From a virus, in IMG/VR virus record IMGVR_UViG_3300025674_000108, positions 1 through 40,062 of that record: a stretch of 40,062 nucleotides of DNA, one strand, 5' to 3'. Each line of letters begins with the position of its first letter. Positions within the stretch are counted from its first letter, which is position 1. Shown in pieces: positions 1-40,062 of this stretch. The notes below the pieces were generated by a model. The model had not been told where the DNA came from, ran no database searches, and saw only the letters and a program-made list of their open reading frames with translations. The translations under genes and the position numbers were made by a program.

Positions 1-1
1 A

Positions 2-1240
2 CCTAGATTAGATGGTGGAGGTAATGGTGAAGGCTATATAAATTTTGCATTACAAAGTGTATCAAACTTAAAAATGGTTTTACAAGACGGAGGTAATTCA
101 CCTGAAGTAAGAAAATCACTCGGTAATGCTTGGTTAAGACTAAACGGATTACACAAGGGTTCTCCAATTAATGTAAACAAGCTCAAAGAGATGTCAGATA
201 CAGATTTGGAAATGGCAGCGATATTATTCCCAGGCAGAGGAAAAGCAGAGTTTTCACAAAAGGTACAAGAATTGATTGATTTAGATAACCTTGTTCGTGA
301 CAAGGATGGATTCATTAATGGTATATCTCCTGACATTCATCAAAGAATAATGCAGGCAGAAGACCCTGTGCAACAAGATAAGCTAATTAAAATAGCTCAA
401 CAACAAATAGAAGAACAAAACAAGATTGATGAAGTTACATCTAAGGTTTTAGTAGACCTACAGACAAGGGGGGAAATACCTACATTTAGCAATCAGTTTA
501 CCATCGAGTCATACATGGATTCATTATTCAAAGAGGGAGTAACTATAAAGCAATTCAATCAATTGCTAAAAGAGGTAAGAGAAAAAAGCCCTGCTGATTA
601 CAATGCATATAAGAGAGCTGCTTATGATTATCTAGTTAACCGATCAGGTGGTGGAACTAATTACGAAAAGGGTGCACAGAAAGCATTTGGTGAAATTACA
701 TTTGACCCTATATCAATGTTGAAAAACCTAGAAGATAATCGTGAAAAACTTATTTCTTTATTGGGTCTAAATAAATTTAATAAAATAAAATCAAGGGTTA
801 AGAGTATGAGAGAGTTCTCTGTAACTCAAGAGAAAGCAGCAGGTAAATTCAGTATTGCAGGTAATCCAATTGATGGTAATGGTACTCCTTTCTTTAGTGA
901 CCTAGGTAGTGTTGCTAATGAAAGATGGACGCAAGCTATGTTATTGATAGACGAAGGAAATAAGAATCCATTTAATAAAAAGCTAGTCAGTAGAGGTGAG
1001 TTATTTCAAATACAAAGCAGTCTTTTCTTGAGATCGAGATTAGGACTTGATTCTTATATTATGTTGTCAGATATGTCTGAAGCTGATCCAAGATTTAATA
1101 TGAGTATAATTGAAGAGTACGCAGGTATTTTTAATAGAACTTTTGATGAACAATTAGAGCAACAACAAAGGTTAGAAGAATTAAAGATTAGAAGAAAAAA
1201 TGATCCTGCATTAGATATACCTTATACTCCATCTGATTAG
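2..1240 (+). CDS. C-terminal fragment of large virion (ejection-type) protein, second allele
   Basis: This open frame enters from the left edge without a start codon and encodes 412 residues up to a TAG. An internal ATG at 74 is not the true start, because the upstream codons (2-73) match the interior of the 1063-residue protein at 36728-39919 residue for residue. The fragment is a diverged allele of that protein's C-terminal 40%. Changes cluster around the middle (for example the segment after SLLG and after AGNP) and at the extreme C-terminus, where the last ten residues are unrelated. It is alpha-helical and polar with no enzyme motif that I recognise. By position it is the last gene of the virion module. 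It should be read as allelic variation at a contig end, not as a second gene copy, although a real tandem duplication cannot be excluded from sequence alone. Confidence 0.85.
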   Translation, partial: PRLDGGGNGEGYINFALQSVSNLKMVLQDGGNSPEVRKSLGNAWLRLNGLHKGSPINVNKLKEMSDTDLEMAAILFPGRGKAEFSQKVQELIDLDNLVRDKDGFINGISPDIHQRIMQAEDPVQQDKLIKIAQQQIEEQNKIDEVTSKVLVDLQTRGEIPTFSNQFTIESYMDSLFKEGVTIKQFNQLLKEVREKSPADYNAYKRAAYDYLVNRSGGGTNYEKGAQKAFGEITFDPISMLKNLEDNREKLISLLGLNKFNKIKSRVKSMREFSVTQEKAAGKFSIAGNPIDGNGTPFFSDLGSVANERWTQAMLLIDEGNKNPFNKKLVSRGELFQIQSSLFLRSRLGLDSYIMLSDMSEADPRFNMSIIEEYAGIFNRTFDEQLEQQQRLEELKIRRKNDPALDIPYTPSD

Positions 1241-1262
1241 CTAGACAAACCATTGGACTAAT

Positions 1263-1288
1263 AAAAAGGGCGACCCAGGGCCGCCCTT
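1263..1288 (-). terminator. Rho-independent terminator of leftward operon C
   Basis: AAGGGCG (1266-1272) pairs with CGCCCTT (1282-1288), with an A/C mismatch and two further C-G pairs around a CAG loop. Read on the minus strand the hairpin is followed by TTTTT, so it mainly stops leftward transcription just after the 70-residue gene. It also lies directly after the rightward virion module and may act on both transcripts. The second copy at 39921-39946 differs only in the loop base. Confidence 0.8.
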
Positions 1289-1397
1289 AGTAGATAATAG
1301 TCACAATGCAAATTAAGTCGAAGAAAAGTATAAGGACTTAAATAGGAGGAGAGAAATATCAAAAACCTCCCTGCAGGTGTTACCATTCTGCATTACC

Positions 1398-1610
1398 TTA
1401 TTCCTTTTCTTCTGCATTAATTAATAGCTTGTCTTCAGCAGAACGCAACTTTTGTTTCAAATTAGTTACATCTTTATTTAATTCGTTGTTCTGCTTGGTT
1501 AATGTTTCGCAAGCGATTGTCATTGCCGCAAGCCCTTTCTTTAGTACATCTTCTGCAGATGTGTCGAAAACACTTGGAGTGAATGGTTTTTCTAATGTAG
1601 TTGTAGTCAT
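1398..1610 (-). CDS. Small coiled-coil protein, 70 aa
   Basis: This is the last gene of the leftward replication operon. Its ATG at 1610 lies two bases after the stop of the DnaB-like helicase gene, which suggests coupled translation. The first 25 residues are Thr/Pro-rich and probably flexible. Residues about 33-65 have heptad-like spacing of Leu/Val with many Lys, Glu, Asn and Gln, typical of a coiled coil (ETLTKQNNELNKD and following). No family is recognised. Position next to the helicase makes a replication accessory or small structural role possible, but nothing in the sequence proves it. Its 3' end lies inside the near-identical terminal duplication. Confidence 0.65.
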   Translation of the reverse strand: MTTTTLEKPFTPSVFDTSAEDVLKKGLAAMTIACETLTKQNNELNKDVTNLKQKLRSAEDKLLINAEEKE

Positions 1611-1612
1611 GT

Positions 1613-2938
1613 TTATCTGAATCTTCCAATTTGGTTAATGAATTTAAATTTACCCATAAGGTCTCTTTCGCCCTCACGGTTTTTAGCTATTTTGTAATCT
1701 AGTTCTATGTAGGAGTTTTGACCATCTGTAAATCTACAGTTATTTAGGTCTCCACCTCTAGCCCACATAAGCAGGATTACATCTGCATCGTTCTCAATGT
1801 CCCCGGAATCTCTAAGGTCGTGAATACTTAATCCACTATCCCTCTTAGCTCCTTCACGATTGACCTGTGCTAGTAAGATGATAGGTATATCTAACTCAAT
1901 AGCAAGTTGTTTTATGCCGTGTGATATAAATGATATACCTTCGGCTTTGGACATCTTGGTGTCGTAGGGTATGAGTTGTAGGTAATCTATAACTAGAGCT
2001 TCTATTTTATATTTCCTTTTCATTGATCTTGCTTTGGATCGCAGTTCATCAATGTTACGAACATAATGCTCTGTATAGATAGGGGCCTCTTTGATTCGTC
2101 TCAAGGATTCATATACTGCCTCCTTGTCTGATTCTGAAGCCACTTGATCTCTAAATTTTCTGAGGTTAGTAGCACTAGCAGTTTGTGCCATACGCTTGGT
2201 TAACTGCTCCGTAGGCATCTCAAATGAGAATATACCTATAGGCTTGCCGTCAGTTACTGCTGCCCTAAGTACAATATTCAGGGCCAACTGTGACTTACCA
2301 CAAGATGTAGGAGCAGATATAACAAATACTTCACCCTTACCAATACCACCTTCGTCTAACTTATCGTCTAGATGGTCGATACCAGTCTTGAGTGATGTAA
2401 ACTCATAGTTCCCTTCGAGCATAGATTCTAGCTTTTCCTTGAGTGCTTCAGAAGCATCTTTTATACCTGCTTCCTTTTGATCTGCATCTACGATGTCTCT
2501 AATAGATTTATCTAGTAGAATAGACGCAGATTCAGCGTTATTTCCCTCTAGGATGCCCTCTATGCACTTCCTTGATGCTAGGAGTAGGGATCGAGCCTGC
2601 GACCTCTCCTTGACGATTTTAGAGGCATTTATGGACATCAGAGATGTCTGTACCTTTTGTTGTATTTCGTATAGCCTGGATATACCACCGATTTCTCCTT
2701 CGATGTTTTTTCTTCTGACCCTATCAAATACAGTAATTTCGTCTATGGAATGGTTATCATTAGCAAGCTCGGTCATGCATTCAAATATCAATTTGCAGGC
2801 AGGATCAAAGAAATCCTCTGCTTTGACTATTTGATGCACAATATCAAAGGTATCGTCCCCTTCAGGCAGGAGACAAGAACCTATTACCACTTCCTCTGCA
2901 TCTTGAGCAAATGGTTGTTCAATGTTAAATTCAAGCAT
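1613..2938 (-). CDS. dnaB-like: Replicative DNA helicase, DnaB family
   Basis: At 441 residues this has the full DnaB layout. The N-terminal helical DnaB domain (residues about 5-110) begins with the typical EQPFAQDAEEVVIGSCLL segment, followed by a linker helix and a RecA-like ATPase domain. Walker A is SAPTSCGKSQ near residue 210, Walker B is ALVIDYLQLI, and the later LLAQVNREG and DLRDSGDIENDADVILLMWA segments match DnaB motifs 3 and 4, including the arginine-rich end. It would unwind DNA 5'-3' as a hexamer at the phage fork and recruit host primase and polymerase, since no phage polymerase is present. The start at 2938 lies just after the upstream stop at 2940. All core motifs are intact. 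Confidence 0.95.
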   Translation of the reverse strand: MLEFNIEQPFAQDAEEVVIGSCLLPEGDDTFDIVHQIVKAEDFFDPACKLIFECMTELANDNHSIDEITVFDRVRRKNIEGEIGGISRLYEIQQKVQTSLMSINASKIVKERSQARSLLLASRKCIEGILEGNNAESASILLDKSIRDIVDADQKEAGIKDASEALKEKLESMLEGNYEFTSLKTGIDHLDDKLDEGGIGKGEVFVISAPTSCGKSQLALNIVLRAAVTDGKPIGIFSFEMPTEQLTKRMAQTASATNLRKFRDQVASESDKEAVYESLRRIKEAPIYTEHYVRNIDELRSKARSMKRKYKIEALVIDYLQLIPYDTKMSKAEGISFISHGIKQLAIELDIPIILLAQVNREGAKRDSGLSIHDLRDSGDIENDADVILLMWARGGDLNNCRFTDGQNSYIELDYKIAKNREGERDLMGKFKFINQIGRFR

Positions 2939-2939
2939 A

Positions 2940-3242
2940 CTAAGACTGTTCTCTCTTATATTTAGAGATTATAAAAACCGAGCAATCTAATTCAATTGCT
3001 AACTCTTCTTTCGTCTTTGGCGACAATCTTATATAATTTTTTTCATCTTCGGTAAACTTCTTGCGTTTCCTACTCTCTATGATGTCGTGTATACTGTCTT
3101 GAGCTATGGCGATTTCACCACGAATTTTTGCTCGGCTAACATCCATTTTAGCATTAGTGTAAAAGGCTTTTCTTATCTCGCCTTGGGGGTCATCGCAAAA
3201 GTTTTTACGATGTGATTTTTGGTATTTCTCTATATAATCCAT
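2940..3242 (-). CDS. Helix-turn-helix DNA-binding protein, 100 aa
   Basis: The C-terminal third reads YIRLSPKTKEELAIELDCSV then FIISKYKR, the spacing of a helix-turn-helix (first helix KTKEELAIEL, turn DCS, recognition helix VFIISKYK). The N-terminal 60 residues are charged and helical, rich in Lys and Arg. It sits between the dATP/dGTP diphosphohydrolase-like gene and the helicase, with the helicase start directly after its stop. It could be a transcription regulator or a loader-type adaptor for the helicase; the sequence supports DNA binding only. It is one of three phage proteins (with the initiator and TerS) with a visible HTH, so it is a candidate reader of the GGGTSACCC arrays. That link is inference. 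Confidence 0.65.
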   Translation of the reverse strand: MDYIEKYQKSHRKNFCDDPQGEIRKAFYTNAKMDVSRAKIRGEIAIAQDSIHDIIESRKRKKFTEDEKNYIRLSPKTKEELAIELDCSVFIISKYKREQS

Positions 3243-3243
3243 T

Positions 3244-3609
3244 TTATCTTAGTATATCGTCTAATTCTGCAGGAAGCTCTCCTGCTTTTATTTTATTTTG
3301 TGTCCATAGCCAACAAGCCATATTCCACATTACTGCTCCAAAATGATCTTCTGTCTGATCATTGTCTCTGCATTGCATCAGATGTCTGTATGCTGCATCG
3401 CAATACCTAGAGGTGGGTATTCCCTTTCTCCAATTGTCAGGACCATATTTAGAAGCTCCATCCTCGAACCTTCTAGCCATAGCCATAATTGCTTCAGTAG
3501 GAATCATACTAGGTATGCCCTTGCCCTGCATGGCATCACGGACTGCCCCTGTTGTAAAGGCAGTCCGATTACCACTATCAGGTAATATTTTATCACCTGA
3601 AATCTGCAT
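3244..3609 (-). CDS. dATP/dGTP diphosphohydrolase-like protein (DUF5664 type)
   Basis: The 121-residue sequence shows the family pattern as I recall it: SGNRTAFTTGAVRDAMQGKG at the N-terminus, then IPTEAIMAMARRFEDGASKY, GPDNWRKGIPTSRYCDAAYR and DHFGAVMWNMACWLW. The family is all-alpha and MazG-related, and removes pyrophosphate from purine deoxynucleoside triphosphates; some relatives serve phages with modified purines. Here the likely role is adjusting the dNTP pool during replication. Its ATG at 3609 overlaps the stop of the preceding 75-residue gene by one base. No adenylosuccinate synthetase-like gene for diaminopurine is present, so purine replacement is not indicated. Confidence 0.75.
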   Translation of the reverse strand: MQISGDKILPDSGNRTAFTTGAVRDAMQGKGIPSMIPTEAIMAMARRFEDGASKYGPDNWRKGIPTSRYCDAAYRHLMQCRDNDQTEDHFGAVMWNMACWLWTQNKIKAGELPAELDDILR

Positions 3610-3836
3610 TAGAAGGGTGACTCCTCTGTTGCAGGTTCTGCAGTTTTCTTCTGCAATTCACTTACTTGACCACTAAGCCAAGTGCGACCACCTTGGGATT
3701 TTTTCACCCAAGCTGCAAGCCTCATCTCTTTGCCACCAATGTTAATGATGCCTGTGAAGCCTGGTTTCTTACTTTCTGGATCAACATCATCCTTGAATAA
3801 ACGGAATGTGTTGGTATCATCGTATTCTTTTGCCAT
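3609..3836 (-). CDS. Small SSB-like or DUF736-like protein, 75 aa
   Basis: The core GFTGIINIGGKEMRLAAWVK followed by KSQGGRTWLSGQVSE looks like a short OB-type beta-barrel of the kind found in small single-strand-binding and DUF736-like proteins. The acidic tail ending TEESPF resembles the C-terminal tip of bacterial SSB, which recruits partner proteins. It lies between the ERF annealing protein and the nucleotide hydrolase, a normal place for a ssDNA-handling protein. The tail may tie it to host SSB-binding enzymes. Family membership is from memory and the protein is shorter than a standard SSB, so a different role is possible. Confidence 0.6.
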   Translation of the reverse strand: MAKEYDDTNTFRLFKDDVDPESKKPGFTGIINIGGKEMRLAAWVKKSQGGRTWLSGQVSELQKKTAEPATEESPF

Positions 3837-3854
3837 AATATTATTATTAGTTGG

Positions 3855-4304
3855 TTAAAAAATGTCTTCTTGTTCTACCTTGACTGCCTTTGCTTCCTTG
3901 CCGTGAGTGTTGGTTGCATCTGCATCCTGCTCATCGTCCAAGGCAAGAAGCCCACATAATGCGTACTTCCGACTATAACTGCTAGAAGCCCCTGAAATTT
4001 GAGCCTCAGATTGGCCCTTAACTTGTGATGGTTCTCTAGCATAAGCTGAGACTTGGATTGATTCATCGGATTCATTATCTATAATAGTAGCAGTTGCCTT
4101 CATATAGAATCTGTCCCCAATGACTTCAACTTGGTCACTTAGAACTATACTGACTTGGTACTCTTCAAATGTTTTCTTAGCACCGTTTAAGATGTCGCTA
4201 CAATTCCAATACTTGTAGCCACCGAATTTATTTACCCTTGTTTTGGGTATTCTAAGAACCCTTTGGATTCTTGATATTTTTTGTCTTAGATTTAATTTTT
4301 CCAT
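3855..4304 (-). CDS. erf-like: ERF-family single-strand annealing protein
   Basis: The 149-residue protein contains the ERF signature GASSSYSRKYALCGLLALDD near residue 105-125, preceded by the typical NKFGGYKYWNCSDI segment near residue 24. ERF proteins anneal complementary single strands during phage recombination and genome end joining. The C-terminus is charged and ends EQEDIF, which again resembles an SSB-type tip. The ATG at 4304 lies 53 bases inside the 3' end of the endonuclease VII gene, an unusually long overlap, but no later Met before the conserved region offers a better start. With the exonuclease at 6483-7244 it forms an exonuclease/annealase recombination set. Confidence 0.88.
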   Translation of the reverse strand: MEKLNLRQKISRIQRVLRIPKTRVNKFGGYKYWNCSDILNGAKKTFEEYQVSIVLSDQVEVIGDRFYMKATATIIDNESDESIQVSAYAREPSQVKGQSEAQISGASSSYSRKYALCGLLALDDEQDADATNTHGKEAKAVKVEQEDIF

Positions 4305-4746
4305 ATTTATCTTTTGTTAAAAAATTCCTGTACAGTTTTATTCTTTCTTTAGAATTAGTGCAAGCATTTATTTCACTTGTTTTGTATTTTAATGTCTTTA
4401 GTGAAAACTCTTGTTCTTTCTTCGTAAGCCTGCCAAATCTCTTGCACAATTGGGTGACCCCTACAGGGTGCAGCAGGTCAAAACGGTGACCCTCTATGTA
4501 GTCTGCTAACTTCCTCAACGCCTCTACATATGTTACATTAGCATTGTTCCCTCCGTATCTTTTCCAGGCATTGTACACTTTACCTTCCCAAGCATTAGCT
4601 TGTCTATGGATGCATCCACGAACCACCCCTGTGGAGTGGTCGTGGTCTACAACTGCATCCGTCAGACTAATGTCAAATATAGGACACTTAGTACCCTTAT
4701 TATTATCCCTGAATTCCTTGATCTTAGTCTGAGGTAGATATTTCAT
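4252..4746 (-). CDS. Recombination endonuclease VII-like (His-Me finger) nuclease
   Basis: The N-terminal region KCPIFDISLTDAVVDHDHST with GVVRGCIHRQANAWEGKV matches the T4 gp49/endonuclease VII core, including the catalytic DHDH and the Asn in the ANAWEG helix. This family cleaves branched DNA such as Holliday junctions and helps debranch DNA before packaging. The four zinc-binding cysteines of the classic family are mostly lost: only the first of the CxxC pair is present (CPIFD), and HRQAN has Ala where Cys is usual. The active-site residues remain, so it is probably a zinc-free variant rather than a dead copy. The C-terminal 60 residues are Lys-rich and not recognised. Confidence 0.82.
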   Translation of the reverse strand: MKYLPQTKIKEFRDNNKGTKCPIFDISLTDAVVDHDHSTGVVRGCIHRQANAWEGKVYNAWKRYGGNNANVTYVEALRKLADYIEGHRFDLLHPVGVTQLCKRFGRLTKKEQEFSLKTLKYKTSEINACTNSKERIKLYRNFLTKDKYGKIKSKTKNIKNPKGS

Positions 4747-4927
4747 TTACTTCTTTGATCCAAATGATCGCACCTTTTTTAGTAGTAGTACAACCATCGC
4801 TATTAGGTCTGCGAGTACAAAAACAAGATATAGCCTTATTTTTGTCAATAGCCCAAATCTTGCGTCTCCCCATATAGCCTTTCGGCATGTCTTTATGTAT
4901 GTATTTGATTTCATATAAATTAGCCAT
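4724..4927 (-). CDS. Hypothetical protein, 67 aa
   Basis: This short basic protein (many Lys and Ile) overlaps the methyltransferase stop by 8 bases at its start and the endonuclease VII start by 23 bases at its end, so it belongs to the same transcript. It begins with a beta-strand-like segment (ANLYEIKYIHKDMPKGYMG) and includes CFCTRR and a later single Cys, which could be a partial metal site but lacks a full set. The family is not recognised. The tight overlaps and clean frame support it as real. Confidence 0.6.
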   Translation of the reverse strand: MANLYEIKYIHKDMPKGYMGRRKIWAIDKNKAISCFCTRRPNSDGCTTTKKGAIIWIKEVNEISTSD

Positions 4928-6050
4928 TTATTCTGTTAAATAATGTTACGAATGCTTTAGCACAAGTAGCAGGGACTACTCCATTTCCGAGTAGTCTGAG
5001 AGCGTCCACCCTACAGGTAGACCCATCAACTGTTCCACCCAATTTGGATTGAGCCTCCACTTCGTCAAAGAATGGTCGTGCATACCTTGTACCTGTTCCC
5101 CTAGGTTCGACTTCTGTCTGTCTACTAGACAAGCTCTTGAGTCTTGTTCCTTCGGAGTCCCCCACAACCCTTGGCTCTTCCCACTCTTGTTGTTCTTCGT
5201 CTGCTCTTGCAACTGCTTTGCATCTGAATATGCTTTCACCATTAGGGGATCGACCTGCTCCCTCAAGTTGCTTGGTAGGTTTCTGCCCTTCCGAGTTGTG
5301 CTTGCTTGCCGTACTGCAGCTTCGTAGCTTCTGCTCGGCAGGTGATCCATTGTGTTCGGTGTAGCCCAATTCTGCAGGTGTATTACTGCATCCCTCAGTT
5401 TGGCCCCGAACTCCGTTCCACTCTCCCTCTTGGCTCTGAATCCATTGTTCGTTAAATAGACATTCTTCGCTACTCCCCCCTCTGTGCATCCTGCTACACT
5501 CGGTGTTGGATATGCCAAGGATGAAGACTCTTTTTCTTTGGTGTGGCAAGCCGACTTCAGTCGCTGAGAATATTCCTGCCGTTGCTCTGTAACCCAATTG
5601 TTCCAATGTTCTGAGGACATATTTGAGAACAGGTTCTCCGTCTCCTGTCTTTTGGGTGATGATGCCTTCGACATTTTCAAGGAAAACAATTCTTGGTCGG
5701 CACTCTCTGATTCCTTCGGCAATATATGGGAACAAATGTCTAGGGTCTTCAGTTGCTCTTTTAGCTCCTGCAACGGAAAACGGTTGGCAAGGGAAGCCTC
5801 CTGAAAGAATATCCACTTGTCCTCGAAACTTTCTATATGGGAAGGTTTTAAGGTTCGTATAAATAGGTGCTTTACTAAGCCACCCTTGCTCAATCTTTTT
5901 TGCCAAGTTGAAGACTGCGTAGGCTTCGATCTCAACATAAGCGATTTCTCTGACATTTGGCAGAACTCTTTTGAGTCCAAGTCCGATTCCCTCATAACCT
6001 GTACAGAGGGAAAGGTGTGTAAGTTTTTTGGTATTATCCACATTGTTCAT
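4920..6050 (-). CDS. dcm-like: DNA (cytosine-5) methyltransferase
   Basis: The 376-residue protein carries the C5 methyltransferase motifs in order: motif I LSLCTGYEGIGLGLKRV (residues 13-29), motif IV SGGFPCQPFS with catalytic Cys88, motif VI FLENVEGI (123-130), motif VIII PHQRKRVFILG (169-179) and motif X LLGNGVVPATCAKAF near the end. It transfers a methyl group from S-adenosylmethionine to cytosine C5, probably to shield phage DNA from restriction; no partner restriction enzyme is next to it. Between motifs VIII and X lies about 155 residues of Ser/Gly/Glu-rich sequence, the expected target-recognition region. The ATG at 6050 is 16 bases inside the upstream gene and has no clear Shine-Dalgarno, so coupling is likely. 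Nearly the whole gene is overlapped by another open frame on the same strand. Confidence 0.93.
   Translation of the reverse strand: MNNVDNTKKLTHLSLCTGYEGIGLGLKRVLPNVREIAYVEIEAYAVFNLAKKIEQGWLSKAPIYTNLKTFPYRKFRGQVDILSGGFPCQPFSVAGAKRATEDPRHLFPYIAEGIRECRPRIVFLENVEGIITQKTGDGEPVLKYVLRTLEQLGYRATAGIFSATEVGLPHQRKRVFILGISNTECSRMHRGGSSEECLFNEQWIQSQEGEWNGVRGQTEGCSNTPAELGYTEHNGSPAEQKLRSCSTASKHNSEGQKPTKQLEGAGRSPNGESIFRCKAVARADEEQQEWEEPRVVGDSEGTRLKSLSSRQTEVEPRGTGTRYARPFFDEVEAQSKLGGTVDGSTCRVDALRLLGNGVVPATCAKAFVTLFNRING
4976..6043 (-). CDS. Possible overlapping gene in alternate frame of the methyltransferase, 355 aa
   Basis: A second frame, starting at an ATG 7 bases into the methyltransferase gene, stays open for 1068 bases on the same strand. 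It is not only open: it contains YPTPSVAGCTEGG, then WATPNTMDHLPSRSYEAAVR, KGRNLPSNLREQVDP and the C-terminal LNPNWVEQLMGLPVGWT. I recall this type of segment (repeated TPxxxD boxes, an NLREQVDP segment and a closing LNPxWVExLMGxPxGWT) from phage proteins encoded with or inside C5 methyltransferase genes. That suggests a true overprinted gene. Against this, the region is stop-poor in several frames, so part of the openness may come from composition, and there is no obvious ribosome site. Function unknown. Confidence 0.45.
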   Translation of the reverse strand: MWIIPKNLHTFPSVQVMRESDLDSKEFCQMSEKSLMLRSKPTQSSTWQKRLSKGGLVKHLFIRTLKPSHIESFEDKWIFFQEASLANRFPLQELKEQLKTLDICSHILPKESESADQELFSLKMSKASSPKRQETENLFSNMSSEHWNNWVTEQRQEYSQRLKSACHTKEKESSSLAYPTPSVAGCTEGGVAKNVYLTNNGFRAKRESGTEFGAKLRDAVIHLQNWATPNTMDHLPSRSYEAAVRQASTTRKGRNLPSNLREQVDPLMVKAYSDAKQLQEQTKNNKSGKSQGLWGTPKEQDSRACLVDRQKSNLGEQVQGMHDHSLTKWRLNPNWVEQLMGLPVGWTLSDYSEME

Positions 6051-6507
6051 TTAATTTGATTATTTTTGTTTTGTTCATTGGTATATCATAAAAATATTCC
6101 CCTGCTGCGATAGCCCTATTCGGAACTTCTACAACAGGTGAATCCTTAATGACATTAGAATGTATGCTAACTGCATACTCATAGTTTGAATCCCAAGCGT
6201 GATAAATGCAAGGGTAATCTAGCTCTACAAATTTTTTCTTTCTGTAGGGTATATGTATAGTATCGTATGGGAACTTGCCATTAGACCAAATGTTCCTTCT
6301 TTCGCACTCTACATAAATCTTTTTAGTAGGGTTCAGGTAGACTATCAGGTCAACACCATAGACATCAGGATTATCTTTAACACAGTATCCTTTTGAAGAT
6401 ATGTATTTCTTACTAGCATTTCTGCTCAATTCGTCTACTGCATCGAATGCTTCTTTGTTAAACTTATGGTGTTTTGACTTAATCATTTCTTCATCCAATC
6501 CATCCAA
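6034..6507 (-). CDS. Putative PD-(D/E)XK-like nuclease, 157 aa
   Basis: The segment DNPDVYGVDLIVYLNP followed by KKIYVECERRN has the beta-hairpin pattern of a PD-(D/E)XK fold, with Asp in YGVD and Glu-x-Glu in VECER as possible metal ligands. These folds occur in restriction enzymes and Holliday-junction resolvases. The C-terminal part (VVEVPNRAIAAGEYFYDIP) is conserved-looking but not recognised. It overlaps the exonuclease start region by 25 bases at its 5' side and the methyltransferase start by 17 bases at its 3' side. Adjacency to a methyltransferase raises the possibility of a restriction role, but a DNA-repair or resolvase role is equally possible. Confidence 0.5.
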   Translation of the reverse strand: MDGLDEEMIKSKHHKFNKEAFDAVDELSRNASKKYISSKGYCVKDNPDVYGVDLIVYLNPTKKIYVECERRNIWSNGKFPYDTIHIPYRKKKFVELDYPCIYHAWDSNYEYAVSIHSNVIKDSPVVEVPNRAIAAGEYFYDIPMNKTKIIKLNEQCG

Positions 6508-7244
6508 TATAATTTAGCTAGGTGTCTGAATCTAGTAATGCCCTTTTTCATTTGAGTTATTGTCCAATTCTTATGGTAGTGTTTCCTGCTCTCTGTACAT
6601 ATACAAACGCTAGTAACCATAGGTAGATAATCTAACTCAAGGTCCTGGGCCAACCAGTTTGATTCTACTGCTAATTGAGTACAATCTTTGGTCTCATAGA
6701 ATTTGCCACCTGTGCCTTTTGTATCTCTGCACTTGTAGTCAAATAGATGATATTTACCATCTACCTTTGCAATGAAATCTACTGATCCTGCTGACTTCAT
6801 CTTGTCACAGTACAGTATCTTTTCGCAGGCTATAGGTTCTACATCATTATCTCTGATGAAATCTATAAAAGGTTTCGCCCAGGGATCGAAGGGTGACCGT
6901 TTTTTAGCTTCGGCTGCTTCGTCCATTAATTTATTAATCACCTCTTCTAGCCTTGCATGGACGGCAGTACCGAACTCACTAGACTTGATAGTTGATCCAT
7001 CTACAGGACTAATTCTATGACCATACTTCATCTCCTGAATCTCTTGTACAGAAGCTAATGGGTATTCTCTAGCTAACTCTACAATCTTTCTAGGAGTCCA
7101 TATATTATCTAAGAAATCATTTTTCATCGTAGACAATATAGTTGTACAAGAAGGGTATGCTTTTACCTTCTTGGCTTGTGCAGGAGTTGAAGCCTTTGTC
7201 AAGTAAGGCTCATCTATGCAGTTGTAAAAATGTCCGTCACTCAT
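6483..7244 (-). CDS. PD-(D/E)XK exonuclease, RecB/Cas4-like
   Basis: At 253 residues it has the order of motifs seen in phage RecB-type exonucleases: EFGTAVHARLEEVI near residue 90 (motif I region with the His), SAGSVDFIAKVDGKYHLFDY then KCRD near 150-172 (the D and D-x-K active-site pair; catalytic Asp in SVDF, then DYK), and a downstream Gln in CTQLAVESNWLAQ matching the QxxxY-like motif position. It would degrade DNA ends to give single strands for the ERF annealing protein. The start overlaps the stop of a 23-residue Lys-rich frame as ATGA. All expected active-site residues are present. Confidence 0.82.
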   Translation of the reverse strand: MSDGHFYNCIDEPYLTKASTPAQAKKVKAYPSCTTILSTMKNDFLDNIWTPRKIVELAREYPLASVQEIQEMKYGHRISPVDGSTIKSSEFGTAVHARLEEVINKLMDEAAEAKKRSPFDPWAKPFIDFIRDNDVEPIACEKILYCDKMKSAGSVDFIAKVDGKYHLFDYKCRDTKGTGGKFYETKDCTQLAVESNWLAQDLELDYLPMVTSVCICTESRKHYHKNWTITQMKKGITRFRHLAKLYWMDWMKK

Positions 7245-7312
7245 TTCTTTTTCTTTTTATTAGAGTGTTTCTTTTTGGACACTTGGTTGGTTAATAGTTT
7301 AGTTGTAATCAT
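7241..7312 (-). CDS. Possible 23-aa Lys-rich peptide
   Basis: A 23-codon frame (MITTKLLTNQVSKKKHSNKK and three more Lys) starts 3 bases after the initiator gene stop and its TGA overlaps the exonuclease ATG as ATGA. The position fills the only gap between these two genes and the coupling is the kind seen throughout this genome, which is the main support. There is no clear Shine-Dalgarno and the composition is simple, so it may be only a coupling leader or chance. Confidence 0.3.
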   Translation of the reverse strand: MITTKLLTNQVSKKKHSNKKKKK

Positions 7313-7315
7313 AAA

Positions 7316-7780
7316 TTAATAAATCTCTATACCATCTAATATATCTATATTATCTGTTGTATATATGTTTGGTATTGGTTTTGCAATTTTGCAACGGCTC
7401 TTTTGCAATTTTGTAATAGGCTTTTGCATATTTGCAACACGGTTTTGCCAATACGAATCTTTGACGCACTCCTTGAATAAACTATCAGAGAGTGTGTGCC
7501 AAAGAGTTTTGTCGTATCCTCGCTTGTTGAATGAATCTTCCACAATTGCACCCTTCTTAGTGAGGTCTTTAAAGCACCTGTATATTTGATGCTTGGACAA
7601 AAACGGAAAGAAATATTGCCATTGGTTGCTTGAGTTAAATACCCAATACTTCCCTGCAATCTTGTTTCGGTTATATTTTTGATTTCGTAGGACAAAATAG
7701 ATAATGGTATGTAGGACTACTGCTTGACTGATTCCATACTTTTGTGCGTGTTCTGAGATAAAGTTGTAATTTGTCTGCAT
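7316..7780 (-). CDS. Replication initiator-like winged-helix protein, 154 aa
   Basis: The protein shows a pattern I know from phage and plasmid replication proteins: a first helix with AQKYGISQAVVLHTIIYFVL, a segment KYWVFNSSNQWQYFFPFLSK, HQIYRCFKDLTKKGAIVEDS forming the recognition and wing part, then FNKRGYDKTLWHTLSD. This corresponds to the DNA-binding domain of O-type initiators. The C-terminal 45 residues are Lys/Gln-rich and are encoded by a tandem DNA repeat, much as the lambda origin iterons lie inside gene O. It would recognise the origin and load the phage DnaB. Its 5' end overlaps the 105-residue gene by 64 bases. Family assignment is from memory. Confidence 0.7.
   Translation of the reverse strand: MQTNYNFISEHAQKYGISQAVVLHTIIYFVLRNQKYNRNKIAGKYWVFNSSNQWQYFFPFLSKHQIYRCFKDLTKKGAIVEDSFNKRGYDKTLWHTLSDSLFKECVKDSYWQNRVANMQKPITKLQKSRCKIAKPIPNIYTTDNIDILDGIEIY
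7355..7449. repeat. Iteron-like tandem repeat inside the initiator gene (candidate origin)
   Basis: Three full units and one partial unit begin at 7379, 7401, 7422 and 7443, all starting TTTTGCA and containing a second TTTGCAA-type box; the period is 21-22 bp. An AT-rich stretch (about 7321-7378, including TGTTGTATATATGT) adjoins them. The part 7355-7420 aligns without gaps to 13132-13197 at 52 of 66 bases. Repeats next to an AT-rich tract and within an initiator gene are the classic layout of a lambda-type origin. Function is inferred. Confidence 0.6.
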
Positions 7781-8034
7781 CGTGTGTCTTCTTTGTATCG
7801 TGAGTTCATATCTTCTAAAGCCTTGGTAAAGTTTTTATCCGATAGCATTTCTAAAGGTAAATCATTATCATCGTAGAGGTACTTTCCAAAGCCCTCAGTT
7901 GCCCTACAGAGCAGGCAGCCATCGCCATCCTCCTCTATGTATTCGTGCATATACTTCTTGGCTTCTGATCGTGATTTAAATACCTTATGGTATGTATTTC
8001 CAGTATAGGTTGCTCTATATATTACTACCCACAT
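7717..8034 (-). CDS. Hypothetical protein, 105 aa
   Basis: The start at 8034 is preceded by a strong Shine-Dalgarno (AAAGGAG in the minus-strand sequence), one of the best in this operon. The first 45 residues (WVVIYRATYTGNTYHKVFKS then RSEAKKYMHEYI) form a likely beta-beta-alpha fold typical of small phage proteins; CLLCRA is a CxxC motif without a second pair. The C-terminus is Ser/Thr/Gln-rich. The gene overlaps the initiator gene by 64 bases. No family is recognised and no function is proposed. Confidence 0.65.
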   Translation of the reverse strand: MWVVIYRATYTGNTYHKVFKSRSEAKKYMHEYIEEDGDGCLLCRATEGFGKYLYDDNDLPLEMLSDKNFTKALEDMNSRYKEDTRCRQITTLSQNTHKSMESVKQ

Positions 8035-8168
8035 ATTTTTTCTCCTTTCTTATTTTCTACTATTTGTATTGCAGTTACTATATCTTGTGAAAGGGAGGTG
8101 TCTCCCTGCTTTATTTTTTGAGTACTCATAAAGAGTAGCTCGGCTAGGATTTCTTCTGAATATTTCAT
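8025..8168 (-). CDS. Small protein, 47 aa
   Basis: A 47-codon frame starting at ATG 8168, one base after the stop of the preceding gene, and ending at a TAG that overlaps the next gene's start by 10 bases. It encodes an amphipathic helical peptide (MKYSEEILAELLFMSTQKIK then QGDTSLSQDIVTAIQIVE). Its 3' end supplies the AAAGGAG ribosome site of the following gene. It fills the only 130-base gap in this stretch of the operon. Family not recognised. Confidence 0.5.
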   Translation of the reverse strand: MKYSEEILAELLFMSTQKIKQGDTSLSQDIVTAIQIVENKKGEKICG

Positions 8169-8169
8169 A

Positions 8170-8499
8170 TTAATGATCTAATACATATTCTGAACTGTCG
8201 TCAATGACCTTTTGTTTAATAAACTCTATAGTCTCCTTTGGCATTTCTTCTGTAGATTTATAGAAATTTCTATTACCATATTCATCTGTATCTTCTTTAT
8301 ACTTATAATAGGATAATATTTCTATATCTTCTATGTTTACTTCTTGCCAAGATTGTGTGACTTCTCTTTCGCCATATGCACTTGTGCAATCGCAATCCTC
8401 TATATCGTAATCAACTTTGACTTCGACATCATAAGAGCAAAGTGATTTGCCCTCGGTTATTTCTATTTCTTCTAATGTGATATTTCTTGTATTTGACAT
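8170..8499 (-). CDS. Acidic hypothetical protein, 109 aa
   Basis: This acidic protein (many Asp and Glu) has alternating strand-like segments such as SYDVEVKVDYDIEDCDC and SWQEVNIEDIEILSYYKYKE. The three closely spaced Cys (one in LCSYD, then DCDC) do not form a known metal motif. The start lies one base after the upstream stop (8501) and the stop just precedes the 47-residue gene, so it is part of the same transcript. Similar small acidic proteins occur in many phage early regions, where some mimic DNA, but no family is recognised here. Confidence 0.6.
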   Translation of the reverse strand: MSNTRNITLEEIEITEGKSLCSYDVEVKVDYDIEDCDCTSAYGEREVTQSWQEVNIEDIEILSYYKYKEDTDEYGNRNFYKSTEEMPKETIEFIKQKVIDDSSEYVLDH

Positions 8500-8500
8500 T

Positions 8501-8758
8501 TTATATTTCTATTTGATCTCCTAAGTACTGCATCAAAGCTCTATATTCTATGAACTTCGATCCTAGCTCTTGATCGAGTGGTTTATATTCTTTTATAAGA
8601 GTGTCTCTTACTGACTTCTTATATGTTTCTAAAACTCTTTCTGATGGATAAGGAATCTCATCTCCAAATGCTTTGGTTAATTCTTTAGCCCTATTGAAAG
8701 AATCTGTTATCTCTGATTGATGCGTATCTATTGCATCTAGGTATTTTATTAATGACAT
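8501..8758 (-). CDS. First gene of operon C, hypothetical helical protein, 85 aa
   Basis: The frame is open back to a TTG at 8794, but the best start is the ATG at 8758 (MSLIKYLDAIDTHQSEITDS). The TTG overlaps a -35-like TTGACA and the intervening codons carry a TATAAG -10-like box, so the longer form is unlikely. The protein is nearly all helical and charged (FNRAKELTKAFGDEI, then LETYKKSVRDTLIKEYK), with a possible coiled coil. It is the promoter-proximal gene of the replication operon. No function is recognised. Confidence 0.6.
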   Translation of the reverse strand: MSLIKYLDAIDTHQSEITDSFNRAKELTKAFGDEIPYPSERVLETYKKSVRDTLIKEYKPLDQELGSKFIEYRALMQYLGDQIEI

Positions 8759-8767
8759 ATGGGCGTT

Positions 8768-8794
8768 CTTATACCAGCTATCCTGATTTGTCAA
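8768..8794 (-). promoter_or_regulatory. Candidate sigma70-type promoter of operon C
   Basis: On the minus strand TTGACA (8789-8794) is followed after 15 bases by TATAAG (8768-8773). The spacer is about two bases short of ideal. Transcription would begin near 8761, only a few bases before the ATG at 8758, giving an almost leaderless message. Confidence 0.4.
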
Positions 8795-8804
8795 GTTTTG
8801 TACA

Positions 8805-8828
8805 GGCCCTGGGCCACAATATATTGTG
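8805..8828. promoter_or_regulatory. Pair of abutting palindromes upstream of operon C promoter
   Basis: GGCCCTGGGCC (8805-8815) directly abuts CACAATATATTGTG (8815-8828), a perfect 14-base palindrome. They lie 11-35 bases upstream of the -35 box of the operon C promoter, a usual place for an activator or repressor site. Confidence 0.4.
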
Positions 8829-8886
8829 TATGGGAGTGCCTTGTGACACTATATATGGCACATTCTTCACAGATTCTTCACAAAAA

Positions 8887-8917
8887 GGGTGACCCTATGC
8901 ACCAGAAAGGGTGACCC
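8887..8917. promoter_or_regulatory. GGGTGACCC pair upstream of operon C
   Basis: Two exact GGGTGACCC palindromes start at 8887 and 8909, exactly 22 bases apart, so both face the same side of the helix. A partial copy (CCGGTGAC) follows at about 8920. They lie about 95 bases upstream of the operon C promoter and match the larger arrays upstream of operons B and A. Confidence 0.65.
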
Positions 8918-9076
8918 ATTCCGGTGACTGTTTCCAGCATTATAAATACATAAAGTATTGATAATCAACAACTTGATACTTTGGCAGCACATCAGGGCCA
9001 CTTCCTGGACTTCGCTGGTAGAGTGAGGGTGTGTTACCCTCTCTCCCCCCACACTTTCCACACACTTTATTTGCAC

Positions 9077-9106
9077 AAAAAAAGAAGGCAACCTCTCGGT
9101 TGCCCT
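9077..9106 (-). terminator. Rho-independent terminator of operon B
   Basis: GGCAACC (9087-9093) and GGTTGCC (9098-9104) form a perfect stem with a TCTC loop; on the minus strand the hairpin is followed by a T-run (complement of the A-run at 9077-9083). It closes the leftward operon that ends with the 57-residue gene. Confidence 0.85.
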
Positions 9107-9130
9107 CTTCCCATATCATATCTAATTCAC

Positions 9131-9304
9131 TTAGAAATTCGGTTGTATATCCAACTTGTACTTGTCTATACCTTCGTAATTAAAATCGTTGTTGTCAACC
9201 ATTTCCCACGCTTCATCTATGGTCTTGGCTTTGACAGTATATCTCTCAACGACTTGGAACTCTGTGAGAGTGCCTTCATCTTTCTTCTTATTGTTCTTCG
9301 GCAT
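9131..9304 (-). CDS. Small protein, 57 aa
   Basis: This short gene encodes MPKNNKKKDEGTLTEFQVVE followed by RYTVKAKTIDEAWEMVDNND and an aromatic C-terminus. Its ATG at 9304 overlaps the 3' end of the Api92-like gene by 17 bases, and its stop is 25 bases before the operon B terminator. The pattern of a basic start, a VVERYTVKAKTIDEAWEMV strand-helix unit and a short tail is common in small phage proteins of unknown role. The position just before a strong terminator supports it as real. Confidence 0.6.
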   Translation of the reverse strand: MPKNNKKKDEGTLTEFQVVERYTVKAKTIDEAWEMVDNNDFNYEGIDKYKLDIQPNF

Positions 9305-9725
9305 TTCTCTCCCCTTCTATATCTACGATCTTACCATCGACTGTTGTGGAGTGAAAGAAGCCTGCCTCTTCATCTGCTTCAAGATCAAACTTTAGCTTTG
9401 GGAACTTCTTCTTTATAGCTTCCCATAGCTCATCTGATATACGACTCCAAGCAGTCTCAAACTGCAAGCGTATCTCTCCTTCTGTCTCTTCTCCCCAATC
9501 GACATAATTGGCATTCCATTTAGTCCCCCAATTGTCACATTGCCAAGTATACCAATCGGCATCCTTTGGCTTTGGTATGTATCTATTGAAATCGAATAGT
9601 ATTCTTCTATCTTCGATCTTCTCTTCTCTTTGATAATAATTATCGTTAATAGAGAACTTCTTGAATCTATCTAATTCTTTCTGTTCTCCCTCTATATGTA
9701 TGACTGTTGTTACCCAATTTGGCAT
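9288..9725 (-). CDS. Api92-like / YubB ferredoxin-fold protein
   Basis: The N-terminus MPNWVTTVIHIEG, the internal LFDFNRYIPKPKD, DNWGTKWNANYVDWG and TAWSRIS segments match a family found in phages and plasmids, known as Api92-like or YubB-type, with a ferredoxin-like fold. The function of the family is not established. At 145 residues it is near the normal length. The ATG at 9725 has a good AAAGGAA ribosome site. It lies between the amidotransferase/cyclotransferase fusion and the 57-residue gene in operon B. I do not see metal-cluster cysteines, so ferredoxin-like refers to fold only. Confidence 0.75.
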   Translation of the reverse strand: MPNWVTTVIHIEGEQKELDRFKKFSINDNYYQREEKIEDRRILFDFNRYIPKPKDADWYTWQCDNWGTKWNANYVDWGEETEGEIRLQFETAWSRISDELWEAIKKKFPKLKFDLEADEEAGFFHSTTVDGKIVDIEGERNAEEQ

Positions 9726-9743
9726 AATGATATTTCCTTTCTT

Positions 9744-10628
9744 TTAATTATATTGATTGTAATAGTTTTGATTATGGTAACGACCTCTGTATGCATCTTG
9801 CATATCATAGTCGGTTGTACCTCTTGGCAAATCCTGCTGAACAAAGTATACCCAACAATTAGATTGACTCCAATCGTCCATACGAATCCAACATTTCTTT
9901 CTCTGATAAAATGTAGGGTGACCCTCTAGTCGATCTAAATCTTCTAAAGTTGTATCATCTACATCGTATACTTCGACCTTAACATTGTGACCCTTTTTGG
10001 GTTCTTCATATAGATAGGGTAACCCATCGACAAGTAATGGGAACTTCTCTGCAGTCTCGCCACAACCTACAAAATCTGAATGTTTAATGATCTTGTGATT
10101 GTTGTATCCTTTCTTGAGTGTTCCATATACTGCCACACGCTCTGAGGTGAAACAGTTATTCTTAGAATAATGTACACCATCTAATTCGTGCCAATTGCCA
10201 ACTCTTTTGACCCTGCCACCATTGACATCAATGATTGCATATCTTGTATCAGTAATCTCAAGGAACGGTATCCAATCTTTTTTGCGTAATCTTGGAATGA
10301 TGTTCTTTGCAATGTATGCAATGTCTGATGTATTTTTGTCACCGAATCCATCGACAGTACCATTTGAGTAAATCAAATAGTTGCTATCAATTGCAAATGG
10401 GTGAACATTAGCAAGAGTCAGGTCACCCATTGTAGCATACCTGAAATGACAGACAAGAGGTCTATCAGTATCGACTATTGAGTCTATACGGTTGTAAGAT
10501 AATGTACGATAAGTTTGTCCACTATCGAGATAAGTAATACCAAAGCCGTGAGGATTAATCACCTTGGCTTTTTGTAGTACTGAACTGGATATTCTTTTGT
10601 TCTTAGGTTTGTGTATAATTAAACACAT
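9744..10628 (-). CDS. Class II glutamine amidotransferase fused to AIG2/gamma-glutamyl cyclotransferase domain
   Basis: The start is taken as the ATG at 10628, because the product then begins Met-Cys, and Cys2 becomes the N-terminal nucleophile of a class II (Ntn-type) glutaminase; an AAAGGA ribosome site precedes it. An upstream in-frame start at 10673 would bury the Cys. Domain 1 (about 1-160) has NPHGFGITYLDSG, CHFRYATMG (Arg63) with NVHPF (74-78), and SNG (88-90), the usual substrate and oxyanion motifs. Domain 2 (about 165-265) begins VYGTLKKGYNNH and contains LEDLDRLEGHPTFYQR with Glu235, typical of AIG2-like gamma-glutamyl cyclotransferases. The C-terminus is Tyr/Asn-rich. It may supply ammonia and trim gamma-glutamyl groups, working with the amidoligase upstream. 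The joint role is inference. Confidence 0.82.
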   Translation of the reverse strand: MCLIIHKPKNKRISSSVLQKAKVINPHGFGITYLDSGQTYRTLSYNRIDSIVDTDRPLVCHFRYATMGDLTLANVHPFAIDSNYLIYSNGTVDGFGDKNTSDIAYIAKNIIPRLRKKDWIPFLEITDTRYAIIDVNGGRVKRVGNWHELDGVHYSKNNCFTSERVAVYGTLKKGYNNHKIIKHSDFVGCGETAEKFPLLVDGLPYLYEEPKKGHNVKVEVYDVDDTTLEDLDRLEGHPTFYQRKKCWIRMDDWSQSNCWVYFVQQDLPRGTTDYDMQDAYRGRYHNQNYYNQYN

Positions 10629-10660
10629 ATGATATGTCCTTTCTTTTATAGTTATTAATC

Positions 10661-10693
10661 CACTAGTGTGCAAAAATGTTCACTAGTTGTCAA
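10661..10693 (-). promoter_or_regulatory. Candidate operon B promoter with paired operator-like sites
   Basis: On the minus strand TTGACA (10688-10693) is followed after 17 bases by CACACT (10665-10670), a weak -10. The palindrome CACTAGTG (10661-10668) covers the -10 and a near copy CACTAGTT (10681-10688) touches the -35; their starts are 20 bases apart. The message would have a leader of about 30 bases before the ATG at 10628. Paired palindromes over a promoter suggest a repressor. Confidence 0.45.
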
Positions 10694-10866
10694 ACCTTTA
10701 TTTTTTTATTTTTTCTGATGGCCCCTAGCCAATTCATCCTGACACGGAATAATTTTTTGCCTCCCCAGCCTGATCCAGCTGGAGAAGCTGCCGGAGGCTG
10801 CTGGACGCTAAGTTATTGATTTTCAACCTCTTAAGCAATCCATGGACAATAAATACAGTATAAAAA

Positions 10867-10952
10867 GGGTGACCCATCAACACCGAATGGGTGACCCTTT
10901 TTTGGATGGTCTTCTTAAAATGGGTGACCCTTCTTCTTATATGGGTGTACCC
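10867..10952. promoter_or_regulatory. GGGTGACCC array upstream of operon B
   Basis: Exact GGGTGACCC palindromes start at 10867, 10889 and 10922, and a variant GGGTGTACCC at 10943. Spacings are 22, 33 and 21 bases, i.e. two or three helical turns. The array is about 175 bases upstream of the operon B promoter. Confidence 0.7.
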
Positions 10953-11116
10953 ATGATTTGATTCTTCTTCTTCTTAAATGGTTCTTCTTTAGGCACTTAC
11001 GCATATATGCATTCCCAGTAGCTCCAGCCAGCCCCAGCCAGCAGGAAATTTTGAAAAAAAAATTTTGGGTGTTCCCCAGCACAAAAAAAACAAACCTGAC
11101 CTGTGATAAGGTGAAA

Positions 11117-11164
11117 CCATAAGCAAACGGTGAACGGTGTACCCATAAGCAAACGGTGAACGGT
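11117..11164. repeat. 22-bp direct repeat
   Basis: A perfect 22-base repeat, beginning CCATAAGCAAACGGTGAACG, occurs at 11117-11138 and 11143-11164, 26 bases apart. The GGTGTACCC between them (11136-11144) is a variant of the GGGTGACCC motif, so the repeat may be part of the same control system. No coding role is evident. Confidence 0.8.
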
Positions 11165-11303
11165 TTTGCGTAGGGTATTTGCTATGGATCAAAAACAAAG
11201 CCTACACCCTGAACACAAATTGCCAAAATAAAGGCACACAAATGCACCTAGAATCGCCTTTAATTTTTGCCAAGGGTAAAGGGTAACAAATCAAATTAGA
11301 GCA

Positions 11304-11333
11304 TAAAAAAACCCTGTCGTTGTGACAGGGTTT
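11304..11333 (-). terminator. Rho-independent terminator of operon A
   Basis: AAACCCTGTC (11309-11318) and GACAGGGTTT (11324-11333) make a perfect 10-base stem around a 5-base loop. On the minus strand it runs into seven T. It lies 17 bases after the stop of the 39-residue gene and closes the amidoligase operon. Confidence 0.92.
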
Positions 11334-11349
11334 GTGCATTGGTTTTGGA

Positions 11350-11469
11350 TTATTTTCGAGGTATTACTTTCCCATTAAATAGCCAATAATCTTTTGGCAA
11401 TGGGATACCCTTTTTTTCATAATCGTCTAACCATAGATATTTTGAATTTATGTCTATTGGATATTTCAT
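11350..11469 (-). CDS. Small protein downstream of amidoligase, 39 aa
   Basis: This 39-codon gene begins four bases after the amidoligase stop and ends 17 bases before the strong terminator. It encodes MKYPIDINSKYLWLDDYEKK followed by GIPLPKDYWLFNGKVIPRK, rich in Trp, Tyr, Pro and Lys. A distinct, non-repetitive composition and tight fit between amidoligase and terminator favour a real product, possibly a substrate or partner of the amidoligase. That role is only a suggestion; no family is recognised. Confidence 0.5.
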   Translation of the reverse strand: MKYPIDINSKYLWLDDYEKKGIPLPKDYWLFNGKVIPRK

Positions 11470-11473
11470 AAGA

Positions 11474-12592
11474 TTATATTTCTACACCTGAAGCAATTAA
11501 GCGTATTGTTTCATCACTCAAAAAGCTAGTTAAAACAGGTGAGGCTAGTGGTGAGTTATTGATATGTTTTACAAGAGCTTTTAAAGCCTCTGTCTTGGCT
11601 TGTATGAGGTCATTGTCAATCGTTTGACCGTTCACCACAACCTCTAACTCATTGACCTTATAAGCTACATTATAAAAGCCATTGTCTTTAACTCTATCAT
11701 TTAGCCATTTGCAAAGGATATAAGCCTCAGTAGAGAAAGGCACAACCTCACCTTTGTCTCTACGAATTAGCTTAAGAGTTAAAAACAGATTGTACAAACC
11801 TTGCATTGTATTTCTACGGTGTGCTAAGGGTGCATCTATGCTTTGACCTTTAGAGGCTTTGCTTGTGATCATATCACACAAGGAACACCATCCGACAATT
11901 TTTGAGAAATCCAATGTAGAATTAAAATGTCTAAATTCGATTGTGCCTGATGAGTGGTAATTTCTCAAATTTAGTTTGTGATATTTAATGCTTTCACCGT
12001 TATTGGATCGGTTAAAGCTTACTCTGTCACCTCTACTTGTATTAGCACCATTTACAAGGCTGTTAGGCAGGTTTTCAGTAGTAGTACAATATCTTGCACC
12101 TCTACCACGCCTAGAGGGTGATACAAGGCAATCTAATGTTTTTTCGTACCTCTTATAAAAGTTAAGTGCATTTCTAAGGTTTTTAGCATTAAAATCTTTT
12201 GCATCAATATGCATATGCAAACCACAAGTGCCGTTCACTTTAGAATCGTGTGCATTTAAGACGGTTGTTAAATCGTCAATATGCTTGAACAATTCATTTG
12301 AGTGCAAAGGCTTTGTCACAAATTCTTTACCAATGTAAATCTCAGGTATGCTCTGTGACCTTTCAAGTGATCCATCTGTCGTAATGATGAAATCATATTT
12401 AAAAGGATCTGTTCTCATTTGGTGCTTTGCATCCTCATAACCAAGGTTTGCAACCTTGTGACCTAATTCCTCAAGATCACTCATTATTTGAGTAAGTTTA
12501 GAACGATCAATAAAGCACTCGATTTCAACGCCTTTTGTACGGTCATTTAATAGGGTGCTTGCAATGCTTTGAGCTTGTTCAGGTGTAATCAT
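11474..12592 (-). CDS. Amidoligase (COOH-NH2 ligase family)
   Basis: The 372-residue protein has the motifs of the putative amidoligase family related to glutamine synthetase: GVEIEC (21-26) with two metal-binding-type Glu, DGSLERSQSIPE with GKEFVTKPL near 73-96, NGTCGLHMHIDAKDF near 120-134 and KLNLRNYHSSGTIEFRHFNS then TLD near 205-228. Members use ATP to join a carboxyl to an amino group. The family is known from comparative genomics to travel with class II glutamine amidotransferases and AIG2-type cyclotransferases, and such a fusion lies in the next operon. The substrate (peptide, metabolite or cell-wall part) is unknown. The ATG overlaps the stop of the upstream 42-residue gene as ATGA. 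The C-terminal 130 residues are helical and unrecognised. Confidence 0.85.
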   Translation of the reverse strand: MITPEQAQSIASTLLNDRTKGVEIECFIDRSKLTQIMSDLEELGHKVANLGYEDAKHQMRTDPFKYDFIITTDGSLERSQSIPEIYIGKEFVTKPLHSNELFKHIDDLTTVLNAHDSKVNGTCGLHMHIDAKDFNAKNLRNALNFYKRYEKTLDCLVSPSRRGRGARYCTTTENLPNSLVNGANTSRGDRVSFNRSNNGESIKYHKLNLRNYHSSGTIEFRHFNSTLDFSKIVGWCSLCDMITSKASKGQSIDAPLAHRRNTMQGLYNLFLTLKLIRRDKGEVVPFSTEAYILCKWLNDRVKDNGFYNVAYKVNELEVVVNGQTIDNDLIQAKTEALKALVKHINNSPLASPVLTSFLSDETIRLIASGVEI

Positions 12593-12717
12593 TTGGAAGC
12601 CTTTCTGTTAAGGTTGAAAGGTAATGAATAAGAAGCCTTAAGAGCTTCAAAAAGTACGGTTTGAACTTCAACCATACCTTGTGGCGTGAATTTGATTTTG
12701 ATATTTTTATTGTTCAT
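12589..12717 (-). CDS. Small first gene of operon A, 42 aa
   Basis: This frame encodes MNNKNIKIKFTPQGMVEVQT followed by VLFEALKASYSLPFNLNRKA and SK. Its TGA overlaps the amidoligase start as ATGA, and its end carries the AGAAAGG sequence that serves as ribosome site for the amidoligase. It begins only 20 bases from the edge of the GGTNACC array. It may be a real small protein (substrate or partner) or a leader for translational coupling. No family is recognised. Confidence 0.5.
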   Translation of the reverse strand: MNNKNIKIKFTPQGMVEVQTVLFEALKASYSLPFNLNRKASK

Positions 12718-12736
12718 ACAATTAATGAATCAAAAA

Positions 12737-12888
12737 AGGTCACCCTTTTCAAGTAAATTGTTACCCTTTTTTTACCCTACTAAATAAAGACGGTCACCCA
12801 TTGTTTAAAAGACGGTAACCAATGCACCTAAAATGGGTTACCCTTTCTAAGGAAAAAAGGTCACCCATAGTACAAAAAACGGTCACCC
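12737..12888. promoter_or_regulatory. Phased GGTNACC array upstream of operon A
   Basis: Sites of the form NGGTNACCC start at 12737 (AGGTCACCC), 12791 (CGGTCACCC), 12813 (CGGTAACCA), 12835 (GGGTTACCC), 12858 (AGGTCACCC) and 12880 (CGGTCACCC), with weaker TTACCC half copies at 12758 and 12769. The last five are spaced 22, 22, 23 and 22 bases. Including the half sites, the phase extends over about 150 bases. The A-rich bases before most copies are also repeated. Confidence 0.75.
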
Positions 12889-13087
12889 TTTTCACCCTGT
12901 TTCTTGAATTAGCCACACCCTAGCCAACACGACCAAAATTGGCGACAGGTCGGCAGCCTGCATAGGTCCTGGCCCCATCTGGCACCGGGGGAGGGGGTAA
13001 AATTTTTGAGGGTGCGTCAATATCCCTATCCATAAACTGCCCCATAAAAAATTAGAATGCTCAAGGGCCTATATATCGCAACAGGGG

Positions 13088-13116
13088 TTGACATTTGGCT
13101 AATGATTACATAAAAA
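13088..13116 (+). promoter_or_regulatory. Candidate late promoter
   Basis: TTGACA (13088-13093) is followed after 17 bases by TAAAAA (13111-13116), a fair -10. It is the best sigma70-type match upstream of the terminase genes and would start a message about 75 bases before the TerS ATG. A TATACT at 13123-13128 is an alternative -10 without a matching -35. Confidence 0.5.
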
Positions 13117-13131
13117 TCCTTATATACTATA

Positions 13132-13197
13132 TGTTGTATATATGTATGGTATAGGTGTTGCAGATTTGCAACAGGGGTTTTGCAGATTTGCAGCAGG
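13132..13197. repeat. Second copy of the AT-rich plus TTTGCA iteron element
   Basis: This 66-base stretch aligns without gaps to 7355-7420 (52 of 66 bases). It starts with TGTTGTATATATGTATGG and carries two 22-base units starting at 13156 and 13178, each with TTGCAGATTTGCA. It ends directly at the TerS start codon. It could be a secondary origin, a terminase recognition site or an autoregulatory site. Confidence 0.65.
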
Positions 13198-13199
13198 GT

Positions 13200-13751
13200 A
13201 TGACAGAAAAAGACGAGCTACAAGATGAGATTAGGGCAGCCATAGAGGAGGTTGCCAAGGACAAAGAGTTACTAAAGGTAAAGAGTTTATCTAGGTACAA
13301 CCCTGAGAGGGTTGCCAAGGTGCTATATTTGTATTCCATAGGTGTTTCGCAGACATCTATAGTTCGCAAGTATGACATACCTAGACCTGTAGTGATAGGG
13401 ATACTAGTAGATTATGCAGATTACAAAGATAAGTTTAGAGAGATGGGCGGCAAGCTATCTGCTAGGTCATATGTAAACCTAGAGAGTTTAGAAGAAGATG
13501 TAGTGCAATCTGTCAGGGAACGGATACAGACTGGCGAATATGAGCCTACACCAAAAGACATCAAAGAAATAAGCATAGCTAAGTCTAATTCTGCAAGGCA
13601 GGCATTAACTGCTAGAGGAGAAGCTAGTGCTATTACCGAAAACAGAAGTGTAGTTACACCTGAAGACTACCATGATACAATAAAGGCAGCGGAAGCTAGA
13701 ATCAAACAAATTAAAGAAGCGGAGGTAATAGATGGCGAAATGCAACAATAA
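13200..13751 (+). CDS. terS: Terminase small subunit
   Basis: The 183-residue protein has an HTH in residues about 36-72 (ERVAKVLYLYSIGVSQTSIV then RKYDIPRPVVIGILVDY), followed by a long helical region ending in KAAEARIKQIKEAEVIDGEM, as in terminase small subunits that bind the packaging site and form a ring. The ATG at 13200 is preferred over an upstream GTG at 13155, because the extra 15 codons are made of the repeat element that also occurs at 7355-7420. It starts the virion module and is separated from the large subunit by one small gene. The identification rests on HTH, length and position. Confidence 0.75.
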   Translation: MTEKDELQDEIRAAIEEVAKDKELLKVKSLSRYNPERVAKVLYLYSIGVSQTSIVRKYDIPRPVVIGILVDYADYKDKFREMGGKLSARSYVNLESLEEDVVQSVRERIQTGEYEPTPKDIKEISIAKSNSARQALTARGEASAITENRSVVTPEDYHDTIKAAEARIKQIKEAEVIDGEMQQ

Positions 13752-13983
13752 AATGACAGACCATGAAGAGGAAGCATTTGAAAGAGCAACCTCAATTATG
13801 TCCGAGCATTTTGGCAACTATGCCATTGTATGCTTAGATTCTGAAGATGCACTAAAGTATGATTATACCAATTATATTATAGGTAAAGCACTACTCAGAG
13901 AGACCTTATCTGAAATGAATAAGGACGACTTAGACATAATATGGGATTGCGAAGAGTCTGAAGTCGAGGAAGAAGAAGAGTAG
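13732..13983 (+). CDS. Small acidic protein between terminase genes, 83 aa
   Basis: This gene overlaps the TerS end by 20 bases and its TAG overlaps the GTG start of the large subunit, so all three are coupled. The protein has a folded-looking core (ATSIMSEHFGNYAIVCLDSE then DALKYDYTNYIIGKALL) and a very acidic tail ending ESEVEEEEE. Similar small acidic proteins between terS and terL occur in other short-tailed phages; their function is unknown. The tail could mimic DNA or help terminase assembly. Confidence 0.65.
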   Translation: MAKCNNKMTDHEEEAFERATSIMSEHFGNYAIVCLDSEDALKYDYTNYIIGKALLRETLSEMNKDDLDIIWDCEESEVEEEEE

Positions 13984-15641
13984 TGGAATTAGTATTTACC
14001 CAACATCCTATAGTAAAGCCCCCTACTGATGAAGAGATAGTATTGCTTGGCAAGAATGATCCCAAGTTACTAGCTGATCTGCACAGGGTTCATGAGGGCA
14101 GAATACAAGCAAGTATGGATGATCCATTAAAATTTGGCTTTGATCTTGCAGGCTGGGAGAGAATGCAGAGGGGCCTGGAAGAAAACAATGAATGCTTAGT
14201 CCTAGGTGGTAATCGTAGTGGTAAAACTACAGGTTGTGCTAAAATGGTCATGAAGGCAGTAACTGAGTCTAGGGATGGTCATTTAGTTTGTTTTAGCCAA
14301 AATGCAGATACATCTGTCAAAGTGCAGCAAGCTGCTATATGGGAGATGATGCCCAAAGAGTTCAAAAAGAAAACTAAAAGTATAGAAGGATACATTAATT
14401 ATTCTATGCAGAATGGTTTTACAGGTAGTAGCTTTATTTTTCCTGACACTAGAACTAGGGTAGATTTTAAGACTTATACTCAGTTTACTAACAATCAGAC
14501 TATAGTTGAGGGTTTTGAGTTTGGTTTCAAGAACCCTATAGGATTGAATATAGGAGCTTGGCTTGATGAGTACCTGGGCGATGCTACATTGGTAAATACC
14601 CTTAGATTCCGTCTTGCTACTAGAAACTCTAAGTTACTTATAGGATTTACACCTATTGACGGATATACACCATTTATATCTGAATACCTCAAGGGTGCAG
14701 AAACAACACAAACAAGAGAAGCTAAACTACTAAATAACGAACTTGTACCTATAGAACAGTACAGTCCTGATAGAGAAGCATCTATATGCTATTTGCATTC
14801 AGATGAAAATCCATTTGGTGGTTATGATCGTATAGCAAAAGACTTGCGTAACAGACCTGAAGACGAAATCAAAGTTCGTGCATATGGGCTACCTGTTAAA
14901 TCAATGACAAGTCTGTTACCATTATTTAATACACAAGTAAATGTACTATCTCAGACAAAAAACAAATACGGAATGCAATTTCCAGATATTACCAATAAGC
15001 GAAGATATAGTTGTTATCAAGTGGTCGACCCTGCCGGAGCTAGAAACTATGTATCAATCTGGGCAGCCGTGGACAAGGAAGGTAGAGTTTTTATACGGAG
15101 AGAGTGGCCCGACAGAAATACATATGGAGAGTGGGCTATCTATGGTGATCCGAAGTGGAGATACGGTCCTGCATCTAAAAAACTCGGATATAATGTTAGA
15201 GGATATGCTGAACTGTTTAGGGAAATTGAAGAAGAACTTGGAATAGAGGTATTTGAGCGAATAGGTGACTCTAGGTATTTTGCCAAGGAAAATGAAGACA
15301 ATGATGATTTGTTTACATCTTTCTACGATTATGATATGAACTTTGTGCCATCTGATGGTAGAGGCGAAGACATGGGTATATCTGCTTTAGATGATTGGTT
15401 CAGTTATAACCCTAACGAAAGTGTAGATGCAGCGAACTGTCCTATGTGCTATGTGCACGAAGATTGTGGCAATCTAATAGAATCTTTAATAAATTACAAT
15501 GCAAAGGGCAAATCTGACGAAGCCCTAAAAGATTTCTTTGATGTAATTAGGTATCTCCGTATGGTTAATGGAGGTGAAGGGCCTGATCATGTACAGTTCA
15601 AAGATATGCAAACAACATTAACAAACACAGGAGGCTACTAA
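13983..15641 (+). CDS. terL: Terminase large subunit
   Basis: The 552-residue protein has Walker A LGGNRSGKTTG (about 74-84) and Walker B NIGAWLDEYLGD (about 185-197), followed by a coupling segment LIGFTPIDG. The C-terminal nuclease domain begins near CYQVVDPAGARNY (about 345), with further acidic residues in GDSRYF and DDWFSYNPNE. It cuts concatemeric phage DNA and drives it through the portal using ATP. The start is GTG, overlapping the stop of the 83-residue gene (TAGTG). The length is normal for the family and all core motifs are present. Confidence 0.93.
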   Translation: MELVFTQHPIVKPPTDEEIVLLGKNDPKLLADLHRVHEGRIQASMDDPLKFGFDLAGWERMQRGLEENNECLVLGGNRSGKTTGCAKMVMKAVTESRDGHLVCFSQNADTSVKVQQAAIWEMMPKEFKKKTKSIEGYINYSMQNGFTGSSFIFPDTRTRVDFKTYTQFTNNQTIVEGFEFGFKNPIGLNIGAWLDEYLGDATLVNTLRFRLATRNSKLLIGFTPIDGYTPFISEYLKGAETTQTREAKLLNNELVPIEQYSPDREASICYLHSDENPFGGYDRIAKDLRNRPEDEIKVRAYGLPVKSMTSLLPLFNTQVNVLSQTKNKYGMQFPDITNKRRYSCYQVVDPAGARNYVSIWAAVDKEGRVFIRREWPDRNTYGEWAIYGDPKWRYGPASKKLGYNVRGYAELFREIEEELGIEVFERIGDSRYFAKENEDNDDLFTSFYDYDMNFVPSDGRGEDMGISALDDWFSYNPNESVDAANCPMCYVHEDCGNLIESLINYNAKGKSDEALKDFFDVIRYLRMVNGGEGPDHVQFKDMQTTLTNTGGY

Positions 15642-16021
15642 TGCCAAAACGAAAACTAACAGAAATTGCTAATGACTTTGAGATTTCATTTGAAGAAGCT
15701 CAAGACATTGTAACAAACAGTCTTGAAGAAGACATGGTAACAGGTCGTGGTAAAAATACTTGGATCAATGATGCAGGTCAAAAAATATTTGACGACCTAA
15801 TACCTATTACAGTAATATACAGAGGTCAGGCTATATCGCTTGCCCCTAATCCGAACTACATTATGGTATATGTAAAGGAACTAGCCAAAAAAGTTCCTGT
15901 TAAAGTACCGCTTAGATATTCTAGGCAATTGGTAGGTAAGTTCGTGCAACTTGAAGCAGATAACAAAGGACCTGAGCCTGTGTATTCTTGGAGACGCACT
16001 AAATGGTCAGATGATACTTGA
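15641..16021 (+). CDS. Hypothetical protein between terminase and portal, 126 aa
   Basis: Its start overlaps the terL stop by one base (TAATG). The N-terminal 40 residues (LTEIANDFEISFEEAQDIVT) look like a small helical, possibly HTH-like unit; the rest contains strands such as DLIPITVIYRGQAISLAPNP and KKVPVKVPLRYSRQLVGKFV. The N-terminal part could bind DNA. Its place between terL and portal suggests a packaging or head-assembly role. The family is not recognised. Confidence 0.65.
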   Translation: MPKRKLTEIANDFEISFEEAQDIVTNSLEEDMVTGRGKNTWINDAGQKIFDDLIPITVIYRGQAISLAPNPNYIMVYVKELAKKVPVKVPLRYSRQLVGKFVQLEADNKGPEPVYSWRRTKWSDDT

Positions 16022-16045
16022 TACATCTGATAGAATATATACAAA

Positions 16046-18133
16046 ATGGACAACGAAAACACCTCTGAGTCTTTAACCTTTGCAAAGAAAGAACCGGATG
16101 TAGGCGTACTACGCAATGCATACGAACAAACTGTAACTGAGTTAGAGCATTATTTTGATTTATGCCGAACATCTTACGATGAAAGACGCAACTATTGGGC
16201 AGGCAAAAGCCGTGACCACAGAAAACATGGAGCAGATGCTTTTCCTTGGGAAGGTGCATCAGATGTAGAGTCCCATGTTATTGATGAAAGAATAACTAGG
16301 CTTGTTTCTATGTTTATGAGTGCATTAAATCGCTCAAACATTAAGGCTTTTCCTGTAGGTGTAAAGGATGTAGGTCGAGCAAAAGTTGTTTCAGGGTTTT
16401 TGAAATGGATGATTAGTTCAGGTTACATACCTAGATTCAAAAGAGAAATGGAACTAGGTGCTAACTATTTACTAGAGCGTGGTATTTTAATCACATATGT
16501 AGGTTGGATAAAAGAAGATCGTACATTTTTGCAAAAAATGAATCTACAACAAATGGTACAAGTAGCACCTCAGTTAGTAGAATCTGTAATGGATGGATCA
16601 GATGATAAGTTAATTACAGAAATGTTAGAAATTAGTTTTAGCATTACGCCTAAAAGGGCAAAGGAAGCATTAATGTCATTAAGAGAAACAGGACAAGCAG
16701 AGATACCTGTAGTTAAAAGATCAATAGATGCACCTGAAGTAAAAACTTTAGCACCTGACGGAGACTTTTTCTTTCCTCCATATGTTACAGACCCACAAAG
16801 AGCACCGTATTGTTTTTATAAAACATACTATACTCCACAAGAATTAAAAAATAAAGTATCCACAGATGGTTGGGACGAAGATTTTGTAGATTACATTATA
16901 GCTAGATACAGAGGTGTAAGTACAGACTCAATCGAAAGAGAACAAGAGGGTCGCAGAAGCTATAGTTTAACTGACAATGCTTATGAAGCAGAAGAATTAG
17001 TAGAAATAGTTCATGGTTATCAAAGACTAATTGATCCTGATGATAGCTCGGAAGGTATATATGAAACTATATTTCATAAAGAATTTAGTGGTAATGAGTT
17101 TGCCCCAGGCTATGCTAAGTTTGAACTAATGAATGGATACGAAGATTATCCTGTAGTTGTAACTAAATTATCAGAAGATAGTAAAAGACTTTATGATACT
17201 ACAACTGTTCCTGATCTACTTAGAGGAATACAAAATCAAGTTAAAGTAGAAAGAGATTCTCGAATAGACAGGAATAGTTTATCAACTTTACCACCTTTAT
17301 TGCACCCAATAGGTCAAGCACCTTCAGATTGGGGTCCAGGTCGCAGAATACCTTATAGAAGAAAAGATGATTATCACTTTGCTGATGTACCAAGCTACAA
17401 TGCAGGTTCAGTAGAGTTAGAAGATACAATGCTTTTACAGGCTGATAGATTGGTTGGTTTAGATGAAACATCACAAATTAGCCAAGTTCGTAAACAGTTT
17501 TTGGCAGATAAATTTTTAATGCACGCTTCAGAAGTTATTAAAATGTGCTTTAAATGTTTTCAAAGATTCGGTCCTGAAGAAGTATTCTTTCAAGTTACAG
17601 GCGTACCTGAGTCTATGCAAATGACAAAAGGTAACCCTAATGAAGATTTTGATATAACCATCAATTACGATGTATTAAATAACGATCCTGAAAAACAAGA
17701 AGCTAAATTACAACAACTTGTTAATTTAACTCAAATGGATGCTAGTGGTCGTATTAATATGCAAGGTTTATTGGATGCAATGGTGAACGCTATTGATCCT
17801 GTCTTAGCTGATGCTATCTTGCAACCTGCAGAAGATTCTGCAGAGCAAGTACAAAAAGATGTCACAGGTGACTTGGCTAAGATATTTGCAGGTATAGAAA
17901 TGCCAGCTAGACCAAATGGTTCTCAAGTCGCAATGCAAATTATACAACAATATGTACAACAACCTGATATTGCACAAAGAATGCAAACAGATCAGGCATT
18001 TGCACAACGAATGCAAAAGTACATACAACAATATCAGTTTGCAATGCAACAAATGCAGAACGCACAGATTGGTCGCATAGGTACTGCACCTGCACAAATG
18101 GGATCAGTAAACACTCAAAATATGCAACAATAA
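16046..18133 (+). CDS. Portal protein (podovirus-type)
   Basis: The 695-residue protein shows a typical portal start: an N-terminal helical region with DERRNYWAGKSRDHRKHGAD, then FPWEGASDVESHVIDERITR, and a core with GDFFFPPYVTDPQRAPYC and LVEIVHGYQRLIDP. The C-terminal 60 residues are rich in Gln and Met (QQYVQQPDIAQRMQTDQAFA), probably the helical barrel inside the capsid. It forms the dodecameric vertex for DNA packaging and ejection and the base of the tail. Order terL-portal-scaffold-capsid supports the call. Its TAA overlaps the next ATG (TAATG). Confidence 0.9.
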   Translation: MDNENTSESLTFAKKEPDVGVLRNAYEQTVTELEHYFDLCRTSYDERRNYWAGKSRDHRKHGADAFPWEGASDVESHVIDERITRLVSMFMSALNRSNIKAFPVGVKDVGRAKVVSGFLKWMISSGYIPRFKREMELGANYLLERGILITYVGWIKEDRTFLQKMNLQQMVQVAPQLVESVMDGSDDKLITEMLEISFSITPKRAKEALMSLRETGQAEIPVVKRSIDAPEVKTLAPDGDFFFPPYVTDPQRAPYCFYKTYYTPQELKNKVSTDGWDEDFVDYIIARYRGVSTDSIEREQEGRRSYSLTDNAYEAEELVEIVHGYQRLIDPDDSSEGIYETIFHKEFSGNEFAPGYAKFELMNGYEDYPVVVTKLSEDSKRLYDTTTVPDLLRGIQNQVKVERDSRIDRNSLSTLPPLLHPIGQAPSDWGPGRRIPYRRKDDYHFADVPSYNAGSVELEDTMLLQADRLVGLDETSQISQVRKQFLADKFLMHASEVIKMCFKCFQRFGPEEVFFQVTGVPESMQMTKGNPNEDFDITINYDVLNNDPEKQEAKLQQLVNLTQMDASGRINMQGLLDAMVNAIDPVLADAILQPAEDSAEQVQKDVTGDLAKIFAGIEMPARPNGSQVAMQIIQQYVQQPDIAQRMQTDQAFAQRMQKYIQQYQFAMQQMQNAQIGRIGTAPAQMGSVNTQNMQQ

Positions 18134-18369
18134 TGCAATTTTCATTTGAAGAAGACATCAATGCTCTTGGTCGTCATGAATCTTTTGCAAGATTTCTTGA
18201 GACCATTTATACACTAAGAGAAGAAGCTATTGCTTCTTTACACAAGTGCTCAACAGAAGAAATGCAACAAGTATCAGGAATGATATTATGTTATGACCAA
18301 ATTTTGCAAATGGCAAATTGGAATCAACTGCAGTTACAACATAGTGATAGACTAAGGGGACACTTGTAG
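18133..18369 (+). CDS. Small helical protein after portal, 78 aa
   Basis: The start overlaps the portal stop by one base. The protein is helical (EDINALGRHESFARFLETIY then TLREEAIASLHKCSTEEMQQ), with a HESFARFLETIY-type segment that I recall from small podovirus proteins encoded between portal and scaffold. The function is unknown; head-assembly chaperone or portal partner are possible. A promoter-like -10 follows its stop. Confidence 0.65.
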   Translation: MQFSFEEDINALGRHESFARFLETIYTLREEAIASLHKCSTEEMQQVSGMILCYDQILQMANWNQLQLQHSDRLRGHL

Positions 18370-18373
18370 GTAG

Positions 18374-18382
18374 TGCTATAAT
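18374..18382 (+). promoter_or_regulatory. Extended -10 promoter candidate before the scaffold gene
   Basis: TGCTATAAT (18374-18382) is a perfect TATAAT with the TGn extension. No good -35 lies upstream. It would give a leader of about 40 bases with an AAAGGAG ribosome site (about 18409-18415) before the ATG at 18429. It could raise expression of scaffold and capsid relative to portal. Confidence 0.5.
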
Positions 18383-18428
18383 ACTTTTATCGGCATCTCT
18401 CCAGCCGCAAAGGAGTGGACAAAAAATT

Positions 18429-19475
18429 ATGAATAGTGAAATCAATACTGGTAACTCCGAGCCAGAAACTAATTCGGTGGACAATACAATTACAACATCT
18501 GATTTTATAAACAGTCGTTCTCAACCTGCGGAGGTTCAAGAAGAACCAAAACAAGTTGTAACACAAGCAGATCAAACAGAAGCAGCAAACGAACCGGAAG
18601 TACAAGAGAGCCCGGAACAAGTAGCTACCGAAGGAAAATCTGCAGATGTTCTTTCACAGGTAGATTTAGACAATATGTCTGAATCAGAATTAAGGGAAAT
18701 GGGTCAAAAGCTAGGAACTAAAGCAGTTGCTAGATTTGGCGAACTTACCGCTAGGCGAAAACAAGCTGAGGAGCGTATGCAAGCTATGGAGCAAGAGTTA
18801 CATCAACTCAAGCAAAGTAATGCAAAGGCTGCTCCAGAGGTCAAAAATAATCCATTAGAAAAAATTAAATCAATGAACGAATTGAAAAAGCATCAAGGTG
18901 CAGCACAAGAAGTCATTGAATGGGCTGAAGATTTGCTTGATAAGCATGAAGATGAAAAATCATCTTCAGTAATCGCTCATGTTAATAATAAGGATATGAC
19001 CAAAGCTGAAATTAAACAACAGTTACGACATTCAAGAAATGTAGTAAACAAGTATGTTCCTGCACAAGCAGCTACATTGCAGCGTAGGGCAGATATAATT
19101 AATCAATCAGCATCCTTCAAAAGACGAGCTCTTGAAGAGTTCGATTGGATCAGAGATAAATCTAATCCAACTAGCCAAAAGTACAATGCTATGCTAAAAG
19201 ATAAAAGAATAGCATCATTGGAACAAACCAATCCTGAAGTAAGTGCACAATTGCCTTACATTTTAGCTCATGCAGCCAATAGTATGTATGGAAGAAAACC
19301 GGTAGCTCCTGGTAAAGCACCGATTTCTCCTCCTAAATCTGTTGGAGGTAATGCAGCAAAAGCCGAAAGAAAGCCATCTAACCGATCTGCTTCTCAGCAA
19401 GAGGTTAACCAAAAGTTTAGATCATCAGGCGATGTTAATGATTTCATTGCTCTCCGAACCTTACAAAAATCTTAA
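18429..19475 (+). CDS. Capsid assembly scaffolding protein
   Basis: The 348-residue protein is hydrophilic and acidic in its first 90 residues (Glu, Gln, Ser, Thr-rich, probably disordered), followed by a coiled-coil region ARRKQAEERMQAMEQELHQL near 100-125, more helices, and a basic end (KAERKPSNRSASQQEVNQKF) that would contact the capsid shell. This is the usual layout of a phage scaffold, and it lies directly before the major capsid gene. It guides procapsid assembly and then leaves. Lack of sequence motifs makes position the main evidence. Confidence 0.8.
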   Translation: MNSEINTGNSEPETNSVDNTITTSDFINSRSQPAEVQEEPKQVVTQADQTEAANEPEVQESPEQVATEGKSADVLSQVDLDNMSESELREMGQKLGTKAVARFGELTARRKQAEERMQAMEQELHQLKQSNAKAAPEVKNNPLEKIKSMNELKKHQGAAQEVIEWAEDLLDKHEDEKSSSVIAHVNNKDMTKAEIKQQLRHSRNVVNKYVPAQAATLQRRADIINQSASFKRRALEEFDWIRDKSNPTSQKYNAMLKDKRIASLEQTNPEVSAQLPYILAHAANSMYGRKPVAPGKAPISPPKSVGGNAAKAERKPSNRSASQQEVNQKFRSSGDVNDFIALRTLQKS

Positions 19476-19495
19476 ATTAGAAAGCGAACAAAATT

Positions 19496-20503
19496 ATGTC
19501 ATTTTCAAATACATTTGACACAACTAATCAAGGTTCTGCTGTTTCCAACCGTGAGGATTTGACGGATGTCCTAACAATCCTTGCACCTGAAGAAACACCA
19601 GTCCTTTCGTCTGCTAGCAAATCTAAAGCTAATGCTACATTTGTTGAGTGGACAGTAGACAAATTATCCGATCCTGTAACATCAGGTATCGATGAAGGAG
19701 CAGATGTCACAACATTTACAGATAAATTTGCAGCTCGTGCTCGTCTTGGTAACTACATTCAAAAGTTCCGTAGAGACTACATGGTATCAGATTTGCAAGA
19801 GTCAGTTGAATCAGTTGGTCCTGCTAAAATTGCACAAGCTGAAGCTAAAGCTATTCGTGAGCTAAAGCGTGATGTTGAGGCTACATTAGTTAGCAGCAAT
19901 GACCGCAATGCTGAAGATGGTGCTGGTCAGCCTTACACTATGCGTGGACTTGGTAAATTCATTGAGTCTACTGCTAACACAGGTGGTGCTGGTGCACCTG
20001 CAGATATTCCTGCAGACTACCGTACACCTGCTGGTTCTATTAGTGCAGCTGGTAATGCAATTACAGAAACTCAGTTTAACACAGTTATCCGTTCAATCTA
20101 CGAAGAAGTTGGTTCTACTCAGAATCTTACTCTTGTAGCTGACACTAACTTACGCACAAGAATCTCAGACTTTGCTCGCCTTGCTGCAGCAACAGACGCT
20201 GCTGCTAATATGCGTAATGTTAATTACGATGGTAATAACTCTACTATTAAACTATCTGTTGAAATCTATCAGTCAGATTTCGGTACAGTTTCTATCGTTA
20301 ACAGTAATCCAAAATGTTCTGCAGATACTGCAAACTTAGATCAAGGTTTCTTCGTGAACCCTGAGTACTATGGTATTCATGATCTAATCCCAATGGGCTC
20401 AACTCGTCTACCTAACTTAGGTGGTGGTGAGCGTGGTTTCGTGGATTGTGCTCTTACATTAGGAGTATACCATCCTGCAGCACACGGTAAAATCGTTGGA
20501 TAA
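19496..20503 (+). CDS. Major capsid protein, SU10 type (DUF5309)
   Basis: The 335-residue protein begins FDTTNQGSAVSNREDLTDVL and contains FTDKFAARARLGNYIQKFRR, DYMVSDLQESVESVGPAKIA and AIRELKRDVEATLVSSNDRN, the conserved core of the SU10-like HK97-fold capsid family. Later PEYYGIHDLIPMGSTRLPNL corresponds to the P-domain end. It forms the icosahedral shell. It is followed closely by a decoration-like gene. Codon use is more regular than in neighbours, as expected for a highly expressed protein. No cleaved delta domain is evident, in line with a separate scaffold. Confidence 0.92.
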   Translation: MSFSNTFDTTNQGSAVSNREDLTDVLTILAPEETPVLSSASKSKANATFVEWTVDKLSDPVTSGIDEGADVTTFTDKFAARARLGNYIQKFRRDYMVSDLQESVESVGPAKIAQAEAKAIRELKRDVEATLVSSNDRNAEDGAGQPYTMRGLGKFIESTANTGGAGAPADIPADYRTPAGSISAAGNAITETQFNTVIRSIYEEVGSTQNLTLVADTNLRTRISDFARLAAATDAAANMRNVNYDGNNSTIKLSVEIYQSDFGTVSIVNSNPKCSADTANLDQGFFVNPEYYGIHDLIPMGSTRLPNLGGGERGFVDCALTLGVYHPAAHGKIVG

Positions 20504-20521
20504 TAGAAAGGATTAAACATT

Positions 20522-20986
20522 ATGCCTAAATTAACAATTAATGAAAACTCCCAAGGTTTCACAGATACTTTGACAATCTCTTTTGAAGATTTCTCAGTAG
20601 ATAATGCTGGAACACTTGCAGACCGTGCAACTAAAACATTCACATATGCGATCCCTGCAGGATCACTTGTTACCAAATGTTCTGCTCACCTAGTTACTGC
20701 TTTCGATGATAGCGGTTCTGGTGATGACTTAACTATTACAGTTGGTGATGGTGATGATGCTGATGGATACTTAACTGCTGCTGACATTCACACAGATGCT
20801 ACTGAAATTACATATGTAGCTAATACTGGTGCATTGTTAGACAATGAGAATGGTAAAGTATACACAACTGCTGATACTATCGACATCTTGTTCAGTCCTG
20901 ATACTGACAATGATGCTCCTTATTCATTGAATGAGTTAACTGCTGGAGAAATCAAACTAAAGTTTGAAATCTGCGACCTTAACTAA
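20522..20986 (+). CDS. Capsid decoration-like protein, 154 aa
   Basis: It starts 18 bases after the capsid stop with a good AAAGGA ribosome site. The sequence is Asp/Thr-rich and beta-rich (SLVTKCSAHLVTAFDDSGSG, then DDLTITVGDGDDADGYLTAA), suggesting a beta-sandwich with possible calcium sites. A small, acidic, beta-rich gene directly after the capsid gene and just before a terminator is typical of decoration or head-fibre proteins. No family is recognised with confidence. Confidence 0.6.
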   Translation: MPKLTINENSQGFTDTLTISFEDFSVDNAGTLADRATKTFTYAIPAGSLVTKCSAHLVTAFDDSGSGDDLTITVGDGDDADGYLTAADIHTDATEITYVANTGALLDNENGKVYTTADTIDILFSPDTDNDAPYSLNELTAGEIKLKFEICDLN

Positions 20987-21000
20987 TTGAATTCTCGGTT

Positions 21001-21030
21001 GGGGGGCGAAAGCCCCCTGCCTTTTATTTA
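21001..21030 (+). terminator. Terminator after the capsid/decoration genes
   Basis: GGGGGC (21002-21007), a GAAA tetraloop and GCCCCC (21012-21017) form a stable stem, extended by a G-U pair, followed by the T-rich CCTTTTATTT. It lies between the decoration-like gene and the next ATG at 21030. It probably reduces read-through so that capsid is made in excess of tail proteins, as after gene 10 in T7. Confidence 0.82.
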
Positions 21031-21341
21031 TGACTGATATTATTACAAATGTACCACGAAGCATCACAGATGGTGAAGTGGATGATGCATTCATGAAAGA
21101 AATCTTAAATGGTTTTGAGATTGAACGCAGAACAGAAGAACAAAGAGTAGCTCGTGCTAGGTTAGAAGCAAAGGAACATGTAGGTAAAACTCACCCTATA
21201 TTTGGGAAATGTGTAGCCACTATACCTGCTAGAGAATACTTTAGATTGACTAACATTTATGGAGACGAAGAAGTTAAGTCAAAAGAATTTTTACAGTACT
21301 TTAACAAGAAATTTAAAGACCTAAGTCCAAATAAAGCCTAA
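21030..21341 (+). CDS. Conserved-looking hypothetical protein, 103 aa
   Basis: The ATG lies at the end of the terminator U-tract, and no Shine-Dalgarno is possible in the hairpin, so initiation may depend on hairpin opening. The protein contains KTHPIFGKCVATIPAREYFR then LTNIYGDEEVKSKEFLQYFN, segments that I recall from small podovirus proteins between capsid and tail genes. The role is not known; head completion or tail attachment are possible. Its stop overlaps the next start (TAATG). Confidence 0.65.
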   Translation: MTDIITNVPRSITDGEVDDAFMKEILNGFEIERRTEEQRVARARLEAKEHVGKTHPIFGKCVATIPAREYFRLTNIYGDEEVKSKEFLQYFNKKFKDLSPNKA

Positions 21342-22372
21342 TGCAAACTAGATTGTACAAAGATTTATATAACTTGATAACATCTTTATGTGGTGTATCA
21401 AGATTTGCCGACTCAGAAGAAGACGATATAATGAATTTTATAAATCGTAGGCTTACAACTGCTTACAATGCTTCACAAGCATGGCCCAGGTACTTGGTCG
21501 TAGGAGAGGCAAGACCTGTAGGCAGTTTTGTTTTAAAAGGTTTAACGGCAGCTTCTTTTTATGAATCAGATACTTTTAATAGTGCATTTGAACTTTTAGG
21601 CAAAGATTCTAATGGTCATGAAGTTTATTACAACATGAATGTAACCACAAGTGGAGCACCTCATGTATTTATAAAAAATAATAGTACAAAAGCGTGGCAG
21701 TTAAAATTAACTCAAGGACAACCAACTATTGATGTTGATACAGGTGTAGTAACGACTAGTTTAGCACCTGCGGTAGCCGTTGTTGAACAAGATACAACAA
21801 CTGACTCATCGGAATATGATTATCCATGGTTGGTTAACCGTTGGACACTTCCAGGAAGTTATACCCAATCTCGTAGTTATCCTATTTTTGAGCTTAAATC
21901 TATTATACCTTATGAAAGTACAATAGTTACAAGTACTTACACAAATTTTTCGGCAACACCAAGACAAACTATAGGTGAAGTATTAAAAATACATAGAACT
22001 CAACCATTTAATAATAAATCAGCGGTTGAATATGAATTTTACAATGATGAAAAAGGTGCAGTTGTATTAAATGCACCTAGTACTACAAATAATGAATTAT
22101 TCGTTACTTACAAAAAACCATTAACATTATTTACAACATCAAGTTTGCCTGGCTTATCTAGCGAAGCAGTTCCTGCAGAGTTTTTTCCATATTTAGCTCA
22201 TGCTACTTATGCAGACTTTTTAACAATGGATGGTCAAACAAGTAGAGCCGTAGTAGAGCAGGATAGGGCAAATGAATTACTCGCCCTAGAACTTGAAAAG
22301 GTTGATATAATGAGTAATAACCAAATTCCAGTAACTAAATTTTCAACATATGTCAATAGACAATCAAGATAA
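21341..22372 (+). CDS. Head-tail adaptor / tail tubular A-like protein, 343 aa
   Basis: The N-terminal 60 residues are helical (KDLYNLITSLCGVSRFADSE then EDDIMNFINRRLTTAYNASQ), similar in layout to adaptor proteins that dock below the portal. The rest is beta-rich. There is no enzymatic motif. Its place after the capsid genes and before tail proteins suits a gp11-like adaptor of the short tail. The assignment to a family is tentative. Confidence 0.6.
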   Translation: MQTRLYKDLYNLITSLCGVSRFADSEEDDIMNFINRRLTTAYNASQAWPRYLVVGEARPVGSFVLKGLTAASFYESDTFNSAFELLGKDSNGHEVYYNMNVTTSGAPHVFIKNNSTKAWQLKLTQGQPTIDVDTGVVTTSLAPAVAVVEQDTTTDSSEYDYPWLVNRWTLPGSYTQSRSYPIFELKSIIPYESTIVTSTYTNFSATPRQTIGEVLKIHRTQPFNNKSAVEYEFYNDEKGAVVLNAPSTTNNELFVTYKKPLTLFTTSSLPGLSSEAVPAEFFPYLAHATYADFLTMDGQTSRAVVEQDRANELLALELEKVDIMSNNQIPVTKFSTYVNRQSR

Positions 22373-22686
22373 TGAACTCAAGAACAACTAACTTATATCC
22401 AAAAATCAATCCTGATGTTGCAGCGATGAAGATGTTGTCTGTTGGCGGATCAGCAGTACAATTAACAGACGGCTATACATTCAACGAAAAAACTAGGTAT
22501 ATTTCACTAGATGTACAAGACAACGATGTATATGTTACATATACAGGTGAAACACCAAGTGCTACAGTTGGACACATATTGTATGCAGGTAATTCGTATA
22601 CTTGGGATGTAGATACTGCTAAAGCAGCTAAATTCATTCAAGTAGGATCAGCCGCAGTAGTCGCAGCATCTCAATTTACTGATTAA
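22372..22686 (+). CDS. Small beta-rich structural protein, 104 aa
   Basis: It is coupled to both neighbours by single-base overlaps (TAATG). The sequence is beta-rich (GGSAVQLTDGYTFNEKTRYI then SLDVQDNDVYVTYTGETPSA), ending in KAAKFIQVGSAAVVAASQFT. The strand pattern resembles small head or tail completion proteins. No family is recognised. Confidence 0.6.
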   Translation: MNSRTTNLYPKINPDVAAMKMLSVGGSAVQLTDGYTFNEKTRYISLDVQDNDVYVTYTGETPSATVGHILYAGNSYTWDVDTAKAAKFIQVGSAAVVAASQFTD

Positions 22687-23675
22687 TGGGCATTACTACA
22701 CAGGCATCCGTTAATGTACTTAACGGAAACCTAGCTTCTGCTTGGAACAATGGTAATCCAGGTGGATCAAATAGCCTTTTGCCTAGTATTCCTGGGAATG
22801 CATTAGCAAACCCTACATTTAATGTAGCCGAGTCAGCACCACCTGTATATGATTCATTTGCTGGTGTTATTTATTTTGGGGAATGGGGTCATTTTGGTCA
22901 GTTATTTACAAATAATGGTGATTACAAGACAAATTCTGCAACTAGATATTTAGCAAATTTTCCTGCATTTAAAGATTTAGGTGGAATTAATTTAGGTGAC
23001 CAACCAAAGGTTATAAAACTATTTGGCACCGGTACTAATTTTCCAAGCAATACAGGAGACAAAGTAAATACAAATAATGCTAGAACATATGAAGCACCAA
23101 CATTAGTTGGTTTTTCCGATGGTGCACCTGCATCTTCGTTTCCAGATAGTGGAGCTTGGTGCAGACATGAGTGGAGTCAAGGTGTAGCTGTTCCGGATAG
23201 TGCTACTAAGGTTACATTCGGTGCATATATAAGAACTCCTGCTGATGACTTATTTAGGTCTTTAAATTGTGGAGGTGTTTATATATGGCAAGATACTGCA
23301 TCTTCACCTCCTATCAATGTATATATAAATGCAATAGTTGTTAAAAAACCAACAGACAATATAGAGTTAGTTACAGGAACTCAATCTGCAGGACTTAACT
23401 CGCAACAACAATGGTCTGGATTAAGTGATACGAAAGATGTAGATCATTATGATCTCAGGTGGAATGATACAAGCATTATACAGAGTATTGATTATAAAAG
23501 CACAAGTGACCACCAACAATTTAGAAAAGTAGAAAAAGAGGTAACACTACAATCAGGAACATCTAGGCGATTAGGACTAGCAATGTTCTTTGGTGAAAAC
23601 CAAGGTAATCTTGACGAAAGTGGAAACCCTACAGGTTCTATACAATTTTATAATCCTTTTGTAATATTTGAATAA
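22686..23675 (+). CDS. Putative tail appendage protein, 329 aa
   Basis: The protein is rich in Gly, Asn, Ser and Thr, with aromatic residues and short strands (SFAGVIYFGEWGHFGQLFTN, FGAYIRTPADDLFRSLNCGG), typical of tail-fibre or receptor-binding beta domains such as lectin-like folds. No collagen repeats or known chaperone domain are seen. It lies next to a small membrane protein and a glycosyltransferase gene. Adsorption to the host is the likely role, inferred from composition and place. Confidence 0.55.
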   Translation: MGITTQASVNVLNGNLASAWNNGNPGGSNSLLPSIPGNALANPTFNVAESAPPVYDSFAGVIYFGEWGHFGQLFTNNGDYKTNSATRYLANFPAFKDLGGINLGDQPKVIKLFGTGTNFPSNTGDKVNTNNARTYEAPTLVGFSDGAPASSFPDSGAWCRHEWSQGVAVPDSATKVTFGAYIRTPADDLFRSLNCGGVYIWQDTASSPPINVYINAIVVKKPTDNIELVTGTQSAGLNSQQQWSGLSDTKDVDHYDLRWNDTSIIQSIDYKSTSDHQQFRKVEKEVTLQSGTSRRLGLAMFFGENQGNLDESGNPTGSIQFYNPFVIFE

Positions 23676-23839
23676 TGGAAGATTTAGTAAACAGATTAAC
23701 AATTTCATTTTTGGGAGTAATAGCATCTTGGGGCTTAATGGATATTAGCATTATACTTGCATGTATCGCTTCAGTTGCTACTATCATAAATGCCACTCTT
23801 GGCATTTTAGAAATCCTGAAAAACAAAGATGATAAATAA
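23675..23839 (+). CDS. Small membrane protein, 54 aa
   Basis: A 54-codon gene, coupled to the appendage gene (TAATG) and overlapping the glycosyltransferase gene by 11 bases. The product MEDLVNRLTISFLGVIASWG then LMDISIILACIASVATIINA and TLGILEILKNKDDK has two hydrophobic segments (about 9-21 and 23-46), with a charged C-terminal tail. Size and topology fit a small holin or a spanin-like or accessory membrane protein. A second, larger holin candidate follows at 24575. Confidence 0.6.
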   Translation: MEDLVNRLTISFLGVIASWGLMDISIILACIASVATIINATLGILEILKNKDDK

Positions 23840-24578
23840 TTCATTTGTAATAGTATCTTGCCATTACAATTCTAGTAAATTTTTCAAAACTTGTTATAAC
23901 TCTTGCATAAGTCAAGATGATGATGATCTCGGAATTATTTTTATAGATGATTGTTCCATTGATTCAGAAAGAAAGGCATTTTTGGAATGTTTTACTGATT
24001 TAAAAAAAGTAGGTAGAAATTATTTTACTGCAAAAGCACACGGTAAAGATATTTTAGTATTACTAAATGATAAAAGAGTAACATCGGCTGCACTTAATCA
24101 ATACCTTGCAATAAAACATTTTGTTACTAATCCTGATGCCCTGTGTGGCATTGTAGATGCTGACGATTATTTATTCCAAAATGCAACAAAAATAGTTAGG
24201 GAAGAAATAGGTGATAATTGGATGTTTTGCTCTAATAACCGCAAGAAATCAGTTATACCTGATTTTAAGAAAAACATTAGAAAACAACCTTGGAAAATAC
24301 AACATTTCAGGGGTTGGAAAAAGAAATTATCAGATTTAGTGAGATTGCATAGTTTTTTTAGAAACGATAAAGTAATAGGTCCTGGAAGTGATTTACCTTA
24401 TATATATCCAATGATGGAAATGGCAGGTCCTGATAGAATAAAACATATAGAAAAAGAATTGTATTACTATAATAACAAAAATCCTATAAATGATTTTAAT
24501 GTAAATTTAAGTGAGCAATGCAAAACTAAAAGACTTGAAAGAAGTGTAGACCCATATGATAGAATAGATGTATTATGA
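23829..24578 (+). CDS. Family 2 glycosyltransferase, 249 aa
   Basis: The N-terminus FVIVSCHYNSSKFFKTCYNS, then IIFIDDCSIDSERKAFLECF, and the later LCGIVDADDYLF near 105-117 are the nucleotide-sugar-binding and DxD-type metal site of GT-A enzymes. It would transfer a sugar to an acceptor. Within the virion module, likely acceptors are virion proteins or host surface glycans; DNA is less likely because no hydroxymethyl-base pathway is present. Its TAA is overlapped by the holin-like gene by 4 bases (ATGA). Confidence 0.8.
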   Translation: MINNSFVIVSCHYNSSKFFKTCYNSCISQDDDDLGIIFIDDCSIDSERKAFLECFTDLKKVGRNYFTAKAHGKDILVLLNDKRVTSAALNQYLAIKHFVTNPDALCGIVDADDYLFQNATKIVREEIGDNWMFCSNNRKKSVIPDFKKNIRKQPWKIQHFRGWKKKLSDLVRLHSFFRNDKVIGPGSDLPYIYPMMEMAGPDRIKHIEKELYYYNNKNPINDFNVNLSEQCKTKRLERSVDPYDRIDVL

Positions 24579-24982
24579 CACCGGAAACGATAAGTTTATT
24601 TTTAGGTAGTGCAGTAGGTAGTATTAGTAAGCTCATAGGCAAAATGGTATCTGCTAGTATCGATATGAACAAAACCCAAGTAGAGGGTATGGTCACAAAA
24701 CAAAAGGCTGCAGACACAAGCCATGATAAGGCAGCAAGGCGTGGTGGAGAATGGACAAGAAGATTTATTGTAATAACTGTATTTTTCGCAGTTGTTATAG
24801 CACCATTTTTATTAGCACACAGTCCTGAAGGCATTACAGTAGGGCAAGAAAAAAGCTATATCTTTGGATTAATTAAAGGTATAGAGTATGAAACTTTATC
24901 AGGTTATTTAATATTACCTGAAATTAGACAAACAATAATGGCTATAGTAGGATTCTACTTTGGGTCAGCACAAATTAAATAG
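24575..24982 (+). CDS. Holin candidate, three-TM type
   Basis: The 135-residue protein has an N-terminal weakly hydrophobic helix (ISLFLGSAVGSISKLIGKMV), a charged linker with KAADTSHDKAARRGGEWTRR, a strong TM segment FIVITVFFAVVIAPFLLAHS and a C-terminal segment IRQTIMAIVGFYFGSAQIK. This matches proteins annotated as three-TM holins in gene transfer agents and marine phages, as I recall. It would make holes in the inner membrane for lysis timing. No endolysin is recognised nearby, which weakens the claim. Confidence 0.65.
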   Translation: MTPETISLFLGSAVGSISKLIGKMVSASIDMNKTQVEGMVTKQKAADTSHDKAARRGGEWTRRFIVITVFFAVVIAPFLLAHSPEGITVGQEKSYIFGLIKGIEYETLSGYLILPEIRQTIMAIVGFYFGSAQIK

Positions 24983-24991
24983 GAGGTAATT

Positions 24992-25087
24992 ATGCCATAC
25001 GGAAAAGGTACATATGGAAGTAAAGTAGGTAGACCATCAAAAGCTGCTAAAGCTAAAGGTCGTGCTAAAATGAAAGGTAAAAAATAA
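24992..25087 (+). CDS. Basic microprotein 1, 31 aa
   Basis: It has a strong AGGAGG ribosome site (24981-24986) 5 bases before the ATG. The product MPYGKGTYGSKVGRPSKAAK plus AKGRAKMKGKK is 11 of 31 residues Lys or Arg. Similar short MPYGKGTYG-type sequences are known to me from marine phage contigs. It is the first of seven coupled small genes; its TAA overlaps the next ATG. A nucleic-acid-binding role is suggested by charge only. Confidence 0.7.
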   Translation: MPYGKGTYGSKVGRPSKAAKAKGRAKMKGKK

Positions 25088-25383
25088 TGGCTGGTAAAAC
25101 AAAAAAATCTACGCCAAAAAAAGCTACTGTAGCTTCTTTATCTAAAAGGTTAGACAAGATAGAGTCTATGTTGCAAGGTGCAACTAGAGGACAATCTAGA
25201 TCTGAATCTAGACAGAGACCCCAAAGGTCACCACAAATGGCTCAAGGGCCATCAAGACCCAATGCACCTAGCGGACCAGCAGGTGGAGGAACTCGCCCTA
25301 TGCCAAGACAACAAGGTGGAGCAGGCATGCAATCTGGAGGAATGAGACGACCAGGAGGTATGGGAGGCATGAGAAATGCATAA
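25087..25383 (+). CDS. Basic microprotein 2, Gly/Arg/Pro-rich, 98 aa
   Basis: The N-terminal 35 residues are Lys-rich with a short helix (SLSKRLDKIESMLQG), and the remainder is low complexity with Arg, Gln, Pro, Gly and Met (GGMRRPGGMGGMRNA at the end), similar to RGG-type RNA- or DNA-binding tails. It would be positively charged and disordered. It overlaps the next small gene by 8 bases. Confidence 0.65.
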   Translation: MAGKTKKSTPKKATVASLSKRLDKIESMLQGATRGQSRSESRQRPQRSPQMAQGPSRPNAPSGPAGGGTRPMPRQQGGAGMQSGGMRRPGGMGGMRNA

Positions 25384-25459
25384 AGAAGGATGTTGTGTAA
25401 AATGCATGGGTGCAAAAGAAAGACCCAATGTAATTAACACAAAACGAAAAAAAGTATAA
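25376..25459 (+). CDS. Basic microprotein 3 with Cys cluster, 27 aa
   Basis: The frame encodes MHKEGCCVKCMGAKERPNVI plus NTKRKKV. The CCxxC (residues 6-10) could bind a metal with a partner chain. It overlaps the previous gene by 8 bases and its TAA shares one base with the next ATG, so it is part of the coupled row. The small size makes it the least certain of the seven. Confidence 0.5.
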   Translation: MHKEGCCVKCMGAKERPNVINTKRKKV

Positions 25460-25623
25460 TGGCTAAATTATGTGCAAGAGGTAAAGCAGCGGCTAAACGC
25501 AAGTACGATGTTTATCCATCTGCTTACGCTAATAGTTACGCAGTTCGTGTTTGCAAAGGTCAAGTGAAAGGATCAGATGGCAAAAAGAAAACTGCAAGCG
25601 GCTATACTAGAAAGAAAGTATGA
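25459..25623 (+). CDS. Basic microprotein 4, YPSAYAN family, 54 aa
   Basis: The product MAKLCARGKAAAKRKYDVYP then SAYANSYAVRVCKGQVKGSD contains the YPSAYAN motif with a flanking Cys pair (Cys5 and Cys32). I recall this short family, MAKLCxxGKAAAKRKFxVYPSAYAN, from many marine phages and also from some giant viruses. Its function is unknown. Wide conservation with a fixed aromatic motif suggests a specific binding role rather than simple charge. Confidence 0.75.
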   Translation: MAKLCARGKAAAKRKYDVYPSAYANSYAVRVCKGQVKGSDGKKKTASGYTRKKV

Positions 25624-25859
25624 GTCTAAGAAGATGGCATCAAGAGAAGTGGGTAGATATTAAAACTGGCAAACCTTGTGGAAGAGAATCAGCAAAAGGA
25701 AGCAAAAGAGCATATCCTGCCTGCAGACCCTCCAAGAGAGTTAGTTCTAAAACTCCAAAAACTAAATCAGAGATGTCTTCATCAGAAAAGTCAAAGTTTA
25801 AAAGAACAAAGACAAGCAGTAAAAGAATCCCATATTCGCACAAAAGAAAAAACGCATGA
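25620..25859 (+). CDS. Basic microprotein 5, WVD...PCGR family, 79 aa
   Basis: The ATG overlaps the previous TGA (ATGA). The product has WHQEKWVDIKTGKPCGRESA then KGSKRAYPACRPSKRVSSKT, PKTKSEMSSSEKSKFKR, a conserved pattern with two Cys (in PCGR and YPACRP). I recall this family from marine phages and large DNA viruses, often in the same cluster as the YPSAYAN and AGMTKKG families; databases list it as a domain of unknown function. About a third of residues are Lys or Arg. Confidence 0.75.
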   Translation: MSLRRWHQEKWVDIKTGKPCGRESAKGSKRAYPACRPSKRVSSKTPKTKSEMSSSEKSKFKRTKTSSKRIPYSHKRKNA

Positions 25860-25960
25860 AAAAAACATTACTATCAGTAGCAAAAAAATTAGAAAAAGCT
25901 AGTAAAGCTCATGCAGGGCAAGCTAAAACACTTAGAAAATTAATCAAAGATGGCAGATAA
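25856..25960 (+). CDS. Basic microprotein 6, amphipathic helix, 34 aa
   Basis: The frame encodes MKKTLLSVAKKLEKASKAHA then GQAKTLRKLIKDGR, which forms one long basic amphipathic helix. It overlaps the gene before by 4 bases (ATGA) and the gene after by 11 bases. Similar short helical sequences (KASKxHAxQAKTL) occur, as I recall, next to the other families of this cluster. A membrane or nucleic-acid surface are both possible targets. Confidence 0.65.
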   Translation: MKKTLLSVAKKLEKASKAHAGQAKTLRKLIKDGR

Positions 25961-26237
25961 ACCTATTAAAAGGACTACAGGCAAGGGTGGTAATTATAGA
26001 CCAACCAAAAGTGGAGCAGGTATGACTAAAAAAGGCGTAGCTGCTTATCGTAGGGCAAATCCAGGTTCAAAGCTAAAAACTGCAGTTACAGGCAACCCTA
26101 AAAAAGGTAGCAAAGATGCTAAACGCAGAAAATCTTATTGTGCTCGATCTTTAGGTCAGCTTAAACGCAGTTCTGCAAAAACAAGAAATGACCCAAACTC
26201 AAGAATACGACAAGCTCGTAGAAGGTGGAAGTGTTAA
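25950..26237 (+). CDS. Basic microprotein 7, AGMTKKG...SFCAR family, 95 aa
   Basis: The product contains TKSGAGMTKKGVAAYRRANP then GSKLKTAVTGNPKKGSKDAK and RRKSYCARSLGQLKR, ending RRRWKC. I recall this family (often ending in KSFCARM...RARKRWxC) from cyanophages and many marine phages as a domain of unknown function. It is highly basic, with two conserved Cys at the CAR and WKC motifs. It is followed without gap by the large tail gene, so the row is transcribed with tail genes. Confidence 0.78.
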   Translation: MADKPIKRTTGKGGNYRPTKSGAGMTKKGVAAYRRANPGSKLKTAVTGNPKKGSKDAKRRKSYCARSLGQLKRSSAKTRNDPNSRIRQARRRWKC

Positions 26238-28478
26238 ATGAGATATAATGAATACGGAGAGCATGATCAAAAGTATCAGGATGCAATAGAGACTGTTTTT
26301 GATGGATTTAACACAAGAACAAGACCTGATGCACTTGCTGGTGGTACTTTGCAATTATCACAAAACTTTAGGTTTGACCGTGCAGGTACTGCTAGGGTTC
26401 GTGACAGTATAACTTTAAAATCTGCTCCGTTGGCACTAGATGGAACTACTGCCTTTACATTGCCATTTTACGCTTATGGCTTACCTGACGATAATACTAC
26501 TACATCAAACAATGTAGACACTACTAGTATAACTCGAACAGGCACTACATTAAGACTTACTATGGATGCTGCTGACAATTTTTTTGTCAATGATACATTA
26601 GTGTTTATAGGTGCAATTACAGGACTTACAGATTACTCAACAGGTAATTACAAAATTACTGCAAGAACAAGTACCTATATAGAGGTAGTAATTGCAGGGA
26701 TAGGAGGAACACCATCTGGAAACACTACATTAGGAGCACCAAGATTGCAGGATTCATTTGTTACTAGAGTGTATGGTTCATGTGTATTTGCTGATCCTAA
26801 AAATGAAGGAGAACAATATATAATTTTAGCAGGAAATGCTAGTGCAACTGCCGTAAAAGTATCAGATGCTTCAACAACAACTATTACATATGATAGTGGT
26901 GCAATATTTATAGGCGAAAATGTAAACCTTATACAGGCTTTAAACAAGGTTTATTTATTCAGAAAGGGTCAAACTACACTTGAGTGGAATCAATCGCTTA
27001 CAGGCAGTCCTAACTTTACTAAAGTACCAAATGGTTCGTATACCCAACCACAGGAATACGCAAGTAATAATAATACAGAAATTTTAAACGGAAAGGTAAC
27101 AGTTACTGAAAATAGTCATGGATTAGAAACAGGTAATATTATATCAGTTATTGAATCTGCACATGATACTTTAAATGTTGGTGATCAGTTTAGGGTTACA
27201 AAAATTGATGATAATAGTTTTTATTTTTATGCAACTGCAGATGATACATCAGGTGCTATAACTAATAAATTCATAGGTCGAGTTTCTGACGGTGGTGGAT
27301 TTATACACAGTCCTGCCCCTGAGTTTGGAATACTACACCAAGATAGATTAGTTGTACCTTATGCTTATACATCAGATAGTAGTCCTGCAAAAAGAGATCA
27401 AGTTGATGAAATACTTTTTTCTGAAGCATTTTTTCCTGATCAATTTGATCCTATATTTGGATTTGGAAGAATGTTTCCAGGTACAGACGATAGGGTTGTG
27501 GGATTGTTTTCATTTGCTGATGAAAAACTAATTGCATTTAATAGAAATAGTATTTTTATTTTTGGAGATGTAACTACTTTGCCAGGAACAAAAGAATTAG
27601 TTACTCAAGAATTAGGACTAGTTGCTAGAAGAAGTGTAGTCCAAGTTGGTAATCAAATTTTGTTTTTGTCAGATAATGGAGTATACGGAGTTAGTTTCCA
27701 AGATTTGTATAACCTTCGTGGTAATGATGTACCATTAAGTGAGCCTATACAAAGTATATTCGATAATATCAATAAAAGCCAATGGGATAGGTCTGTAGCA
27801 GTTTACTTTGATAATAGATACTATATATCTATACCACTAGATGATGATGATTTAACCAATGGTCAATCAAGTGAAAACAATAATTGTTTGTTAATATTTA
27901 ACTTTTTAAATAAAAAATGGGAAAGTATAGATAATGTAGGTACTGTAGCTAGAGATGGAACTCCGGTTTCTTGGGACATACAAAACCTTTTAGTAGCTGG
28001 TGATGGAGATGATCGTGCAGTATATGCTATAAATAGTTTAGGTGGAATCCATAAAATTGATGGTTCTAATACTATAGGAGACGATAATCTTGTTACAAAT
28101 ATAGGATCAAGCACTCTGTCTGTTCCGTTTCCACCAATTATAAGAACTAAACAATATAATTTCAAAACAAGTCAGCGTAAAAAATGGAATGAATTTGAAC
28201 TGCAGGTTAAGTCTAATGATAACATATCTTCTGACATAGATATAAGATTTACAACAGAAAACGAAGACAAAATTATTGGTATAGGTAGCCTAAGTGATTT
28301 TAATGATACAGGCGATCCATTAAGACCAGGAGAAGACCTTTCCATCCGTGGTAGAATAGGTAATGTAAGAGCGTATGGAATAGATGCAGAATTTACAGTA
28401 ACATCAGGAAAACCAGAAATTAAATTATTTAGGGTTACTGGTGGTTTAACATTTAACTCAACACAACCCTCAGAATAA
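26238..28478 (+). CDS. Large tail protein, tail tubular B / nozzle-like, 746 aa
   Basis: The N-terminus VFDGFNTRTRPDALAGGTLQ then LSQNFRFDRAGTARVRDS has the FxGxxTRxxPxxLxxGxxxxxxN pattern of podovirus tail nozzle proteins, and the centre (VGLFSFADEKLIAFNRNSIF, then SVVQVGNQILFLSDNGVYGV) shows beta-propeller-like repeated strands. With the adaptor it would make the short tail tube. Length is near that of T7 gp12. The ATG follows the preceding TAA directly. Confidence 0.75.
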   Translation: MRYNEYGEHDQKYQDAIETVFDGFNTRTRPDALAGGTLQLSQNFRFDRAGTARVRDSITLKSAPLALDGTTAFTLPFYAYGLPDDNTTTSNNVDTTSITRTGTTLRLTMDAADNFFVNDTLVFIGAITGLTDYSTGNYKITARTSTYIEVVIAGIGGTPSGNTTLGAPRLQDSFVTRVYGSCVFADPKNEGEQYIILAGNASATAVKVSDASTTTITYDSGAIFIGENVNLIQALNKVYLFRKGQTTLEWNQSLTGSPNFTKVPNGSYTQPQEYASNNNTEILNGKVTVTENSHGLETGNIISVIESAHDTLNVGDQFRVTKIDDNSFYFYATADDTSGAITNKFIGRVSDGGGFIHSPAPEFGILHQDRLVVPYAYTSDSSPAKRDQVDEILFSEAFFPDQFDPIFGFGRMFPGTDDRVVGLFSFADEKLIAFNRNSIFIFGDVTTLPGTKELVTQELGLVARRSVVQVGNQILFLSDNGVYGVSFQDLYNLRGNDVPLSEPIQSIFDNINKSQWDRSVAVYFDNRYYISIPLDDDDLTNGQSSENNNCLLIFNFLNKKWESIDNVGTVARDGTPVSWDIQNLLVAGDGDDRAVYAINSLGGIHKIDGSNTIGDDNLVTNIGSSTLSVPFPPIIRTKQYNFKTSQRKKWNEFELQVKSNDNISSDIDIRFTTENEDKIIGIGSLSDFNDTGDPLRPGEDLSIRGRIGNVRAYGIDAEFTVTSGKPEIKLFRVTGGLTFNSTQPSE

Positions 28479-29251
28479 TGGCAGGAATTGAAACAAGTCA
28501 ATCATTTGGAAATAACGATCAGGTAACGGCAGCTAGTCTTAATGGTATTATTTCTAATTCTAAATTAAATACCGATGCAGTAGATGGTAATGGATCATCA
28601 ACTGGAACTATTTATGTAAATGGTAGTGGTGTTTTATCAGTCGGAACTATAGATGAAGGCAATATTAATGCTAATCAAGTTACTTTAGGTAAATTAGCAC
28701 AATTGGATGATGGCAAAGTAATAGGTAACACTACAGGCAGTACTGCAGACCCATCTGCTACTAGTGTAGTAATTAGTACATCAGCAGGTGATACAAATGG
28801 TTTATTGTTTGATAATGATGATATGCTTGACAATGATGATACTGCAGGTGGTTCAGCTACTAGAGGAGCTACTCAGCAGTCCATTAAAGCATATATAGAC
28901 TCAGATGCAGTAAAGCTAGCAGGGTTTGACCCTACTGAAGTTGCAGGTGGCTCTACTGATGGAATAGGAGCTAGACATGAAACTGTAGGATTACCTAATG
29001 GTTTAGTGATGAAAATAGGTGCTTTAGCACCTGCTGATGCCGCAGACACGCAAACTACTGTAGACTTTAGTGCACTTTCAGGTGGATCGGATTTTGGTAC
29101 TGCCGTATATTGTGCAAATGTAGCATGGGAAAAAACAGGTGCATTCGCTGCAGGTTCGTTAGCTTATGTAGATACTTTAGATAAAACTCAGTTGATTATA
29201 AATCATACTGCAGGACCTACATTGTTACACTATACTGTCTACGGAAGATAA
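28478..29251 (+). CDS. Putative tail fibre / appendage protein, 257 aa
   Basis: The N-terminal 150 residues are Gly, Asp, Asn, Ser and Thr-rich with repetitive strands (SGVLSVGTIDEGNINANQVT), typical of a fibre shaft; the C-terminal 80 residues (VMKIGALAPADAADTQTTVD then FSALSGGSDFGTAVYCANVA) resemble a compact head domain of the gp53-like type. It probably binds the host surface. The start overlaps the nozzle gene stop by one base. Confidence 0.6.
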   Translation: MAGIETSQSFGNNDQVTAASLNGIISNSKLNTDAVDGNGSSTGTIYVNGSGVLSVGTIDEGNINANQVTLGKLAQLDDGKVIGNTTGSTADPSATSVVISTSAGDTNGLLFDNDDMLDNDDTAGGSATRGATQQSIKAYIDSDAVKLAGFDPTEVAGGSTDGIGARHETVGLPNGLVMKIGALAPADAADTQTTVDFSALSGGSDFGTAVYCANVAWEKTGAFAAGSLAYVDTLDKTQLIINHTAGPTLLHYTVYGR

Positions 29252-32200
29252 TGCCTCCTCCAAATAGAAATAACTATTATGTTGACGACAGAGACTCTGG
29301 CGTTGATCCAAATTTTATTGCATACAATCAGCCTACAACTAGGGTTGATGAAGATGGAACATATTATGAATTACCTGACTTAGTTGTTGAAGAAAAACGC
29401 TTTGATGGCTATGATATAGATATTCCAATAGGTACTGTTGATTGGATTATGAGTTCTGGTGAAACACGAACTCAACAAGCATACTATATGCAATATATGG
29501 CAGACCGTTTAGGATGGGTAGATGGTTGGGATGTTTATGAGATAGATAAAACAAATGCCATGATCAACATCTATGAAAGTACTTGGAATAAAATAACAGG
29601 TAGAGAAGATGATTTTTGGAATTTGCCTAATCCGATAGAAATGGTCAACGACATATTTAAAAAATTTGTCAAAGACAAAAATGGAGACCCTGCTCGATTA
29701 CCTGAAGAAGTTTTAACTGCTGGTGGTTATAGAGATGATGATTTAGGTAAAAATTTTGTTCAAGATATTCCTGTATTTTTAACAACTGATGAATTATTAG
29801 AATCGGTTAGTACAGGTCAGCCTTATATTATGCCATCAGATATGGCAGAGGTAAACAAAAGCAACAATGCATTTATTCGGTGGTTAGATGATAACATAAT
29901 AGACCCTGTAGAAGGTTTTGGCGTAGCTATTCAAAAAGCCGTTGGTGGTAAAGCTCCTGAAATGATATTAAATTCTATAGGTTTTGCTAATGGAATGCCT
30001 TTTTTAGGTAGTGCTATTAATGCAATTGCAGATTTATTAGGGCCTAAGAAGGGATCGGCATGGCTTGATTACTTGCAAAATAATGGATACATTGATGCAA
30101 ATGGTAATACTTTAAAAGACTTTGATCCAACTTATTGGGGACAAGCAAGAGATACATTAAATGACTTTTTTAACAATCCTCCTGAAGACGAAAATGGCAA
30201 TAGGGATTATGGCATGCAGCTTGAAACTGAGCAAATGTTTGCAGAGTCAATTAGAAATATATTGGTAGAAGAAGCAGGAGTAGACCCTGAACTTATCAAA
30301 GATATGTCTGTAGAGAGCTTAACTGAACTTTCAGGTTATATTTCAGATATTTTAACAGAAGATCAAATAAGTGCAATACCTGCAGGAAGGCAAGATATTT
30401 CAGATTATGACAATTACTATAATGATGGTACTGAAACAGGAACTGATTTCAGCCAAGAATTAGATCAATTAGAGCAATGGGTACAAGATCAAACAGTAAA
30501 CCCTAGTGAGTGGTTTGACAGATTGGGAATTAAACCTGAAGATGCTACTGCTTTTGGTAATGCAGCTGGTGATCGTATAGGTGGTTTTTTAAGCAATCAT
30601 TTTACTGATGCATATAATGGAGTTGGAGGTTGGGATGATTACAATTGGTTTGGTCATAACGGTGACCAAGATTGGTGGGATTATCATATTAATCAAACCA
30701 ATCAATATGTAAACCCTGTATTTGATGAATTAGCACAAAACCATATTATTGCAAACACCGGGTTATTTCCTAATTCTAACGATAATATTACAGGCACAAC
30801 TAGTCTTTTTGCACAATATACTGATGGAACTTATGGTATTTTAGGAGATATGTCTGGAGATTGGGGTACTGCTACAGATGTATTTAACAATCGTGATCAA
30901 TGGGGTTATAGCGGTTGGCATACTAGTCAGTTTTATGAAGATAATACTGGAGATGGATATGCTGATGATACAACTGATTCAGGCGATTTCTTTAATGCAA
31001 AAAATACACCTAGTAATTCTCTAAATTCTAGTGCACTTATGAAGTCCATTGGAATAGTTAATGTAGATGATTTTGGAAGGTCTGACGAATCAGGTAGATC
31101 ATTGACATTTGATAAAATACAAGAAGATTATAGAAATGGTTTATCAAACTTAAATGAAAAATATCTTAATAAGGAAATCGGCATAGAACAACTCTTGCAA
31201 GGACAGGAAGATTTGGGAAAAATGAAAGACGATGCTCTTCAAAAAAGAAGAGAGGAACTAGAGTACCAAGATGAATGGACTGAAGAAGAATTAGAAGACT
31301 TAGTTGAAGAATTTGGACTTGAAGCCGCTGAAGAAATATCAGGTATTGATATTGATGATTCAGGTAGCATAGGTGAAACAGGCTTGTCACAGGAAGATTA
31401 TGGTCGGCAAAGAACATATGATCGTGACATGGAAAGTTATGGTGATAATGATGGTGATAATATACCTGATTACCCTAAAGATGAATTTGGAGATACTGCA
31501 GTTAACCCTAGTACAGGAGAAACATATGGTTTTAAAGATGGTAGATCAATATATGATGCAGATGTAGATACAGGTGAAGCATTAAGACCAGGAAGTGAAT
31601 TAAAATCAGATTTTGAAAAAGAATGGCTAGATGTATTTGGAGACCCCAATGCTACATCATGGACTGAAACTGCTCCTGGAGTTTTTGAGCCAAATGGATA
31701 TTACAATTATCAAGATACAAATACAGGGTATACATATAGTTACGATCCTGAAACAGGATATACAACTATTGATTACGGTCCTAATACTGACTATGTAGGT
31801 ATTGATAAAGACGGAGATAATTATGCTGACGGTTATGATACTGACGGAGATGGAATAGCTGATACATTTCTCGGAACAAATGTTAGAAAAGAAAATGATG
31901 AAAATCCATACGGAGAAAATGTACAAGGATATTTAGATGAAGGTAGAGATGTACGAATTGTAAATGAAGATGGAACAGTTACTGATGCTCGAACAGGAAA
32001 TGTGTTAGATGACCCTAGAACACAAAAATTTGACGAAGATGGATATGTTGTAGATAAATCTACAGGAAAGAAATACGGCAGAGGGAGTGATGGTAGTTTG
32101 CAAGAATACTCCGATGGTGGCTTGCACCCTAAAGAAGTTGAAATGATTGATAACTTTGGCTGGCACGACAATGGAGATGGAACTATATCCAAAATTAGAG

Positions 32201-35200
32201 GTTCAGGAGCTAAAGTTAATTTTGAAGATGATACAGTAGGTCAAGGTTCAATTGTAGGTTATCATGGAGATAATAACACTATGTTAGGTGATGACCAAGG
32301 TGGTGGAAGCCAAGGTAGCTCAGGTGGACTAGTTAATATAGGTACTGATAATCAATTAACTACTAACGAACAAAATGCAGTTAATAGTGGCGATTATATA
32401 GATAACGGAGATGGAACTATCTCTAGAATTGGTACAACTGATAAGATAAATTATAACCAAGAAACTGAAACATATGAGAAAGTAGGAAGCCTTTCTGAGC
32501 CAGCCTCTGACCCAAATGCTAATCAGGGTAGCGACCAGGGTAGCGACCAGAGTAGCAACCAGGGTGGTAGTTCAGGTGGACTAATAGGAGATGATTCTAG
32601 TAATTCAGTAGGCGTAGGTGATAACATCGACATGAAATCATATGATTGGAATGGTGATGGTTTCTTAACTGGTTCAGAGTTGTCCAACTATGATTATAAT
32701 ATGGAAAATGGTCAGTTGCCTTCTGATATAGGTCAACATAACCAAGATATGATTCATTATCCTATCGAAAGTAAGATTAATGAAGCTAGAAATCTTATAG
32801 AAGAAGGTAGAACTGAAGAAGCTGCATCAATTTTAAATGATTTAAGATTGAATCCACCTGAAGGTAAAAATAGAAAACAAGTAGATGTACAACTAAGAAA
32901 TGTAGGACTATTTGAGGACTCAGGTGAAAACCCTGTTTATTACGAAAGTGGTAACATAGTAGTTAGACAACCTGTTACAAGTGACCAAGAAGGCGACACA
33001 AGTGGTGGAGATCAAAGTGGTGACACAAGTGGAGGTAATCAGAGTGGTAACCAAAATAATGTAGATGTAGGAAACCAAAATAATAACCAAGGAAACCAAA
33101 ATAATAACCAAGAAGACCAAGATGGTGGTGGCAGTTCAGGCAGTAGCGGTGGTTCAGCAGGTGGAGGCATGAATACTGGCGGTAATCTTATTGGAACTAC
33201 TCCTGGTGAAAATGATGGTAGTGGAGCTAGTGGTGGTGGAGAAACTAGTGGTGAAGAAATCGTTGGCAACGAAGGTGGTGATACTAACGAAGGTGGTGAT
33301 ACTAACGCAGGTGGTGATACCAATGCAGGTGGTGATACTAACGCAGGTGGTGATACCAATGCAGGAGGAGATACTAATGCAGGAGGAGATACTAATGCAG
33401 GAGGAGATACAAGTGGTGGAGACGCAGGTGGTGATACTAACGCAGGTGGTGGAGACGCAGGTGGTGACACAAGTGGTGGTGATATAACTGTAGGTGAAGG
33501 AACAACTGTAGGTAACGAAGAAGAAATTGCAGGAAACACGGGCCAGGACCTTAATACAGATGTTGTTACGACTACAACTAACCCTGGTGATTTAGATGAG
33601 GAAATAGCAGGTGCTATAAATACTACCGTAGGATCAGGCGAAGGAAATACCTCAATGTTCACTACAGATACTAGCATTTCAGGAGATTTATTAACAGGAG
33701 GATTCTTAGATTCAACTGAAACTAGTGTATCTACAGATATTGGAGGAAATACTACAGATGTAGATACTACAATAGATACTACAACAGATACTACAACAGA
33801 TACTACTAATACAACAACTGATACTACAACAGGTGAAGTTCCTCAAATCTTTACAGGAACACAACCTGGGTTAGAGGGTACAATTTTTGACACTAGTGGT
33901 ACAATAGGAGGAAATACAGAAGTGGCAGACGATAACACAGGAATAGGTAACGCAGGTGAATCAGGAGGTGCAGAAGATTTTGATTTAGCATATGAATACG
34001 CAGTTACTATAGGTGCACCTAACCCAGAATCATATAGAGGTAAAGGGTTAGCAGGCATTTTGGGCATAGCAGAAGAGTATGAAACGCTTTCTGCTGAAGC
34101 CGCATTGCGTACTCAATCTAAGATAGCTACTCAGCAACAAGCGGTTGATAATCAATTAAGAAAAATACAAAAAGGTGAAGACCTTGATTTAATTGGTCAA
34201 TTCGGAGAATCTTACAGAGATTCACTTCGTGCATTACAACCTGAAAGAAGTGCATTAACACAAGAATTGTACACTCAAGCTATGAAGAAGTACGATGACT
34301 TGGATAAACCATTTACATCTAGGGAATTAGCTGACGCAAGAAGAGAATCGTATGCACTTGCATCTGCACAAGGAAGGCAATTTGACCCTGTTCTAGGATT
34401 ATATACATATAATCAAATGGATGGAGTTCGAGATAAGAAAGAACAAGCTGCTACTACTGCTGCACTAAACGCATTTAATACTGCTGGAAGTTTAGATAAC
34501 AATGTTCTCAATGCCTTAATGATGGGTAGTAAGTTTACACCTACTACAGTTACACCTTCATTTAGTTCTGGTACTGCAATGAATTTAGGACTTGGCAACT
34601 TTGCAAATCAACAGGCGTATCAACAAAATCAAGAAGCACAAAGAATAGCACAAGAAAATTATAGGGCAGCAGTTGCAGCAGGAGAACCTAGTGGAATTGA
34701 AAAAGCATACAATGACTTACAAGAAGTAATTATGTATGGAACAGCAGCTAAAGAAGGATATGAGTTTTTCTTTGGTGACGGTGATGGTAGTGGAGGCTTT
34801 TTTGGTCAAGCAGTAGATTTTGGTAAAGATGTTATTGGTGGTGCAGCAGGTGTAGTAGGTGATATTTTGAATTTTGGAACTACAGAACAAATTACAGATG
34901 CAGGAGCTAGTGATGGATATGATTATTCAAGTAATACTCCTGAGTATAGTAGTTGGGAACAGTCTTTTAATGCAAAAAATGATCAATATTCGGATACAGT
35001 TAGTGATATAATAGACAGTTTTACTCCTGGTGGCTCTGCTATGGATGCTGCAAAAGATAGTGGTAAATCTTGGTCTGAAGCTAACAAACCATTTGGCGGC
35101 TATTCATGGTGTTGGGTAGCTAGAGAAGTTTATGGTGCAAACAATCCTAAGTGGCTAATGTTTAGAGAGTGGTTATTTACAAAAGCACCTGTATGGTTTA

Positions 35201-35304
35201 AGAACCTATATGGTAAATACGGTGAAAGATTTGCAAAATTCATATCTAATAAACCAAGAGTTAAAAAATTAATTCGCAACTGGATGGATACTAAAATTAA
35301 ATAG
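29251..35304 (+). CDS. Giant virion-associated protein with Ca-binding-type motifs, 2017 aa
   Basis: Residues 1-650 are a mixed, aromatic and Asp/Asn-rich region without known motifs. From about 695 to 1145 there are DxDxDG-type loops: DIDDSGSIGE, DNDGDNIPD, DKDGDNYADGYDTDGDGIAD, two DNGDGTIS repeats and the EF-hand-like DWNGDGFLTGSEL. Residues about 1265-1520 are low complexity, with tandem GGDTNA and TTDTTTD repeats. After that comes a helical region (about 1600-1850) and a distinct C-terminus, CWVAREVYGANNPKWLMFRE then WLFTKAPVWFKNLYGKYGER, which I recall as a conserved tail in marine phage proteins. It probably sits in the virion as a fibre or ejection component; calcium binding is inferred. 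It occupies about 16% of the genome. Confidence 0.7.
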   Translation: MPPPNRNNYYVDDRDSGVDPNFIAYNQPTTRVDEDGTYYELPDLVVEEKRFDGYDIDIPIGTVDWIMSSGETRTQQAYYMQYMADRLGWVDGWDVYEIDKTNAMINIYESTWNKITGREDDFWNLPNPIEMVNDIFKKFVKDKNGDPARLPEEVLTAGGYRDDDLGKNFVQDIPVFLTTDELLESVSTGQPYIMPSDMAEVNKSNNAFIRWLDDNIIDPVEGFGVAIQKAVGGKAPEMILNSIGFANGMPFLGSAINAIADLLGPKKGSAWLDYLQNNGYIDANGNTLKDFDPTYWGQARDTLNDFFNNPPEDENGNRDYGMQLETEQMFAESIRNILVEEAGVDPELIKDMSVESLTELSGYISDILTEDQISAIPAGRQDISDYDNYYNDGTETGTDFSQELDQLEQWVQDQTVNPSEWFDRLGIKPEDATAFGNAAGDRIGGFLSNHFTDAYNGVGGWDDYNWFGHNGDQDWWDYHINQTNQYVNPVFDELAQNHIIANTGLFPNSNDNITGTTSLFAQYTDGTYGILGDMSGDWGTATDVFNNRDQWGYSGWHTSQFYEDNTGDGYADDTTDSGDFFNAKNTPSNSLNSSALMKSIGIVNVDDFGRSDESGRSLTFDKIQEDYRNGLSNLNEKYLNKEIGIEQLLQGQEDLGKMKDDALQKRREELEYQDEWTEEELEDLVEEFGLEAAEEISGIDIDDSGSIGETGLSQEDYGRQRTYDRDMESYGDNDGDNIPDYPKDEFGDTAVNPSTGETYGFKDGRSIYDADVDTGEALRPGSELKSDFEKEWLDVFGDPNATSWTETAPGVFEPNGYYNYQDTNTGYTYSYDPETGYTTIDYGPNTDYVGIDKDGDNYADGYDTDGDGIADTFLGTNVRKENDENPYGENVQGYLDEGRDVRIVNEDGTVTDARTGNVLDDPRTQKFDEDGYVVDKSTGKKYGRGSDGSLQEYSDGGLHPKEVEMIDNFGWHDNGDGTISKIRGSGAKVNFEDDTVGQGSIVGYHGDNNTMLGDDQGGGSQGSSGGLVNIGTDNQLTTNEQNAVNSGDYIDNGDGTISRIGTTDKINYNQETETYEKVGSLSEPASDPNANQGSDQGSDQSSNQGGSSGGLIGDDSSNSVGVGDNIDMKSYDWNGDGFLTGSELSNYDYNMENGQLPSDIGQHNQDMIHYPIESKINEARNLIEEGRTEEAASILNDLRLNPPEGKNRKQVDVQLRNVGLFEDSGENPVYYESGNIVVRQPVTSDQEGDTSGGDQSGDTSGGNQSGNQNNVDVGNQNNNQGNQNNNQEDQDGGGSSGSSGGSAGGGMNTGGNLIGTTPGENDGSGASGGGETSGEEIVGNEGGDTNEGGDTNAGGDTNAGGDTNAGGDTNAGGDTNAGGDTNAGGDTSGGDAGGDTNAGGGDAGGDTSGGDITVGEGTTVGNEEEIAGNTGQDLNTDVVTTTTNPGDLDEEIAGAINTTVGSGEGNTSMFTTDTSISGDLLTGGFLDSTETSVSTDIGGNTTDVDTTIDTTTDTTTDTTNTTTDTTTGEVPQIFTGTQPGLEGTIFDTSGTIGGNTEVADDNTGIGNAGESGGAEDFDLAYEYAVTIGAPNPESYRGKGLAGILGIAEEYETLSAEAALRTQSKIATQQQAVDNQLRKIQKGEDLDLIGQFGESYRDSLRALQPERSALTQELYTQAMKKYDDLDKPFTSRELADARRESYALASAQGRQFDPVLGLYTYNQMDGVRDKKEQAATTAALNAFNTAGSLDNNVLNALMMGSKFTPTTVTPSFSSGTAMNLGLGNFANQQAYQQNQEAQRIAQENYRAAVAAGEPSGIEKAYNDLQEVIMYGTAAKEGYEFFFGDGDGSGGFFGQAVDFGKDVIGGAAGVVGDILNFGTTEQITDAGASDGYDYSSNTPEYSSWEQSFNAKNDQYSDTVSDIIDSFTPGGSAMDAAKDSGKSWSEANKPFGGYSWCWVAREVYGANNPKWLMFREWLFTKAPVWFKNLYGKYGERFAKFISNKPRVKKLIRNWMDTKIK
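33274..33480 (+). repeat. Tandem 18-bp repeat encoding GGDTNA
   Basis: At least seven units of about 18 bases, GGTGGTGATACTAACGCA and variants, are followed by related GGDTSGGDAGGDTNAGGGDA units. Variants differ mostly at third codon positions (AAC/AAT, GCA, GGT/GGA), indicating selection on the peptide after expansion. Unit number is likely to vary between strains. A Thr/Asp-rich repeat follows at about 33764-33830. Confidence 0.9.
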
Positions 35305-35306
35305 TC

Positions 35307-36725
35307 ATGGCTAACATACAACCAAGAGATAATCAGGCAATTAATACTAGTCTAGCAGTCGTTGATTATACGCCTAGCACTAATGTAACAGTTAATACAG
35401 GTGCATTTAAGGCACAACAACAAATAGCTGCGAACACTCGGAAGATAAATCAAGCTAATGCGGCTATGAAGGAGTTCAAGGCTAAAAGAGAGCAAAAGAA
35501 ACTTACAGATGAAGCCGTAGCATACATTCAAAGATTAGGGCAAAGTAGTGATGAAGTTACTCAAGATGTAATGAAGTCCATAGCAGTTAATACAGAAGAC
35601 CCTTCGGAAATTAAAAATTACATAAAAAGCCAAGGTGGTCCTACCGCTGCTATGAAATTAATCAATGATACTGCTGACTCTATGAGAACTTTCCAGCAGG
35701 ATTTGATGACAGAAGCAGCAAAACAAGCAGGCAAGGCTGATAGTACTCCTGTCTTGATTCCGCAAGGATCAGGTACGGCTTATGCAGACGAAATGGGATA
35801 CTCTAGTATTAGTACAAAACCTTATGTTGATTCTGAAACCGGTCAAGTATTTGATCAAGTCACTAGTTCAACTGCAGGTCCTACTAAAGTAGAAGATCAA
35901 GAAGATACATTTGTATTCCCTGAATGGGCAATGGTTGAAAATGCAGATGGCACAACACAGGCAAACTTAGAAGCGGTTAATTATATTGATTCAAACAATG
36001 ATGGTGTTGATGACTTAATGCAGTACATAGACATGAGCTCGACAGGCAAAAGGTTTGTACAAACTGAAGTGATTGATAAGAATACTGACCCTGCTGCCAT
36101 AACTGCAACCGAACAAGCAAAAGCATTTGGTAAGAAAAGAGGTGAAGATCAGGCTAAAATGATTTCTGATTATGAAACAGGTAGAGAATTAAAACTTGCT
36201 AATTTAGGTAGGTATGATCAAGTTCTAACTGCTATGCTTACTGAAGGTAGTTTTACAGGTGGATTTATTGAAAAATTTATTCCAAATGCAGCAGGATTTA
36301 AAGAAAAAGCTAGAACCCTATTTAACCCTACAGGTCAGGCAGCACTTGATAATGTAGCTTCAGTTGTTATGCAATCCCTTAAAGATATATTAGGTGGAGC
36401 GTTTTCAGAAAGAGAAGGTCAGCGTTTAATTGATGCAGCATACAATCCTGGATTAGGACCTGAAGAGAATGCAAGAAGGTTGTTAAGAGCTAGAAATATA
36501 ATAGCCGTAGCACTACAAGAACAAGATAAGATGTATCAATACTATGTTGATAACGGAAATCTAGCTGGTTATACTGTTATGCCATTAAGTGTTGTTAACT
36601 CCATGATTAATGATTTCGAGTTAGACATGCATAAAGAGAATCTAAAAGAAGCAAAGTTAAATCCAAATAATGAGTTACTGCAGGATGCAGTTACAGGTGA
36701 AAGAAAAATGCTAAGGGTAAAGTAA
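35307..36725 (+). CDS. Putative internal virion / ejection protein, 472 aa
   Basis: The protein is mostly helical. After a Thr/Val-rich start it has a coiled-coil-like region (QQIAANTRKINQANAAMKEF then KAKREQKKLTDEAVAYIQ) near 35-75. The C-terminal half contains TAMLTEGSFTGGFIEKFIPN and LGGAFSEREGQRLIDAAYNP with GLGPEENARRLLRARNI, a pattern that I recall from phage proteins with an AFSEREGQ segment. There is no transmembrane helix. Between two very large virion genes, it fits the middle member of a gp14-16-like ejection set. Confidence 0.6.
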   Translation: MANIQPRDNQAINTSLAVVDYTPSTNVTVNTGAFKAQQQIAANTRKINQANAAMKEFKAKREQKKLTDEAVAYIQRLGQSSDEVTQDVMKSIAVNTEDPSEIKNYIKSQGGPTAAMKLINDTADSMRTFQQDLMTEAAKQAGKADSTPVLIPQGSGTAYADEMGYSSISTKPYVDSETGQVFDQVTSSTAGPTKVEDQEDTFVFPEWAMVENADGTTQANLEAVNYIDSNNDGVDDLMQYIDMSSTGKRFVQTEVIDKNTDPAAITATEQAKAFGKKRGEDQAKMISDYETGRELKLANLGRYDQVLTAMLTEGSFTGGFIEKFIPNAAGFKEKARTLFNPTGQAALDNVASVVMQSLKDILGGAFSEREGQRLIDAAYNPGLGPEENARRLLRARNIIAVALQEQDKMYQYYVDNGNLAGYTVMPLSVVNSMINDFELDMHKENLKEAKLNPNNELLQDAVTGERKMLRVK

Positions 36726-36727
36726 TT

Positions 36728-39700
36728 ATGTCTGAATACAAGTTATGGAATCCAGAGCGTAAAAGCTATGTTACTTTTGAATATGATGGTGAAGGTAGAC
36801 CTGATGCATCTACAGGTATAGAATTATTGCAAAGCAATAAAGATAACGCACTAATAGAGTTATCAAAGGGTGCACCAAAAACACCTACCAAAACTATCGA
36901 GACTCCTTACCTTACACCAAATCCATATGGTGTAAATATTGGGCCTACAGGCTTTGAGACAACTTACGAAAGACCTGTAGAAATAGATACAACAGAAAGA
37001 GATAATTGGTATAAAGAAAATGTGCCGAAAGCACTTGGTATAAATAGCTACGATTTCACTCTAGATGGTGAGGGTAGTTCTGGCGACAGAGCCAAGGCAG
37101 ATTTTTTAAGAAATGATAGACACAAAAGGCAATGGATGGAACAAGAGTACGGACCAGAAAATGTTGCCGTTTATAATGTAGGAGGAAAGCATACATTTTT
37201 TTATAAAGACCCAAAAGAAAAAGACGCAAAGTGGAAGTTTTTTGATTCACCTGATGTAAATGGATTGGATGTTACTGCAGACTTATCTGCAGATGTTATT
37301 CCCTTTTTGTTTAACATTGGCACTACGGTATTTGCTTGGCCCTACGCAACTCTAGCAACGGCACCGGCTACAGGACCAGCAGCACCTATCTCAGGTGGTT
37401 ATGTAGCTTCGACTGCAGGTAATGTTGTAGAATTTGGGGCAGGTGTAATTCAAGATGAAATTGCAGCTGAAGCACTAGGTGTAGATATAAAAAGCTCCGA
37501 AATACTTGCTATGAGAGCTACAGACTTGGCTATAAACCAAGGAACTGATGCTGTCTTAGGATTTATGGGTAAAATGTTACCTAGTTTTAAATACGGTCAG
37601 GCTTATAGTAACCAAGTTGCTAAAGAACAAACTGCCTTTTATGAATCCGTAGTAGGTCCTGATGGTCGTGTGCCCCTATATGTTCAAAGAGGTTCTAAGC
37701 AAGGTGAAGCAGGAACTGGTATTGACTTAGATAGAGCTGCTAACATAGCAAGTAAGTACCCTAATGGTGCAACTGCAAAACAATTTACTCAAGCTAGAGA
37801 AAAAGCAGTTACCGATATACGAAATAAATTCGGTGCTAATGAATTAACAGAAGCAGAGGCTGAAGTAATTCTCAGGGAATCCGTTGAGACAATGACTCAG
37901 CAGTACGATGATGATTTATTGAATGCTAAAAATGCACTAAAGGGGTTACAAGAAGAAGAAGCTACCATTAAAGCGAATATAGATAATATACCTAAGAGAG
38001 TATCTGATCAGGCAGAGGAGGCATTTGAACTAGCTAAACAGAAAAGAATAAACAAGGTGACAACTAGGGATTCTAAACCTATAAATAAACAGGGTGTAGA
38101 ATTGATTGATATAAATCGCTCTAGATACATTCAGTTAGAGGGAACTAGAACTAGAATGTTCGATAATGTTTATACAAAACTAGACAATGTAAGAGTTAAC
38201 ATATCAGATGTAATTGATAGTTTTAATACAGTTGGTAACAAAGCTAGAACTGCAGGTGAAAATGAGCTATTGCCTATTTTGATGAACTCTAGTGAAAAAT
38301 ATGCCAACAGAGTTATAACTAGTTTAGATGAGGTAGCTGAAGATCAAATTGGTTTTAGGCAATTAAATAAACTCATACAAGAGATAGAGCTTAAAATTAA
38401 TAGAGATGTAGTAGGTCAGGACGCTGCAGGACCTTCAAAGATTGATTATACAAATTTGGCAAATCAATTAAGAGGCATAAGAGATGATATACTAGAAAGC
38501 CCTGCCGTTTCAGATGCCACAAGAGCACAGTTTGATAAAGCTAATGATTTCTTCAAAAATACTATTTTGCCTTATAGAAAAAGACCTACATTTAAATTTT
38601 ACAAACCTGAAGGTGGACAAAGATATGATACTGCAATAGCACAGAATGCCAAAGGTGAGCAATTTACATTACCTAGATTAGATGGTGGAGGTAATGGTGA
38701 AGGCTATATAAATTTTGCATTACAAAGTGTATCAAACTTAAAAATGGTTTTACAAGACGGAGGTAATTCGCCTGAAGTAAGGAAAGCACTTGGTAACGCT
38801 TGGTTAAGGCTTAATGGCTTGTCCGAAGGTTCTGCCATCAATGTAGGCAAGCTGAAGGAGATGTCGGATGCAGATTTAGAAATGGCATCTATATTATTCC
38901 CAGGCAGAGGCAAGGCAGAGTTTTCACAAAAGGTACAATCATTGATTGATTTAGATAACCTTGTTCGTGACAAGGATGGTTTTATTGAAGGTATATCTCC
39001 TGAATTACATAGAAAGATAATGAATGCAGAAGACCCTGTGCAACAAGATAAGCTACTAAAAATAGCTCAACAACAAATAGAAGAGCAGAACAAGATTGAT
39101 GAAGTAACAGGTAAGGTTTTAGTAGACTTACAGAGCAAGGGAGAAATACCTACATTTAGTAATCAATTTACTATTGAGTCATACATGAGCTCATTGTTTA
39201 AAGATGGTGTAAATATAAAGCAATTCAACCAATTACTGAAGGAGGTAAGGGAAAAAAGCCCTGCAGATTACAAAGCATACAAGAGAGCTGCTTATGATTA
39301 TCTAGTTAACCGATCAGGTGGTGGAACTAATTATGAAAAGGGTGCACAGAAAGCATTTGGTGAAATTACATTCGACCCTGTACAAATGTTGAAAAACTTA
39401 GAAGATAATCGTGAAAAACTTATTTCTTTGTTAGGTGAAAATGAATTTAATTTCATAAAATCAAGAGCCAAAAGTATGAGAGAGTTCTCTGTAACTCAAG
39501 AGAAGGCAGCAGGTAAATTCAGTATTGCAGGTAATCCACTCCAAGGTTTTGGAACTGGTTTCTTTAGTGACCTAGGTGGAGTAGCTAATGAAAGATGGAC
39601 GCAGGCTATGTTGATGATAGATGATACAGGTAAGAATCCATTTAACAAAAAGCTAGTCAGCAGAAATGAGTTATTCCAAATACAAAGTAGTTTTTACTTG

Positions 39701-39919
39701 AGGGCAAACTTAGGAGTTGATTCTGCCCTTATGTTGGCAGATATGTCTGAAGCTGATCCAAGATTTAGAATGAGTTTACTCGAAGAGTACGCAGGTATTT
39801 TTCAAAGAAGTTTTGACGAACAATTAGAGTTTGAAACAAGGCTCAATGAATTGAAGATGCTAAGAGCTAACGATCCAGCATTGGATTTGACTTTCTCTCC
39901 ACCAACAGAAACAGAGTAA
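36728..39919 (+). CDS. Large virion (ejection-type) protein, 1063 aa
   Basis: Residues about 185-220 form a hydrophobic Ala/Pro/Phe-rich segment (DVIPFLFNIGTTVFAWPYAT), which could insert in the host membrane; residues about 394-441 are a coiled coil (LNAKNALKGLQEEEATIKAN). The remainder is helical and charged. The last 410 residues are repeated, with about 15% changes, in the frame at 2-1240, so two alleles of this part are present in the window. As the last and second largest gene of the virion module it resembles T7 gp16-like ejection proteins in position and general character. I see no lytic transglycosylase motif. Confidence 0.7.
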   Translation: MSEYKLWNPERKSYVTFEYDGEGRPDASTGIELLQSNKDNALIELSKGAPKTPTKTIETPYLTPNPYGVNIGPTGFETTYERPVEIDTTERDNWYKENVPKALGINSYDFTLDGEGSSGDRAKADFLRNDRHKRQWMEQEYGPENVAVYNVGGKHTFFYKDPKEKDAKWKFFDSPDVNGLDVTADLSADVIPFLFNIGTTVFAWPYATLATAPATGPAAPISGGYVASTAGNVVEFGAGVIQDEIAAEALGVDIKSSEILAMRATDLAINQGTDAVLGFMGKMLPSFKYGQAYSNQVAKEQTAFYESVVGPDGRVPLYVQRGSKQGEAGTGIDLDRAANIASKYPNGATAKQFTQAREKAVTDIRNKFGANELTEAEAEVILRESVETMTQQYDDDLLNAKNALKGLQEEEATIKANIDNIPKRVSDQAEEAFELAKQKRINKVTTRDSKPINKQGVELIDINRSRYIQLEGTRTRMFDNVYTKLDNVRVNISDVIDSFNTVGNKARTAGENELLPILMNSSEKYANRVITSLDEVAEDQIGFRQLNKLIQEIELKINRDVVGQDAAGPSKIDYTNLANQLRGIRDDILESPAVSDATRAQFDKANDFFKNTILPYRKRPTFKFYKPEGGQRYDTAIAQNAKGEQFTLPRLDGGGNGEGYINFALQSVSNLKMVLQDGGNSPEVRKALGNAWLRLNGLSEGSAINVGKLKEMSDADLEMASILFPGRGKAEFSQKVQSLIDLDNLVRDKDGFIEGISPELHRKIMNAEDPVQQDKLLKIAQQQIEEQNKIDEVTGKVLVDLQSKGEIPTFSNQFTIESYMSSLFKDGVNIKQFNQLLKEVREKSPADYKAYKRAAYDYLVNRSGGGTNYEKGAQKAFGEITFDPVQMLKNLEDNREKLISLLGENEFNFIKSRAKSMREFSVTQEKAAGKFSIAGNPLQGFGTGFFSDLGGVANERWTQAMLMIDDTGKNPFNKKLVSRNELFQIQSSFYLRANLGVDSALMLADMSEADPRFRMSLLEEYAGIFQRSFDEQLEFETRLNELKMLRANDPALDLTFSPPTETE

Positions 39920-40062
39920 TAAAAAGGGCGACCCTGGGCCGCCCTTAGTAGATAATAGTCACAATGCAAATTAAGTCGAAGAAAAGTATAAGGACTTAAA
40001 TAGGAGGAGAGAAATATCAAAAACCTCCCTGCAGGTGTTACCATTCTGCATTACCTTATTCC
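38671..40062. repeat. Right copy of imperfect terminal duplication
   Basis: This is the counterpart of 1-1404. It contains the 3' part of the 1063-residue gene, the terminator hairpin (39921-39946) and the start of the untranslated and coding end of operon C. The window ends at the base matching 1404, inside the 70-residue gene. Confidence 0.9.
39921..39946 (-). terminator. Second copy of convergent terminator
   Basis: The stem AAGGGCG (39924-39930) and CGCCCTT (39940-39946) is identical to that at 1266-1288. The only change is the loop base (T at 39935, A at 1277). It is two bases after the stop of the last virion gene, so at the real junction it separates the convergent late and early transcripts. 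Confidence 0.8.

Follow-up and report, generated by a model that had tools for sequence, protein, structure and literature searches.

What is the role of the repeated copies of a short palindrome, GGGTSACCC, that lie ahead of the leftward genes of this phage, and which protein might read them? The window, that is, the whole stretch of DNA that was analysed, is a 40,062-base IMG/VR phage record. Its leftward genes lie between 12.6 and 1.4 kb and specify an amidoligase, a GATase/gamma-glutamyl cyclotransferase (GGCT), an initiator-like protein (RepI) and an exonuclease, together with a C5-methyltransferase, endonuclease VII, Erf, SSB and DnaB; TerS, at 13.2 kb, is the first of the rightward (late) genes. 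A sequence-only reading had listed three arrays of the palindrome, each ahead of one leftward transcription unit. All three are real, with the coordinates and spacings it gave, and their position ahead of the transcription units was borne out, but six further sites inside leftward genes had been missed. The arrays and the genes next to them are the following.

8501..8758, minus strand: g8501, encoding an 85-aa protein with three predicted helices; the first gene past array 1 and a candidate binder or adaptor.
8887..8917: array 1, two copies of GGGTGACCC (8887-8895 and 8909-8917) at a distance of 22 bp, ahead of g8501 and the replication/recombination operon.
9744..10628, minus strand: the GATase-II/GGCT gene, putatively controlled from the array 2 side.
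10867..10952: array 2, with GGGTGACCC at 10867, 10889 and 10922 and the variant GGGTGTACCC at 10943-10952.
11474..12592, minus strand: the amidoligase gene, with array 3 upstream.
12737..12888: array 3, with GGTNACC cores at 12738, 12792, 12814, 12836, 12859 and 12881.

The site at 12813, which had been listed with the others of array 3, fits GGTNACC but reads CGGTAACCA, and so does not fit NGGTNACCC. Half-sites TTACCC/TTACCC with an 11-bp spacing are found near 12760-12778, between the first two cores of this array, and 19 bp separate the sites from the downstream short ORF that precedes the amidoligase gene. An alignment over six relatives with sites of the same class as the window phage (class N, see below) gives a full site of roughly 19 bp, the palindrome AAAADGGGTNACCCWTTTT. 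A comparison with shuffled sequence, which the sequence-only reading had proposed, gave 19 copies of GGGTSACCC (at most one mismatch) compared with 2.35 expected, and none of 100 shuffles reached 19. The shorter GGTNACC has 22 copies in the window, which places it first among odd palindromes with four G/C bases (the runner-up has 17), and 17 of these copies fall in 4453-12881, in the leftward arm; up to 24-30 copies are found in the relatives L147 and L155.

Viral contigs were scanned with TerL, RepI, GGCT and amidoligase, which yielded some 200 loci. The only named record near the window phage is phage C75C1, for which a literature search found no paper; the search for a host of the window phage gave no match in the genome collection, and Rfam gave no match either. 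In the relatives, which are uncultured marine phages, arrays occupy the same three slots, ahead of amidoligase, GGCT and g8501, so that the comparison with related phages that had been called for upheld the arrangement (array 1, for instance, is kept in G003/L118 and likewise lies upstream of g8501 in relatives). Adjacent sites tend to be 22-24, 29-34, 41-45 or 53-55 bp apart, which corresponds to two to five helical turns. A period of 10.7 bp fits best (R = 0.64, n = 36 spacings, a strength reached by 0 of 2000 random sets), and held-out arrays, which were fetched later, gave R = 0.50 at 10.7 bp with a similar phase (n = 33, Rayleigh p about 2e-4), these statistics being somewhat optimistic because related phages do not provide fully independent arrays. 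Spacing by whole helical turns, as in a cooperative operator array, is found in both the discovery and the held-out sets. The earlier idea of a protein that would bind cooperatively on one face of the DNA and control the leftward region is supported, at the level of sequence, by the place, conservation and helical phasing of the sites.

Further sites lie within the leftward genes themselves.

4452..4492: two sites (4452 and 4484) that lie 155-187 nt ahead of the Erf start, within the gene for endonuclease VII.
6891..6899: a site at residue 116 of the exonuclease gene.
9916..9924: a site in the GGCT gene, in codons for EGHP.
10017..10025: a site in the GGCT gene, residue 207, common to L118, L120, L121 and L155.
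10420..10428: a site in the GGCT gene, residue 73.

Synonymous-codon shuffling of the leftward genes gave a mean of 1.26 intragenic sites compared with the six observed, a number that 0 of 200 shuffles reached, and the rightward late genes showed no excess (five sites, compared with 4.55 by the same procedure). Some intragenic sites, such as that in the EGHP codons of GGCT, may be coding coincidences, at least in part. The endonuclease VII region of 4452..4492 also contains sites in relatives of two classes, and there the N site and the T site lie one alignment column apart in different reading frames. Likewise, the exonuclease site of the GGGTACCC-class phages G012 and G017 is one alignment column from that at 6891..6899.

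These classes are three versions of the site. The window phage has class N, GGGTNACCC; in other relatives the same slots hold class T, GGGGTACCCC, and in still other relatives class S, GGGGGTAGCCACTTTT (class names by sequence, the GGGTACCC class and the GGGGTAGCC class, are also used). The N and T sites are near-palindromic, and the S site is not palindromic. The class switches in concert at conserved positions. On the exonuclease tree the class labels require at least seven changes, compared with a mean of 16.1 for shuffled labels; class T appears in two distinct clades and is intermingled with S. Columns 34 and 144 of the exonuclease alignment have GTG/TGG GGT ACC CC in T phages and GTG/TGG GCT ACC CC in S phages, a difference of one base and one residue (Gly/Ala), and at column 185 GGT ACC (T) faces GGT AGC (S), Thr/Ser; through these differences the phages of each class retain the site of that class. 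Without selection at the DNA level, such T/S pairs are difficult to account for. As the classes interconvert on the exonuclease tree, in the same columns and one base and one residue apart, a trans-acting DNA binder would be required. The pattern points to a regulator evolving in step with its sites, with related phages apparently switching the site sequence genome-wide and altering proteins too. These phages would thereby offer a natural record of a regulator and all of the operators of one genome changing specificity together, in which protein-coding sequence seems to bend to keep operator sites. The site classes may serve as markers of regulatory groups, because relatives are common in marine metagenomes.

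How might these sites act? Relative to predicted promoters they are found on the upstream side, across the promoter and on the downstream side; those of array 2 are far upstream of the GGCT promoter (about 210-270 bp from the predicted transcription start), and others are deep within early genes. A scan for promoters in the window gave matches at chance level, and a TTGACA-17 promoter recurs ahead of GGCT in most relatives. This scatter around promoters and inside genes is better matched by a repressor of the looping or roadblock kind than by a classical activator. On balance, we favour the reading that the sites are operators of about 19 bp for one sequence-specific DNA-binding regulator, which would act in trans on the leftward (early) half, mainly as a stoperator-like repressor or silencer. 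Its targets would be the replication, recombination and amidoligase/GGCT early genes. The regulator would bind the three arrays cooperatively, on one face, with the single intragenic sites as outposts, and by joining arrays to intragenic sites it would block both initiation and passage of RNA polymerase; early transcription would be timed or shut off in this way. It would also regulate its own synthesis through array 1, and its specificity would shift together with all the sites of one genome. We infer that there is one protein per class, that it represses rather than activates, and that the binder is encoded by the phage, as the g8501 product or a partner of it.

The lead to this binder comes from co-occurrence. 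Among the GGCT loci, N, T or S sites are present in 28 of 28 with g8501 and in 0 of 32 without it, a link that partly reflects shared descent, because the loci without g8501 are mostly from distant phages. The gene lies directly past array 1, and of the genes compared it alone tracks the sites. Phages of the family that are without the module have neither g8501 nor sites, and in relatives that have lost g8501, GGCT and amidoligase, the sites inside unrelated early genes are lost too. The predicted model of g8501 is a three-helix bundle for which we found no structural match and no recognised DNA-binding fold; the protein is acidic in most members, and no column of its alignment separates the site classes. 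As none of the phage proteins that have a recognised DNA-binding fold follows the distribution of the sites, a host transcription factor might bind them instead, the class following the host and its changes mirroring changes of host, and the promoters near GGCT resemble host sigma-70 promoters. Under a host factor, however, the disappearance of sites from unrelated early genes along with g8501, GGCT and amidoligase is unexpected unless the whole control became useless, and we consider this explanation rather unlikely. With respect to a phage-encoded regulator, we suggest tentatively that the 85-aa helical g8501 family could represent a novel type of DNA-binding protein with sequence specificity, or an adaptor that confers specificity, working by itself or together with a host protein and governing an early-gene operator regulon. 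Relatives would then re-key the whole regulon in concert, nonsynonymous exonuclease changes included, perhaps escaping cross-control by co-infecting relatives. The small g8501 family is in this respect a testable candidate.

The sequence-only reading had also considered an iteron system, and had named the proteins encoded at 7316-7780, 2940-3242 and 13200-13751 as possible binders. The first of these, RepI, is O-like/RepA_N-like by PHROG and by fold, and the arrays could in principle be its replication-origin iterons: lambda-type iterons are 19-bp imperfect inverted repeats (PMC7466680), and inverted repeats of about 19 bp recurring at about 22 bp are common to the lambda O and RepA_N systems and to the window phage (PMC7466680; PMC7145576). 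Array 3 lies, moreover, at the GC-skew minimum, although this minimum is confounded by gene orientation. The window phage differs from these systems in having three arrays and intragenic sites, the latter left unexplained by an origin, and an initiator with separate TTGCA iterons. Three TTTTGCANNTTTGCAAC iterons at 21-22 bp lie in the 3′ part of the RepI gene, with two more at the TerS start, and the RepI homologue of Bacteroides phage B124-14 likewise has its own iterons. RepI is found without sites in G015 and L125, and N, T or S sites without detectable RepI in L143, L147 and L163, so that, by proxy, RepI does not behave as the cognate initiator of the arrays. Because the initiator-like protein has TTGCA iterons of its own, we regard replication iterons as very improbable, and RepI was rejected as the binder on the same grounds.

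The TTTTGCANNTTTGCAAC iterons make up a second phased repeat system, at 7378-7441 and 13154-13197; both sets of these palindromes have a shared block, TGTTGTATATATGTWTGGTATWGGT, ahead of them. The iteron sequence is not the same in all relatives, and in C75C1 and G012 the two places carry related half-sites. These TTGCA iterons are likely to be the initiator's own sites, and perhaps contribute to late-gene control too. The other proposed binders also fell away: the counterpart of the HTH protein 2940-3242 in GGGTACCC-class phages is without the HTH half, and the recognition helix of TerS (13200-13751) does not track the site class. As linked factors, GGCT and amidoligase were rejected since both are present in other phages without sites, and the methyltransferase since G012 and G017 have sites and no methyltransferase match.

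It is also very improbable that the sites act in RNA, as weak hairpin and U-tract terminators or attenuators in early transcripts. A T-run does follow the sites when read along transcription, S-class sites are mostly oriented in the sense direction (12:2, 16:2), and a scan showed an excess of terminator-like elements (8 compared with 3.6). The spacing, however, tracks the DNA helix, the S-class sequence is unable to form a hairpin and the intragenic S sites of the exonuclease gene are antisense. Finally, GGTNACC is the BstEII site, the window encodes a C5-methyltransferase and array 3 adjoins terS, yet that the sites are targets of a phage cytosine methyltransferase or TerS packaging (pac) sites is hardly credible, given G012 and G017, the S site that is not palindromic, and a TerS recognition helix that is of the same type in the siteless G015.

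The sequence-only reading knew of no described phage element of this form, which is too strong, since the stoperators of cluster A mycobacteriophages (L5, TipsytheTRex) are a near analogue. These are short sites present in more than 20 copies, some in promoters and some in other parts of the genome, with variants specific to the phage group, and are proposed to stop both initiation and elongation; they are 13-bp asymmetric sites in short intergenic gaps, bound by a monomeric two-domain immunity repressor in temperate phages (PMC9283540). The window system resembles them in its many copies of one short site and its group-specific variants, and differs in its near-palindromic sites (in two of three classes), its phased arrays and its sites inside early genes. 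By analogy, it would work most like cluster A stoperators yet is not a member, because its N and T sites are near-palindromic and the window proteins that were scanned included no immunity repressor or integrase family. Stoperator-like control across the whole genome is thus suggested for phages that give no indication of a temperate life style. The Nostoc cyanophages A-1 and N-1 have repeated ‘promoter or stoperator’ motifs, with 21-43 copies per genome, which are also suggested regulator sites and also differ per phage; in the parts of that report that we consulted, these motifs are asymmetric and mostly intergenic, and class switching at conserved intragenic positions is not described (PMC4916379). 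The window system thus appears to be a variant of genome-wide phage operator systems, its notable feature being the concerted class switching at conserved positions.

Several related repeats were seen along the way. Phages of the GGGTACCC class have a GGGTACCC site in a region of rightward late genes (L008:8823, G012 28638, G017 4903), which in C75C1 lies near the start of the 8707-12738 gene. Higher-GC relatives (G020/G021 with L101-L104, L072, L079, L085, L088 and L158) carry another palindrome, ACTCCTTAAGGAGT, in their leftward arms, and several of them are without the g8501 gene. At the array 3 position of L105 (about 11556-11611, record G015), seven GCAA repeats are spaced by exactly 10 bp, and this relative has no GGTNACC sites. 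Between amidoligase and GGCT, L155 (3944-4236) and L157 (328-612) contain an additional group of repeats resembling TCTGGTGACCGTCTGG, some of them just 11 bp from one another, whose flanks are unlike those of the standard site. At both ends of the window, 74-1240 and about 38650-39919, there are copies of one gene end that are similar without being identical; these are either terminal paralogues or the product of a strain-mixed assembly.

Follow-up and report, generated by a model that had tools for sequence, protein, structure and literature searches.

Seven small basic proteins of a phage genome as candidate head-internal, DNA-associated proteins with fused relatives in cyanophages

Background

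The internal proteins IPI, IPII and IPIII of phage T4 are small and basic, several are found per phage, and the sets are not identical between phages. They are present at ~300 copies each and bind DNA at low salt, and they are directed to the head by a short N-terminal capsid-targeting sequence (CTS), with residues 4 and 7 important for targeting and residues 8 and 10 for processing (PMC9026906). A prohead protease is part of this system, and T4 gp21 cuts after L/I-x-E (PMC9026906). Closer in sequence to the proteins described here are T4-GC119 of the T4-like cyanophages (phrog_727, phrog_10346 and phrog_3477) and the two Pfam families DUF5872 (PF19197) and DUF6321 (PF19846), both of which are named in Pfam as being of unknown function. 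A giant algal virus has likewise been reported to carry DUF5872 (PMC12085832), and no mention of DUF6321 was found in the literature searched. Small cationic proteins also occur in lysis modules, such as disruptin (phiKT gp28), a cationic lysis-module peptide required for outer-membrane disruption.

Results

The window, that is the whole stretch of 40,062 nucleotides analysed (IMG/VR record IMGVR_UViG_3300025674_000108), contains at positions 24992 to 26237 seven overlapping small ORFs of 31, 98, 27, 54, 79, 34 and 95 amino acids, all on the plus strand and preceded by an AGGAGG (TAGGAGGT), as an earlier note made from the sequence alone had described. The successive junctions overlap by 1, 8, 1, 4, 4 and 11 nt. 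The final stop codon directly adjoins the next ATG at 26238. The first protein, p1 (24992..25087, 31 aa, MPYGKGTYGSKVGRPSKAAKAKGRAKMKGKK), has a homologue in C75C1, p2 (25087..25383, 98 aa) has a short coiled-coil-like N-terminus followed by a P/Q/G/R-rich tail, and p3 (25376..25459, 27 aa, MHKEGCCVKCMGAKERP..) contains three Cys. The fourth protein, p4 or A1 (25459..25623, 54 aa), belongs to a YPSAYAN family, the fifth, p5 or A2 (25620..25859, 79 aa), to a WVD..PCGR..YPxCxP family and the seventh, p7 or A3 (25950..26237, 95 aa), to an AGM..CAR family; between the last two lies the cationic helix-like p6 (25856..25960, 34 aa, KLEKASKAHAGQAKTLRKLI). The proteins had been called small and mostly highly basic, and their net charges from p1 to A3 are +11, +16, +6, +13, +20, +9 and +27, with pI values from 9.8 to 12.0.

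The closest relative is contig L245, whose major capsid protein is 95% identical to that of the window and in which all seven ORFs are kept in unchanged order, together with an eighth small ORF. The product of the latter is also basic (MGKGMTPKKGYNQKKYEENYDSIF..), and its gene lies at ~14194-14310, between p3 and A1. Compared with L245, all seven ORFs are under purifying selection, with pN/pS values from p1 to A3 of 0.23, 0.52, 0.05, 0.09, 0.08, 0.08 and 0.22, p2 being the fastest evolving. Values of 0.05-0.23 in six ORFs and 0.52 in p2 point to frames that are translated and under selection, and overlap cannot explain the low ratios, as adjacent frames share only a few bases.

The cassette is located inside the virion module, where it had been placed. 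Upstream are a probable acidic scaffold gene (18429..19475, plus strand), so called from its position and composition only, and the major capsid protein (MCP) gene (19496..20503, plus strand), a homologue of which is annotated as major head protein in C75C1; downstream is a gene for a 746-aa head-closure or virion structural-like protein (26238..28478, plus strand). The window proteins are thus small, basic and encoded in the late head region, as expected of T4-type internal head proteins. Directly upstream of the cassette, and not part of it, is the gene of a 135-aa holin-like membrane protein (24575..24982, plus strand; phrog_38283), the holin function being deduced from its sequence since PHROGs assigns none. 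A glycosyltransferase family 2 gene (23829-24578) also lies beside the cassette. Elsewhere in the window, a probable cytosine methyltransferase (4920-6050) and a 2017-aa protein with DxDGD-like motifs and (AGGDTN) repeats (29251-35304) were recognised by eye. Positions 1-1404 match positions 38671-40062, the last 1392 bases, at 86.6% identity, and over the final ~150 bases the two are almost the same; the ends of the contig probably join up and may derive from two related strains.

Family searches matched A1 to phrog_27331 (7.6e-19), A2 to DUF5872 (4e-13) as well as phrog_23735, and A3 to DUF6321 (1.1e-12) and, at their C-termini, to several long PHROGs, and they gave no significant match for p1, p2, p3 and p6. 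The three families named in the earlier note (phrog_27331, the second half of DUF5872, and DUF6321) are thus real and widespread in aquatic phages. By profile score, the two Pfam families are direct homologues of window proteins: A3 reaches 48.8 bits against a DUF6321 cut-off of 28.5 over positions 6-72 of 72, and A2 reaches 50.4 against a DUF5872 cut-off of 27.5 over positions 55-112 only. DUF5872 as a full-length single protein (positions 1-116) does not occur in the cassette, where it is split over two ORFs. A1 of the window itself does not match the DUF5872 profile; its homologue in contig L118 matches positions 1-39 at 39.7 bits, and A1 in relatives corresponds to the first ~40-54 positions of the family.

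A2 and A3 each have two invariant Cys. In the A1 family alignment both Cys are present in 60 sequences and the first alone in none; 51 sequences lack the second Cys and have an aromatic residue in place of the first, and 16 combine a second-site Cys with another pattern at the first. The terminal Cys of A1 co-vary, both being gained or lost at once, and could form a disulfide or a metal site. A3/DUF6321 is predicted to adopt a four-helix fold (helices at 27-36, 55-73, 76-80 and 85-92; pLDDT 82), for which no relative was found among PDB structures and whose clear matches among viral structures are almost only DUF6321 proteins. The A2 model was dropped for its poor quality (pLDDT 64), and sequence searches of the PDB gave nothing credible, weak matches to SMAD4 and myosin being judged to be due to chance. 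Among cellular genomes taken one per species, A2 was found at 21 loci in 84,980 species, mostly on marine MAG or SAG contigs, and its near absence there indicates that these are essentially viral families.

Co-occurrence, which the earlier note had set beforehand as a refutation test, was examined by scanning viral contigs and with profiles built for A1-A3. A2 was found within 1 kb of A1 in 48 of 53 loci selected through A1, and A1 came first in 191 of 192 same-strand pairs. The other associations within 1 kb were A2 to A1 in 27/51, A3 to A1 in 27/52 and A3 to A2 in 32/52 loci. Among 25 loci selected through the MCP, and thus independently of the cassette, 14 had A1 and A2, 10 had neither and one had A2 alone (Fisher P = 3e-6), a P value that overstates independence since the loci are related; in the same set the A1-A3 and A2-A3 associations were not significant (P = 0.09 and 0.18). 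Homologues of p1 (21 of 21) and p6 (23 of 25) lay within 1.5 kb of A1, A2 or A3, many of these loci having been fetched via A1-A3.

The recurrent parts of the cassette are therefore A1-A2-A3 together with p1 and p6. The seven do not form a fixed unit: p2 and p3 are confined to close relatives, with a 29-aa ORF similar to p3 in C75C1, and content and order vary, as in L275, P-SCSP2, C75C1 and HTVC106P. Isolates of different lineages carry the set (HTVC027P, P-SCSP2, 023Pt_psg01 and HTVC203P), others part of it (HTVC023P, HTVC106P, C72C1, C75C1, CRP-2 and DSL-LC04), and A1-A3 are kept in phages infecting SAR11, cyanobacteria and Roseobacter. HTVC027P gp49-gp52 correspond to A1, A2, p6 (gp51) and A3 in the order of the window, and P-SCSP2 genes 19-23 include the same four, with the p6 equivalent before A2; both phages differ from that of the window in lineage and in flanking genes.

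The domains that are encoded separately in the window are joined in other viruses. Pfam DUF5872 is itself an A1/A2 fusion, its positions 1-39 matching A1 proteins and 55-115 matching A2. T4-GC119 contains A2-like, A1 and DUF6321 domains homologous to p5, p4 and p7; unlike the window ORFs, it is one multi-domain chain with extra domains and is usually encoded near terminase genes. It consists of A2-like, A1, CWxGY and A3 domains in S-BM3 (337 aa), of A2-like and A3 domains in P-TIM68, and of A2-like, Cys-type A1, CWxGY and A3 domains in S-SCSM1_29 (517 aa), where A2-like and A1 were assigned by eye. GC119-like ORFs showed the domain strings A2-A1-A3 (12 ORFs), A2-A3 (10) and A1-A3 (9), and fusions were also found in contigs L157 (A2 and A1) and L163 (A2 and A3). 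The GC119 gene lies between TerS and TerL in P-TIM68, P-HM2, S-CREM2 and S-SZBM1, directly after TerS in S-BM3 and near TerL in S-SCSM1. The three separate podophage ORFs thus correspond to parts of one cyanophage protein.

Some further fusions were noted. The basic phrog_7595 family (RFGDPNM..RKSFRARH..YWSC) was seen both next to the cassette and as a fusion with A2 (L006 5175-5414, L009 1832-2116, L023 and L035); it weakly resembles a 'minor head protein and DNA pilot' profile (E 0.0085). In some large-phage contigs among L017-L048, A1 is fused to two upstream parts, a helix motif at the N-terminus (LTExDLxxIVKKVLxEQ) and a YMFFSNL..GHDWADDH domain that is conserved; the motif, in the form LTExxLxxIVKKVLxEQ, was dropped as a candidate targeting signal, as it was found on no known packaged protein. 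In L159 (3382-4464), a region containing a zincin-like HEIGH motif, recognised by eye, is joined to A2.

A T4-type CTS is present in some A3 relatives and, by inspection, in none of the seven ORFs of the window. The 165-aa DUF6321 protein S-SZBM1_192 starts with MKTFKQYITEA, which matches positions 4, 7, 8 and 10 of the T4 sequence. A looser pattern occurs in the whole S-SZBM1 genome at three annotated CDS starts (SSZBM1_140, 191 and 192) and at two non-start places; the cytidylyltransferase SSZBM1_140 has been detected in virions by mass spectrometry (PMC9146016). The strict, Met-anchored CTS was found in 6 of 98 distinct DUF6321 ORFs, the other 92 being without it, and in 27 of 2198 other ORFs (P = 0.002, an exploratory value). 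In contig L449 it is joined directly to the DUF6321 domain (MKTFSEYLNE followed by DWQKK). The 25 background ORFs inspected out of these 27 appear to be largely one GC119-adjacent gene, MKSFKQFLSESVNISGDFNG, resembling S-SZBM1_191. This gene, with its T4-type CTS (MKSFKQFLSES..ISGDFNG), was observed as S-SZBM1_191 (L331 4312-4629) and in many of contigs L336-L415, and the CTS on it suggests a putative cluster of internal head proteins.

In multi-domain ORFs, the pattern [hyd]xE[ASGDTN] was found at most 8 aa upstream of 36% of A3, 55% of A2 and 51% of CWxGY domains, compared to 3.4-4.5% for randomly chosen positions within these proteins, an enrichment of 8-15 times that is exploratory, as this pattern and the strict CTS were refined after examples had been seen and the sequences are related. 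Such prohead-protease-like sites before basic domains support a possible cleavage there. An earlier signal of an E before A2 was weak, the set having been mixed with podophage proteins, and was replaced by these anchored tests.

Relatives have been reported in virions. S-CREM2 gp137, the product of ORF137 (108049-109521, 490 aa), has a C-terminal DUF6321 and no recognised A1 or A2; it was detected by mass spectrometry in CsCl-purified virions with 4 unique peptides and 4.1% coverage (PMC10665884 Table 3), and the authors concede that abundant proteins from outside the virion may have been carried over (PMC10665884). S-SCSM1_29 is annotated as 'virion protein' in its genome record. The S-SCSM1 lysozyme and carboxypeptidase are reported as detected by mass spectrometry (PMC9602691); both share this label and TerL is without it, so the label of S-SCSM1_29 is read as probably based on mass spectrometry. 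S-SZBM1_192 is absent from the virion list of its phage (PMC9146016), a Lys/Arg-rich protein of this kind being easily missed with trypsin.

Discussion

The cassette is the split form of a conserved set of viral basic domains, fused relatives of which have been reported in cyanophage virions. As three of its genes belong to a set that recurs across unrelated aquatic phages, and relatives in other phages have been found in virus particles, the cassette proteins of this marine phage are probably packaged alongside its DNA and are not just a random collection. We consider it likely, with a probability of roughly 0.6, that they are DNA-associated proteins of the head interior, analogous to T4 IPI-III. 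Of the three roles proposed in the earlier note (DNA condensation, ribosome or RNA targeting, and packaged early effectors), a packaged and DNA-associated one is best supported, and there is no evidence for ribosome or RNA targeting. The small basic proteins would be made late, together with the head genes, a timing suggested by their position, taken into the procapsid, kept with the DNA in the mature head and probably ejected along with it. Podophages like that of the window use one ORF per domain, and T4-like cyanophages have the same domains on one chain, T4-GC119, with prohead-protease-like (hydrophobic-x-E) sites ahead of the domains and, in some cases, a T4-type CTS. We infer packaging of the window phage's own proteins from these relatives; their putative DNA binding is suggested by charge alone, and the hydrophobic-x-E sites are putative targets of a prohead protease. 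The analogy to T4 has its limits, as no prohead protease was identified in the window, no homology to IPI-III showed in the family searches, and A1-A3 are more conserved than the T4 internal proteins are said to be.

The evidence for packaging would equally fit proteins that are injected as early effectors, for anti-restriction or host take-over like T4 IPI or Alt, their charge serving mainly for packaging. Ejection is indeed known for the T4 internal proteins, of which IPI inhibits a restriction enzyme (PMC9026906). The content of the cassette also differs between close relatives, as would suit such effectors. However, anti-defence proteins usually diverge fast, whereas A1-A3 are strongly conserved (pN/pS 0.08-0.22) in phages with SAR11, cyanobacterial or Roseobacter hosts, and the algal giant virus mentioned above has DUF5872. 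We therefore regard injected effectors as unlikely, and a role in genome organisation or head assembly would be favoured over one in host take-over.

The genes around the cassette bear on a further alternative, namely that the proteins are lysis-associated cationic membrane disruptors like phage phiKT disruptin. A holin-like gene lies directly upstream in the window, p6 resembles a cationic helix, and many pelagiphages have the cassette after endolysin or holin-like genes. The nearest large upstream gene of 49 non-redundant cassettes was an endolysin in 7 and the holin-like phrog_38283 in 6, that is in 13 of 49, but a portal in 5, a head assembly gene in 4 and a scaffold in 4, and the likeness to disruptin is one of position only. 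Genes that recur on the downstream side are those for major head proteins, GroES, TerL and the tail tape measure. Moreover, the set lies between scaffold and MCP in P-SCSP2 and GC119 lies near terminase genes, fused forms appear in virion lists and bear targeting motifs, and a membrane-active peptide has no need of invariant Cys and Trp patterns, which makes a lysis function very improbable. It is just as hard to believe that these are cytoplasmic RNA- or ribosome-binding late proteins merely contaminating virion preparations, as their high charge and the carry-over allowed for by the S-CREM2 authors (PMC10665884) might suggest, in view of the capsid-targeting sequences, the protease-like sites, the recurrent head-operon position and the lack of a credible ribosomal or RNA-binding domain match in the family searches.

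Conclusions

Beyond the analogy to the T4 internal proteins, these modular, Cys-containing basic domains might tentatively be seen as a conserved virion toolkit that coats or organises encapsidated DNA in podophages, T4-like cyanophages and giant algal viruses, and that would be made as a polyprotein processed by the prohead protease in T4-like phages and as separate ORFs in small podophages; this wider proposal is possible, though doubtful. DUF5872 and DUF6321, both common in aquatic phages, gain a concrete candidate role from being linked with one another, with T4-GC119 and with capsid targeting. A class of small head proteins rich in Lys and Arg may, moreover, escape virion proteomics that relies on trypsin.
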